Below are positions 1 through 64,000 of a stretch of 64,000 bases of DNA, piece by piece (the stretch's first letter is position 1; each line of letters begins with the position of its first letter). The position numbers were made by a program, and so were the translations under genes. The notes beneath the pieces are model-generated. The model saw nothing but the letters and a program-made list of their open reading frames with translations, had not been told where the DNA came from and ran no database searches. Location of the stretch: contig OX359195.1 in the NCBI GenBank assembly GCA_947172415.1, positions 2,728,001 to 2,792,000 on the forward strand, in the 5' to 3' direction. Source of the stretch: Chondrosia reniformis (Eukaryota; Porifera; Demospongiae; Chondrillida; Chondrillidae).

Positions 1-240
1 TAGGTTTTATAACTTTATGTACAGAATGTATTGCTTATGGACTTAATAAGTTTCATCAACTATGAGGATCATGTACTCTATACAGTCATCTCAATAGAAT
101 GGTTGTGTTCAGTAAAGTGTCCCTTTCAAGTGATTAGTAGCCAATGTATAGCCTCTCTCTGCAACATTTCACATAAGCATTAAATATAAATATGCAGTGT
201 GTTAATGTATTGTAATCTGATTGGTTCCTTCAACTGACAG

Positions 241-1066
241 GAAAGGAAGTATTGAAACTACTACAATGTGGATTGAAGAGTGTTACAATTGGTTACATCA
301 ACATGGGAGACTGTTACAACATCACACCGAGGGACATTGCTAATGCTATTGGATGTCTACGTGACAACACTTCATTGAAAGAACTCACCATCTGGACTGA
401 CACAGACCAGTCTGAGGTACACTTGACTGCCTATCACTAGTAAATATTACTTTCCCTTACTTATTAAAGGTATATCCAGTCTGCTTATTGCAAAGTTTAG
501 GTTTATTTGACTAGCTTGTTCCAGTCTATGGCCTCTGAGTGTTTTAGATTAGGTAATCACTTCATATTGCAGTGCATGTATTTAATTGTTCCGGATACAC
601 TTGTACAGAATATCCAGGATGTCACTGAAGAAGATGTCTTGACATCAGTTGAACAAGCTGTCAAGAAGAACACTACACTAGAGAGGTTGGAAGTGAATAA
701 TAGACGGAGTAAAATGAACTGGATGAATGTTGCAGAGAGCATTCTAAAGGGAGCAGCAGCCAATCAGAATCTCAGAGAGTTGGAACTGTGGATGAATGAA
801 CATACTCCTAAACAGGAAGTGGTTGATAATGTAAGAAAATTCAACCAGAAATTGAGACTCATTGTTAAGTTAGGTAAGTGAATGTCTTTCATCATCTGTT
901 TGTACATGTAATAGGTAGTTTGATTAACAGTAGATTTACTAATTTCAATCCAAATAGTGTCACATATGGACTGTGTTATTTATACAAATACATTATTTTA
1001 TGTAACTTGTGAATATGTAATTCTTCTCTTTTTGTTCCAGGGCCATTTAGTTACTCTTACTTGTGA
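241..1066 (+). CDS. NLR-A, C-terminal leucine-rich-repeat exons (5' part outside the window)
   Basis: Three exons can be drawn: 241-416, 618-873 and 1041-1066, each with AG acceptor and GT donor, ending in TGA after KLGPFSYSYL. They encode leucine-rich repeats (NTSLKELTIW, NTTLERLEV, NQNLRELELW) that close a NACHT-LRR receptor. Exon order, phases and sequence match the last three exons of NLR-B (14991-15824) and NLR-C (51611-52414), which is how the acceptors were chosen. The first base of the window corresponds to the intron right after the preceding LRR exon in the paralogues, so the NACHT and CARD parts lie upstream. The LRR part of such proteins is generally the sensing or autoinhibitory region; here that is inferred from the family. 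No lesion is visible in these exons. Confidence 0.8.
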
Positions 1067-1189
1067 AACAGATTGTTATTCTTCAAAAGTGTTTTTGTTT
1101 GAACTCCTGACCAATTTTGTTTGAAACGAATTTTGTATAAGATATGAATAATTAGAAGAGAATCAGTTGTATGATATATATTAATTTTC

Positions 1190-2815
1190 CCTTGAGTCTC
1201 CAAGCAACCTGTCCCAAATTGGTGAAGTTTACCATCTAATTCCCCTTCAGTCTCCTAGCAACCAGTCACATATGGGTGGAGTTTACCTTCTAATTCCCCT
1301 TCAGTCTCCTAGCAACTAGTCACATATGGGTGGAATCTACCTTCAAATTTCCCCTCAGTCTCCTAGCAACCAGTCCCATATGGGTGGAGTCTTCCCCTCA
1401 GTCTCCTAGCAACCAGTCACATATGGGTAGAGTCCACCTTCTAATTTCCCCTCAGTCTCCTAGCAACCAGTCACATATGGGTGGAGTCTTCCCCTCAGTG
1501 TCCTAGCAACCAGTCACATATGGGTGGAGTCTACCTTTTAATTCCCCCTCAGTCTCCTAGCAACTAGTCACATATGGGTGGAGTCTACCTTCAAATTTTC
1601 CCTCAGTCTCCTAGCAACCAGTCACATATGGGTGGAGTCTACCTTTTAATTTCCCCTCAGTCTCCTAATAACCAGTCCCATATGGGTGGAGTCTTCCCCT
1701 CAGTCTCCTAGCAACCAGTCACATATGGGTGGAGTCTACCTTCTAAATTCCCCTCAGTCTCCTAGCAACCAGTCACATATGGGTGGAGTCTACCTTCTAA
1801 ATTCCCCTCAGTCTCCTAGCAACCAGTCACATATGGGTGGAGTCTTCCCCTCAGTCTCCTAGCAACCAGTCACATATGGGTGGAGTCCACCTTCTAAATT
1901 CCCCTCAGTCTCCTAGCAACCAGTCACATATGGGTGGAGTCTTCCCCTCAGTCTCCTAGCAACCAGTCACATATGGGTGGAGTCTACCTTTTAATTTCCC
2001 CTCAGTCTCCTAGTAACCAGTCCCATATGGGTGGAGTCTTCCCCTCAGTCTCCTAGCAACCAGTCACATATGGGTGGAGTCCACCTTCTAATTTTCCCTC
2101 AGTCTCCTAGCAACCAGTCACATATGGGTGGAGTCCACCTTCTAATTATCCCTCAGTCTCCTAGCAACCAGTCACATATGGGTGGAGTCTACCTTTTAAT
2201 TCCCCCTCAGTCTCCTAATAACCAGTCACATATGGGTGGAGTCCACCTTTTAATTTCCCCTCAGTCTCCTAGCAACCAGTCACATATGGGTGGAGTCCAC
2301 CTTCTAATTTCCCCTAAGTCTCCTAGTAACCAGTCACATATGGGTGGAGTCTACCTTCTAATTTCCCCTCAGTCTCCTAGCAACCAGTCACATATGGGTG
2401 GAGTCCACCTTCTAATTTCCCCTCAGTCTTCTAGCAACCAGTCACATATGGGTGGAGTGTACTTTCTAATTTCCCCTAAGTCTCCTAGCAACCAGTTACA
2501 TATGGGTGGAGTCTACCTTCTAATTTCCCCTCAGTCTCCTAACAACCAGTCACATATGGGTGGAGTCTACCTTCTAATTCCCCATCAGTCTACTAGTAAC
2601 CAGTCGCATATGGGTGGAGTCCACCTTCTAATTCCCCCTCAGTCTCCTAGCAACCAGTCACATTTGGGTGGAGTCTACCTTCTAATTCCCCATCAGTCTA
2701 CTAGTAACCAGTCGCATATGGGTGGAGTCCACCTTCTAATTCCCCCTCAGTCTCCTAGCAACCAGTCATATATGTGTGGAGTCTACCTTCTAATTTCCCC
2801 TCAGTACATGAATCC
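1190..2815. repeat. Minisatellite, about 30 units of 54 bp with 43-bp variants
   Basis: Tandem units are built on CAGTCTCCTAGCAACCAG, then CACATATGGGTGGAGT and a pyrimidine-rich tail. The long unit is 54 bp. A 43-bp variant lacks 11 bp of the tail and is interspersed in the 5' half. Because 54 is a multiple of 3, a run of long units at 2031-2837 reads as an 18-residue repeat (PQSPSNQSHMGGV...), but no start codon, splice context or codon bias supports a gene. Only about two units exist at the paralogous position 15975-16075, so the array expanded after the segmental duplication. Confidence 0.95.
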
Positions 2816-3314
2816 TACAAGCAAGGGTGTTGTATGATTCATGCATAGCTAATATTTCACTGTGTAACATCCCTTTCTTGTTTCTCTACTTTTTGTGCCA
2901 TCCCTACATCTTCACTATTTTTGTAGAAAAATTTTAATATTTCTATTATAGATAAAACTCATCATCATATATATATATATATATACGTACGTATGATATA
3001 AATAGACTCGTGATCAAAGTGTATTGAAATATTATTTTTCAATGTTCAATTCACTATAAACACACTTTATATGCATCTCTCAATGTGAATCATAGCGTTT
3101 ATTAATAATCATATATACAATTAAAACCATGCATGCGCAGTATATAAAGGTACCATATTATCTCAATTTAAGAAGAATTATATATAGCTAATTATAAGAC
3201 ACTCCTCATCATTTACATAATATAGACAGACTTGTGTTCAAAATGTATTTGAAATATTAATTTATATTATTATTTTTCAATATTTGATTCAAGATATACA
3301 AGTATTATAACAAG
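2816..3314. other. Non-coding spacer
   Basis: AT-rich stretch between the minisatellite and the WW gene, with an (AT)n tract at about 2968-2986. Parts are homologous to 16250-16490 in the second copy of this region. I see no coding or RNA signal. Confidence 0.5.
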
Positions 3315-6049
3315 TTAATTGTTCTGATGTAGTCCTGACCACTTCTGTAAGAGTGACGTGATGGTCTTTCCTTTCCTTCCCTGTACACTAACTTTAACCT
3401 GCAGAGGAAGTATGTAGGGCATCATGCAAGCAACAATATTGACTACTACTCGGTAGCAGACCTTCTTTGATTTCTTCTTCTTTGGTTCTGAATCACTGTC
3501 CTGACTCGGACTGCCTTCTCTTGACCCCACAGCACCTTCACTGATCACCTACAGGTGTTACACGATAGAGAGATCCCTCTAAAGTGATCACCCTGGACCA
3601 TAGTTTGAAATTTACCCTTGTATTGTGAGGAACATGGATCATTTGAGTGTTCAAGTTCCAGACACATACATTGGGACGTTGACACTATTTGTTTTCCCAG
3701 CATCCTTAGATTCTAGCCACCTTATATGAGAGGAGTTCATTGGCTCTACATGACATCTTTAGTTTAGCTTTTACACTGCAGCTGTCTTTTACACTTTTAA
3801 TGTTCATAATAGCCTTGGATACCTTTCAATTTTAAAATATTTTATTATTAAAGTGCTATAGTGTATAGTGTTAATAAGTTGTGGTCAATATTTTACTCCT
3901 CCTAAGTGTATATACTTATCATACACTAGTGTAAAACTGAGATTAATGGTTAAGCACTTTTAATCACTACTGTATACAATATTTTTATGAAAAGAAATGA
4001 ACTTCACAGTTATAATCATGTCAGTACAACAATTTTAATTGTGTAGTGATTAACATTAAATATATTTCTATTATAAGCAGGCAGAAAATCAAGGTTATTT
4101 TATTATAGAAAGATCCTTCTAAAATAAAACCCTTGGCCATATAATTGTTTAGTCAGTACATAGGGGTATATACTCCGAGCAACGACAATGTACGTACGTA
4201 TGTGTTTCACATGATGTTGAATAAATATAGAAATTTCATTTCGGTGGTACAACCGTATAGCGGAATTTTTCGCAACTCGGACTATATTTCACCTTTTTTC
4301 CAAGCAAGCTAACTCCAAAATCATAAATCATGAAATTTTTTTGAGTTTCACATGTTTTAGCTCGCACTCTCAGCAACAGTGAAATAAGAATCACATTTAT
4401 TTTGAGGACCTTTTCAAAGATTCACAAAAATTTCTATCCTCTCAAATATCCCACCTTATGGTACCAGTTTATGTGATATGTATATATACTGTACAGTTCA
4501 CATGAGTAGACTTACATCACTCAATCTTCCGGGAGGACCCACTGGACCATAATAAATTTGAGGCTCAGCTTTAACTATAAATTCTTCAGGATCACTATCA
4601 CTTTCATCTTTCTCTGCTTCTTCATCTGGAGGAGGAGATGGGGAGTTGGAGGAGAGGGAGGGATTTCCCCTTCTTCTAAGGGAGGGGGACCTTGCCACAC
4701 CCCCTCAACTGTAGGCAGAGCAATTAATTCTTCAACACCTACAATATGTATATATAAATCCTTTGAAAGAGGTCACCTGAATAGATCAGTCACCTCCTTA
4801 TTATGGTCGCCTCTTAAAGTTCTAGTTAAATGATACACGTACATGTATATGAATAATGCTACATCTGAAAGGTCTATAGGGAACTATATAAACTTAATGA
4901 GAACTTCTCCATATATACAATAATGGGCCATATATGAGGTTTTCTATAATGCACCCACCTCTCTAATAAGGCCAAGTTCAGCTGGACCCACTAACTTGTT
5001 CATTACTTACAGAACTCATATAGTGTGATGCATTGAACATGTAATAATATTATTATTAGGTTAAGCACTGTAGAGGAAAATTCCACATTTGTAATTATAG
5101 TTCTTGAAACATATTTCTACTTTGCCTCATCAGTATATAGACTCTGGAATTACCCCACCCACTCATGTCTCCTGAGGAGCTATATATGTTCCCATTAAGT
5201 GAAGTTCCAGAACTCCAGAGATGAGACATCGGAGCCTAAGATCAGCTTTTGATCTGAAAGTCCCTAATTCGTTTGTCTTTACTTGATATAGCTTATATAC
5301 TTGGTGGAGGTGTGGTCTCTCTTGAGTGGGAGGTGTGTACATTATATACCTGGTGGAGGTGTGGTCTCTCTTGAGTGGGAGGTGTGTACATTCTTCTGGC
5401 CTTTGATTGGAGTCTGTTCCTCAGTAGCTTCTCTTCCCTGTCCTATGACCCCGCCCTCTATGACGTCATCAGAGGGAAAGTCCCATGAAGCCTTATCAGT
5501 GACAGCATTATAGTAGTAATACCTTTCAAAATCACTACATTACAATGGAAGAAGTGATATTGTGTCACTAGAGGAACTGAATAGAGTTTAGTACAAAAGT
5601 ACTGAAAAGCAATAGAAATGTTCAATGATTGCGATTACATATATATGTAAATATTTAAATGTTAAACACACAATTTAATAAGTAAATAGATAATTCTTTG
5701 ATCAGTAAAATGAACATATGTTAGATGATAACACTTCGAATTACTCATTACCATGGCAACTCACACCTCCTAGCTGACTACCCTATAGGCTTTTTTATAG
5801 AGTATGCATAGAATGTAGGAAAATGGTGTATTAGATGTTCAATAAATCATGTACATATATACCAATTAATTATACACCTTATGAAACACCTTATGAAACA
5901 GATTAAACAATAACATTCACTGTTGGACACGCCTACTCTATTACTGACCTCTTCTTGAACAGCTTCCCCTTCCTCGTCGCTATGGTAACAACTCATCATT
6001 CCTAGAAGTGGGTTGGCAGGATGGCTTTCAAGTTTTTGCCATTTTCCTC
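3315..6049 (-). CDS. WW-domain protein, FNBP4-like (partial gene model)
   Basis: Minus-strand exons that can be supported are 5949-6049 (GKWQKLESHPANPLLGMM then an acidic SDEEGE run), about 5390-5522 (YYYYNAVTDKASWDFP, the C-terminal half of a WW domain), 4516-4625 (acidic, with EPQIYYGPVGPPGR), 3462-3548 (SPSQDSDSEPKKKKSKK, nuclear-localisation-like) and 3315-3398 (ends in LLQKWSGLHQNN, stop TAA). The last two join in phase 0. The combination of an NPLLG plus SDEE motif, WW domain, acidic linkers and basic tail resembles formin-binding protein 4, a nuclear proline-binding protein, but I cannot prove that assignment. The N-terminal half of the WW domain was not located, and the 5390 donor is uncertain. 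The 5' non-coding exon is probably near 6876-6990. A truncated copy of the 3' end sits at 16491-16724. Confidence 0.5.
4085..4245. repeat. Dispersed repeat shared with 54120-54245
   Basis: The segment around AAACCCTTGGCCATATAATT, then TACTCCGAGCA and TTGAATAAATATAGAAATT, recurs with divergence at 54140-54245. It has no coding potential. It may be a remnant of a non-autonomous element; I see no clear terminal repeats. Confidence 0.5.
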
Positions 6050-6619
6050 CTACAGTCGATTCTATAGTAGAGATACGTACAAGAGAAAATTGCTTTAAAA
6101 ACAAGTAAAAATATCAAGGAGCAACTAATGCTCCACTTCAGAGAAGTAGCAGTGAGCATTGGTGCTTGAATAGATAATTCTGCTCTATACAGAGTCATTC
6201 CCCTCCAGTACACACACACTTAACAGTCTTAGGTGATAAGAAAAATAATGATTTTAATGACACACTTTCAGAAGCTTCCATGGCAATGGTTGCTTAGTAA
6301 CTGGCTCTTTGAAGAATAAAGTGGATATACTTTTCACTTACATGGACAAGGTAAGCTACAATTGCCATAGTAATGCTTCCTTCATGTTTTCCTCTTATAC
6401 TAACTACAAAATAGTTGTAATCTTCATTCACTAATTAGTAGTGATTCTCTTATCAGAACAAGCCGATACTCAAGACCCAGCTCATTTCCACATTTATCAT
6501 CAATACCTTTAACCCTTAAGGACTAATACAGTATATAAGTATACACACAAGTATACCAACCCATATGTAATATGTCTACATAGAGCGTATAAATACAGTA
6601 ATATTATACATTACAGAAG

Positions 6620-7120
6620 GGAAGAAATAATTGTGGAGAAGAGAACTCGTGCATAATGTATACTTGGTTCAGACAGCCACTACTGCTCCAAGTCACGTGG
6701 CATATATATATATGTAAATAATGCGAGTAGCTAACTGTTGAGGCAAATCTTCTTCAGCATATCCCGCCCTCAGTGAAGAAGACCCGAAACCAAACACTAG
6801 CGCCAACTTCGTCTGTGAACTTTAGGAAACTCTCAACTAATGCTCCAGTTGCTGGTGTTTACGTCTGTTCCTACCTCCATCTTGTCCTTATATGCTTTGA
6901 GGTCAGCCGAGGGGAATCCTCGTGACTACGCCATCCGCAAGTAGGCCTACGCCCTTCCGCCTGTAGACTGTATGTACGTATGATCGTCGAATGAGGTCTC
7001 TGACTTGACACTCTATAAGACATTATCTTCTTATTTCCTGAACTAAACTTTGACGTGTCTCTGGTCACAAGGACGAGACCTCGTTTTGGTTGAGTTGGAG
7101 GTTAGTTGAATCATAGATTA
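6620..7120 (-). promoter_or_regulatory. 5' exon and promoter block of the WW gene (duplicated at 19560-20000)
   Basis: This block is well conserved with 19560-20000. It includes CTCCAAGTCACGTG, the segment CCTACGC-CTTCCGC and GACGAGACCTC. On the minus strand both copies keep a splice donor at the same place (GTAGGAACAGACG here, GTAAGAACAGACG in the copy), so the segment just upstream is probably a 5' untranslated exon of the WW gene. The coding gene of NLR-B starts about 400 bp away on the other strand, so the interval 7000-7500 could be a divergent promoter. That is inference from layout. Confidence 0.45.
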
Positions 7121-7516
7121 ACCATTACATGTAGATGTAGTACTAGTGGTTAGTCTATGGTTGAATAAAGTACATTTTAGTCCAATCAGGTAGCCATTTT
7201 GACTGTAGAAACCAGATAGACTGATACCCCATTTCTAACTGTCATTCCATTCGACAGTTAACAATTGGTTTCAAAGCTTAATTAATAGATAGTCCCGCGT
7301 GTAAGTGGAATAGTAGCTAAACGTTCCATTCATAACACGTAGCTACACTAGCTGCGCGGCCGATCTCTAAAAGTTTATTTGACAAACTGTTCTAATCTGA
7401 GACTAACTGGGAAATAAGTAATGTTTGTGAATGGAGTGCTACTCAGTAGAGCGTGTGTAACGATAACCTGATCTTTATTTACTTTACTCGTGTTCTCACT
7501 TCTTTATGTTATAGTT

Positions 7517-7601
7517 ATGGGAAATGTGTTTCGTCGTCTAACTGCTTCACAAAGGGCACATCAGGAAAGGACACGTCGTTTAGATGAGGAGCAAGCTGGA
7601 A
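7517..7601 (+). CDS. Candidate first coding exon of NLR-B (N-myristoylation-like start)
   Basis: An ATG at 7517 opens MGNVFRRLTASQRAHQERTR and runs to a GTGAGT donor after 7601. The exon is 85 nt and ends in phase 1. The CARD exons of all three NLR loci (9146, 20124, 34347) begin with a two-base overhang, exactly the phase needed, and joining this exon to 9146 gives a 1154-residue in-frame NLR-B. The NLR-B CARD exon has no ATG of its own, unlike the other two, which supports the need for an upstream start. MGN followed by basic residues fits an N-myristoylation signal. The next exon could instead be something I did not see, so the link to the NLR is inference. Confidence 0.5.
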
Positions 7602-8330
7602 GTGAGTGATTAACACGAGTAATCTAATACCATTACTTTCTTTACGAGAGGCAGAGAAAGAATATTCTAGACTGCCAGTTGTGCCTCCACCCTGTTGCCC
7701 CAATCAGTGGAACTATATAATGCAATATTAATAGTTTTGAAGGTCCATCGGTGGAGCTTTTTATCTTACGTTAATAAAGTTGTGTAGTTCTATAACTATA
7801 CCAATAAAATTAATCAAATTGTACACAACCTTATTCAGCAACACAATAATTTGCATAAAAAGCTCATGCACCTAATGCAGCAAGCACATTCCCTTTAAAA
7901 TCTTACATAGCCAGAGGGAAATGTTAAAACTATACTATATATGGCGTTTACATTCTTTTTTCACTCTTACTTAATGTGCTTAAAAAGGACACACCTCTAC
8001 AACACCATTATTTTGAGTGTCTATAGCCTAAACACACTATTATACCATGCAGTGGTAATTTAGCAGTAGTGGGAAGCCAGCACCAGCACTATGGTGGGTT
8101 ATGCCAACCACCTTTTTACAGTGCATGTGAAGACCTACGACTATCTAGGACTTCTAGTGAGTTTTTGACTATCCAAAAGGCATTAACACCAGGCAGTATT
8201 CCTATGTATATACCTAGGCAGTATTCTCTAAAATGCTCAGAGAATAGAGAGAGAGTGTAATGGAAGTTATTCTGCATGCTGAAATTAATAGTAGAACGCT
8301 TTCTTTGGACGATCAAGCATGCCAACAAAT
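7602..8330. other. Intron-like spacer, nothing recognised
   Basis: Low-complexity AT-rich DNA between the candidate first exon of NLR-B and the Penelope-like fragment. Short open frames on both strands show no domain, splice pair or paralogue support. Confidence 0.4.
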
Positions 8331-8334
8331 CACG

Positions 8335-9000
8335 TATAGATCACTTTAATGCAATGTTTCGCCCTTCATGGGCTTCATCAGGCATACAGTACAAAAAGAA
8401 AAAATGTCAACTTATATACTCATGCATGCAACGGGCAATGAATTGTGTCAGGGTGGCATATGTGTGTCATACACAACTAATGAGGTAGGAAGTGAATATA
8501 GAATAGTACACAGTACAATACAGTACAGTACAATAGTACACAATGTGAACCAATCATACATCACGTTACACCTGTCGATGACCAATCAGGGAGTTCCACA
8601 CTGGGCTTAGAGAAGACCCTGAGTCCAGGTTGTACGTCTTCCTGGTCCTTATGTACACACTCTCCTTGATCCTCCTCTCCCTCCACCGATTTGACCTGTC
8701 CACCTCGTGTGCTGACCCCCAGTCCATGTTGTGGCTTGTCTTCATCCAATGGGCGTTTCGTACATCACCCGTGGACACTGCTCTTTTGTGTTTACTGATC
8801 CTAGTCTTCAAAGGTCATCCTGTTTCACTGATGTAAACCTCATCACACTGTGAACAAGCAATCTGGTACACCACACCCTTGTCCATGTGCTTCTGCTGTC
8901 CCTTCACTCTTGTGAGTAGACCCGATAGCGTTGTCTTCTGTTGGAACACAGGGTGGAACACAAACCCAAGTCCAACCAGAGTAAAGCACAGAGAGAGCAC
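8335..9000 (-). mobile_element. Penelope-like element, 3' fragment with C-terminal GIY-YIG
   Basis: On the minus strand the frame reads KGVVYQIACSQCDEVYISET, a stop, then PLKTRISKHKRAVSTGD, and later RWRERRIKESVYIRTRKTY-NLDSG-LSPVWNSL. This is the GIY-YIG endonuclease tail of a canonical Penelope-like retroelement (RT then GIY-YIG). The TGA sits where the family has Arg in ETGR, so this copy is dead. It is 5'-truncated near 9000, as target-primed insertions usually are. Downstream (8335-8400) lies a hammerhead-like motif on the same strand. The copy lies in the presumed first intron of NLR-B. Confidence 0.75.
8350..8392 (-). ncRNA. Degenerate hammerhead ribozyme motif of the Penelope-like fragment
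   Basis: The minus strand shows CTGATGA, a GCCC/GGGC stem around a 5-nt loop (with one extra A), then CGAAAC. These are the two conserved core blocks of a type I hammerhead, and hammerheads are known from Penelope-like elements. The usual GTC cleavage triplet is not found right after the core (ATTGCATT follows), so cleavage activity is unlikely. Confidence 0.45.
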
Positions 9001-9145
9001 TTAGGAAGCTGAGGGAGGATGAATCAATAGAGAGGGGTTTAGTAGTACATTAACAAGAGTCAAACAGTTGTATAACTTATTAAAATGTTCAGGTTCTGGT
9101 CAATTAATGAATATATTTTATTTATTTACCAATGAATGTATGTAG

Positions 9146-12100
9146 GTGTTAGAGAGTTCCTCAGTGAGACTGTCCATTCATTTCTTGGGAGATGTGATTT
9201 CAAAAGAGTTGGTGCTTCTCTGAGAGCAGCTAATGTCATTTCAGTTGGAGAGTTCCAGAGACTTCAAGCTTGTCCCCAGTTGGAGGATGCTAACAGGTTC
9301 CTGTACAGTCTCTTGGATGGAGACCTTTCTACAAGGAAACTTGGAGCTCTCTCTGCAGCACTGAAGGATGACACTACACATGACGGACATCAAGAATTAG
9401 CTCAACTGATTGACCAGTTTCTACAAGGTGAGGATATAGCTGTGGGTGTGGTCATTTATATATCAAATTACAATCTTCATCGTCATTTAGAAGGTATTTA
9501 TGTATTATCAATGCCGAAAATTTATGATATCATAAACCCCAAGTATTCTCCATTCATACTCATATCACAATATATATTTTATTATTGTTTTACATGTCTC
9601 AATCACTTTCTGTTCTGCATGGGGTTTGTAGGTCCATCCACCAGTCAGTCTGAAGATCCAACGACTACAGACACCAACCAGACCTCTAACATTGTACGTT
9701 CACATTGTATGTTTACTTGTACCTGTTAATTAGTTTATTACATGTGGTATGTATGTAACTTGTAATTATCTGTCACCAAAAGAGGAGAATTTTCTTGTTA
9801 TATTTTATTCATTTTTTATCTGTAATACTTTATAGGAGAAATCCATTCGAAGCCTCAAATCACTCTACAGAGGTCCCGTCATAGCTGACCAATGGCTACT
9901 GAAACTAGCTGAAATGGGGTTTGTTAGACTTCACTTGGTCAGTCCCTCTGATCTTAAACCGAGAAGAGCAGAGGATGCCGCAGCTGTGAAACTTGCCTTT
10001 TCCACACTACACAGAAGGGAACCTCTCAAGGGTGAACCAATCGGCCTGCAGGAGATCTTGGAGTACAAGCCTTTGCGACCTCCAAGGAAACGCATCCTGC
10101 TGGAAGGAGAGCCTGGTATAGGCAAGTCCACTCTGACCAAACAGCTGTGCTACAAGTTTGCTGAGGGTACATTTGCCAGTGAATACAAGCTTGTCATTCG
10201 TGTAGTACTCCGAGGTCTTCCTTCCAATATCACACTGAGTGTAGAGGACCTAGTTTGTAGCTGTACCAGTGATGTTGGGGCAAGTCTTGATGAAGAAGAT
10301 GTGTCCACTTTGAGTCAGTACATCACAGCCAACAAGGGAAAGGACGCACTGTTCATCATGGATGGCTATGATGAGTTCCCTGAAGTGCTACAGAAGAAAT
10401 CTCTAGTTGCAGACATTATAAATGGCAAGACCCTCCCCCAGTCATCCTTCATCATCACATCCCGACCACGAGCATCAGCCCCTCTACACGACAAAATAGA
10501 CAGACGCATCGAGGTGAGTGGATTTGAAGAGGAAGAGATTGAGCAGTTTATTAGAAAGTACTACGGAGAGTCATCTATTTCTGTAGCTGATGCTTTACTA
10601 GCAAGGCTGAACTCTACCATGCCTCGAATCAAAGCCATGTGCTTCATCCCTCTGATCCTGCTGATGACATGTTATGTCAATGATGTCCTTGATGCCCCTC
10701 CCGATACAATCAGTGATCTATTTAAAAGCATCATCTGCCTCACTGTGAAGCGACACTTTGAGAAGAATGGAGTGGAACTGAAAATTGGCAGTTTTGAGGA
10801 TGTCCTGCGACTCTGTCCCCGTTTGATCAAACTGAGTGAACTTGCCTTGGATGGTGTGCTGGATGATGTCATCATTTTCCACAATCTAGAGCTGTCAGAA
10901 GATGATCATTTTGGTCTAATGAACTGTATCTCTTATCGAAGTGCCTTTGGTGGAGTCACTGGATCATACCACTTTCTTCACAGAACAGTTCAAGAATTTC
11001 TTGCAGCTTGTGCAGTCAAGCAGTTACCTGCCAAGGAACAGGGAAAGTTCTGGAAAGAGAGACTTGTTCTTGGGTACAACAAGGAGGGAGATTTTGTTTT
11101 GTCAGACTCCACCTACGAGATGCCATTCCTTTTCTTCTGCGGCATTGGAGGACTAGAGAATGATGCTGTGAGAGACCTCTTGTTTGAGCCACTTGCATTT
11201 ACCAATGATCACAGGTTTGCTAGAGGGACCCCTTTCACTGAGATTGCTACAGCAGTAGCAGAGAGTAGAAATGAAAAGCATTGTCAAAGGTTCGTGGAGT
11301 GTTGCAGTGATGCTGACATTTTTCGTCTCAGTCCCCAACAGCTCAACAGTTTGGCGTACCTGATGACCATCAGCAGACACATCAAAAGACTTTCAGTTAG
11401 GGTTCCAACTGATACATCCTTTTTTACTCTTCCTAGTGCAAATGTATATCCTAACTTAAAACAGAGTACCTCATTAGTGGTTCCATCACCTACAATGCCA
11501 ACACCTACTCCTACTACATTATGTAAGTTACATTATAAAGCAATATATACATAACAGCAATTAAATATCTATTTACATATTGTCACATACGTATATGAGG
11601 AGGGAATTAAATGCATTTGGCCTGTGCAAACACTATGATGATAAGCAAATAATCAATTATTAATAAACTAATAATAAGTCTATTATTTGCTTGTCCTCCT
11701 ACTGCACTCACAAAGTGATGAATAGACTACATCCTTCACAAATTTTGATTACTGCACCCTAGGCCCTAGAAGTATCACACCTATATCTGGAAAAGTGACA
11801 TATTTGGAAGAAGTCATGATTACAATTGAAAGTGAGTTGATATTGTAAGTTGAGATGTGTTAATATAACACTTTTGTAGACTGTTGACATGCCATATATG
11901 GAAGAAGTTACAAATTAGTAAATCCAGTACAGTGTGTATTGATTGCTCCTAATACCTTAATCTTGTGATTATCTTTGAAGTGTGAATATTCAACTTGACT
12001 GATGATACTCTTCACTCTCCTTCTTACTCAGTGAGAAACAGAGAGTGTGTACTTCAAGACTTTCTAAAGTTGCAAAGTTCACTAAATAAACTGACTTGGG

Positions 12101-15100
12101 TATGTTTGCAGTCCAGCCCAGAAGTGTAGCTTCTTTAATTGTAAACATTTACCAATCTTATATATTTATGTATATGTTTAATATACATTTTATGTTTTAC
12201 ATCTGTTCAGATACTTAGATTTTCAGTGAGAGGAGATTACATTTCAGTGATGTCCGACATTGTTTCATTTCATTCAAAGAGACTTGAACACCTTGCAATG
12301 TATTTCGATGGTGAGTTATCTCAACTGTGTATGTCAATGGAATGTAATGTCTTCTTGTTAGTTTTGTGTGAATTCATTGAAAGTGATCATATAAATATAG
12401 TCACATTTGACAGTCACTAGTGTGTGTACATACTGCACAAGTCTGAGACACTTGTAATGTCATTCACTGCACAAGTCTTGAGTTGTGAGGTTGCTAACTT
12501 GAAATGATACCACAAACTATATCCTTTCTTGTTGCAATGTACGTAGTGGATGATGTAGATCATTTGAGGCAAGTGTGCTAATGAGCTCAGTAGTTACTTG
12601 TCTTCAGTTGAAATCTCTTAGCCTGGAGAGTGTCAACTTTGCACAAGAAGACTTAAAGGTCTTACTTGACAACCTACCACAATTGGTTACCATAGAGATG
12701 ACGCTATGTGAATATGAAGGTGGTGCTATTGATGCCATTGTCAATGTGAGTTGTGGAATACATACAAGTGTAAAGAACAGTAAAACCTCTATAAAGAACA
12801 GCTAATATTTTAGTTGAGAATGTTAATCTTTATGGACAGGTATTTAGTCTATTAATAGTGAATATTGTATTCAGCTATATAGTGTATCATGTAAGTGATA
12901 CAAACTAGAGAATGTAGCTATGGGACAACTCTATAGTCAGCTGTAGTCACTACATGTGATTGGTTGCTGGTCACATGAGATCTCACTGTATGACAGTGAG
13001 ATGTATGCAGTGTTAAGTGTGAATGTTGAGATATGTCTTTATGTGTAGTAATTCTCTATTTAGATAAGCACTTGTATATATTGTTATTCTTGAGTGATCC
13101 ATCAACATCTTTTTACTGTAGTGCGTTAGGAGTCACCCCAGTCTGGAAGATGTGACATTAGCTGAGTGGTGTAGTGTGAAGTTGATGAAAGTGTTCTTGT
13201 TTGGTATCAAAGACAGACTAAACATGAAGAAAGTAAATGTTTTCTTTGCTGAATGCTCAGGTAAGTGTATTGTTATCAAACTACTCAAGTCTATTGATCT
13301 CTTAAGAATGTTTTCATACATTGGGTGAATATTGTAGTAAAGTTGTTATAACTTGTTAACTTGTCAATATGAGGTCTAGTCCTGATAACCTGGTGGTGTG
13401 TGATTGTACATAGTATATTTTGTAACTTTTTGTAGATGCTGATTGTGTAGAATTACTACCATGTGTTGTGAGTTGTATGAAGAAGAGCTCACTAAAGACA
13501 CTTTGTCTCAGGAGGATGAAAGGAGTGCCACAATGTTGTGAAGTGTTTGACTGTCTTAGAAGCAGTGAAATAGAAGAGTTTGAGTTTGGACTGAATTTCT
13601 TTACTTCATTACCTGTGAGTGTGATGATGATATATAGAATATTATCTTCTCCACTTCACTCTCCCCATTCACCACTCTGTCCCATACACACCTAACACTA
13701 TATCTCCTCATAGCTATATAGCCTTGTATGTGTATCTGAAATGAGTTCCAAGTGTATGTAGACAGGATCTGTGAAAGGCTGTGCAGAAGCTACTGACTAG
13801 TATTGCTTCTCAAGTATATGGACATAACTAACTTATCTTTAGAGGGTTCACTTTCTAAGGTAGTACAGTACAGTAGTAGTTTAATTGATAATGTGTAGCA
13901 GTCTTATGGCTATCCCATAGTTGTTCCAAATAATGTTCTTATACAAAAGTTATGTAATAACTGTATTGTTTATCAGTGAAAGTGTTCAATTGAGAAGAGA
14001 GATGTATATCTTGTGTGGTGCAAATTAGTTCAAATGGTCAATCCTTATGACCAGTCCAATCCATTTGATTATTAGAGAGTGCTCTGCTCATTCACTGTTC
14101 TCTCAGATCAACTGGTATATGTAGAGACTGGAAGTGCTGTCTTATTTCCATGTAGTTATTCCATCCACACAATGTTTACATCATGTCAGCTAACCTTAAT
14201 TGAGCAGAAAATATTTTATTGTTATATCCACTCAATTTTGAGGGGATATTTCAGTTGACAATTTTGTATAGTGTATTCCCATGTGTATATCACATCTCTG
14301 TTATGTGTGATGTACCCAGGAAGGTTTCACTGATCTTGTTGAATGTGGAGTTGGACAGTGCAGGACACTCAGGAAGGTCACCATGGGAGCTGATGAGCAT
14401 CAAACACTGACCTCCAGTATATTGAAGGGAATGATCCAGATTCCTTCATTGGAACAAGTTGAACTGATAGAATGTGACTTTAAAGGTAGGTTTTATAACA
14501 TTATGTACAGAATGTATTGCCTATGGACTTAATAAGTTTCATCAACTATGAGGATCATGTACTCTACCGTAGTTTGGGAAATTTTCGTTGCTAAAATATT
14601 TTCGTGGTTGGCTCAAACCACGAAAATTTATCACACTAAATATTTTTAACAACGAATAATAACATGTTGTACAATCTACGTATATGTAAACGCAACACAG
14701 CTGAGCACGGCCAAAATGGCTCTACTGTGATACCTGCAGCGCAAGGTCGGTTTACCGGACCCAAAGACCCACTTTCGTCCGAAGTACCAGCAGCAACAAT
14801 TGCTTGTGCGAGTACTACGGTATACAGTCATCTCAATAGAATGGTTGTGTTCAGTAAAGTGTCCCTTTCAAGTGATTAGTAGCCAATGTATAGCCTCTCT
14901 CTTCAACATTTCAAACTATTACATAAGTATTAAATATAAATTTTCAGTGTGTTGATGTTCTGTATTCTAATTGGTTCCTTCAAATGATAGGGAATGGAAC
15001 ATTACTTGTGCAACTACTACAAAGTGGATTGAAGAGTGTTACATTTGGTCAACCCAATATAGTAAAACAATGTTATAACATCACACCGAGGGACCTTGCT

Positions 15101-15824
15101 AATGCTATTGGATGTCTATGTGACAACACTTCATTGAAAGAACTCACCATCTGGACTGGCACAGACCAGTCTGAGGTACACTTGACTGCCTATCACTAGT
15201 AAATATTACTTTCCCTTACTGATTAAAGGTATATCCAGTCTGCTTATTACAAAGTTTAGGTTTATTTGACTAGCTTGTTCCAGTCTATGGCCTCTGTGTG
15301 TTTTAGATTTGGTAATCACTTCATGTTGTAGTACATGTATTTAATTGTTCTGGATACACTTGTACAGAATATCCAGGATGTCACTGAAAAAGATGTCTTG
15401 ACATCAGTTGAACAAGCTGTCAAGGAGAACACTACACTAGAGAGGTTGACAGTGAATAGTGAATTGGGTAAAATGAACTGGAGGAATGTTGCAGAGAGCA
15501 TTCTAAAAGGAGCAGCAGCCAATCAGAATCTCAGAGAGTTGAAACTGGTAATGAATGAGAAATACAGAGGATATGCTCCTAAACAGGAAGTGATTGATAA
15601 TGTAAGAAAAGTCAACAAGGCATTGAGGCTCATTGTTAAGTTAGGTAAGTGAATGTCTTTCATCATCTGTTTGTACACGTAGTTTAGTTAACAGTAGATT
15701 TACTAATTTCAATCCAAATAGTGTCACATGTGGACTGTGTTATTTATAGGAATACATTATATTATGTAACTTGTGAATATATAATTCTTCTCTTTTTGTT
15801 ACAGGGCCATTTGGTTACTTGTGA
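9146..15824 (+). CDS. NLR-B: CARD-NACHT-LRR innate immune receptor
   Basis: Exons: 9146-9427 (CARD-like; LRAANVISVGEFQRLQ, DDTTHDGHQELAQL), 9632-9693 (Ser/Thr linker), 9836-11522 (NACHT), 11763-11831, 12032-12099, 12211-12310, 12591-12745, 13122-13260, 13436-13614, 14320-14485, 14991-15175, 15377-15644, 15805-15824 (TGA). Phases agree throughout. Within the NACHT exon, Walker A is GEPGIGKST (10106-10132) and Walker B is LFIMDGYDEF (about 10346-10380), with sensor-like SSFIITSRPRA; both key motifs are intact. At least eight LRR-type exons follow. The exon at 12591 uses an acceptor later than the NLR-C counterpart (39493), because the homologous upstream part has a frame change. With the exon at 7517 the model is 1154 residues. 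The likely role is cytosolic sensing with CARD-mediated oligomeric signalling, as for animal NLRs; the ligand is unknown. Confidence 0.85.
14567..14820. mobile_element. 254-bp MITE in an NLR-B intron
   Basis: NLR-A has CTCTATACAG at this intron position. Here the same sequence is split, with TA on both sides (14565-14566 and 14821-14822). The ends are CCGTAGT...ACTACGG, short terminal inverted repeats. An internal hairpin TTTTCGTGGTT/AACCACGAAAA lies near the left end. TA duplication and short TIRs fit a Tc1/mariner-related MITE. No coding capacity. Confidence 0.85.
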
Positions 15825-15974
15825 AACAGACTTTTATTCTTCAAAACTGTTTTTGTTTGAACTCGTGACCAATTAACCTTTTGTTTGAAACAAATATTTT
15901 GATATAAGATATCTATAATTACCAGAGAAGAGAGTCAGTTGTAAAGAGAAATGATATATAGGTGTGCTATTTAG

Positions 15975-16075
15975 TAATTTTCCCTTCAGTCTCCTAGCAA
16001 ACAGTCACATATGGGTGGAGTCCACCTTCTAATTCCCCCTCAGTCTCCTAGCAACCAGTCATATGTAGGAGTTAA
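15975..16075. repeat. Two-unit remnant of the 54-bp minisatellite
   Basis: About two copies of the 1190-2815 unit (CAGTCTCCTAGCAA...CATATGGGTGGAGT), at the same distance from the NLR stop codon as the large array in the first copy. It marks the state before expansion or after contraction. Confidence 0.85.
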
Positions 16076-16490
16076 TCCAAACCCTAACCCTCCCACTGGT
16101 CCACCTTGCTCGGTAACTTGGCTGTCCTCTCAGCATCAATGAATACCTCCTCAAGAGGAATGTTCCATTGTATGCATAATTTGTGGAAGTGAGCTCACTT
16201 TAATGTTGTAATGATACATGTACGTACATAATATATCAATGTCATCTGAAGAGATAACATGGAGGCAGAGAACGTACAGAGAACACTTTAAATGCATCTC
16301 TCAATGCCATGGTAATGTGAATCATACCAGTTTATTAATAATTAAAACCAGCTGTATAGAGGTGCCATATCTCATTTGAAAAGAATTACAGATAAAACTC
16401 ATCATATACGTACGGTACATATAATATCAACAGATAGACTCAGATCTAGAAATATTTTCAATGTTCAATTCAAGGTACACAAGTAACAAG

Positions 16491-16724
16491 TTAATTGTTC
16501 TGATGCAGTCCTGACCACTTCTGTAAGAGTGATGTGATGGTCTTTCCTTTCCTTCCCTGTACACTAACTTTAACCTGCAGAGGAAGTACGTAGGGCATCA
16601 TTCATTTACAAGTAACACTATTGACTACTACTCGGTAGCAGACCTTCTTTGATTTCTTCTTCTTTGGTTCTGAATCACTGTCCAGACTGGGACTGCCTTC
16701 TCTTGACCCCACAGCACCTTCACA
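16491..16724 (-). pseudogene. Duplicated 3' exons of the WW gene, orphaned
   Basis: The two last exons of the WW gene (basic SDSEPKKKKSKK exon and the LLQKWSGLHQNN exon with its stop) are present with few changes, but no upstream exon follows. Instead 17286-18413 holds a kinase fragment on the other strand. This is a partial gene copy from the segmental duplication; expression is unlikely. Confidence 0.75.
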
Positions 16725-16974
16725 GGTCACCTACAGGTGTTACACGTCCATTTCAGTGTAGAGAGACCATAATTTGAAATGTACCCTCGTATTGTGAGAA
16801 ACATGGATCATTTGAGTGTTCATGTTTCAGATACGTACATTGGGACGTTGACACTATTTGTTTTCCCAGCATCCTTAGATTCTAGCCACCTTATATGGGA
16901 GGAGTTCATTGGACACTAAACACAATCCTAATTGACCATTCATTAAAACAAATTAAACAGAGAAAATAAGAGAG

Positions 16975-17080
16975 CAGCAATAGTCTTCAAAACACTGCAT
17001 CCTTTATACAATAGAGTTACCTTTATTAGACTGCTGTTCTGGATTGCACCCTTCATCAGTCATCAATAAGCATTATACAA
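16975..17080 (-). ncRNA. Hammerhead-like remnant
   Basis: On the minus strand CTGATGA is followed by a weak stem, AGAAC (GAAAC expected) and CAGCAGTC, which ends in a GTC-like cleavage triplet. The arrangement matches the hammerhead of the Naiad-like element at 24634-24682. The core is damaged, so this is most likely a decayed piece of a Penelope-like 3' end. Confidence 0.35.
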
Positions 17081-17285
17081 TGGAAACTGTATAAGATGGT
17101 CACCATTAGGATCTGTTTAACATATACAGGATGACCGTTAGTAATATACGCAGTGTACAGAGTGTGTAATAGGAATTTATTTGGCCTTTTCCTATTGACT
17201 GCTTGTAATCAGTGATGGCTTAACTCAGCTGACCTCTGACAAGTGTACCAATTTAACATTAATATTAGGCAATGCCAATTGGTAG

Positions 17286-18413
17286 GGTTTGAAGCACCTT
17301 CAGACGTACAGGTTGTGTCACTTTGACATAAAGCCAGCCAACATATTTATTGGTGAGGATGGTTGGACTTGTAAACTGTAAACTGTACTGGTTGTCTCAT
17401 TGGACAGCAAACAAGACATGCTACATGCACAAGAAGGTGACCCCAAGTACATGGCACCAGAGCTGCTACAAGGACACTTTGGTCCTAATGCTGACATATT
17501 CAAGTAAAACTGGTGGTACTGATGTACTGATTGTGTGTACTTTGATTAATAGTTGCATACTTCCTGTGTGGTTTTAAACTTTCAATTGCGCATACTTTTC
17601 AAACACCTTGATCAACACATCTAGCATGTTCACATAGTTGGGTGAACCTTATATTATGTGGAAAGTACTTCTTTATACCTATATACATTGTTTATGACCT
17701 TTAGCTTAAGAGATAGCATTCTGGAGGTAGCAGGTGATCTAGAGTTACCTGGAAATGGACCACTTTGGCATAACCTGCGCGAGGAACCTGTCCAGTAATA
17801 TAAGCCATTTTATTGGTCGAATGATGCAGCCTAGCCCTCCAGCAAGACCTACTATGAATGACCTTCTACAGCCTTTACCAAATTGGTAGGTTTACTCATA
17901 CATACATACTCAGTGCATATTCACCTAATGAGATTAACCTGTACCTTCCATGTAGTTGGAAGATAAAGAATTAGAGGACGCAGGTATAATGTGGCTTAGT
18001 ATATACACTTGTCATACTACTTGGAATAGTGTTGCACTGTCTTCCACAACACTCTAGTAAAGTATGTAAAGCAAGCCTACTGAACTCATAATGCATTCTC
18101 TATTCTCTCAGGTCTGCACTGTTCTCCCAAGTTAGTGCTACCACAAGGAGATGCCTCATTCCACCTGACAACTGAATACTGTCCCTTTCTCCATTCTGAT
18201 GAAGAGGACTCTTGCCTCTTCCAACTCAACGGTAGCAGCTCTGACGAGAGTGGTCCCTCCACTGTGGAGAGATTCTGGCTGCAGAGCCCTGCCGTGGAGC
18301 TGTCCCCACTCTCCTGTGGCCCCTCTGTTCCTCTGAACTTTGGAAAGTTGGCAGACAGCGACAGTGACATCATGGATGTCACATGCCTTCATTTCATGAA
18401 CAGTGATTATTAA
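17286..18413 (+). pseudogene. Myt1/Wee1-family kinase fragment, broken
   Basis: The exon at 17286-17507 reads LCHFDIKPANIFIGEDGW (catalytic loop), then [18 protein letters not shown] (activation segment and APE). 17705-17886 reads LRDSILEVAGDLELP, then after a frame change ISHFIGRMMQPSPPARPT (end of the C-lobe). 18113-18413 is an open C-terminal exon rich in Ser and acidic residues. These match the membrane-associated inhibitory kinase PKMYT1, which phosphorylates Cdk1. The DFG motif is replaced by an in-frame TAA, there is a frameshift near 17785, and the N-lobe is absent from the window. The fragment sits where the middle of the WW gene should be, so it probably came in by rearrangement. 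Confidence 0.7.
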
Positions 18414-19475
18414 TTAGTTACCATGACGATAGATACTGCATCGTGACAGTCCCTCTGTTATTTTAATTAGATGTAATATTGCATATATACACTTGAACTT
18501 TAAAGTCTTAGGCCTTATTAACTTATATATATTTAATAGAAGTGAAATCTTCTCTTCCATAACATATTCAGAATGAATCTTTTACTATGTATATATTCTC
18601 AACTATACTATATGTACAATTATGAATGACAAACATTTTGCACTATAATTTATATACGTTTGTATGTATGTGTACACATTCAATAGAATTATGGTCTCCC
18701 AACCTAGATCAGACTTTGGTCACTTGATTGATTTCGATCGGAACACTTTAGAGACACGTTGTCTCCCATCAGTTTGAGAGAGATTAGCTTGAATAAGACG
18801 CCAAGTGAAAGTTTTAATGAACTGAAAAAGTCTCTAACAGTGGCACCTAAGAATTTAATGGAAGTATGTATCTGTTCGTATCTGATATATACATACATGT
18901 ATTAAGTGTATATACTTATGTAGATATAATATATTGATTGTATACATGATTCAGTAGTTGTTTTATAAGGTATACTTTGTGTTATCCCTTTTTAATGCAC
19001 TTAATAGTAATAAGTACGTACATATGTATAAATTAGTACAGTTTGTTAACATGTATTCTCTTACATTTTGTAGGTATATATTCAGTGATACTGATTTTGA
19101 CTGACTTACTACATGCATAACTATATTACCTTGCCTTTGCCTGACAGAACATTTTGCTAAAACACTGTCATCATCTTTTGTATAGTGATTGCTATTGCAG
19201 AATATAGTATATCTATATATATATTATTTATATTAGATTATCTTAGTATATTATAACTTGTACTGTATATATAATATATCTACATAGCCATAGTGTATAA
19301 ATTACCAATCTCTAACCATTAATTTTGGGTGCTATATACAATTTTATGTACATTTGGTAATGATATTCTAGCAAATGGAGAGTTATGAAGAAGGTAAGAC
19401 TTAATTGCAATTGAAATCAGTTCTCACATGCAGATATCCATATTTGCTAGCTCAAGTTCTCCATACATAAAGTGA
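18414..19475. other. AT-rich spacer, one possible exon-like stretch
   Basis: Mostly low-complexity AT DNA. A short open stretch near 18775-18880 reads REISLNKTPSESFNELKKSL with a GTATGT-like donor after it. It has no domain or paralogue support, so it is not called as a gene. Confidence 0.3.
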
Positions 19476-19513
19476 TAATCAAACCACGTGCAGGTTTGCA
19501 CGTGGTTTGATTA
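19476..19513. repeat. Perfect 17-bp hairpin containing CACGTG
   Basis: Arms of 17 bp (from AATCAAACCACGTGCA) flank a 4-nt GGTT loop with no mismatch. Each arm holds a CACGTG E-box. It lies just upstream of the duplicated promoter block. It could be a foldback end of a MITE or a cruciform-prone site. Confidence 0.8.
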
Positions 19514-19559
19514 CAGTTGAACATACAGTTTACGTAAGCAAAGGAAATATATATACAAT

Positions 19560-20000
19560 AATTGTGGAGAAGAGAAGTCGTGCTCCAAGTCACGTGACAT
19601 ATAATATAAATTGATCATAAGTAGCCAACTATATCTCTTTCCAGCTTAGAGTTTCGTTATTCATAGAAGAAGTTGGTACTCTAGTGTTTGACTTCGAATT
19701 CTGATCTTCTACGTACACTGAATGCGGGTTTTGCTCCAGTTACTGTATATATATGTTTAGTCTATGCTGTATACGTCTGTTCTTACCGCTGCACTTTCCC
19801 AATTGAGGTCAGCCTAGGGGAATCCCGGCCCCGTGAGTACTCCCCTAAGTAGGCCTACGCTCTTCCGCTTGTATATACTAGTTTCTCTCTAAGACATCGT
19901 CTTTTATCCTGAACGTTAACTAAACGTTGACGCGTCTCTGGTCGAAAGGACGAGACCTCTTTTTGGTTGAGTTAAAGGTTAATTGAATCAGGTCTAAGAT
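19560..20000. promoter_or_regulatory. Second copy of the 5' exon/promoter block
   Basis: Homologous to 6620-7120, including CACGTGACAT, AAGTAGGCCTACGC and GACGAGACCTC, with the donor-like GTAAGAACAGACG on the minus strand. It stands upstream of the CARD exon at 20124, as the first copy stands upstream of NLR-B, so it may serve as the promoter of NLR-C. Confidence 0.45.
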
Positions 20001-20123
20001 CCATTCAACATTATTTGTAATTTAAATTTTCTTTTTGTCTATTCCCATCAACTGACTGTTGTTGTATATATTACTGCTTGATCTGACCAGACAACCTCTT
20101 AATACTGTGACGTTATACTGTAG

Positions 20124-20432
20124 GTATGACTTCCACAGAGACATCCAGAGAAGTGAGGGAGTTCCTTCAGAAGTCTCTTCACCCAGCCCTCGAGTGGTGT
20201 GACGTCAGAAGAGTGGCAGATAACCTGAGAGCAGCTAATGTTATCTCAGCTGATGAGTGTGAGACTCTGAGGGACTATCAGAAGTGGCAGGATGCTAACA
20301 GGTTCCTGTACCGTCTCCTTGATGGAGATCCTTGTTGTGACAAACTGGAGGCTCTCTGTGATGCACTACAGAAGGACACTACTCACAGAGGTCACAGGAG
20401 ACTGGCTGAACTAGTGAAACAGTTCCTACCAG
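20124..20432 (+). CDS. CARD exon, likely first domain of NLR-C
   Basis: An AG acceptor precedes GT ATG ACT; the open frame runs to a GTCAGT donor. It encodes a CARD-like six-helix domain (REFLQKSLHPALEWCDVRR, LRAANVISADEC, FLYRLLDGD, DTTHRGHRRLAEL). The 309-nt exon starts and ends in phase 1, like the CARD exons at 9146 and 34347. No NACHT exon follows for 14 kb; the next NLR exon is the second CARD at 34347. Splicing the two gives an uninterrupted frame and a two-CARD receptor of 1213 residues from the ATG at 20126. The alternative is an orphan head of a separate, deleted NLR. Confidence 0.75.
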
Positions 20433-22024
20433 GTCAGTAAACCTTCTTGAATGATATGTTAAACCACAACTGTTTTATTCAGTGCATTGTACGTACGTAT
20501 AAATAGGGACATCATATGACATACGTATATAAAGGCCTTGGCCTTTTATGTCCTTGTGTACAAGTTACAAAATGGTCTTTAATCCTGTTGATTATGCGAA
20601 TGCATGCAACTAACCATCAGTATTCTTAGCTCCCTCACAAGACAAATCAAATAAAGTCTGCTGTGGTTATTAACTGAGACCCCTTTTAGACTGGAACCTT
20701 TGTTGATATATGGCATGCAGAAGCATTATCTTCAGTCTATAGTAAGGTGTGAAAAGGTAATTGGTAGGCCGTGTGTTCTACCTTGGCAATTGGGTGTTCT
20801 ATATCAACTACTTCTCTCTAGTATGCAGTAGTTGAGAATTTCAAAGCCTGCAACAGTGTGACTAAAGTCTTGTACTGTTTAAAATCCTGATTATCCTATG
20901 GGTCCCTTGGATCTCTTTGGATTTGTAACTTGCACTGCATGTGTAGCTAGTATTTGATGATTTTAATATTATATAGTCCCTTGGACCTCATAAATTTGTA
21001 ACTTGTACTGTGTAGTACTTGATTGTAATTTTACATATTCGCCAGTAACTTTCACTGTGTAGTGTATTTGAGTGTAATTAGACAACAAAGTGCTTCACTA
21101 TACTTAGACATTCACTATGAGCAATTTCGTCATGAGATTCTACTGTATGTACACATGGTAAACGTACACATAGATAAGAATAAGCCTTGTTGAACGTCAG
21201 TAGCATAAATTTACTAATTCTGGAAGTTTTAACACGGTCTTCATCAGTAATACAGGAATGGGAATATCATGTAGGAAATTAGTAATTTAATGTTGCTGAA
21301 GCTCAACAAGGATTTATTCTCATAATGATCGGAACAAACACTCCTTATTCCTACACATGGACAAGTGAAATATGAACAAAATACATAAGAAGAGAAGACA
21401 GAGCTTAAAATACCAAAGTTTTTATACAGTCGACTAAATGAATTTCTTTTGCATCAATTTAGGGACAACTCTGCCTCAAACTTAATGGGAATGTATACAA
21501 ATACGCTTTATCTAACCTTCGATACAACTCGCTTATTCGGTATCTCCTTCTGGTAGGATAGCGTCAACTTTTCATAGTCGTTCACAAAAGAGATGATCTT
21601 CTCTAGCAACGAGGTGGTGACTTTTTCGCAATGTCACATGATTCACTAAATGTGTACGGAGCAACATATGAGAGTGTTGGTGACGCACTAGAAAAACATC
21701 ATAATCCATCACCAAATTGCGCAATCATAACCTTGAATTCTTCATTATATCTTGATTTTTTGTAATTTTAATTAAGCAATATTTCGCCAGACGTTTGTCA
21801 TACACATGTACTATGATATATGTCGGTTTCAAAGTGATCTGACCAATTGATAATTTTTATCAATATAACACTTTGTTTCAATATAAATTTCCTATAGGTT
21901 TTCTATAGTCCTATGGCATTTTATATCCAGACTTTGTCCTCCGTCTTCTAACAAACAGAGGCCTAAATAAAAAATCCCTTAAATTAAAATGATTGTTATA
22001 TCCTAAACTTTATGATAATACACC
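20433..22024. other. Long intron or spacer with a foldback and hammerhead-like core
   Basis: No exon was recognised. The one structured item is an inverted repeat of about 43 bp (21178-21220 against 21277-21320). Between the arms, on the minus strand, is CTGATGAAGACC...GTGTTAAAAC, which resembles the hammerhead core of the Penelope-like elements with a mutated GAAAC. Confidence 0.45.
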
Positions 22025-22289
22025 CATTCTCAGTGGCCGAAATAACGTCCGGTCATCGATCAGTTTCCGAATGTTTTTTTTTCAATTGACCGCGCATTAT
22101 TTCATTTGGTCAGTACGTGTGACCAATCAACAGCTGTATTCACAAATTGAACCCTAGAAGAAAGGCTGGGCCAGTGTTCCTTGTTTCTGATTTCAGCTGT
22201 TTTATCTGTTTCTCGCATTAAGTAGCAGCTTTACGGATTATCTGTTTCTCGCATCGAGTGGCGGCTTTACGGATTTTTAATTGTTCACT

Positions 22290-24453
22290 ATGAAGAGAGG
22301 CGGAATCTCACAGGAGGGAGCGGGCGACGCTAAGAAGCAGTGAGTAGGTTACACTACATTCCAGAAGTGGCAACGTGAGCTTGTTCGCGAGCACCAGCCG
22401 ATGTCGTGGCTGGATTGCTCTACTGAGTACGAAGGTGGAAAAAAGGTTGTGAGCCGGCTGAAATGCAGAGTGTGTAGCGAGTTCGTGGACAGAATCCGCG
22501 GGAGCAAGAACTTCAGCGATAAGTGGATTGTCGGCGCCGACTCGGTCAGAGTAAGCAACATCCATGACCATGCCAAAAGCGGTCAACATGCTCACGCAAT
22601 GATGCTCCTAAAGAAGCAGCATGCTAAGTCTGCTGGACTGCCTCCCTCAACCTATGCTCCAATCGCTAAGGCATTTACTACATTGTCCAACGAGGAGAGG
22701 GGAAAACTGCGAGTCAAATTCGACATTGCTCATTTTGTGGCGACAGAGAAGCTTCCATTCATCAAGTACCTGCAGATTTGTGAGCTTGAGTCCCACCATG
22801 GAGTCAACCTTGGCACTTCGTACATCAATGAAAATGCAGGAAAAGAAATGATCCATTACACTGCCGAATCCAGAAGACAAGAGTTGCATGAGGCAAAAAC
22901 TTGCCAAAGTTTTTTTCTTTACTTCTAGACGGATCAACAGATGTTGCCAACATGGACAATGTAATTATTCTTGCAGTGTGGTGTGATCGAAATGGGGGTG
23001 ATAAGAAGATTCACACACGAATGGATTACTTCACGGTTGTGCGACCTCAGGCTATTACAGCTGAAGGCCTCTTTAAGGTGCTGGAGACTGCACTGCAGGG
23101 CCTTGGCATCAAGGAGGTCTCGGCTGAGAAGTGTCGGAAGCTGGTTGGGAAAGACACAGATGGTGCTGCTGCAAACATAGCAGCATCAGGGCTGAACGGT
23201 CTGGTTGAAAGACGATTGAGTTGGGTGTTTTGGATGTGGTGCATGGCTCATCGTTTGGAGCTAGCAATAAAGGATGCCTCGAAGCCCACTGCGTTTGCTC
23301 TGGTGGATGAGCTTTTGCTGAGGCTCTATTACCTCTATGAGAAATCACTGAAACGATGCAGGGAGCTGGAAGACATCATCAGCGATCTGAAGGTATGCTT
23401 TACCTTTGATGATGCCTGAGTCAAGCCTGTTCATGCCAGTGGCTCTAGGTGGGTTACAGACAAGCAGAATGTCATGAAGCGAATAGTATCAAAATTTGGT
23501 GCCTATACCAGTCACCTAGCTGCACTGAGTGAGGATAGGTCTGTAAGACCTGCTGATCGTGCCAAGCTGAAAGGGTACTACAGCAAGTGGACAGATGCCA
23601 AGTATCTCCTTGGGTGTGTTTGTCGACCTGCTGACACCCTGCACAACCTTTTCAAAGTGCATGCAGAGTGATGAAGTGGACATCTTGGGAGCACTCAATG
23701 CTCTTCTGTAAACTCTAAGGGAGACTGACAAGCTTGCATCAAAGCCTCTGGATCAGTGGCCGACATATGCTGCCACTCTTGCAAAGTGCACCAGTGAAGG
23801 AGGAGACACTGTCTACCAGTTGCAGAAGCTCAAGAGGTATCCTGAAACACTGAGCTATTACTCATCCAAGTACAAGGAGTACTGCAGTGCTGTGAGTGAG
23901 CACATCAAGTCCAGGCTGTCTTGGTCTGACCTTCAGTTGATGCGAGACATCATTTTTATGCTTAGCTCACATAGCTGGGAGAAAGCTATTGAGGAAGAGA
24001 ATGATTGGCAACCATTGAAAGGCTAGTTGAGCAATTTGCCACTCCACTTGTTGGTGCTGAAGCTGACACCAATGTGATCAAGGAGGAATTTGCCAACATG
24101 ATTGAGTATGCAGTGCAATACATCGCTATATCCTCCCTTGATTACCACTCAGTGTGGTGGAGACTGTTTTATGCCCCAAAATCAGTTGAATGGTCGAATG
24201 CGTAATCCTTGCTGAGCTACTCTTCTCCCTACCAGCATCCAATGGGAAGCTTGAGCGAGTGTTCTCTACACTTGCTACGATTAAGGTTGACAAGCGTTCT
24301 TGCCTCAGGAACGAGTCTTTGGATGATTTACTAATATTGAACAGCCCTAGAATCCCAATTAAAAGCTTCAATCCTGACCCCAGTAACTCTGAAAGTGAAG
24401 CAGAAGATATGCTGGAAAGTTGGAACGAGTTGATCGATAGTGACAGTGATTAA
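22290..24453 (+). pseudogene. hAT transposase, ZNF862-like, disrupted
   Basis: Order of motifs: N-terminal zinc-finger-like CRVCSEFV...HDHAKSGQH, then LLLDGSTDVANMDNVII (start of the RNase H-like core), GKDTDGAANIA-type and WMWCMAHRLELAIKD motifs, and the C-terminal dimerisation region LPASNGKLERVFSTL with a Ser/Asp tail. Lesions: stop after KKQ near 22340, frameshift near 22895, in-frame TGA near 23417, further frameshifts near 23670, 24020 and 24205. These are domains of ZNF862-type hAT transposases. Not functional in this form. Confidence 0.85.
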
Positions 24454-24633
24454 TTAACAATGTCTTTCTTTTTGTTGCGTTTCCCACATGAAAAATCTAA
24501 GATACCATTTTCCTACATGCTATGCCTATTTTGTAAAAGAGCCTATAGGGGAACTAAACCTGAAGAGAGCTTTGGATGAAGATACAGCACCTAGAGTCTT
24601 CCTTCTTTTCCATTCTTTCATCTTCTTCTCCAC

Positions 24634-24682
24634 TGGGTCAGACAGCCGTTTCTGGGAATTCCACCCTTCATCAGTGATCCTG
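24634..24682 (-). ncRNA. Type I hammerhead ribozyme in the tail of Naiad A
   Basis: On the minus strand: GGATCA (stem I), CTGATGA, GGG/CCC stem II, GAAAC, a very short stem III GGCTGTC, and after the GTC triplet TGACCC, which pairs back to GGATCA with one mismatch. This is the minimal hammerhead layout of Penelope-like elements. The base pair closing stem II at the core is A-A rather than G-C, so activity may be weak. The copy in Naiad B (34920-34960) has lost part of stem II. Confidence 0.65.
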
Positions 24683-25007
24683 GGAGTCTGTCTTTTTCTT
24701 TATCTTGATCTTCTGTGAATCCTTGGCTCTCTATGCTAAATCTAGGGGCTTTATATACACTATTTTGGCGCCGAAAGTTAAATATGGCGTTAATTAAGAC
24801 ACATGATGAAATCTAATTTTATGAAAGGAATGTATGTCAAATTAAATTTTATGAATTAAATATATTAGTAATCTTAGACACAAGTAGGACATATTACATA
24901 AGTCTACCCTTAGGTCTTATAGTAGAAACATTCCTTTGGAGGTGGGGTAACACAATATGGGGTAACACAAGACAGTCCTTAAGCATACTAGCTACTTTTT
25001 GCTTATA

Positions 25008-26942
25008 CAGTAGAATCTCGTTAACACGAAATCGGTTAACGTGAAAAATCACTTAATACGAAAGTTTTAATTGGTCCCTATATTTGCGCTATACTTCCCC
25101 ATACATTATTATCCTTTTAACACGAAAGTTGATAACACGAAAAATCATTTAATGTGAAAGAAATGGGCACGCACGAGGTGTTAAAATCATTTAATACGAA
25201 ATTAATTATGGCGGCTAAGCAGAAATCGTTAACCATTAAAGAAAAGGTGCAGATATATTAAAGGTTATCGAACAAAGCAGTGGTCAGCATTGTGCAAAAG
25301 GTATTGCAAAGGAATTCGGCATTGCCAATTCAACTTTATCTGACATTATCAAGGACAAGACCCGTATCTTACACGCTTTTGAATCGTCAACGATCGAGCC
25401 AAAAAGGAAGTGTCTACGGATGGCAAAATTTGAAGAGGTAGAGGACGCTTTGTTGCTTTGGTTTAAGGCTATTTGCGGCAAAAATGTACCCGTGAGTGGT
25501 GCTATTCTCCAAGCAAAGGCAAGCAAATTGGCAGGACAATTAGGCATTGACAATTTCCAAAGTAGCTATGGATGGTTGCAACGATTTAAGAAAAGACATG
25601 GAATTGTCATAAAGTATATGTGTGGAGAAAATGCCTCAGTTTCAGATACATTAGTAGATAACTGGCTTACCTTAAATATTCCTACACTTTTAAGTGGATA
25701 TGAAGCAAGAAATATTTACAATGCTGACGAAACAGGTCTTTTCTTCAGACTACTGCTAGACAAAACACTGATCTTCAAAAAAGAATCTTGCCATGGAGGG
25801 AAACATAGTAAAGAAAGAATAACAGTTCTTGTTGGTGCCAATGTAGAAGGTGAAAAGCTCCCTCTTCTTGTTATTGGAAAAAGTAAGAATCCAAGGTGCT
25901 TCAAAAATGTCAAGTCATTTCCAGTACAATACACAAGTAGCAGTAAGGCATGGATAAACAGTAGCATCTTTGAGTCTTGGCTGCGTAAATTGGACCTTAA
26001 ATTTCGCCAAGAAAAACGATCAATCCTTCTTTTCCTTGATAATTGCCCAGCACATCCCATTATTGATGGACTAACAAACATCAAGGTAGCTTTCCTTCCT
26101 CCCAACAGCACATCAAAGCTCCAGCCAATGGACCAAGGCATAATTAGGTCGCTCAAAGCTCATTATAGGAAGAAGTTGTTGTCAAAATTAATTTCAGCCT
26201 TGGACAAGAATGAAATTTTTAAGGTAAATCTGCTAGATGCCCTGCATATGATCAATGCAGCTTGGAACGAAGTCACAGTAACTACGGTGAAAAATTGTTT
26301 TCTGAAAGCATGAATGTTTCCTTGTCAAGATAGTCTCAATAATACCACTGAAGTAGAAGAATCCTCTGATCAACAGCTGCCAGTTGTTTCAGAGATTGAA
26401 GAACAACTGCACTGCTTACAGCAAGGTGAAATGCTTGATGTTGAGGTCATACCAGAAGATTACATCAATGCAGATGAAAGATTAGAAACCACAGGAGAAC
26501 TTACAAATGAAGAAATTGTAGCACAAGTACAGTCCAACTCCAAGGAAGCAGCAGAAATTAGTGATGATGAAGATGAAGATGATGAATCACCATCACCAGG
26601 ATCTCAGGTAACCTTGTCTGAGGCCCAAACTTGTATTCTTAAACTGAGACTTTTTTTACAAAATCAAGAAGATACATCAAGCTACCTTGCTAGCATAGAC
26701 ATTATAGAGAGGTATATAGAACAACAGAGAGTACACTGTAAACAAAGCAAACTCACAGACTTTTTTTCAGCCTAACAATAAGTAATCCATTATAAAACTA
26801 TTATAATAAGCCTCTTATAAATTTTATTACTATTTCTATGTACATTGTACTTCTCTTTAAGCATTATACTGTTAACACGAAATACTTTTAACAAGAAATT
26901 TGTAAGCAGTCCCTTGGATTTCGTGTTAACGAGATTCTACTG
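25008..26942. mobile_element. Tigger/pogo DNA transposon, complete, TA target duplication
   Basis: Perfect 26-bp terminal inverted repeats (beginning CAGTAGAATCTCGTTAAC) and TA on both sides (25006-25007, 26943-26944). The 1935-bp element holds one transposase gene with only two lesions, so it is young. It is inserted into the 3' tail of Naiad A; the same tail is uninterrupted at 35290-35330 in Naiad B, giving an approximate empty site. Confidence 0.95.
25208..26775 (+). pseudogene. Tigger transposase (two lesions)
   Basis: ATG at 25208 opens MAAKQKSLTIKEKVQI; a 2-bp gain (or 1-bp loss) near 25255 shifts to the frame of KVIEQSSGQHCAKGIAKEF (N-terminal HTH), followed by a CENP-B-type HTH (ILQAKASKLAGQLG, GWLQRFKKRHGI) and the DDE core: YNADETGLFF (first Asp), LLFLDNCPAH (second Asp) and STSKLQPMDQGIIRSLK. 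An in-frame TGA at 26311-26313 follows CFLKA, after which the frame continues to an acidic tail at 26775. Catalytic residues are kept. Two simple mutations separate it from an open gene. Confidence 0.9.
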
Positions 26943-29188
26943 TACTTAAAGAGGCTGCCGGGATAGGAAAGTTTTAAAGGTTGATTTTAGTTTAAAGTAT
27001 TTGTAACCCTGCCTAATAAGCCTACTGCATGACTGCAAACGGTTAGCCTGAAAACTGGAGAAGTCACTACATATTCTGGAATACCTAATTAGTTGTGAAA
27101 TAAAGACACCATAGGCTGTGGTATTAGGAATATTACTATCTAAATGGGGGAAATTTACTATATCAAAGTTAAAGTCCTCTTGTTTATCATATACTTTAGT
27201 AATAAATTGATTACTAGTAATGGTTATATCTAAGTCTAAATAGGGGGATTTTCTAGGGCTGGTATTTGTCTTTTTAAGAATAAGTTCTTTGGGGTAAATG
27301 TCACTAATTGACAGTTCAAAATCCTTGATGTTAATACATAAAAGATCATCAATATACCTATAAGTATTGGAAAATTTAATAGCTAGGGTGATGTTATCCT
27401 TAAGTAGTCCTTTCATAAACTCATACTCATAGGCAAACAGAAAAAGATTAGCAACTACAGGGGCGCAGTCAGTACCCATAGGGATACCTACACATTGCTT
27501 AAATACAGAACCGTCTACACATACATAAATGTTGTCAATAAGGTAATTAAAGAGCTCTTAGACTAGTAAATGAACAGCTGTGACTGCTTTATTGGAGACA
27601 TTTTAGACCAAAAGGCTTTATCTTGACAGACTTCTATATATTGGGACTTTCTACAGGTATAGGCACTATGAATAAGGTTGTGTTTCCTAATTAACTGTTG
27701 GGGTTCTACTGTACATTTAGCATAAGTAGAGGTACTGCCTAGTTCTTCATTAATGATATGTCTATAGTAGGACTTACTTATAAATATTATATTATTGGAG
27801 GCCTTATCGGCAAGAGCTATAACATACTTATCATGTAGGTCTGCTAAGAATTTCTTAATTTTAGGGCAAGTCAGGGTCTTCTTAGCTACAGAGGATTTGG
27901 TATACAATTTAGACAGCTTAGAGATCCTATCATTAATTTTCTTAGGTACAGCATTTTCCCACTCACTAAATACAGAAATAGATACATTTTATCTACGGGC
28001 CCAGGCAATCTTGTATTTTCCAAGACCTTCCTTACACATTTTTAAAGCAGTTACCCAATTAAAGTTATTAGGTTCTCTAAATTTTGGTCCTTTCTTAAGA
28101 AGTTTTCTAAGTTTTGGGTTACTAACGATACGTAGTTCACCTGTTAAAACATGGCCTAGGGGGTTGTAAGTGAAGGGGGACTTGTGACACTCACATGGTT
28201 CTGGTTTTCTAAAAACATCTGACTTAGAGGCTTGTGAAAAATTAAAGATTTGAGATCCTATCGGTTGGGTATACTTACTTTAATCATTAGCATAAGTATA
28301 AGCGGAAAAGGTGTTTCTGGGGTATCGATGAGACATTGTACGGAGTTTAACAAACGATGAATGTGTCGAGCTGGTAATGCAAAAGTGTCTCGTTTAAGTT
28401 TGGCTAGAAAGGCTATGTTCTTGTAAAGTGGTAGTCATTCTTTGAGCCATTTAGAGTTGAAGGTAGCGTTACTACTACTGCCTGTCAATTTTAGATTGGA
28501 GTGCCAATGCCGTCTTTTATGAGATAAGCGATTAAAAAGGTTCCATACGATGATTTCTTTTTTTGAAGTTTTGAAATATTGCCAACGCCTTTAATGTTAT
28601 CGTTAAGTCCATATGGGTAAATTGAGCAGAGTTCCTTGTACCAGAACGCTTCTCTCAGTAGTCTGAGGCTAGCAGAATTAGGTGTTTCAGGTATCTGTTC
28701 TATGGGCATAATCAAGGCATCATCAAAAGTATGGTTATCAGAATTAAAGTGGTTGTAGAGATACAGTGGTTTAAAACCTTTGGTGCTAGTCCTATGGTTG
28801 TTCATTCTACTCCTAAGCATTTGAGAGGTTTCTCCTACTTACTGTACATCACATCGTTTACAAGTAATAAGATACACAACATTCCTACTGTGGCATCCTA
28901 GGGGACCACAAGGGCTACAGACTGGATAGGTCCTGCCAGTAACTGAACTCTTAAAAGTAGGACCAGTGACTAAAGAGGGACATGTTTTACACCGCTTATT
29001 GCTACATTTCCTAACTAGTGAGGGGCTAGCTTGCCCACCAGTAGGCACCCCTCTACCTACAGATGGGGGAGAGTTAGCTAACTTTTCATCACCAGGCACC
29101 CTACCTTTACCTAATGACGGGGAGCTTGTTAACCCGGGCGACCTCCCAGCCGGTATCCTATCTCTATACTTTGTACTTGTATACTTTA

Positions 29189-29304
29189 GCTGAAAGTGTT
29201 AACATTTAACTTTATTCACTTTCATGTGAAATCTGTACATTTTATTGATGACTGTGACTTCATATGAAAGTGAATAAAGTGAAATGTTAACACTATCAGC
29301 TACT
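29189..29304. repeat. Inverted repeat of about 45 bp
   Basis: AGCTGAAAGTGTTAAC...TTCACTTTCATGTG pairs with a nearly identical inverse copy ending in GTTAACACTATCAGCT. It lies at the presumed 5' border of Naiad A within the hAT. A direct repeat TTTATTGATGACTGTGAC (about 29243 and 29313) overlaps its right side. This could be a small foldback element or an integration scar. Confidence 0.7.
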
Positions 29305-29462
29305 TAATTATGTTTTATTGATGACTGTGACTAGTAACAATAAATTTTGTGATGTGACACTGTACGACGTGCATGACCGACCAAAAATTCAGTATGACCG
29401 GACAAACTCAGGAGTGCTCGGACATTTGACTGAGCAACCAAAAAACCTTATTTCAACCACTG

Positions 29463-32380
29463 CATTCTGTTTCTAGGTCCTTTGTTTTCACCAACGCTTA
29501 TAGTCTTCAAGTCCTGTGTAACTGCATATCTCCACCTCTTCTTTGGTCCACATCTGGGGCGTGGTTGTGTGAGCTATCCAAATAGTGCAGATTTGGGGAT
29601 TCTTTTATTTGACATACGAGCAAGGTGACCTAGCCACTCCAATCTTCTCTTAATCAATTTATCTTCTATTGTTTCCAGATCACCCCATCTTTGTCTGATG
29701 TCGTAAGAAGTAATACTCTGCACCCATTGCTGCCTATTTGTTATCCCTAAGATTGATCTAATACATCTATGATGGAAAGCATTTAATTTGATGATATGTC
29801 TTCTTAGTGGTATCCAAGATTCAGCACCATAAAGGAGCACTGTAAGAACACAGGATTGATAGATCTTTCTTTTGTCATCAGAGATAAGTTCTTATCCTGG
29901 AAAACAGCTTTCCTCAGGACACCAAATGCTCTAGATGCTTGAGCCAATCTGTTTTGAATGTTGCCATCCATATTTCCAGATGCACCTATAATAGAACCTA
30001 GGTACTTGAACTCCTCAACCACACTAATAGCTTCTTTTATACCTACTGAAATTGGTGCCTTCTCTACATTTGATAAAGCTCTTCCAGTAGCCATATGCTT
30101 TGTCTTAGAGTTGCTAACTGTAAGACCAAAACTTCTACTCACAGCCATATATTCCTTAATTGCTTTTTGAGCACCATCCTGACTTGTTGCAAGGATGGCT
30201 CCATCATCTAGCTTCCTTTCATCTGCATTCCTTGTATACCAATGAAGGTAACAAAGAGTTTAGCCAAATGTTCCCATGACTTTTCTACTAACTGCCTCAT
30301 AGTAAAAACCATATCACTACAGCCTCTGCCTCTTCTAAAACCACACTGCGATTCAGTTAGAACCTCTTCAGCCAAAACCTGCAACCTTCTTTGAAGAATA
30401 CTGGCTACCAATTTCCCAACAATATCAAGGAGTGAAATACCCCTCCAATTATCACATGAGCTAAGGTCACCTTTCTTCGGAATTGGAATCAGGATGGTGT
30501 TTGTCCAATCTGAAGGGACTTTACTCTCTTTCCATACCTCATGAACCAAGTCCAGAAGTACTTCAAGAAACTCTTCCCTTTCACAAGCTACTCTAATCAT
30601 TTCCGGAAGGATACCAGAAGAGCCTGCAGCCTTTCCATTTTTCAATCTAGTTATGGCCTCACACAAATCTTCCAACGATGGCAGACAAGACATTTCATTC
30701 TTCATTGGTCTTTGTTCAACCTTTTCCAACTCCGACTCATCAAACTGACTTTGAAGGTTTAAAACTTTACTAAAATGCTGTCTCCATCTTTGATGTTGTG
30801 CTTTTGGGGATGTACAGGTAATCCCATTTTCATCTTTAACAGCCTTTGATCGAACAGGGATAAGTCCTCTTCTACCATGTTGCATCTCCCTAATAAACCT
30901 CCACACTAAACTACCATGTCTACCTTTCTGGGCCTTAGAAGCCTTCAGTTGGAACCATTTATTCTTCGCTTCTCTTCTAACCTTCCTGGTAAACCTACGT
31001 TGTGTACAGCACTTTCTCTTGTCCTCCTGATTACCAGTACTTACCCATCTAGCATATAGTTTATTCCTATCTTCTATCAAGGGCTTTAAACAGTTGTAAC
31101 TGTCTCTAAACCAGTATGGCTGTCCCCTTTTCTCTAACCTCAGACAACACCTAGCAGCTTTCTGAAGAGCATCCTTGATGGCTGACCACTTCTCATTTGC
31201 AGTTTTTGTGTCCTGCCAAGACCTTCTTACTCTCTGGTAAACATTTTCTTGAAAAACTCCCTTTGTTGTCAGTTCTCCCTTATCATCAACACATGAACCA
31301 TGTCAGTTGGGAAACATCATATTTTCTCTTTACCTCCAAGCACTTTCTTGTTCTCCCTAAACATTTTATATCCCTTTTTAGATTTCATTTGGAGCTTCAT
31401 CCTCAGTAAGTGATGGTCAGTATTGCAATCTGCTCCACGCATTACTGAAATATCCAAACATCTTCTCCTATCCTTTTACTTGAGTATACCATAATCAGTG
31501 CAGTGCCATTGTTTGGACTTAGGATGCTGCCAGGTTGACTTAAAAATGGACTTCTTCTCAAACCAGGTGTTACAGACAGTGGCTTGATTCATAGCAAGAA
31601 ATGACAAAAAAAAACAAAAACAAAAATTCCCTACCAGCTTCATTTATAACACCCAAACCATGAGGACCCCTGACATTCCACCGCTCATCTTCCTCAAAAC
31701 TTGATCTAGATCCAATACGAGCATTAAAATCTCCCAACAATAAAAAACTTTCTCTGGGTGGAATGGCATCTAGTGCAAGCTGTAGGGTACTGTAAAATGA
31801 ATCTTTCTCTTGCCTAGTAGCTGAAAAGGTTGGTGCATAGCAAGACAAAACATGCAAACGGTTTGATCCCCTAAAACTATCGTCAACTAACGTAACCGAA
31901 ATTATTATTGATGACCATGCCTTCCAAACACTACCCCCATTTTTCCAAGCTTCTAAAGCAGGACCTATTAGAACAATAGCTACACCTTCTCCTCTCTGCC
32001 TAACCTCACCTAATCCCAGTACTGCTCTCCCAGATGACAGGACAACACCATTACCAACTTTATAAACTTCATTACCAAACCATTTAGTTTCCTATAATGC
32101 ACAAACAACAACCTTGTATCTTGAAAGTTCATTAACTACCTGATCTATCTTCCTATCTTCCATAACCAAGTCTACAAGGTCAGCTTTTGCCAGTTAAAGT
32201 AACTGCCCAGGGGTCACCACAAGGAGGCGCTGACACATAACTAGTGTTTACAAAACACTGACCCCCGTAACTTCTACTATATATATATGAATATATATAT
32301 AATACGAGTTCATACGCAACAATTATAACACTTAATTTATACATCAATACATCGTTTTGCAAATGGCGGCATTCAGGTAG
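29463..32380 (-). mobile_element. LINE (non-LTR retrotransposon) with deleted RT palm
   Basis: Minus-strand domains in order: apurinic-type endonuclease (32100-31570; RLHVLSCYAPTF, FLLLGDFNARIGS), reverse transcriptase (31080-30208; GILPEMIRVACE, SQCGFRRGRGCSDM, LVEKSWEHLAKLFVTFI), then KTKHMATGR, EEFKYLGSIIG, LLYGAESWIPLRRH and RRLEWLGHLARM to 29574 and on to about 29470. Near 30235 the sequence jumps from VTFI to YTRNADERKLDDGAILATS, skipping the palm region with the catalytic Asp-Asp block; stops and frameshifts occur elsewhere. The clade is close to RTE or a related group, stated tentatively. Minus-strand, within the large NLR-C intron. Confidence 0.8.
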
Positions 32381-32596
32381 CTTTAGTTAACGAAACTCTT
32401 CTGTCACTGTTTATAATGTTCAGGACACTTAAGCGTCCTCAATCGTTAGGCTTAAAAATATATATATTATAGCCCAACGATGCGGCCAAATAGTTCGAGT
32501 TAATTCAGGGGGCAGCAGCCCCACGAGTTTTTAACTCAAAATACTTGTATTATTAGTCTACAAGAGCAAATGTTAGCAGTAAATGTCAATGTACTA

Positions 32597-33270
32597 CAGT
32601 GAAACTAGGTTATCTGACATCGAATTTATCTGGAAACCTCACTTTACCAACAAACACTTGTAGAAACAATTATATCGTATACCTTTGTATATTTACGGCC
32701 CTTATTTATTGGAAACCATATCTGACAATGATTTTAGTATATGGATATAGGCAATTATATTATTTCTCACCTCAATTATCCGACGGTTGCGACGATTTTG
32801 AAAGGAAATGACTGAAAAACCAGCAAAAAGGCCAAGAACAGTGATTACTATGACAGCGAAGAAGGATATATGCCAATATAAACTAAAGAATCCAATGTGA
32901 ACTCAAGCAAGCATCCTTGAAATGGTTGCCAAACATCATCGTTTAAGTATAGGACGATCAACGGTAAGTGATATTCTAAAGGAATCTTCGAAGTAGCTGT
33001 TTAGAGAAGATACTGATGACACCAAGAAATGATAGTTGTGACATGAGAAGATGGAAGAAATACTTATGCTCTGGTTTTCGAGTATTCATTCACAAAAAGT
33101 AGCTGTTTCTGACAATATACGATGAAGAATTATGAAATGTATTAAAGAATGTATTTGTCTACACTGAAGAGTTATTAATTGATATTTTGGAACCCTTATT
33201 TATCTGACACCTGATTTATCCAACATATTTGACAGGGAACAAACAGTGTCGGATAACCCAGGTGCCACTG
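32597..33270. mobile_element. Tigger-like element, decayed
   Basis: Ends CAGTG-AAC-AGGTTATCTGACA and its inverse (ending CCAGGTGCCACTG), with TA outside (32595-32596, 33271-33272). Inside, the + strand keeps an HTH segment (KRPRTVITMTAKKDICQYKL, RLSIGRSTVSDILKES) interrupted by stops. 674 bp; no catalytic core. Confidence 0.8.
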
Positions 33271-33441
33271 TATATCCTGTGTTGCTTAGCAACCGTCTAA
33301 GGTGTTATGTATCACAGGATATAGTGCATTGAAAGTTAGGTCCATGATAGGAAAGTTCACATTAATTTCCCCAAAATCTTGAATTCATACATTAGCAACA
33401 CAGGATACAAGGACAAAATTTTCACCTGACAGATGTAAATA

Positions 33442-34134
33442 CAGTGGACTCTCCATCCAAGGGACGGGCTGGGACAATAGCATTTGTCCTTTGTATGGAA
33501 ATGTCCTTAACTCAGAAAGTATTAGAAAACCATATTATAAGCAAATTAACACACCACTATCCATTAATGAAAGTGCTACAATCACAAAAGCACCAATCTA
33601 CAGTGACCAAAATGAGTAAGTTATTTTTACAGTAGTTGTTCACTATGACACAATTAAATCCAAAGGAGAGATTTGCTGTGGTTGTTTGCCTGCACGTCGA
33701 AATAGTCGAAAGAGTTCCTGCTAATCTTGCTCCAACGTTTTCTCCATTTCTAGCAAAGGAGTGTAACACCATCACAGCAACCATAACTGGTGCTCGAGTC
33801 GATTGTAGAGCGGGTTTGGGTCTGGAGGTTCCTTGCTGCTACACACTAACTGGACCAAAATGTTACGTGCAACGTGCAAAGAAACTTCTGACCCATTTAA
33901 ACTAGCCTGCTTGTTGTTTGAGACGTTTCTGGTACTTTTATTGATATGCTGGTTCTTTGTGTCTGTTCATAGAGAGAATTTTGTATGTATGTTTGCAATC
34001 AGGAACTTTAAAGCGTCCGCATTTAGAAGATTAAAACGTATTAACGCCATGCACGGGAGAAACCGTGACTGCATGGAGGATGTTGTAAAGCAACTGATCA
34101 TTACTGGAAGAGTCCGTTAATGGAGAGTCCACTG
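33442..34134. mobile_element. Tigger-like element carrying a HIRAN-like gene, no transposase
   Basis: Terminal repeats CAGTGGACTCTCCAT and its inverse ATGGAGAGTCCACTG, with TA duplications (33440-33441, 34135-34136). The 693-bp interior has no transposase but contains the open frame at 33636-33905. It is a non-autonomous element by structure. Confidence 0.85.
33636..33905 (+). CDS. HIRAN-like domain protein inside a TIR element
   Basis: Open frame of 89 residues: NPKERFAVVVCLHVEIVERV, PANLAPTFSPFLAK, ARVDCRAGLGLEVPC, LTGPKCYVQRAKKLL. The same pattern (NLAP, GLEIPCEYSLYGPKPY) occurs in the minus-strand gene at 48413-48800 inside another Tigger-like element. HIRAN domains bind single-stranded DNA ends in helicases; assignment here rests on the xVPxNLAP and GLEVPC-x-Y layout and the better-preserved N-terminal half in the second copy. 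The first half of the domain is missing from this frame, so an upstream exon at 33480-33635 or truncation is possible. Confidence 0.5.
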   Translation: MFTMTQLNPKERFAVVVCLHVEIVERVPANLAPTFSPFLAKECNTITATITGARVDCRAGLGLEVPCCYTLTGPKCYVQRAKKLLTHLN

Positions 34135-34346
34135 TAATGCAGTGAAACAGTCCCACATTCCATCTAATATAAAATGTCTAGAATGAAAATTTCCTGGGGG
34201 AGTATGCCAGGCCCCCTATAGTTTGTCACATGCCATGCACTCTGATATGTACTTGCCCCACCCAATAATCCATATCATCTCATTTTGCCCCCCCTTGGGC
34301 AAAGGTTGAACAACATGAACTAATTTATATTTTTCTCCTATATTAG

Positions 34347-37300
34347 TTACCATGGCTACCAGAAAGATACCATCTAAAGATACTGAAAGATTCATTAAAG
34401 AGACTCTTTATCCAATTCTCAAGAGATGTGACGTGAAACGAGTGTCTGCTGACTTGAGAGCAGCTAATGTCATTTCAGTTGGAGAGTTCCAGAGACTTCA
34501 AGCTTGTCCCCAGTTGGAGGATGCTAACAGGTTCCTGTATAGTCTCTTGGATGGAGACCCTTCTACAAGGAAACTTGGAACTCTGTCTGCAGCACTGAAG
34601 GATGACACTACACATGACGGACATCAAGAACTAGCTCAACTGACTGACCAGTTTCTACAAGGTGAGGATATAGGTGTGGGATATAGGTGTGGGTTTGGTC
34701 ATTTACATATCAAATTACAATCTTTGTTTTGAACCACATTTATTAACCACAGTGTTTTAGTGTTACATATATGAAAAATCTAAGATACCATTTTCCTACA
34801 TCCTATACCTATTCTGTAAAAGAGCCTATTAGGGGAATTAGCCTGAAGAGAGCTTTGGATGAAGATACAGGAGTCTTTTCTTTCCTTCTTTTCCCTTTTT
34901 TTAATCTTCTTCTCCACTGGGTCAGACAGCCGTTTCTGGGAATTCCATCAGTGATCCTAGGAGTCTTTGTCTTTTTCTTTATCTTGATCTTCTCTGAATC
35001 CTTGGCTCTCTATGCTAAATCTAGGGGCCTTATATACACTATTTTGGTGCCAAAAGTTAAATAAGGTGTTAACTAAGAGACATGATGAAATTTAATTTTA
35101 TGAAAGGAATGTAAGTCGAATTAAATTTCATTGATTAATTAAATCTATTAGTAATCTTGCTTGTACAGGTAAAACAGACTCAGCATAACTATAGACACAA
35201 GTAGGATATATTACATACGTCTACCCTTAGGTCTTATAGTAGTAACATTTTTTGGAGGTGGGGTAACAAGACAGTCCTTAAGCATACTAGCTACTTTTTG
35301 CTTATATTTTATTCTAACTAGAGGCTGCCGGGATAGGAAGGTTTTAAAGGTTGATTTTAGCTTAAAGTATTTGTGTAACCCTGCTTAATAAGCCTACATG
35401 AAACCTTTTGGCCTGAAAACTCTCTGGGGTATTAGGAATATTACTATCTAAATGGGGGAAATTTACTATATCAAAGTTAAAGTCCTCTCGCTTATCCGAT
35501 TAACCTCCACTGTCGCCTGTATGCGACAGAAAATACAGCTGCTCGAAACGCTGCTGTCGCATTCATGTGGCAGACTTACCGTTAGAAACTTCAGGCGCCT
35601 CTACCGCTTCATTGTTAAGTGCGATGAACCTGTCAGCAAGGTAACTTAGACCACACTTATGTAAGAGTCTTTTGATACAGTTTTACCTTAGTGTTGTAAT
35701 AGGAAACTACGGAGATATGATAACATCAAATTACCGATGTAATTTCTGATACTTGCGAGTTATCAATGAAAGTAAACAATTATTCGGCTGCTAAATTCGG
35801 ATTTGTAGTGACTACTTCGTCTTTGGAGAGCTTTCTAACTGCTGTCTTGTTCAATTAGATGTTTGTGACGCTTTGGTAAGCTTCCTAATCATTGTTTCGC
35901 TTTAATAGACAGAAATAATTACAACTAATTACAACTAAATATAAATAGGATTGTTATTATATAAATATAGACAAGTGGACCAATATATGTAGGAAAGGTG
36001 ACCTTACTAAAGCAAGAGTGGGTTTTCCGATGATTTTAATTCACCATTAGGGCCCCTTTTCATATATAACAACCACTTATTATTCTAGGCTTTCTTTCTT
36101 CGATATTGCCTCGGCGATGGACTTAAACATATGCCCATTCGTGTCTACTATTATTAGTGCAGTGGCAAAATTGACAAGGTCAGGTACAGTAATTAAAGCG
36201 TATACTGACGTTTCACTTTGGGAGAAGATTACTTATAGTCCATCAATATGTATTTTTCTTATCATGAAAGTATTATGAGCGCTCACCATTTCCGATAATT
36301 GTCGATTTCTTTTGCCTTTTGTCTCTTCAAAAAACGAAAGTTGTCTATACAAAAGTCCTCTCGCTTCAAGACTACAACCGGTTAAAGACACAGGGTTAAA
36401 CATTTCTTCCATGTGTATTTTTCCGGCTTACAGCGGTTACCAGTCACACGCCCTTGCCGGAAGCGGCGGTTATTCGGTTATCATATACTTTAGTGATAAA
36501 TTGATTACTAGTAATGGTTATATCTAAGTCTAAAAAGGGGGATTTCCTAGGGCTGGTATTTGTCTTTTTAAGAATATGTTCTTTAGGGTAAATGTCACTA
36601 ATTGACAGTTCAAAATCCTTGTTGTTAATACATAAAAGGTCATCAATATACCTATGTCAATGATGTATACAATTAATGTATGTACATACATATTATATTT
36701 GATGACACAATTTCTCTCTTCAGATCAGGGAAGAAATCTTGCTATCTCCACCTCTCCTCACAGTGATGTTACTCCTGGTCTTAGTAAAGTAAGTGTATTC
36801 ACATAGCAACATATAATGTATACTAACAATACTTCATATATGGCTTGCAGATTATTAGAGTAAATAGTTCTTTTTATGTATAACTTTAATTGGTAAATAC
36901 ACATTTAAATTCTTCAGAAAATAGAAGCAATAGCTAGTCTTATATAGTATGAATATACCAGTTTTATTTTAAATACAACTTTATTATTCACATGGGAGTT
37001 AAGTTACATGTTCAGTTGGTCATAAAATATAGAGCTATTATATATACTTCCTGAATACTTATGCAAATACATATTCTCCTTGTTCCTAATGTACAGAATG
37101 CTCTGACCAATCTTATAAGGGTGTACCAAAGTCCAGTCATATCAAACCACTGGTCACTGAAGCTAGCTGTAATGGACTTTGTCAAACTCCAACTCATAGA
37201 GTCACCAGAATTGAAAGTGAGAAAAGCTGAACTACAGTGCACACCATCTGTAGTTCTAGCATCAGCTACTGGTCAGTTACATGACATCAAAGGAAAGTCT

Positions 37301-40300
37301 ATGGGCCTTCGGGAGATCTTGGAGTACAAGCCTGTGCAACCTCCAAAGAAATGCATCCTGCTGGAAGGAGAGCCTGGTATAGGCAAGTCCACTCTGACCA
37401 AACAGTTATGCTACAAGTTTGCTGAGGGTACATTTGCCGGTGAATACAAGCTAGTCATTAGAGTAGTACTCCGAGGTCTCCCTTCCGATACCACACTGAG
37501 TGTAGAGGACCTAGTTCGTAGCTGTACCAGTGATGTTAAGGGAAGTCTTGATGAAGAAGATGTGTCCACTTTGAGTCACTATATCACAGCCAACAAGGGA
37601 AAGGACACACTGTTCATCATGGATGGCTATGATGAGTTCCCTGAAGAGCTACAGAAGAGATCTCTGGTTGCAGACATTCTAAGTGGCCAGACCCTCCCCC
37701 AGTCATCCTTCATCATCACATCCCGGCCACGAGCATCAGCCCCTCTACACGACAAGATAGAGAGACGCATTGAAGTGATTGGATTTGGGGAGGAAGAGAT
37801 TGAGCAGTTCATAAGAAAGTACTACGGAGAGGCGTCTGGTTCTGTAGCTGATGCTTTACTAGCAAGGCTGAACTCTACCCTGCCTCGAATCAAAGCCATG
37901 TGCTCCATCCCTCTGATCCTGCTGATGACATGTTATGTCAATGATGTTCTTGATGCCCCTCTCGATACAATAAGTTATCTATTTAAAAGCATCATCTGCC
38001 TCACTGTGAAGCGACACTTTGAGAAGAACAATGTGGAAATGGAAATTGGCAGTTTTGAGGATGTCCTTCAACTCTGCCCCAGTTTGATCAAACTAAGTCA
38101 ACTTGCCTTGGATGGTGTGCTGAAAGATGTCATCATTTTCCACAACCTGAAGCTGTCAGAAGATGATCATTTCGGTCTAATGAACTGCATCTCTTATCGC
38201 AGTGCCTTTGGTGGAGTCACTGGATCGTACCACTTTCTTCACAAATTAGTTCAAGAGTTTCTTGCAGCTTGTGCAGTCAAGCAGTTACCTGCCGAGAAAC
38301 AGAGAAAGTTCTGGAAAGAGAGACTTATTCTTGGGTACAACAAACAAGGAGATTTTGTCCTGTCAGACTCCAACTACGAGATGCCATTCCTTTTCTTCTG
38401 TGGCATTGGGGGACTAGAGAATGATGCTGTGAGAGACCTCTTGTTTGAGCCTCTTGTGTTTTCCAATGATCACAGTTTTGCTATAGGGACCACTTTCCCT
38501 GAAATTGCTACAGCAGTAGCCGAGAGCAGAAATGAAGAGTTGTGTCAAAGGGTCATGGAGTATTGCAATATTGCTCAAATTAACTACAACCTCAGTCGCC
38601 ATCAGCTCGCCAGTTTAGCTTACCTGATGACCATCAGCAGACACATCAAACATATTTCAGTTTTGGATCCACCTGACTCCTTTTATAAGCAAATATCTGG
38701 AAAAGTGACGTATTTGGAAGAAGTCACAATTACAAGTGAGTTGATATTGTAAGTAGATATGTATGAATAAAACACTTTTGCAGACTGTTGAAATGCCATA
38801 TATAGAAGTTATATACAATTTAATAGATCCATTTGATTGCTCCTAATACCTTAAGCTTGTGATTATCTTTTAAGTGTGGATATTCAACTTGACTGGTGAC
38901 ACTTATCACTTGTATATATTTCCTTCTCTAGCTTTGGAGAAACTGCCAGAATCTGTTATACTTCAAGACTTCCTAAAGTTGCAAAGTTCAATAAATAAAC
39001 TGACCTTTCAAGATGGGGTAGGTTTGCAGTTCAACCCTAAGTGTACTTACATGGCTTTAATTGTGTTGTTTTGTAAATGTTTACTAAACTTATTAACAGT
39101 ACATTTATATAAGTGTTTAGTATTGTTTAATGTATACTACTGTTTACATCTGTATAGATGCATAGAACGTTAGTGAGAGGAGATTGCATTTTAGTGATGT
39201 CTGACATTGTTTTAGTTCATTCAAAGAGATTGGAACACCTTGCGACATATTTCAGAAGTACGTAAGTCATGTCAACTGTGTATGTCAATGAAATGTAAAA
39301 TTTGTGTGAATATCATTGAAAGTGCACATCTAAAGAGTCCCATGTGACAGTCACTAGCTAGTGTGTCTACATACTGCAAAAGTCTGAATCACTTGTGTTA
39401 TCATTCACTACACAAGTCATGAGTTGTGAGGTGCTAACTTACTTAAAATGATATCACTAACTACATATATCCTTTCTCGTTGCTATGTATAGGTATGGTG
39501 ATGGTGAAGGCAAGTGTGCTAATGAACTCAGTAGTTTCTTGTCATCAGTTGAAATCTCTTTGTCTGGAGAGTGTCAACTTTACACATGAAGACTTAAATG
39601 TCTTACTAGACAACCTACCAAAGTTGGTTACCATAAAACTGGAGGAATGTGATTATGAAGGTGGTGATATTAATACCAGTGTCATTGTGAGTTGTGAAAT
39701 AGATACAAGTGTATAGAGAACAGTAAAACCTCTACACACAACAGCTAATATTTTAGTTGAGAAATGTGAATCTTTATGGACAGGTATATAGTCTCTTTGG
39801 AAAGGGTCATCTTTCGACTTGGCGAGCTTCTAGAGACACAGTTTTTTCTGATTCTTCTTACTGCCAGACGTTTTGACCCCGGTCTTCTTCAGTGACTGAT
39901 GTTGGTCTTCAAGATGTCTTCATTTATAGGCATCTTTTCCCACCATTTTTGATTACCTCATTGGTGATGTCATCAATGACATCATTTCCGGAGAAGGAGA
40001 AGAGAAGGGAGTATTCATAAAAAAGGTTTTCAAACCACTTTTTTATACAATTACTTGATCCAAGTTCATTCTCATCTGACATGGTTGGATCTTCATGGCT
40101 TCCTTAATTCTTCTTCTGTACCAGTTCTCTTCCCTCTCCACCACTCTAGCTTGGCTCCACTCAATTGGATGACCAGTTTTTAGGGAGTGAACAGCTAAGC
40201 CATTGTTCACATCCCCAATCCTGATGGCATGTTTGTGCTCCACCATCCTGACCTTCAGCTTTCTTCCTGTCTCTCCAGTGTACACTACAGGGTAACTAGA

Positions 40301-43300
40301 AATCCTTATTCTAGGTATATGATCTATTAACCCTTTATGCGCGAGTGACGCGTCAGATAATTAGGTATCTTCAATAGCGAGTGCCGCTTATTTGTGTCAA
40401 AGATACCATGGGTGTTTTGTAGTGCGATTTACAGAGCTACAAAACACTGCGGCAGCCGAAATGTTGGCAATACAAAGACTAAAGATGGTGGTTTATTTGT
40501 ACGCCTTATTCTGCTTGCCACGCTTCACTTGATGGTTTGGTAAACAATTTATTTGAGGTTACGACACTTCTCTAATGTTGTAGGGCTTTGAAAAGATTAC
40601 ATAAAGAAATACCGTTACAAAAGGATAACCAGGTCTCATCTTGACCAAATTTGATTCCGTAGATAGTCACAGAAAACTTCTTACCTGAATGAACTTAGAA
40701 AACATAGCCGTGCTTACCTTCTTCATTAGAAAAGGTAATATCTTGAAAATTAGAGCATCTTAGAAGCCAATAGAGCAACAAAATATGTTTAAAAATCAGC
40801 ATTAAAATTTTACTGTCATAAAGAGTTGTCACATTCCTATCAAGGTGACGAATTTTAATTCCTGCCTTATTGTGTCCTTGTGACAATTAAATATCGCTTC
40901 TGGCGATTATTACGCCCACATAATTATCTCTGTTCCATTCCATAGACATGTGTTCATTCTATCCAGCTATTATAGTGTATCATGTGTGTGACATATATCA
41001 ACCAGTGAATGCAGCTTTATATGGGACAACTCTATATAGCTGTAGTCACTGCATGTGATTGGTTGCTGAGATCCCTAACACTGTGTGCAGTGTTAACCTT
41101 TTAACGACTGCTTTTTTCACTTTCGAGAGGCTGTTAATAACTGCACACCCCTTCTGAGCCAGCACCGGCGAATCAACCCTTAAAGTGTATTTTAAGGTTA
41201 AAACTAAAGTTTAGGTAAAAGCTTACCTTAAAATGACTCTGTTCTGTATTGATTCGGGAAAGTACTTCAGGAACTGACGATACGCAGGCAGAACATGTGC
41301 AAATCGCACACAAAAAGGGGCGTTTTATGGTTTTAAAATAATTTGTTTATATAACGGTGTCTCACAATTAAATGCGTAGGTTGGTCATGCGCAAGGTACG
41401 TGACTTTATCGAAGATTCGTTTTGACGAATAAAATTATTAAAGTACAGACACGTTGTATCTCTTTTGTTTCTTGGGTGATAAGTTTTATTTCGCAACGGA
41501 TGGCTTAAACAATTCGCTGATTGATCAAATCTCCAAATCGACTGTCAAAAGAGGAAACGCATTCAATGGCGTAATAATTACCTCATGACCTCAGTGTGAC
41601 TTCAGCTTGAGCAATAACCTCTTAAATTGTTCTCAAAACATGGTCAGGTAAATGAAGACATAGCCTACCAAACTTTTATGGCTTGTTAATCAAAGGTAAA
41701 ACTAAATTTTCAACTATAATTTAATAGCTCGTACCGTTGCCGACGTGTGCAACAGTTTTCATTTGATTTCTCGTAAGATTCTCTAAAAAGCTGCATATCT
41801 CAGGAACGAAGTAATGTTTCAAAATTATACGTGGTGAAAATTTAGATACTTTTGTGCAAATTCTTTTGAGATTGGTATAATTACTTTACAACACCGCGTT
41901 TTCACTTGAAGCTTTTTTTCATATGCTCGACTAAATCTTTCATTTCTTCCATCATTAAATATATTATATGTACAAACAAGGTATTTTCCAATACTGTAAG
42001 TGTTATTGCATTTATAAAAATGTTGTTTTCAATCTCCACTCTAAGATAGGGGGAGAAAATAGGGGTAACTTAAAAGACTTAGTTTAGGGTGGCCATTTTG
42101 TTTTCGGCCACAATATGCACATGTGCTACCTGCGTAGAATTTGACCAAATACCAACTCGCTTCCCTAGCCAGCCATTTCCGCTTGCGTAATACACAATAA
42201 GTGGCACCTAATACATATGTACAGCTTATACTGCTGATCAAAAAGGAGCTATAGTGACTACTCTTTATATCTTATCTATATATCCAGCAAAAATCGGCGC
42301 TCACTCAGCAACAAAAGGTAACAAATTAAAAAGTGATTAAGTTTTCCTAATCCTATAGTTTACTACGCGAATGTTACTTGTGACAATCGTTCAAATAAAT
42401 GACTTACAAAATCACTTTCATGGTTCTTTAGCTTTTGTAAATCTAGCTCACATTACACTGAAGAAACAATGGCTAAAAGAATGAACACTTCTTTCATTAT
42501 AAGAAAAGTAAATGAAACAGCAGACAGTGATGACAGTGATTGGGCTTAGTCTGAGGATGATCTCTGGGAATCTGCTGAAGTTGGTGAAATTGATACCAAT
42601 ATAGGACCTGTGATATCCAGAGATCACCTGGAAGAAGCTCAAGAAGACGTTCATGAAGGTGAAGAGGTTGTTGAACCTGATGAAGAGGTTATTGAACCCC
42701 AGTCCAGGTGGTGGACACCTTCCAACCCTTTTCAAGTTCAGGCATCAACTCCAGAACAAGCATCTTCACTCCCTACTATACTGGATATCTCTGCAAAACA
42801 CACACCAATTCCTTCTACTTCATCGCAAGGATCCTTTGACCATCCACCATTTACATAATGAAGTCAGGATCACTTTTGAACCTTGATAAAAGCTGTAGCC
42901 CTCTTTCTGTCTTTGAGGCAATATTTGATGCAGCCACATTCCGATCAAACAAACCTCTACAGCCAACAGAGCTACTTGGCCCTACGTGGGAAAATGTTAC
43001 GGTACCAGAGATGAAATCGTTCATTGGGATCCTAATTGCCATGGAAATTCATAGGCTGCCTGCAGTAAATGATTATTGGAGTATGGATCCCCTTCTTGGT
43101 GATCCTGGTATTTTCCAATACTATAAGTGTTATTGTGTTTATAAAAATGTTGTTTTCAATCTCCACTCTAAGATAGGGGGAGAAAATATGGGTAACTTAA
43201 AAGACTTAGTTTAGGGTGGCCATTTTGTTTTCGGCCACAATATGCACATGTGCTACCTGCATAGAATTTGACCAAATACCAACTCGCTTCCCTAGCCAGC

Positions 43301-46300
43301 CATTTCCGCTTGCGTAATACACAATAAGTGGCACCTAATACATATGTACAGCTTATACTGCTGATCAAAAAGGAGCTATAGTGGGATCACAAAGGGCATG
43401 TCTAGGGACCGCTTTAAGAGCATACTCCGATACCTCCACCTGAACGATAATACCAAAATGCCCTTAACCCAATTTCGACAAACTCTATAAGATGAGACCC
43501 TTATTCAATGAACTGAAAGAATGTAGCCAAAAAGCATACTACCCACACCAGGAACTCGTTGTCGATGAAGCTATGGTGCTGTTCAAAGGCCGTTCCAGCA
43601 TTAAACAGTACATGCCGCTGAAACCCGTAAAGCAAGGATACAAGGTGTGGTGTATTTGTGATTCCAGAAATGCGTATGCCTATGATTTTGAGGTATACCT
43701 TGGTGCAATGGGTGGCTCCCCAGAGAGTGGACTAGGTAAAAATGTTGTTCAGATGCTCTGCCGTTCCATCCAAAATAGAAGTCACCATATTTATACGGAC
43801 AACTTTTTCACCAGTCCTTCTCTAGCCTGTTCCCTCCACCAGAAGCAGACATACCTGCTTGTGTAAACCGGAGGGGATTTCCTGAGGCTCTACGTGATTT
43901 GAAGACCCTCAGAAAGACACAGCCAAGGGGGGGAACACAAATCCATACTTGTTAATGATGGCAAAACTGAGTGTCTGGTTTGGATAGACAAACAGTTGCC
44001 ATCATTAACACATTAGTTCGTCCCCCCATGTAATGAGGACAGCAAAAAAAAGGATGGCACTAGGCAGCAGGTTCCTTGCCCAGAAAGCATTAAATGGTAT
44101 AAAACCTTTATGGGTGGGGTTGATCTTTTCGATTTTAGGCGCAAGACCTACTTTTGTAGTAAAAAATCGAAGAAATTGTGACTGAGGATTTTTTACGTTT
44201 TACTAGACCTGGCAGTAGTCAATGCCCACGTTATTTACAAGGAGACAGCCACTAAACAGTTTACCCAGAAGGAATTTATACTGCAGATTGCCAGCCAACT
44301 AATTGCCAGCCGTAACTCCTGCAAAAGACAACTCTGCTTCCATGACCCTGCCTCAGTGACACGTTTAACTGAGCGACACTTCCGGGGGAGACAAAATAGG
44401 AGAGGGCATTGGTGTATTTGTCTCCAACGTAGAAGAACTTACTTTTGCTGCAGTCAGTGTTCGCCTTCAGACCCAATACCCCTTTGTTCGCCTACTAATC
44501 CGTGCTTTAAGCTTTATCATACGCTAGAGCAACTGACAACCAAGAGAAGAAAAGCAAATGCTGACGAATTAAGGCTTCTTCCATCACCGTGAACTGCCGT
44601 GAACATTGTTTACATAGGACGCCCACACGCGTTTTAATGTAAATGATTGCATAGTTATTCTTATTTTATACTTCAGTTTTATGCTAATACACGTAGTAAA
44701 CTGTGTACAAACACAATATTCGTATTGCTTACATCATGCGCTATCGAATAGTATGAAATATATATAAATTCAGCCATTTTAAATTGTCGCCGTCCTTCAC
44801 CACTACTGGTCCGAAAAAGTGTGAACAGTCGTTTAATGGGTTAAATGTGAATTTTATGATATGTCTTAATGTGTATATAGTAATTCTCAATTTAGATATA
44901 TAAGTACTTATATATATAGTTATTCTTGAGTGATCCATCAATGTCTATATACGCCAGTGCATTAGGAGGCATCCCAGTCTGGAAGATGTGACGTTAGATT
45001 GGCAGTGTAGTGTGAACTTGATTAAACTGTTCTTGTTTGGTATCAAAGACAAACTAAACATGAAGAAAGTAAATGTTGAATTTTCCGACTGCTCATGTAA
45101 GTGTGTTGTTATCAAAATATTCAAGTCTATTGATCTCTTATTAATGTTTGTATATATACTGGGAGAATATTGTAGTAAAGTTGTTATAACTTGACAAAGG
45201 GAGTTAATTGCACTAAGCCTGTGCAAAGGCTAAAATGATCAGAAATAATCACTGGAACGTATTACACCATACCAGCCAAGTGATCAAAGTCTGATCTTGG
45301 CTGGGGGACCGAAGTCCTATTAAGTTGGCAACCAATTTACCATCATTGAAGTGTACCACACTGATGAGCCCAAATGAGGGCGAAACAGCTGTCTGTGGTT
45401 CTTTGATTATTTTTTTTTTTTTCCATCTTTGGATGACTGGGAGGCGATCACTGGTTGCCAACTTAATAGGACTTCGGTCCCCCAGCCAAGATCAGACTTC
45501 GGTCACTTGGCTGGTATGGTGTAATACGTTCCAGTGATTATTTCTGATCATTTTAGCCTTTGCACAGGCTTAGTACAATTAACTCCCTTTGTCATTGAGT
45601 GCTCAGTCTCACTTAGACTGTAGCCTCCATCCTCACTTAGAATGAAACCACAAGTGTTTCACTTGTGGTGGATTTATAAGTGAGGGCAGTCATCCAATTT
45701 ACCATCATTGAAGTGTACCACACTGATGAGCCCAAATGAGGGCGAAACAGCTGTCTGTGGTTCTTTGATGAATTTTTTTTTTCCATCTTTGGATGACTGG
45801 GAGGCGATCACTGGTTGCCAACTTAATAGGACTTCGGTCCCCCAGCCAAGATCAGACTTCGGTCACTTGGCTGGTATGGTGTAATACGTTCCAGTGATTA
45901 TTTCTGATCATTTTAGCCTTTGCACAGGCTTAGTGCAATTAACTCCCTTTGTCATTGAGTGCTCAGTCTCACTTAGACTGTAGCCTCCATCCTCACTTAG
46001 AATGAAACCACAAGTGTTTCACTTGTGGTGGATTTATAAGTGAGGGCAGTCATCCAATTTACCATCATTGAAGTGTACCACACTGATGAGCCCAAATGAG
46101 GGCGAAACAGCTGTCTGTGGTTCTTTGATGAATTTTTTTTTTCCATCTTTGGATGACTGGGAGGCGATCACTGGTTGCCAACTTAATAGGACTTCGGTCC
46201 CCCAGCCAAGATCAGACTTCGGTCACTTGGCTGGTATGGTGTAATACGTTCCAGTGATTATTTCTGATCATTTTAGCTTTTGCACAGGCTTAGTGCAATT

Positions 46301-49300
46301 AACTCCCTTTGTCATTGTGAGTGCTCAGTCTCACTTAGACTGTAGCCTCCATCCTCACTTAGAATGAAACCACAAGTGTTTCACTTGTGGTGGATTTATA
46401 AGTGAGGGCAGTCATCCAATTTACCATCATTGAAGTGTACCACACTGATGAGCCCAAATGAGGGCGAAACAGCTGTCTGTGGTTCTTTGATGAATTTTTT
46501 TTCCATCTTTGGATGACTGGGAGGCGATCACTGGTTGCCAACTTAATAGGACTTTGGTCCCCCAGCCAAGATCAGACTTCAGTCACTTGGCTGGTATGGT
46601 GTAATACGTTCCAGTGATTATTTCTGATCTTGTTATAACTTGTTAACTTGTGAATATGAGGTCTAGTCATGATAACCTTGTGGTGATTGTATGTAGTACA
46701 TTTTGTAACTTTTACAGATGATGATTGTGTAGAGTTACTAGCATATGTTGTGAGTTGTATGAAGAAGAGCTCACTAAAAACATTTAGTCTCAGGTGGATG
46801 GAAGGAGTGCCACAATGTTGTGAAGTGTTTGACTGCCTTAGAAGCAGTAAAATAGAAGAGTTTGAGTTTGAACTGAAGTACAGTACTTCATTACCTGTGA
46901 GTTGATGAGAGTATAGAATATTATCTTCTCCCCATTCACCACTCTGGCCCATACACACCTAACACTATATCCCCTCATAGCTGTATAGCCCTTTTATGTG
47001 TATCTGAAATGAGTTCCAAGAGCAGGATCTGTGAAAGGATGTGCTGAAGCTACTGACTAGTATTGCTTCTCAAGTATATGGACATAACTAACGTATCTTT
47101 AGAGGGTTCACTTTGTTACTCCTGTTTAATTAATAATGTGTAGCAGTATATGGCTATCCCATAGGTTGTCCAAAATAATGTTCCTCTACAAACATTATGC
47201 AATAACTGTATTATTTATCAGTGAAAGTGTTCATTTGAGAAGAGAGAAGTGTCTTATGTGGTGCAAATTAGTTCAAAATGGTCAATCCTTATGACCACTC
47301 TTGTCCATTTGATTATTAATGAGTGCTCTGCTGATTCACTGTTCTCACAGATCAATTGATATGTAGAGACTGGAAGTTTTCCATGTAGTTATTCCATCTA
47401 CACAATTTACATCATGTTAAATAATCTTGTTCTGAGTAGAAGACATTATATTGTTATATCCATCTACTCAATTGTAACGTGATACTTTATGTGTGGTGTA
47501 TATAGGAAGGTCTCACTGATTTCGTTGAATGTGGAATTGGGCAGTGCAGGACACTCAGGAGGATCACAATGAGAGCTGGTAGACATCAAACACTGTCCTC
47601 CAGTTTATTGAAGGGAATGAACCAGAATCCTTCATTGGAACAAGTTGAACTGAAAGAATGTAACTTTAAAGGTAGGTGATGTATGAGGTAATGTATTGCC
47701 TATATGGCCTTGAAGACGTTTCATCAAATATGAGGATCATGTACTATATACAATTAGGCAGTGGTCTCCAACACATGATGATATCGCTACATAGAGCCTA
47801 TCCTAGAAATTTTGGATAACTAGAACTTTTGATAAGTGGAAGTTTTATATTTGTCTCAGATTCAACTGTATGTATATAGCTATATATGCACATGCATACT
47901 TGCTTTTTTAAGGCTATACACGTGTGTGTATATACAGTGGAACCTGTATAGAAAGACCATCTGTGAGACCGAACTAAGTGGTCTTAATATCAGGTGGTCT
48001 CAAAATATATGTATACAGTTTGCATGATTTATGTATATATACGGTGGAGCCTCCCATAACGGACCCTCCCACCAGCGGACAACCTCTATATAAAGGACAC
48101 TGGCAATGCACCAATTAAAATTACTGTAGCCCTAGTGTATTAGAAACCTCCCACGAGCGGACGCTTCTTGATTCCGGACAACAGACAGTCAGCATGGCCC
48201 CAATTGAAGATGTCCATTGAAAATGGCCTCTCACAACGGACAAACAAAAAGCCACTCCATCAGTCATTCGTATTGTGTGCAAGCGAAACGACACCTGTCC
48301 TTTTTGCGTATAATTATTAGTGTATTATAAAACTTCATAGAATATTTTTTTTATAAAATTATTAATATAAAACTTGATATTCAGTACTTGATCTATATAG
48401 ATCTAGTCCTTGTTAGACGCACTGACCAATCCTTTTGCTTCCAGTGAGGCTATATACAAGTTCGTTGAGCTTGTCTATATAGGGCTTGGGGCCATAGAGT
48501 GAATACTCACATGGTATCTCCAGTCCATATCCAGTGCCTCTATTTACTTTATCACCAATGACCTTGGCAAATCCAATATTTGTGTCGCGCCTGAAATACA
48601 AGGAGCTAAGTTGAAGGGCACATGTCCCACTATTACGTCTTCTCTCTTAACAGCAACCGCGTTGCTATCTCTGTCATTGGTAGGCTCTCTCTTTAGGATG
48701 AGCTCCTCATTCAGCACTGGTGTCCAAACGTCCATATAAGCATGATATCCACTGATGTAGGAGTTTTTATGGAACACTTGTTGAACTCCAGCACAGAAGT
48801 TCAGTTGCCATTTCAGCTAGAGACAAAGTATATACGTAGCTCCACACGGTATAGCTTACTACAGCTATAGCTACCACTTGGTTCACTGGTTTACATCTGC
48901 TCACATGCAAATCAAACGGCCAAGTGCCAAGGTCTGTAATTAGGCTTGCCACAGCTGTCACAATGTCTGCTGCCAAAGAACCTCAGAGAAGAAATAGTCT
49001 ATCATTAAAGAAGAAAGTAGAAGTCATTCATTTGCACCAAAAGAATCCTTCAACCCCTATGAGAACTCTTGGTGAGAAATTCGAATGCGAGAAAACGCAA
49101 ATTAGCCTACATTTTGAAGCATTCAACAGAGCTACTGTCCCTGTTTCAAAATAATGCTTATGATAGTAGGCATATTACCGTACATCTGAGTATACTGACG
49201 TGAATGAAGCACTCTATAAATGGTTCTCTATTGCCTGCTCCAAAAACATCTTTCCAGGTGGTCCAGAACTGATGGAGAAAGTAAAATAGATTGCTATCAA

Positions 49301-52300
49301 GCTTGGTAAGCCCAATTTCAAGGGATCTAGGGGTTGGCTTGACAAATGGAAAAAGCACTTCAACATCAAGGAATTGAAGATTTGTGGTGAATTTGGCGAT
49401 GTTGAAGGTACAACTGTTGAGTCATTGAAGGAGCGTTAGCCAGAAATAGTCCAAGGCTACAAGAAAGATGACATCTGGAACATGGATGAGACAGGATTGT
49501 TTTGGCGAGCATAGCAGTGCAAAGGAGGAAAAAATGAAACAGCGGCTAGCCATTGCATTTTGTGACAGCATCTGGAAGGAAGGAAAAGCCAATTGTGATA
49601 TGGAAGTCAGAAAACCTCAGATGTCTACACCGATTTGACAAATCACTACTTCCAGTCACATATTTTAGCCAGTCAAAAGCCTGGATGACAGGAAACATAT
49701 TAGAATCCATTCTGTCCAAGCTGAACAGGCAGATGGTCGGCAAAAATCACAGAATTTTGCTTTTAATGGACTATGCAGGTTGTCACCCAGAGGAACTACG
49801 AGCAAAATTTTAAAACATTCGGATTTGTTTTTTGCCTCCTAACACCACCTCTACTCTGCAACCTTTGGACTTGGGTATCATCAATAATTTCAAGATTCAT
49901 TATCGGCAATTTTTGCAATACGTCATCTCAAAAATTGATGAAGTTGACAAAGCTCCTCACGTAGTCAAATCAGTGGATCTGTTGGCGGCCATTAGATGGG
50001 TTGCTTTAACTTGAAAGAGGAAGGCAAAGAAGACAGTGATCATGAAATTGAGGATGACAGCATTGAACAGGAGGTCTTGCCTCTCAGTAAATCATACAAA
50101 GAAATAGAAGACATTGTACTCTTTTTACAGCAGAAAGGAAACACCTGAGAAGCTCTGAGCCTTGGCTCAATGATTGATTCTATCTGCAAATGCAGAAATG
50201 ACTCTAGATCTACAGTTCAAACTACTTTAGACAGATATTTTGGTCAGCATTAGTGTTATAATGATGTTATTATTATATGCAATTATAAGTTATGTAATCT
50301 TTCACTGATTACAAAAATGTAAATTTGATTCTGTTCTATATAATAAAACACTTTTTATCAATGTATATGTACGATCAAAAAGTATGCTGGATAGTAGATG
50401 ACATGTTTTATGCTTTTATACATGTTTGGTATAGATATTTCAGTGCTTAATGTGGCTAGAAATTGCAAATTGATGCGAAACTCCCACCAGAGGACAACCT
50501 CCGAATAATAGGACAAAAGCCCTGCTCCCAAAGTGACCTTTATTCGGATGTTCCAGTGTACTCGTTTCATTTCATTATTTATCATTTGAATAGGAAGCCC
50601 CATCAACTCATTTGGCTGGTCTACCTGGGGGTCCTATACATGTGACCGTCTATGCAAAAAGGGGTATTTTCGCGCTGTAGCAAAATTGTTCAGTAACAGG
50701 CGTTTTAAAAACATCCTGGCAAGATAGTCAAAAGTGTTATTTTCTTTAATATCATAAATATTCGTTACTCTAACCTTTACCAATGTTGCCATCATTATTT
50801 TGGTCCTCTTTGTGCAATAAATCCGATTTTCATAAATAGAAGTTACCATAAATATGCCATCTGTTCAATATACGGAATGGTGAATATCATTATTGTTCCA
50901 CTAGTTTTGATTTGATTTGATTGAGATTACGCAGTCAATGATGTCATCATTGTATACAGAGTTTTACTTAAACAGAAGTTAACTGTTAAAAGCTGTTTTA
51001 CATAATATGTGTTTCATTATATAATGTTCTGTTTTCAAAGTGTCGTAACTTCGGATCCGTAACAGTTATGACACTTCTGTTTGCACCATACATTTGATAG
51101 AACTACAGAAGCCTTTTGAAATGGTATTAAAAATGCAATGTTATATATTATATTAATTTAATGTACCATACCGTATATTCGATTGCTGCTATTATTTTTG
51201 TGCGGCTTCTATTCGAGAGTGGCCATGGTGATTAATCGAGAGTGGCGGCTGATTGAGCAAATATGGTAGATAATCAAGCCATTCTCACCGACAATATTAA
51301 GATAGTAGACTAATAACATCTCTTAGTTTACACCTAATTTTTGAACAATGGTCATTATAAAGAGTGTTAAAATCATCTTTGGGACCTGGAAAAGTGGTCG
51401 CAATAGCAAGGTGGTTGTTATATATGAGTTCTATTCGTATTCTTAATATGGCGTAGTCTATAGTAATTTTCTGCAAATACGTTAGATCACAATCAGGAGC
51501 GTGCACAGATAGTCGATAATTGACGATGGGTAACAATTGGTTGTCTAAGCTAAAGGAAAATTTGCAGTGTGTTAATGTACTGTAATATGATTGGTTCCTT
51601 CAACTGACAGGAAATGGAGCATCTCTAGTGGAACTACTAAGAAAAAGTGGATTAAAGAGTGTTACACTTAGTCACTCCTATAACATCTCACCAAGGGACA
51701 TTGCTAATGCTATTGTATGTCTACGTGACAATACTTCATTGATAGAACTCACTATCTGGACTAACACAAAACAGTCTGAGGTACACTTGACTGCCTATCA
51801 CTATAAAATATTACTTTCCCTTACTTAATAAAGTATATCCAGTCTGCTTATTACAAAGTTTAGGTTTATTTGACTAGCTTGTTCCAGTCTATGGCCTCTG
51901 AGTATTTTAGATTAGGTAATCACTTCATATCGTAATACATGTATTTAATTGTACCGGATAAACTTGTACTGAATATTCAGGATGTCACTGAAGATGTCTT
52001 GACATCAGTTGAACAAGCTGTCAAGAAGAACACTACACTAGAGAGGTTGACAGTAAATAGTGAATGGAGTAAAACAAACTGGAGGAATGTTGCAGAGAGC
52101 ATTCTAAAAGGAGCAACAGCCAATCAGAATCTCAGAGAGTTGGAACTGTGGATGAATAAGGAATACCAAGAATATGCTCCTAAACAGGAAGTGATTGATA
52201 ATGTAAGAAAAGTTAACAAGAAATTGAGACTCACTGTTCAGTTATGTAAGTGAATGTCTTTCATCATCTGTTTGTACATGTACGTGGTAGGTAGTTTGGT

Positions 52301-52414
52301 TAACGGTAGATTTGCTAATTTTAATCAAAATAGTATGTGGACTGTGTTATATTATGTAACTTGTGAATATGTAATTCTTCTCTTTTTGTTCATTCAGCAA
52401 TTGATTACTTATAA
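34347..52414 (+). CDS. NLR-C: CARD-NACHT-LRR innate immune receptor (18 kb, transposon-filled introns)
   Basis: Exons: 34347-34661 (CARD), 36724-36788 (linker), 37097-38735 (NACHT), 38932-39017, 39158-39257, 39493-39686, 44958-45096, 46718-46896, 47506-47671, 51611-51780, 51981-52245, 52398-52414 (TAA). Every junction keeps frame: 1109 residues from ATG 34352 (ACCATGG context), or 1213 with the CARD at 20124. Walker A GEPGIGKST lies at 37366-37392 and Walker B LFIMDGYDEF at about 37610-37640; RPRASAPLHDKIERRIEV follows. LRR exons at 44958, 46718 and 47506 have exactly the lengths of those in NLR-B (139, 179, 166 nt). No premature stop was found, so despite heavy insertion load the gene may be functional. 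Signalling partners and ligand cannot be read from the sequence. Confidence 0.85.
34915..34962 (-). ncRNA. Hammerhead remnant in Naiad B
   Basis: Same position as 24634-24682, but seven bases of stem II (AAGGGTG) are missing between CTGATG and GAATTCCCAGAAAC. The core GAAAC and GGCTGTC remain. Probably inactive. Confidence 0.55.
35496..36477. mobile_element. 982-bp non-autonomous DNA element nested in Naiad B
   Basis: TTAT is duplicated at 35492-35495 and 36478-36481. Removing the segment restores the uninterrupted Naiad A sequence at 27180-27195. Ends CCGATTAACCTCC and the inverse of CCGAATAACCGCC form imperfect inverted repeats of about 14 bp. Open frames inside are short and unrecognised. 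The 4-bp TTAT duplication leaves the superfamily open. Confidence 0.85.
39795..40310 (-). mobile_element. Penelope-like element, 3' fragment with C-terminal GIY-YIG
   Basis: On the minus strand, YTGETGRKLKVRMVEHKHAI-RIGDVNNGLAVHS...NWYRRRIKEAMKIQPC-MNLDQ (40285-40043) is a GIY-YIG domain of the canonical, C-terminal type, distinct from the Naiad copies. Truncated at its 5' side near 40310. Downstream at 39866-39900 is CTGAAGA, GACC/GGTC stem, AAAAC and GTC: a hammerhead core with G-to-A in GAAAC. The paralogous intron in NLR-B lacks this segment. Confidence 0.75.
40311..40945. other. Unassigned insertion next to the Penelope-like fragment
   Basis: Absent from the paralogous NLR-B intron (12815-12890). 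It begins TTAACCCTTTATGCGCGAG, which looks like a piggyBac-type end at a TTAA site, but no matching right end was found. No coding signal. Confidence 0.4.
41980..42256. repeat. 277-bp direct repeat, copy 1 (within piggyBac)
   Basis: Near-identical to 43107-43383 in the same orientation. Both start GGTATTTTCCAATACT and end AGGAGCTATAGTG. This copy lies in the 5' non-coding part of the piggyBac. Confidence 0.9.
42469..44592 (+). pseudogene. piggyBac transposase, PGBD4-like, disrupted
   Basis: ATG at 42469 opens MAKRMNTSFIIRKV with an acidic N-terminus; TAG follows DSDDSDWA. After a frame change near 42855: NLDKSCSPLSVFEAIFDA, WENVTVPEMKSFIGIL, DYWSMDPLLGDPG, interrupted by the 277-bp repeat, then ITKGMSRDRFKSILRYLHLN. 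The three catalytic Asp motifs are present: LVVDEAMVLFKGRSS, HIYTDNFFTSP and MGGVDLFD. The C-terminal zinc-finger region keeps CICLQRR...CCSQC. Several stops and frameshifts; not functional. Confidence 0.88.
43107..43383. repeat. 277-bp direct repeat, copy 2, interrupting the transposase
   Basis: Its removal rejoins GDPG to ITKGMSRDRF in frame, so it is an insertion in the coding region. A GT-AG intron with the right frame could not be drawn. Whether it is a small transposable element or a copied piece of the 5' region is unclear. Confidence 0.85.
45193..45334 (-). repeat. Inverted 5' arm of the retrozyme
   Basis: Reverse complement of 45452-45593 with very few differences. An inverted 5' segment next to a target duplication is what twin priming produces during target-primed reverse transcription. 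Confidence 0.85.
45340..45410 (+). ncRNA. Hammerhead ribozyme, type I, copy 1
   Basis: Stem I CCACA/TGTGG with an outer helix (ATCATTGAA against TTTGAT); core CTGATGAG (45361); stem II GCCC-AAATGA-GGGC; core CGAAAC; short stem III from the palindrome ACAGCTGT; GTC cleavage site after 45393. The minimal stem III suggests that cleavage works best as a dimer. This copy lies between the inverted arms. Confidence 0.9.
45701..45772 (+). ncRNA. Hammerhead ribozyme, type I, copy 2
   Basis: Same sequence as copy 1: CTGATGAG at 45723, stem II GCCC/GGGC, CGAAAC, ACAGCTGT, predicted cleavage after GTC at 45755. Stem I TGTGG/CCACA is complete and the outer helix (TTTGATGA) is fuller than in copy 1. Confidence 0.92.
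46061..46132 (+). ncRNA. Hammerhead ribozyme, type I, copy 3
   Basis: CTGATGAG at 46083, all core and stem bases as in copy 2, predicted cleavage after 46115. The distance from the copy 2 cleavage site is 360 nt. Confidence 0.92.
46423..46494 (+). ncRNA. Hammerhead ribozyme, type I, copy 4
   Basis: CTGATGAG at 46445, identical core, predicted cleavage after 46477. It is followed by a partial unit of 152 nt to the end of the insertion. Confidence 0.92.
47935..48039. mobile_element. Single end of a Tigger-like element
   Basis: TA followed by CAGTGGAACCTGTATAG, then GGTCTTAATATCAGGTGGTC, is a typical pogo/Tigger-type terminus; no partner end was found. It directly precedes the element at 48042. 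Confidence 0.45.
48413..48830 (-). pseudogene. HIRAN-like domain gene, one frameshift
   Basis: Reads FCAGVQQVFHKNSYISGYHA, YMDVWTPVLNEELILKREPT, NDRDSNAVAVKREDVIVGHV, PFNLAP; then, after a single-base frame change near 48607, LYFRRDTNIGFAKVIGDKVN and GTGYGLEIPCEYSLYGPKPY. The pattern GY...W.P...E.L.L.REP.N..DSNAVAV...VGHVP..LAP is that of HIRAN domains. No helicase part is attached. It lies back to back with the transposase of the same element. Confidence 0.6.
48963..50252 (+). pseudogene. Tigger transposase, multiply disrupted
   Basis: ATG at 48963: MSAAKEPQRRNSLSLKKKVE (HTH), then SEYTDVNEALYKWFSIACSK, NFKGSRGWLDKWKKHFNIKE, IWNMDETGLFWRA (first Asp), RILLLMDYAGCHPEE (second Asp), CFLPPNTTSTLQPLDLGIIN. 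Stops follow the HTH, VK, KER and FWRA; frameshifts lie near 49550 and 49812. More decayed than the Tigger at 25008. Confidence 0.8.
50561..51560. other. Intronic sequence of unknown origin
   Basis: Not present in the paralogous introns of NLR-A or NLR-B, so it is probably inserted DNA, but no ends, repeats or proteins could be recognised. Confidence 0.35.
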
Positions 52415-53015
52415 AACAAGCTGTTATTCTTTAAAATTGTTTTTGATTAAACTCACACATAATCAATTTACCTTTTTTGTATGAAACAAAGTTGTTGAAC
52501 ATTTTTTAATCTTACCAGAGACAAGTAAATAAAAAATATTTCCAAACATGATGTTGGATCCGAAGTATATATATAGGAATGATAGTGTTCACCAGTGATT
52601 ATAGTATATACATCTGCATTGACATACATATGGTAATGTGGATCATATATATACAGCACAGATGCAGGTTAAAAGAAACTTGACAATTTCCACGACGGTT
52701 TGTACATGAATCCACAAAATAATCTGCAAACTACTGCACAACTATATATATTTGTGTTTTGCTATAGCAGCATATGAGGAAATTGTCAGTGATGTTTGTA
52801 AACAAATGTATGGTGTTATTAAGGAAGCCAATCTACAATTGCATATGAAGATACATAACATAGAGTTCTCGAACATTTCAATCATTACCTTTTTATATCG
52901 TCAGAATGAATAATATGAAAAGTATTATAAGAGTATAGGTAGACAATAATATATAAACAGGGTGTATATGTAAGCAAACTTAGTCTAAAAAGTGTAAATT
53001 CCTATTATTGTCCTT
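52415..53015. other. Spacer downstream of NLR-C
   Basis: AT-rich; presumably holds the NLR-C 3' untranslated region and polyadenylation site. No coding signal. Confidence 0.4.
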
Positions 53016-53640
53016 TAGGTTCCTTGTTTACTTCTACTACAATCAGTAATACTTTCGATTCTCTAGGTGATCTATATACCTTGAACAGACTGCAGGTGTC
53101 ATCTTTTGCCAATACAGTTTGATGCCTTCTTTTAGCTGAGCAAGATTCTTTGGCTTGTGACGATTACCGAGGAAGGTCTTTTTTAAAAACACTAAACTTT
53201 CTCTATGCTGGACTTTTCCACCATCTCACTCTGTTTTCCTCGAAATAAGCTCAAAAGTAACGGCTTGTATATACTGTATGTTTTGGGTCTTTGTCCAGAT
53301 AAAGTCAATGAGCTGGAGGATACTTCTCTCTAATAAAAGGTAGCAGTGGAGTTGTAAGGATATCTCCGTATATTTCATGGTTGTCATTATCCCATCAAAT
53401 ATAATGATGGAAGTATATAGCTCCAGCCTGTCCTTGATATACCAACCCATACATGAACTTTAGGGGGATGCTTGTGCTTGTATTATAGCTTCCTGGGAGC
53501 CCCTCATTTCCTAAGTATTTCCTCCTGTGCCTGTCTAGTTGAAAGGCCGACTCATCAGTTCTTTCCTTGCACCATTCTATTCGTCTTTCTTTGTTAATAT
53601 CTAGAATTGCTTAGCAATATTGTGCAGTCGTGAAGGTCCA
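53015..53640 (-). mobile_element. Tc1/mariner-like transposase remnant
   Basis: Minus strand: RIEWCKERTDESAFQLDRHR, KFMYGLVYQGQAGAIYF, LDKDPKHTVYTSRYF (the DxDPKHT motif of Tc1/IS630 DDE transposases) and FEENRVRWWKSPA. Stops and frame changes make it a relic. Terminal repeats were not identified. Confidence 0.65.
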
Positions 53641-53984
53641 TATATAGCCCTTGTTATGGTCCTAACAGAGTACACTCTAAATGTCCCACCAAAGTTTTTT
53701 CATAATAGCTCCAACTGTTAGTGTGTTTTGGGGAAAATCAAGAAGAGTATATATAGTATATAGCAGATAGGGCATGTCCAATTGATTAGAGATGAACCCC
53801 AGTGCATCTAATTAAAATAACTTGGTCTCTGTTGTCTTGAAACATTTAGGTATAGAATTTCTGCTTCTAATAAATAGCCCTTGAGTGAATCTTTTATCAA
53901 TAATTATTGTGGCAGGTAATTTTTCAACATGCACCATAGACTCCCCAAGCTATATATAATTATTATAAGTTCAGAAATCCTTAA

Positions 53985-54110
53985 CTTTAGCAGTTACATG
54001 ATAACCATCACCAATCACATCAGACAACTTTCATGATCAGTTCCAAACTGTTCCTTTTTCAGAAAAAGTGACTTACGTATTTGGAAGAAGGTTACGTTCA
54101 CTTGATACAG
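53985..54110 (+). pseudogene. Relic of an NLR NACHT-exon 3' end
   Basis: ATGATAACCATCACCAATCA matches the NLR segment encoding LMTISRHIK (near 11360 and 38625), and GAAAAAGTGACTTACGTATT followed by TGGAAGAAG matches the GKVTYLEEV exon (11790, 38700). Frame is lost and a stop is present. It shows a further NLR once lay, or was copied, downstream of NLR-C. Confidence 0.6.
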
Positions 54111-54249
54111 TAGAACCCTGACATAGACAAATCATAAAATAAAAGCCCTTGGCCTTAATTGTTTAATCAGTTGATAGGGCTACTCCGAGCACCGATGATG
54201 TAATTGTTTCACAGAGATGTTGAATTAATATAAAAAATTTCATTCTATA

Positions 54250-56640
54250 TATATATATATATTATATGATAGTATATGCGGTCAAAATCAGTTGGTATAT
54301 ATAAACATATATTTTTGCAAAGACTATATGCTATATAATACAACTAGTGCAGAAGGTATATTGTATTCTAATTACATGCCCCCCCTTGTCACTGTCAATA
54401 ACCTCAATTATAAGCATCTGACCTCATTATATTTGGTAAGAATCTCATTTCCAAGCTTGATCTGCAGATTGACACCCTCTATTATATATACCCTACACTT
54501 CCTTTACAGAATCATTAGTTGGGATTTCTTCACACTCAATCCCAAACCATTGGCTAAGATCCATCCTGCAAGTTAGTTAATTTGAATGGACCTCCTCCAC
54601 CTGTTTTTAATTTACTTGCTTCGTACATGTAAAGCGCTTTTAAACTTAGACTAGCCTATTCCCTATATGAGAATAAATGACAATTTAGAACTTTCATCTA
54701 CCACAAAAGTTTGCCATATTAGCATGAGCTAGTTCATTTGAAAAAAAAGAAGAAAATGAATTGTTGGCCAACCATTTTATAAATAATCAAAACACGTTTT
54801 GACATTTTAACAGTGTGCTAATTAATAGTACATGAATACGAGGATCTCAACTGTATCAATTCCCTTAGATGCGTTTTGTAATAGCATAAACATTTCCTCT
54901 AACCTTAGAATATTATGGTGCATGGTTGCACATGGCCAATCAAGTCTTTTGTTGTTGATCCCTATACCAATCACCTCTGACTTCTTGTCTATCTATTTCC
55001 CTTCACAACAGTATATATGACAGTCTTTTTCATGATGGCAGGCCAATTAATATTATATACTCTACTCTTTCCTTTCCTCACTTGTAATTATGTAATTTTG
55101 ATAAGAGATCACTTTTTCTGAGAGATATCACTATCTATTCAGCGAACCTCAATTTATAATTACCAGCCTAACTATCATGATGCAAGACTATCAAACTAAA
55201 AGAAGTTTATTCATGTACATATGTATTTGAAATTTGCCATGATCGATAACATTTTTATAATGACTAAATATAACTGTAAAACCTTATTAACTGTTAATAT
55301 TGGGTATACTTACATAGTCTAGTAGATATTGAACTATGCAGTTGACCATCCCAATTTTATAAAGATACTTTTAATTGAATTATTATCCTATATATATGAT
55401 TCATGAAATATTTTAGTGGACAGTATAATCTTGAAACTATATATACAGAACTATAATAGATGGCAATTCAAAGTGCCTTTACTGGTTTCATTTCTACTTC
55501 AAGTTATTACACTTATATGTGTATATACCCTATATGGCAACTGACAGCATTGTGCAATTGGTGGTTTACCAATACAAGATGGGTAATATATCTGCATGAT
55601 ATTACCAATAGGTAATTGTGGTTTTCAATGAACATGCGACATATTATTTTTAAATGAACAGAATAAGATAGCAAGGTGTGCATGTACAAATTGTTTTAGC
55701 CCACTTCCTCGGATCTTTGCCAAAATACACAATTACTCAGCCTTGGATTTTGCATAATACAGTCCTTACATGTACCTTATAGAAGCTGGGGCTTGACAAT
55801 GGCATAACTATGATCTGTGGAACATTTTGAATGAATGCCTTCAACTATATAAATAATTATACACATTACCAAATGAAACACTTGTGATTTCATAGTGTAT
55901 ATAAGGGTGGAGACTATACAGTGACCGTAAATGCCAATTTGAAAGGGTTATAAAGACTGCAAAGCAATGCTATAAAGTAATATTTCTGACATAATTTTTT
56001 ATCCCATTGAATTAATGTTCAAGTGCTGACTCATTCCTTGTTTATGATCATTCATTGTAACAAAACTGGTTTTCAAAAGAAAATATTCTTTTTGATATAC
56101 AATTGACTGCATATAGGTGAAGTCAACTGCAACTTCTTTGAAATATGTGTATAGCTGTTTTCCACAACCTTCACATATAATTCAGCCACCTATATATACA
56201 GTAGCTATCACATTGTATAATATATAAAAGACATTCATGATCAACAACTTACACTATAATTGATAGAAGCTCACTGGACCTACTGTATATAGAGTATATA
56301 GGCAGACCATATAAGCTAGAGTGAGTTAATACTTGAATATGGTCACCCCATCAATTTTAATATAATTTGTGACTCTGAACAATGGCACACAAGGAAGTTT
56401 AAAGAGAGTAAAGATTCATTAAGGAATTATACATTCAAAAAATACTCGCAGTATATAACATTAACAGGCAAAGTTTAGAATAAATGAAGTAAAGAATATA
56501 ACCTTAGTGTTTTACAACATTGATTGGAGGTTAGGAAATTAATGAGTTCTCACTAATGATATACCCAGTTGTGTTTTTCTATATAGAAGCTAGCTGAGCT
56601 TGATCTGCAGTTTGATATTATTGAGATGTATCATATATAC
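54250..56640. other. AT-rich intergenic DNA
   Basis: No domain-bearing frame, RNA gene or clear transposon end was recognised. Short open frames lack support. Confidence 0.4.
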
Positions 56641-57023
56641 TATTAGTAATATCAAAGGTAAAGCAAATAATTTGGGTTAGGGACAATCACTTTTATGGTT
56701 GCCACCCTTACACACAAATTATTGAGCCCTTTTTGGACATGTATGTAGTCATATTTTATATGATTAAGGATTCTGACCCGTATCCTCAAATCACAAAGAA
56801 CAGCAGAAACAAACTTAAGCTTATTGAACACCGCCATTTGCAATACTCTAGAATTTAATGAAGTTACGAGACAATCAAGCATATATAATGACCGGAAGTA
56901 GGAATAACTGAGGCAGCCCATATATATAATAATATAATATTTTTGATCTTTCCTAACTGGCCCGTTCAACTGTTCAGAAAGCAAGCTCCTAAGTCTCATC
57001 AGACAATTCAAAGGATCCCAAAG

Positions 57024-57917
57024 ATGAATTCTGCAAAATGGAATTGGATTCTCCTTACCATTCAGGTCAGTCAGTTGTTACTCACGGGTAAAGCTGACAC
57101 TCAGTACTGTGAAACTAGGAAGCAACAGGAAGAGATCGACAACTCAGTAGATCACCTTATGGATTTTATCAACTCAAACTGTCTTCCCCCAATAAATATA
57201 ACACTTTGTAACATTACTAGTGCTGACTGGAGAAGAGTGGCCTACATCAATATGACTCATGCAGATGCAAAGTGTCCATGTGGTCTTAATGAGGCCTCTA
57301 ACAGCCACACAGGACAGAGAGCTTGTGGAAGGAGTGTCGATGGAAGAGGATCAGAATTACTAACTCCTGGAGGATGCTCTTCAGTGATCTTTCTGGTGAA
57401 TACTACTTACTCTCATGTATGTGGCTATGCAAGAGGTTATCAGAACAGGTCAATGGATGCATTCTGGCAGTCACCAAGAAGAACTATAGATGATTCATAT
57501 GTTGATGGCCTCTCCATCACTCATGGCAACCCAAGGAAGCATCTTTGGACATTGGCAGTTGGTAATAGTGAACTTACTGACCATTTGGAAGTAAGGTGTC
57601 CAAGAGATACTGATCCATTTGACTTCGCTAGAGTACCTGACTTTGTTGGTAATAACTTTTATTGTGAAGCTGGCTATGAGACAAATGATGAGGCGAGGAT
57701 TGCTTGGGAGGACCCTCTGTGGGATGGACAGCAGTGTGTCTCAAGTACTGCACAGTCTTGTTCAAAATATGGCTGGTTTCATCAGGAAATTGCACCAAGT
57801 CAAGAAGACATAGAAGTCAGGTGGTGTTCTGATGAAATCAGAATACAAGAAGACTTCTACACTGACCTTTTGGAGATCTGGGTCCTTGAATTACAGCACT
57901 CAAGCAAGGCAAACTAA
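57024..57917 (+). CDS. Secreted cysteine-rich protein, intronless, unknown function
   Basis: An open frame of 297 residues from ATG 57024 (an in-frame ATG at 56943 would put 27 residues before the signal peptide, so the later start is preferred). Residues 1-24 form a signal peptide (MNSAKWNWILLTIQ...). The mature part has 13 Cys, several N-glycosylation sequons (NIT, NMT, NTT, NRS), a GQRACGRS segment, the motif VDGLSITHGNPRKHLWT and a C-terminal RWCSDE...YTDLLEIWVLE. The DGxSITxGxPRxHxWT motif recurs in uncharacterised secreted proteins of sponges and cnidarians as far as I recall; no function is established. A decayed copy lies at 59035-59260. Extracellular location is inferred from the signal peptide. 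Confidence 0.85.
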   Translation: MNSAKWNWILLTIQVSQLLLTGKADTQYCETRKQQEEIDNSVDHLMDFINSNCLPPINITLCNITSADWRRVAYINMTHADAKCPCGLNEASNSHTGQRACGRSVDGRGSELLTPGGCSSVIFLVNTTYSHVCGYARGYQNRSMDAFWQSPRRTIDDSYVDGLSITHGNPRKHLWTLAVGNSELTDHLEVRCPRDTDPFDFARVPDFVGNNFYCEAGYETNDEARIAWEDPLWDGQQCVSSTAQSCSKYGWFHQEIAPSQEDIEVRWCSDEIRIQEDFYTDLLEIWVLELQHSSKAN

Positions 57918-59030
57918 TACGGTAATCAAAATAGGAAATTGTTCAGCTATATAGTGTCTTTGTGTTTACACAGTGCAAGTTACAATATACTAATGTAATC
58001 TAATTTAATATAAATAAATGTATAAATATACACACATACATATACGTACTTGGCTGGTTGTACCTATATATTCATTGAGGTGATCATCAATAAATTATGG
58101 ATTAAAATAAAAGGCATCCTAAAATGAGTTAAATCTCAATAGAAAGTTGATTAAGTATTTATTATAATAAAGTAGAGAATAAAAATTAATTCATGCAGTA
58201 TTTACTGTATATGTAGTAATGACTGTAATCAAAGATTGTGTATACATGAAATTCTTATGATCTTTATATAATCAAAGGAGTGCCACAATCGATTAAGTGC
58301 ACCAATACCTCAAAATTAAGCTGCTAAGTCCTATTCGGTGGTAACGTCATTCTTATATCTTATAAAGACAAGAAATGCAACTGTTTACTAAGGAATGCAG
58401 AGGATATTTGCATTATACATGTGTATACATCGTACATATATCCTATATCGTTTACAAGTACTTTTTCTGCTATTATATTAAAAATCGTATTTTACAAAGG
58501 ATTCCTAAAATTTATCCCTTAGAATCAACTAGACAAAGTCTCACTTTAGAAATCAACTGTTTAGTGGTAAGCAACTGTGTGGAAATTAAATTACACTGTT
58601 ATAGGACAATCAGAAACGAAGATAAATTTTCTCAGCTCTTGAGTACAAAAAAATGTGGAATCAGAATTATTAAAAAAATATTATTGACACAGAGAGCTTG
58701 AGGTTGCAATATATACATATGTACATACATAAGAGTCAGCGTATACTTCAAAAGATATTAAAGTGTACAGACAACACAAATTATAACCTGAGGTCTCTCT
58801 ATAGGAATGAAAAATGTAAAAACCTTTGCTGTTGTAAGTACTAGCAAATCCTATTACTTAGATTTTAATGTACTGTGTACCTTATCATCAGAATGTAAAA
58901 TTTAGTAACAGAGAAGTCACCTTTATGCTAAATATTCTATTTGTTTCCATGATATGTATACATATAAATGAGGTTTTGGTTACATGACATATACAGAAAA
59001 ATATACAGTTTAATATTATACTGTTAGAGA
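57918..59030. other. Spacer with no recognised feature
   Basis: AT-rich DNA. The longest frame (58375-58701) has no signal peptide, domain or paralogue and is probably fortuitous. Confidence 0.4.
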
Positions 59031-59034
59031 AGTA

Positions 59035-59260
59035 TGCTCCGAATTATATAAATCTCATCAGAGAATTCAAGGGTTTAAAAGATGATTTCAGTCAAATCGA
59101 ATTCGATATACTGGTTAGTCAGTTGATACTCACAAGTACAGCTGCAACCCAGTGCTGTGAAGTTGTATAGGCAGCAACTGGAAGATACTAAAAGCCTGGC
59201 CTCTCCATCACTCGTGGTAGCCCAAGACGGCATCTGTGAACACTGGTAGTTGGATGAAGT
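59035..59260 (+). pseudogene. Decayed copy of the secreted protein gene
   Basis: The order CATCAGAGAATTCAAGG, AGTCAGTTGATACTCAC, CCCAGTGCTGTGAA, then GGCCTCTCCATCACTCGTGG, follows 56995-57560 with a large internal deletion between the first Cys region and the GLSITHG motif. Frameshifts and stops prevent translation. Confidence 0.75.
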
Positions 59261-59329
59261 GAAGATTAAGAAATACATATATATAAGTATATAATATAAA
59301 TATTATATTAACAAACAAATGTAAGAGTT

Positions 59330-62300
59330 TCAAATCTGCTCTAGTAGTCTCTTTAGGGCCATTTTAATGCTTCTCTTCAATTCATCATTACTTGATACGA
59401 CGCTAAAAGAATTTGGATCATTGATCAAAGTGGCCAAGTCTATGGTTGCACAATCCTTTCCTTTGTTGACCTGTAACCTGTTTTCTTCATCTATATTAAT
59501 GTTGTCCTCTCCATACTGGTCTCCAAGCAGCTTGATGACTGATTCATGTACGTGATATTTAGGAGAAACTGCACCTGCAAAATTATTGTTAGATAACTTA
59601 CAGTAAATACATTCTTATAGATGGCTTGGGGCCAGGGGGGGGGGGAAAATGATTTTTTTTTTTAAATTTAGGAAGGCAATGGTATGAGGGTGTCAAAGCA
59701 GTTTAGGGGGTTCCCAAAAGTTTAGGGGAGCAAAATCAGCCCCCCCTGCCCACCTCTATGCAGCCCTAAATGATATCCTACTATTACATACTGTATATGT
59801 ACAGTGAAGCTCCATGCATTAGTTTGTACAGTGTAACCCGGATAATCCGTCCCGCTTAATACACCAAACTGCCTAATCCGCCTGAGTTTGTGAAACAAAT
59901 TCATCTGCATATTAGAAGTATTTATGTAATCCGCCAACTGCCAAATCTGCCATCCGTCATTATTTTCTCACCTCAATTGCACATTTGCTTTCGTATTATA
60001 CGAGGTAGACCTAAGCGTTCCAGAACTAACTGGACAATCACCCAGAAGAAAACGATATGTGACTATAAAAGGAAGAATTCGACAGCATAGCAGGAGCAAA
60101 TTTTGTTTATCGTTTTAATTAGCTGGCTATAAATTTATTGAATAATATTTTAGATGATATTTAGTTAATCTGCCAAACTCAAAATTTTGCCAAAAATGTG
60201 CTTGAACGAATTGTGTCGGATTATCCAGGTTACACTGTATATGTATATTATGTGTGCAAAACACACACCTACAACATACATGTTTTTGTTTCACTGTACA
60301 TATTTGAATTTAATAAGAAAATAAATATCACTTAATAGAATACTAAACTATACTTTTAGAACTGTACTGGTAGTACTTGTGTGACCAGTAGAGCCACAAA
60401 AGAGGCTTGCTTAGTTGAGCAGTTAATAAAAGATATATGACTTATGACTACATACACCCATGGTTGTGGTGGCTGATTCTTCTAAAAGTTAAACAGAGTC
60501 TAGTCTAGGAATGGTTACCAAATAATAGGTTGCATGGTACCACAGCAATTGCTACTGACACCAGTTCTGAAGCAAGGACATCAGAATTCTTAATTTATCA
60601 GAGAGTGCATGATTGTTTTTTGCATACCTGGTATGGGAATAGGCCTATGCTGAACCTGTAAAAGGGTAGTTACCACAGCATCAGCGTACATGTCATTTAC
60701 AGAGCTTCCTTCCCACTGAGAAGAAATATAAAATACTATTCATACACACTCACAAAAAGTACATATGTAGGTAAGTGAGACAGTTAACGCCACTAATATG
60801 TAAAAGACTCCTATCTCGGGGGTACTGGTGGCCTGGATGTGTAAAGATTACAAAGCAAAGTCACAATGGGATGGCCAGGTCTCACCTCAAGGGCAGTGAA
60901 GAAAAAAGAAAAAAGTGAGACCCCCTGCCATCAACACCTGCCCAGACTGATTACTGACTGATTACTATATGATTTACTGATTGTGTAGGACATTGTGTAT
61001 GTGTACTGCATGGGTGTCTGGAAGAGTAGCCTTCAGGCTAAAGGCTTCCCCAGTTAAAATAAGAATCCAAATCCAAAAATCCAAATCCCACACATACATA
61101 AAATAAATGTATGAAACAAAATCAGAAATCTTTGAATTACCTGAATAATATATGTGTTGGCCTTTTCCTCCATAATCTGTATTGCACCCTCAAATGTCTA
61201 TTTGGATGTGCGTATAGGTTAGTCATATCATCATTAAATACCATTTTTGCACAATTAAAGAATTTATATAGTAGGCCTACATTTGCTAGTATTTAATATG
61301 TATTAGTTATACCACGGTGCTGAGGTGTATATGGGTTTTATACGTATGAGTCACGAGGGTGAGTACATATAAAATCCATATACAACGAAGCGCCATGGTA
61401 TGAGTGATGTATACTCCGTTGCTTCATATCGTTATTTTGGCGGGACTTTCAGGATGGTTCATCTAGCGTCTGGTTAGTTTTGTTTAAACACTGACGACTT
61501 CATAGAATGCTCTTGCCCTGACTACTCCAACTGTCATAAATGTAAGGAGAATTGTCCACTCTCCTAGAAGAAACGTCTTAGTTTACCATATTTGGGCAGG
61601 GATATAACAGGATTTAAGAAGCCAATGCAGTATATGTAGTATATAGCTTCTTATATCCTGTTATATCCTGGTTACGAAATTTAAACACAGGCGGTTGCCC
61701 CGGCAATGGAGTATATGTCACTGGTATATTTCAGTTACTGTACCTAAAGTGAATCAGTAAATAGGTTTATAAGTCTGACCACTTTAAACTTTGTACTAAA
61801 TGCTAGTGTATCAGCTCTAAAGGGAACACCTTTCATAATTTCTGCTAATGAGCTATGTACGTACGCAGCTAAATGACATGAGTTTCTACAGTTTTGCTCG
61901 GTAACAAATGTATAGAAAAGTGACATATATGATAACTAACTTGCCAACAGGGACATGAGGATCTTGATAAATCAGAGGATAGAAATGAATATATACGTAT
62001 ATAATTTTGGACTGCAAACATGCATGTACTGAGCAAGCCGCCTGTTCAGGAACATTTTTACACATAATAAAATAGACATGGTGCCAGAAATGACAGATTC
62101 ATAATTGGCAATAACTTTCCAAAAATAATTTATTCATCCCCTCGACAAAGGAAATTACAAATATGTGGTAATTTGACTATTAGTACGTACCTTGATTGTT
62201 TTCTTTCCTTGTTCTGCTGCTAACTGAGTAGTCGGACATAGTTTCTGCAGGTAGCTACACAGTAGTTCAAGGGGCAGCTCACTGACAAACACCAGCCTCT

Positions 62301-63691
62301 ATCATAGGGAAAACTTCAAAATTTAACATGTATCTATATCAAGGTATAGTTTACTATGTGTCCAATCAGTATCATTAAGATATGTCACCAGATAACAGAG
62401 TTGTAGGAGTGCAGCAATATTTTGGTACTTAGATTGCTGAAATTTAAGGCTTCAGAAAGAGTGAGAACTGGGCTCTCGAATATCACACTCTTAGTTAATA
62501 AGCACTTATCAAAATGAAACATGATAATCACTAATTAACCTATACTCATAAAAACTGAATGTATAGGTATATGTATACATACATGCACTGCTACTTACTT
62601 GAGTAAAGGAGCATGTTGTTAGTTCAGCATAGCCTATGAGAATAGGAAATAATAGAATAATAATAATAATTACATATGAGCTGCCCAATAACTACTGCAA
62701 AGAGTAACTAGTAGAATCACCTCAGTTGACACAAGATATGTAACCAATGAAATGAATACAAATCCTTAGAACTTACGTATATAGTAAATGGTATATTATA
62801 CAATATCATTACTTGCCATATAGTATATACAAAATATTCACATAGCATTACTTGTCAACACAGGAGGTTCCTTATTATTGTACGTATATATACATTGTAT
62901 ATGAAGTTGTATTCAATGTATTGTATACATTAGACATGAAAAGCAACTACTGTACGCATGTAAGAATTTAAAACAATTTAATAAAGTAATATAGTGAGGG
63001 AATATAGACTGTCCTGCATAATGTTTTAATACTATTGTACATAACAGCGACCTCCTACTGAGGAGAAGAGCTGCATGGTGAATTGATTGAATGATTGATA
63101 TAGTGAGGGAAGGTACATAATACGTAACTCCACAAGTAGATAGCTACGACATGTGTATAATGTGGCAGCATGTATACTAGATCTTGCGTGAGACTTTCAT
63201 ACAATACGGAAACAATGTACCACAATACATATGGATGCTTACTTGACAGTTCTGAGGGATCAATCAAATGGTATTTAAAGCCTCTCTTTGCTAATATCCC
63301 TGAAATTTGCTGTCCATCTTTGAGTTCTTCAGATGCTAAAGTACCAACCACTTTTGCAATCTTTTCACCTTTAAAATGCAGCATAACCGATTGAGTGTTC
63401 TTGGGTGTGTAGATCTCCAAACGAGAATCATCCTCTTTGTCTTCATATTCACGATCTAAGGCTGCCTTCAAATGTAGCATCTCATTCTGCTCCCCATGGA
63501 CTAACACCTAACATTATATGGAAATATTTTTATTCATTGCTTTTGTAAGCTACTTCTGATGATTCGAAGGAATAAACATGATTTTGTCTGGAAGAAAAAA
63601 GGTGAGAAACTCACCAGATGATGTGGCTTTAACAATCTTACAAATTCACTTGATTGCTCATAGTCAACATGAGCTGAAAAGGAAATGTAAT
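59330..63691 (-). CDS. CPSF3: CPSF3 (CPSF73), C-terminal exons; 5' part outside the window
   Basis: Minus-strand exons: 63615-63691 ([16 protein letters not shown]), 63243-63507 ([10 protein letters not shown], end of the beta-CASP/metallo-beta-lactamase region, GEKIAKVVG), 62599-62633, 62191-62298, 61141-61197, 60628-60715 ([16 protein letters not shown]), 59330-59574 (stop TGA). All junctions keep frame. CPSF73 is the endonuclease that cuts pre-mRNA before polyadenylation and histone 3' ends; human CPSF3 has the same block order. The window shows roughly the C-terminal 290 residues. The HGE-type and AHVDY motifs contribute to the active centre; the main HxHxDH motif lies in exons beyond 64000. 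No lesion seen; an ordinary single-copy housekeeping gene. Confidence 0.93.
59829..60237. mobile_element. Tigger-type MITE in a CPSF3 intron
   Basis: Ends CAGTGTAACCCGGATAATCC and the inverse of CAGTGTAACCTGGATAATCC, TA outside (59827-59828, 60238-60239), 409 bp. The + strand retains [20 protein letters not shown], the start of a pogo-type HTH, so it is a deletion derivative of an autonomous element. Confidence 0.88.
61309..61405. repeat. Foldback repeat in a CPSF3 intron
   Basis: TATACCACGGTGCTGAGG...GTATATGGGTTTTAT pairs with ATAAAATCCATATAC...GCGCCATGGTAT with a few mismatches; loop of about 28 nt. Probably part of a foldback MITE. Confidence 0.65.
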
Positions 63692-63789
63692 CTACAAACA
63701 GTAGAGGAATAAACATTACCAGATATTATAATAAACAACCCCTCAGAGTCCTGTAATACATTCAAAGGCATATGGTACGTACATACATA

Positions 63790-64000
63790 CAGTGGACCCT
63801 AACCTAACAGACACCTTTCAAATGTAAACACTTTTTTTAAGCATGGACTTTTTATGCTATTCTGCTCCTACAAAATTACCCTTTAAATGTGGCCACTCCA
63901 CTATTCTATATTACAGACACATGTGATGAGATAGCAACATATAATATTATGAAGGTCTCATCTATACCAGCTTTGCTCTCTGTTTGTAGAAAAAAGCTAA
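63790..64000. mobile_element. Left end of a Tigger-like element running off the window
   Basis: TA followed by CAGTGGACCCTAACC matches the terminus style of the other Tigger-like elements here. The right end is outside the window. Confidence 0.4.

What the first reader, a model, noticed from the sequence alone, without database searches (positions are those of the whole stretch)
45193..46629. A complete retrozyme array with four canonical hammerhead ribozymes inside an immune-receptor intron
Seen: four type I hammerhead cores (CTGATGAG, GCCC/GGGC stem II, CGAAAC, GTC) at 362/360/362-nt spacing, bounded by a 12-bp target duplication, with an empty site in the NLR-B paralogue. Known: metazoan retrozymes are tandem hammerhead units that yield small circular RNAs. 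Inference: this locus would produce 360-362-nt RNAs that can circularise. The four copies keep all core bases, which suggests selection or recent insertion.
Basis: partly seen in the sequence, partly recalled or inferred. Interest (0 to 1): 0.92.

Follow-up and report, generated by a model that had tools for sequence, protein, structure and literature searches.

The report
Ribozyme retroelement inserted Penelope-style in sponge
A small self-cutting RNA parasite sits in an intron of a sponge immune-receptor-like gene, and the marks it left on insertion match those of Penelope-like retrotransposons in the same genome, which suggests that they are what copies it into the DNA.

Summary
Four type I hammerheads lie at 45355-46483, spaced 362/360/362 nt, in an insertion with a 13-bp target duplication and an empty site in a paralogue within the window. 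The genome matches the sponge Chondrosia reniformis.

In 34 insertions of this family (from 40 scored places, a lower bound), outward ends fall mostly on two unit positions ~45 nt apart, S (~154) and T (~199). Of the 22 with both ends called, 21 have one S and one T. Penelope-like elements (PLEs) of the same genome end on two sites 36 nt apart, T/S in 9 of 9 examined. This is the published PLE signature. In the papers read, PLE mobilisation of animal retrozymes is only proposed; here it gets genomic support.

Most non-CpG variants are in all copies of an insertion or in one, which fits copying from one RNA circle; two long arrays, and one indel in the window itself, do not. RNA cleavage, circles and activity were not tested. 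It is a new member of a known kind.

The parts
45181..45193 (.). left copy of the 13-bp target duplication TTGTTATAACTTG
   Evidence: single copy in the empty paralogue at 13343-13355
45192..45334 (-). inverted arm: unit positions 57-199, outer end at the T (tail) start site
   Evidence: 98.6% identity
45329..46629 (+). forward arm: about 3.6 units, outer end at the S start site (..TTATTTCTGATC)
45355..45399 (+). hammerhead ribozyme 1 (cut after 45393)
   Evidence: RF00163 34.6 bits
45717..45761 (+). hammerhead ribozyme 2 (cut after 45755)
   Evidence: RF00163 34.6 bits
46077..46121 (+). hammerhead ribozyme 3 (cut after 46115)
   Evidence: RF00163 34.6 bits
46439..46483 (+). hammerhead ribozyme 4 (cut after 46477)
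   Evidence: RF00163 34.6 bits
45756..46115 (+). reference unit (360 nt, from cut to cut)
   Evidence: folds at -134.5 kcal/mol, z -7.27 against 100 shuffles
45910..45954 (+). 'tail' interval between the S site (45909) and the T site (45954) of the reference unit
   Evidence: end positions of the insertions
46630..46642 (.). right copy of the target duplication
45097..46717 (+). host intron (GT..AG) that holds the insertion; ribozymes in sense
   Evidence: open frame across the joined exons
37055..38752 (+). NACHT-domain open frame of the immune-receptor-like gene
   Evidence: Pfam NACHT 93.4 bits
13343..13355 (.). empty target site in the paralogue

Best explanation
The feature is a recent insertion of a type I hammerhead retrozyme, a non-autonomous RNA-borne element with a 360-nt unit, made by the enzyme of a Penelope-like element acting in trans. 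Proposed mechanism: (1) retrozyme RNA is cut by its ribozymes and closed into circles (from the literature; not tested here). (2) A PLE RT/endonuclease cuts both target strands about 12 bp apart. (3) Each cut 3' end primes DNA synthesis inside the retrozyme RNA at one of two fixed start sites, S (~154 nt past the ribozyme cut) and T (~45 nt further), one end using S and the other T. (4) The two cDNAs, which can run several laps, meet head to head at variable points and are joined, leaving an inverted repeat flanked by a ~12-bp target duplication. Steps 2-4 are inferred from insertion structure; the same structure is shown by PLEs of the same genome.
For: Four over-threshold hammerheads and the unit spacing. 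Empty site and 13-bp target duplication. 40 places in the genome with the unit, window included (lower bound), 34 after merging duplicates. Both outward ends callable in 22: 21 are one S and one T, 1 is S/S, 0 are T/T (binomial tail 5.5e-6 under independent 50:50 ends; one of the 21, L082, has its S end set by eye). Target duplication of 8 bp or more in 17 of the 21, against 17 of 300 mismatched flank pairs. PLEs are abundant: 71 matches from 70 scored candidates, many 96-98% identical to the query; two tested carry RVT_1 and GIY-YIG domains. PLE ends fall on two sites 36 nt apart, T/S in 9 of 9 examined insertions, 7 of the 9 with target duplications of 9-12 bp. Published PLE hallmarks match: two adjacent internal RT start sites, both strands cut and extended (PMC11167929); an inverted pLTR and a 31-bp tail optionally on one of the inverted pLTRs (PMC3846280, passages). 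Circle template: of 93 non-CpG non-consensus substitutions, 10 are in all copies of an insertion, 75 in one copy, 8 in some. Six that occur in a single insertion each (three of them in L014, the S/S one; the rest in L090, L098, L100, with two copies each) are in every covering copy of both arms.
Against: No sequence match between the retrozyme unit and five PLE stretches beyond 15-17 bases at E 0.72, so the PLE partner is not identified. One S/S insertion (L014), without an abutting duplication; 12 of 34 insertions lack one or both callable ends. Two long arrays (L012, L025) carry variants in some copies only, which a single circle does not predict without later exchange. In the window itself a TG deletion is in two of three copies; indels were left out of the count. 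Several target duplications lie in satellite or low-complexity DNA (e.g. L075, L083), where they say less. The folded tail intervals are no more stable than shuffles (z -0.27, -0.30, -0.33 and +1.35). In a second hammerhead family one locus (L003) may be T/T. The commonest hammerhead class of the genome (33 matches at 37.1 bits) was not examined.
Confidence: 0.83

Rival explanations
1. A LINE-type (L1-like) twin-priming event: one cDNA starts at the RNA 3' end, the second at a chance internal site, giving a 5' inversion with a target duplication.
For: Inverted arm, target duplication and overlaps of up to 8 bases at the inner junction look like twin priming. 150 RVT_1 matches were scored in the genome.
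Against: No poly(A) at the two outward ends of the window insertion. Both outward ends, not one, sit at fixed internal positions, one of each kind in 21 of 22. That the second priming site in L1 twin priming is variable is recalled, not looked up.
Confidence: 0.08
2. The template is a linear multimeric transcript of a genomic array, not a circle; PLE machinery still does the insertion.
For: In vitro, an anole PLE used unprocessed RNA and did not need ribozyme cleavage (PMC11167929). Arms of up to ~5 laps exist. L012 and L025 are internally mixed, and the window array differs by a TG indel between copies.
Against: Non-CpG substitutions in an insertion are mostly in all copies or in one (85 of 93). 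Exactly one S and one T per insertion is more natural on a template with one site of each.
Confidence: 0.3
3. A satellite DNA array that carries ribozymes and spreads by DNA recombination, with no retrotransposition.
For: Tandem organisation. 13 of 34 copies lie in a 13-bp satellite. Some copies are segmental duplicates (e.g. four places on C1).
Against: Target duplications, an empty site and fixed ends.
Confidence: 0.02

Closest known systems
Metazoan non-LTR retrozymes with type I hammerheads (Cervera and de la Pena 2020, PMC7229834)
   Same: Canonical type I hammerhead with weak stem III, unit within ~170-400 nt (here 360), tandem copies, target duplications longer than 4 bp, no ORF, coexistence with PLEs.
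   Different: Parts 1-4 of 6, which I read, describe tandem repeats and call PLEs a strong candidate mobiliser; they do not describe head-to-head arms, two fixed start sites or one tail per insertion. Its supplement was not open to me. RNA was not examined here.
Penelope-like elements with endonuclease (anole PAc, PMC11167929; Adineta Pen families, PMC3846280)
   Same: Two adjacent internal RT start sites (30-40-bp tail), both strands cut and extended, inverted copies, AT-rich targets, a hammerhead (PAc), target duplications of 8-10 bp in the passages seen.
   Different: The retrozyme has no ORF, a canonical rather than minimal hammerhead, and a different primary sequence around S and T.
Plant LTR retrozymes (PMC4918200, search listing and start of abstract only)
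   Same: Non-autonomous, ribozyme-bearing, RNA-circle biology.
   Different: Type III hammerheads, LTRs, 4-bp duplications, Gypsy machinery proposed (as stated in PMC7229834).

Membership tests
metazoan non-LTR retrozyme | type I hammerhead ribozyme with intact core | tested here: met
   4 of 4 matches over the gathering score
metazoan non-LTR retrozyme | tandem units of 150-450 bp bounded by ribozymes | tested here: met
   362/360/362 nt
metazoan non-LTR retrozyme | dispersed copies, target duplications longer than 4 bp when present | tested here: met
   40 places; target duplication of 8 bp or more in 19 of 34 insertions
metazoan non-LTR retrozyme | expression as linear and circular RNA of unit length | not testable with these tools
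   no RNA data on hand
Penelope-type integration (mechanism, not membership) | two adjacent start sites, one tailed and one untailed end per insertion | tested here: met
   21 of 22 insertions with both ends called, of 34 examined; own-genome PLEs 9 of 9
Penelope-like element (as a member) | ORF with RT and GIY-YIG domains | tested here: not met
   no ORF of 150 aa or more overlaps the insertion (one search lists one ORF in 36000-56000, the NACHT one)

The most novel reading that the evidence does not exclude
Animal retrozymes are parasites of Penelope-like elements. Each insertion is written from a single RNA circle by a PLE enzyme pair that primes both cut strands on that one circle, one at the S site and one at the T site. 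This explains both the head-to-head arrays and the rule of one tail per insertion, in retrozymes and perhaps in PLEs themselves.
Probability: 0.42. Interest if true: 0.75.

Novelty: new member of a known kind. Interest (0 to 1): 0.6.

Why it matters
Which enzyme moves animal retrozymes is open; in the papers read, PLEs are only the favoured candidate. The insertion ends here carry a PLE-type signature that is also present in the PLEs of the same genome. That turns the question into a direct test of PLE protein on retrozyme RNA. The one-S-one-T rule also limits models of how PLEs join two cDNAs into one insertion.

Tried and rejected
Rejected or inconclusive: (a) Three inner ends seemed to lie on the ribozyme cut site (L014, L020, L037). 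With a three-unit query they move to unit positions 353, 349 and 349: an artefact of the linear query. (b) L051 looked like a PLE carrying the retrozyme tail; it shows no PLE frame and reads as an old diverged retrozyme-like copy. (c) Within-array variants shared between insertions were largely CpG sites, a 25-nt deletion between direct repeats, or alignment artefacts. (d) A common hairpin in the tails is no better than shuffles. (e) Shared target choice: 13 of 34 retrozymes lie in the 13-bp satellite, against 0 of 1000 window controls but 46 of 147 distal-flank controls; the satellite is very common (6,216 exact dimers). (f) Other hammerhead loci fetched: in six with a different unit (L001, L003, L004, L006, L007, L008) one is T/S with an 11-bp duplication (L007), one probable T/S (L001), one possible T/T (L003), three unclear or single-orientation. 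L002 and L005, distant relatives of the unit, were not read for ends.

Rows dropped: duplicates merged before counting (four C1 places to one; C6:4363 with C4:3559; C4:4498 with C4:4461; C11:1673 with C11:1701). The variant table used 26 of the 34 insertions; one search used 23 of these (L075, L084, L086 left out as diverged; L082 has one segment), without gaps and unit positions 12-30. In one search the S end of L082 was entered by hand from the 12-nt arm read. PLE ends seen on one side only (L054, L060, L061, L066, L104, L106), the multicopy L070 locus and the interrupted L052 are not in the 9 of 9.
Full report
OBSERVATION. The window holds four type I hammerhead ribozymes, all over the Rfam gathering score, with cut sites at the coordinates given, in an array of 3.6 units of about 360 bp. 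The insertion has a 13-bp target duplication. A paralogous stretch of the same window (13012-14440, 81-84% identical) carries the uninterrupted site with one copy of these 13 bases. It lies in a 1.62-kb intron, 45097-46717, read from splice signals; joining the flanking exons keeps one frame open. A NACHT-domain ORF lies upstream on the same strand. The ribozymes are in sense if, as I infer, this is one gene.

Bases 45192-45334 are the unit in inverted orientation (unit positions 57-199, 98.6% identical). The insertion is two arms, head to head: a 143-nt inverted arm and a ~1.3-kb forward arm that meet with a 6-base overlap.

ORIGIN. The window's genome has 117,379,552 bases in 15 contigs. A search for papers holding 'hammerhead ribozyme', 'porifera' and 'tandem repeat' together found none.

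GENOME-WIDE ENDS. A search with the unit gave 144 matching pieces at 40 places, the window included; only 40 of 1,183 candidates were scored, so this is a lower bound. I mapped the unit on all 40 places (loci; segments) and merged segmental duplicates to 34 insertions. The unit is numbered from the base after the ribozyme cut. Outward ends fall mostly on two places: S, around 154 (141-151 in the ~87%-identical subfamily), and T, around 199 (195 in that subfamily). Of the 34, 22 have both ends called, all head-to-head: 21 are one S and one T, 1 is S/S (L014, no abutting target duplication), 0 are T/T. One of the 21 (L082) has a 12-nt S arm that I read by eye. Independent choice at 50:50 would give 21 or more of 22 with probability 5.5e-6. 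A target duplication of at least 8 bp is present in 17 of these 21 and in 2 of the other 13 insertions; mismatched flank pairs give 17 of 300. Inner ends are variable, with small overlaps or gaps. Arms run from about 12 nt (L082) to about five laps (L012).

OTHER HAMMERHEADS. The Rfam search of the genome (73 candidates scored) lists 65 matches, 51 over the cut-off. By coordinates none is at the 40 places above, so there are further hammerhead families. I looked at 8 of the 65: six with a different unit (one clear T/S, one probable, one possible T/T, three unclear) and two distant relatives whose ends I did not read. The commonest class, 33 matches at 37.1 bits, was not examined. The rule is therefore shown for one family.

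THE PLES OF THE SAME GENOME. A GIY-YIG search (38 matches) led to PLE frames. A protein search with one of them gave 71 matches from 70 scored candidates, many 96-98% identical, others near 73%. Two frames carry RVT_1 and GIY-YIG over the Pfam cut-offs. A minimal hammerhead-like motif lies upstream of the start codon; this is my reading, and Rfam models did not report it in 11 PLE-candidate loci. PLE insertions end either at ..CCAAAGATA (S) or 36 nt further at ..CCTTATTCTATTA (T). I fetched both ends of six head-to-head pairs (selection told in Tried and rejected) and had three more in hand. All 9 are one T and one S, and 7 of 9 have target duplications of 9-12 bp.

LITERATURE. Frangieh et al. 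2024 (PMC11167929; parts 1-3 of 4 read): a purified anole PLE starts RT at two adjacent internal sites, the interval is the genomic 'tail', both strands are cut and extended, and the hammerhead is not needed for insertion in vitro. Arkhipova et al. 2013 (PMC3846280, passages): the typical PLE insertion has an inverted pLTR, a target duplication, and a 31-bp tail optionally on one of the inverted pLTRs. Cervera and de la Pena 2020 (PMC7229834; parts 1-4 of 6 read): metazoan retrozymes, with PLEs as a strong candidate for moving them. A review repeats that LINEs or PLEs must move them (PMC11722881, passages); another models circles copied into multimers (PMC7761336, passages). Passages of PMC8490949 (schistosome hammerhead satellites) and PMC6431247 gave no such link. 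My searches, judged by their listings apart from the papers named, showed no paper that ties retrozyme ends to PLE start sites.

TEMPLATE. Among 23 insertions with aligned copies, non-CpG non-consensus substitutions split into 10 in all copies, 75 in exactly one, and 8 in some copies. Six, each found in one insertion only, are in every covering copy of both arms (three in L014, one each in L090, L098, L100). That is what one monomeric RNA, copied lap after lap from both primers, would leave, with single-copy variants as later changes. Against it: the 8 in-between variants, all in L012 and L025; and, outside that count, a TG deletion in two of the window's three copies. Three of the six shared variants come from the one S/S insertion. 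Of 46 arms in 23 insertions, 34 cross the ribozyme cut site at least once (from lengths), so the template was circular or uncut there.

MECHANISM AND STATUS OF EACH STEP. Shown from sequence: the insertion event, head-to-head arms, two fixed start sites, one of each per insertion, and the same rule in local PLEs. Inferred: PLE protein acting in trans, both primers on one circle. Taken from the literature: RNA cleavage and circularisation. Not shown: which PLE family is the partner, since the sequences around S and T do not match and a common hairpin is not supported.

JUDGEMENT. The element is a new member of a known kind. Its interest lies in the genomic support for PLE mobilisation of retrozymes and in the one-S-one-T rule, both open to direct testing.

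Noticed in passing
window 1195-2805: 54-bp tandem repeat, 31 copies, 85% matches; not examined.
   Followed up: no
window 79-16912 and 34400-52498: Several duplicated blocks, mostly 77-90% identical, e.g. 10040-11426 with 37301-38687, the latter inside the NACHT ORF: a local cluster of NLR-like paralogues.
   Followed up: partly
L001, L003, L004, L006, L007, L008: Other hammerhead elements of the genome with a different unit; L007 shows a T/S head-to-head insertion with an 11-bp duplication, L003 may be T/T.
   Followed up: partly
genome G000, 33 places listed: A class of hammerheads that all score 37.1 bits, the commonest in the list; its elements were not fetched.
   Followed up: no
genome G000, e.g. 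C1:3.8-4.3 Mb: A 13-bp satellite (TAGTACATACAAC)n with 6,216 exact dimers; by eye the 9 PLE insertions examined lie in it, and 13 of 34 retrozymes do.
   Followed up: partly
L021 and L096, unit positions 75-99: The same 25-nt deletion between two direct repeats in one copy of each of two insertions, probably recurrent slippage.
   Followed up: no
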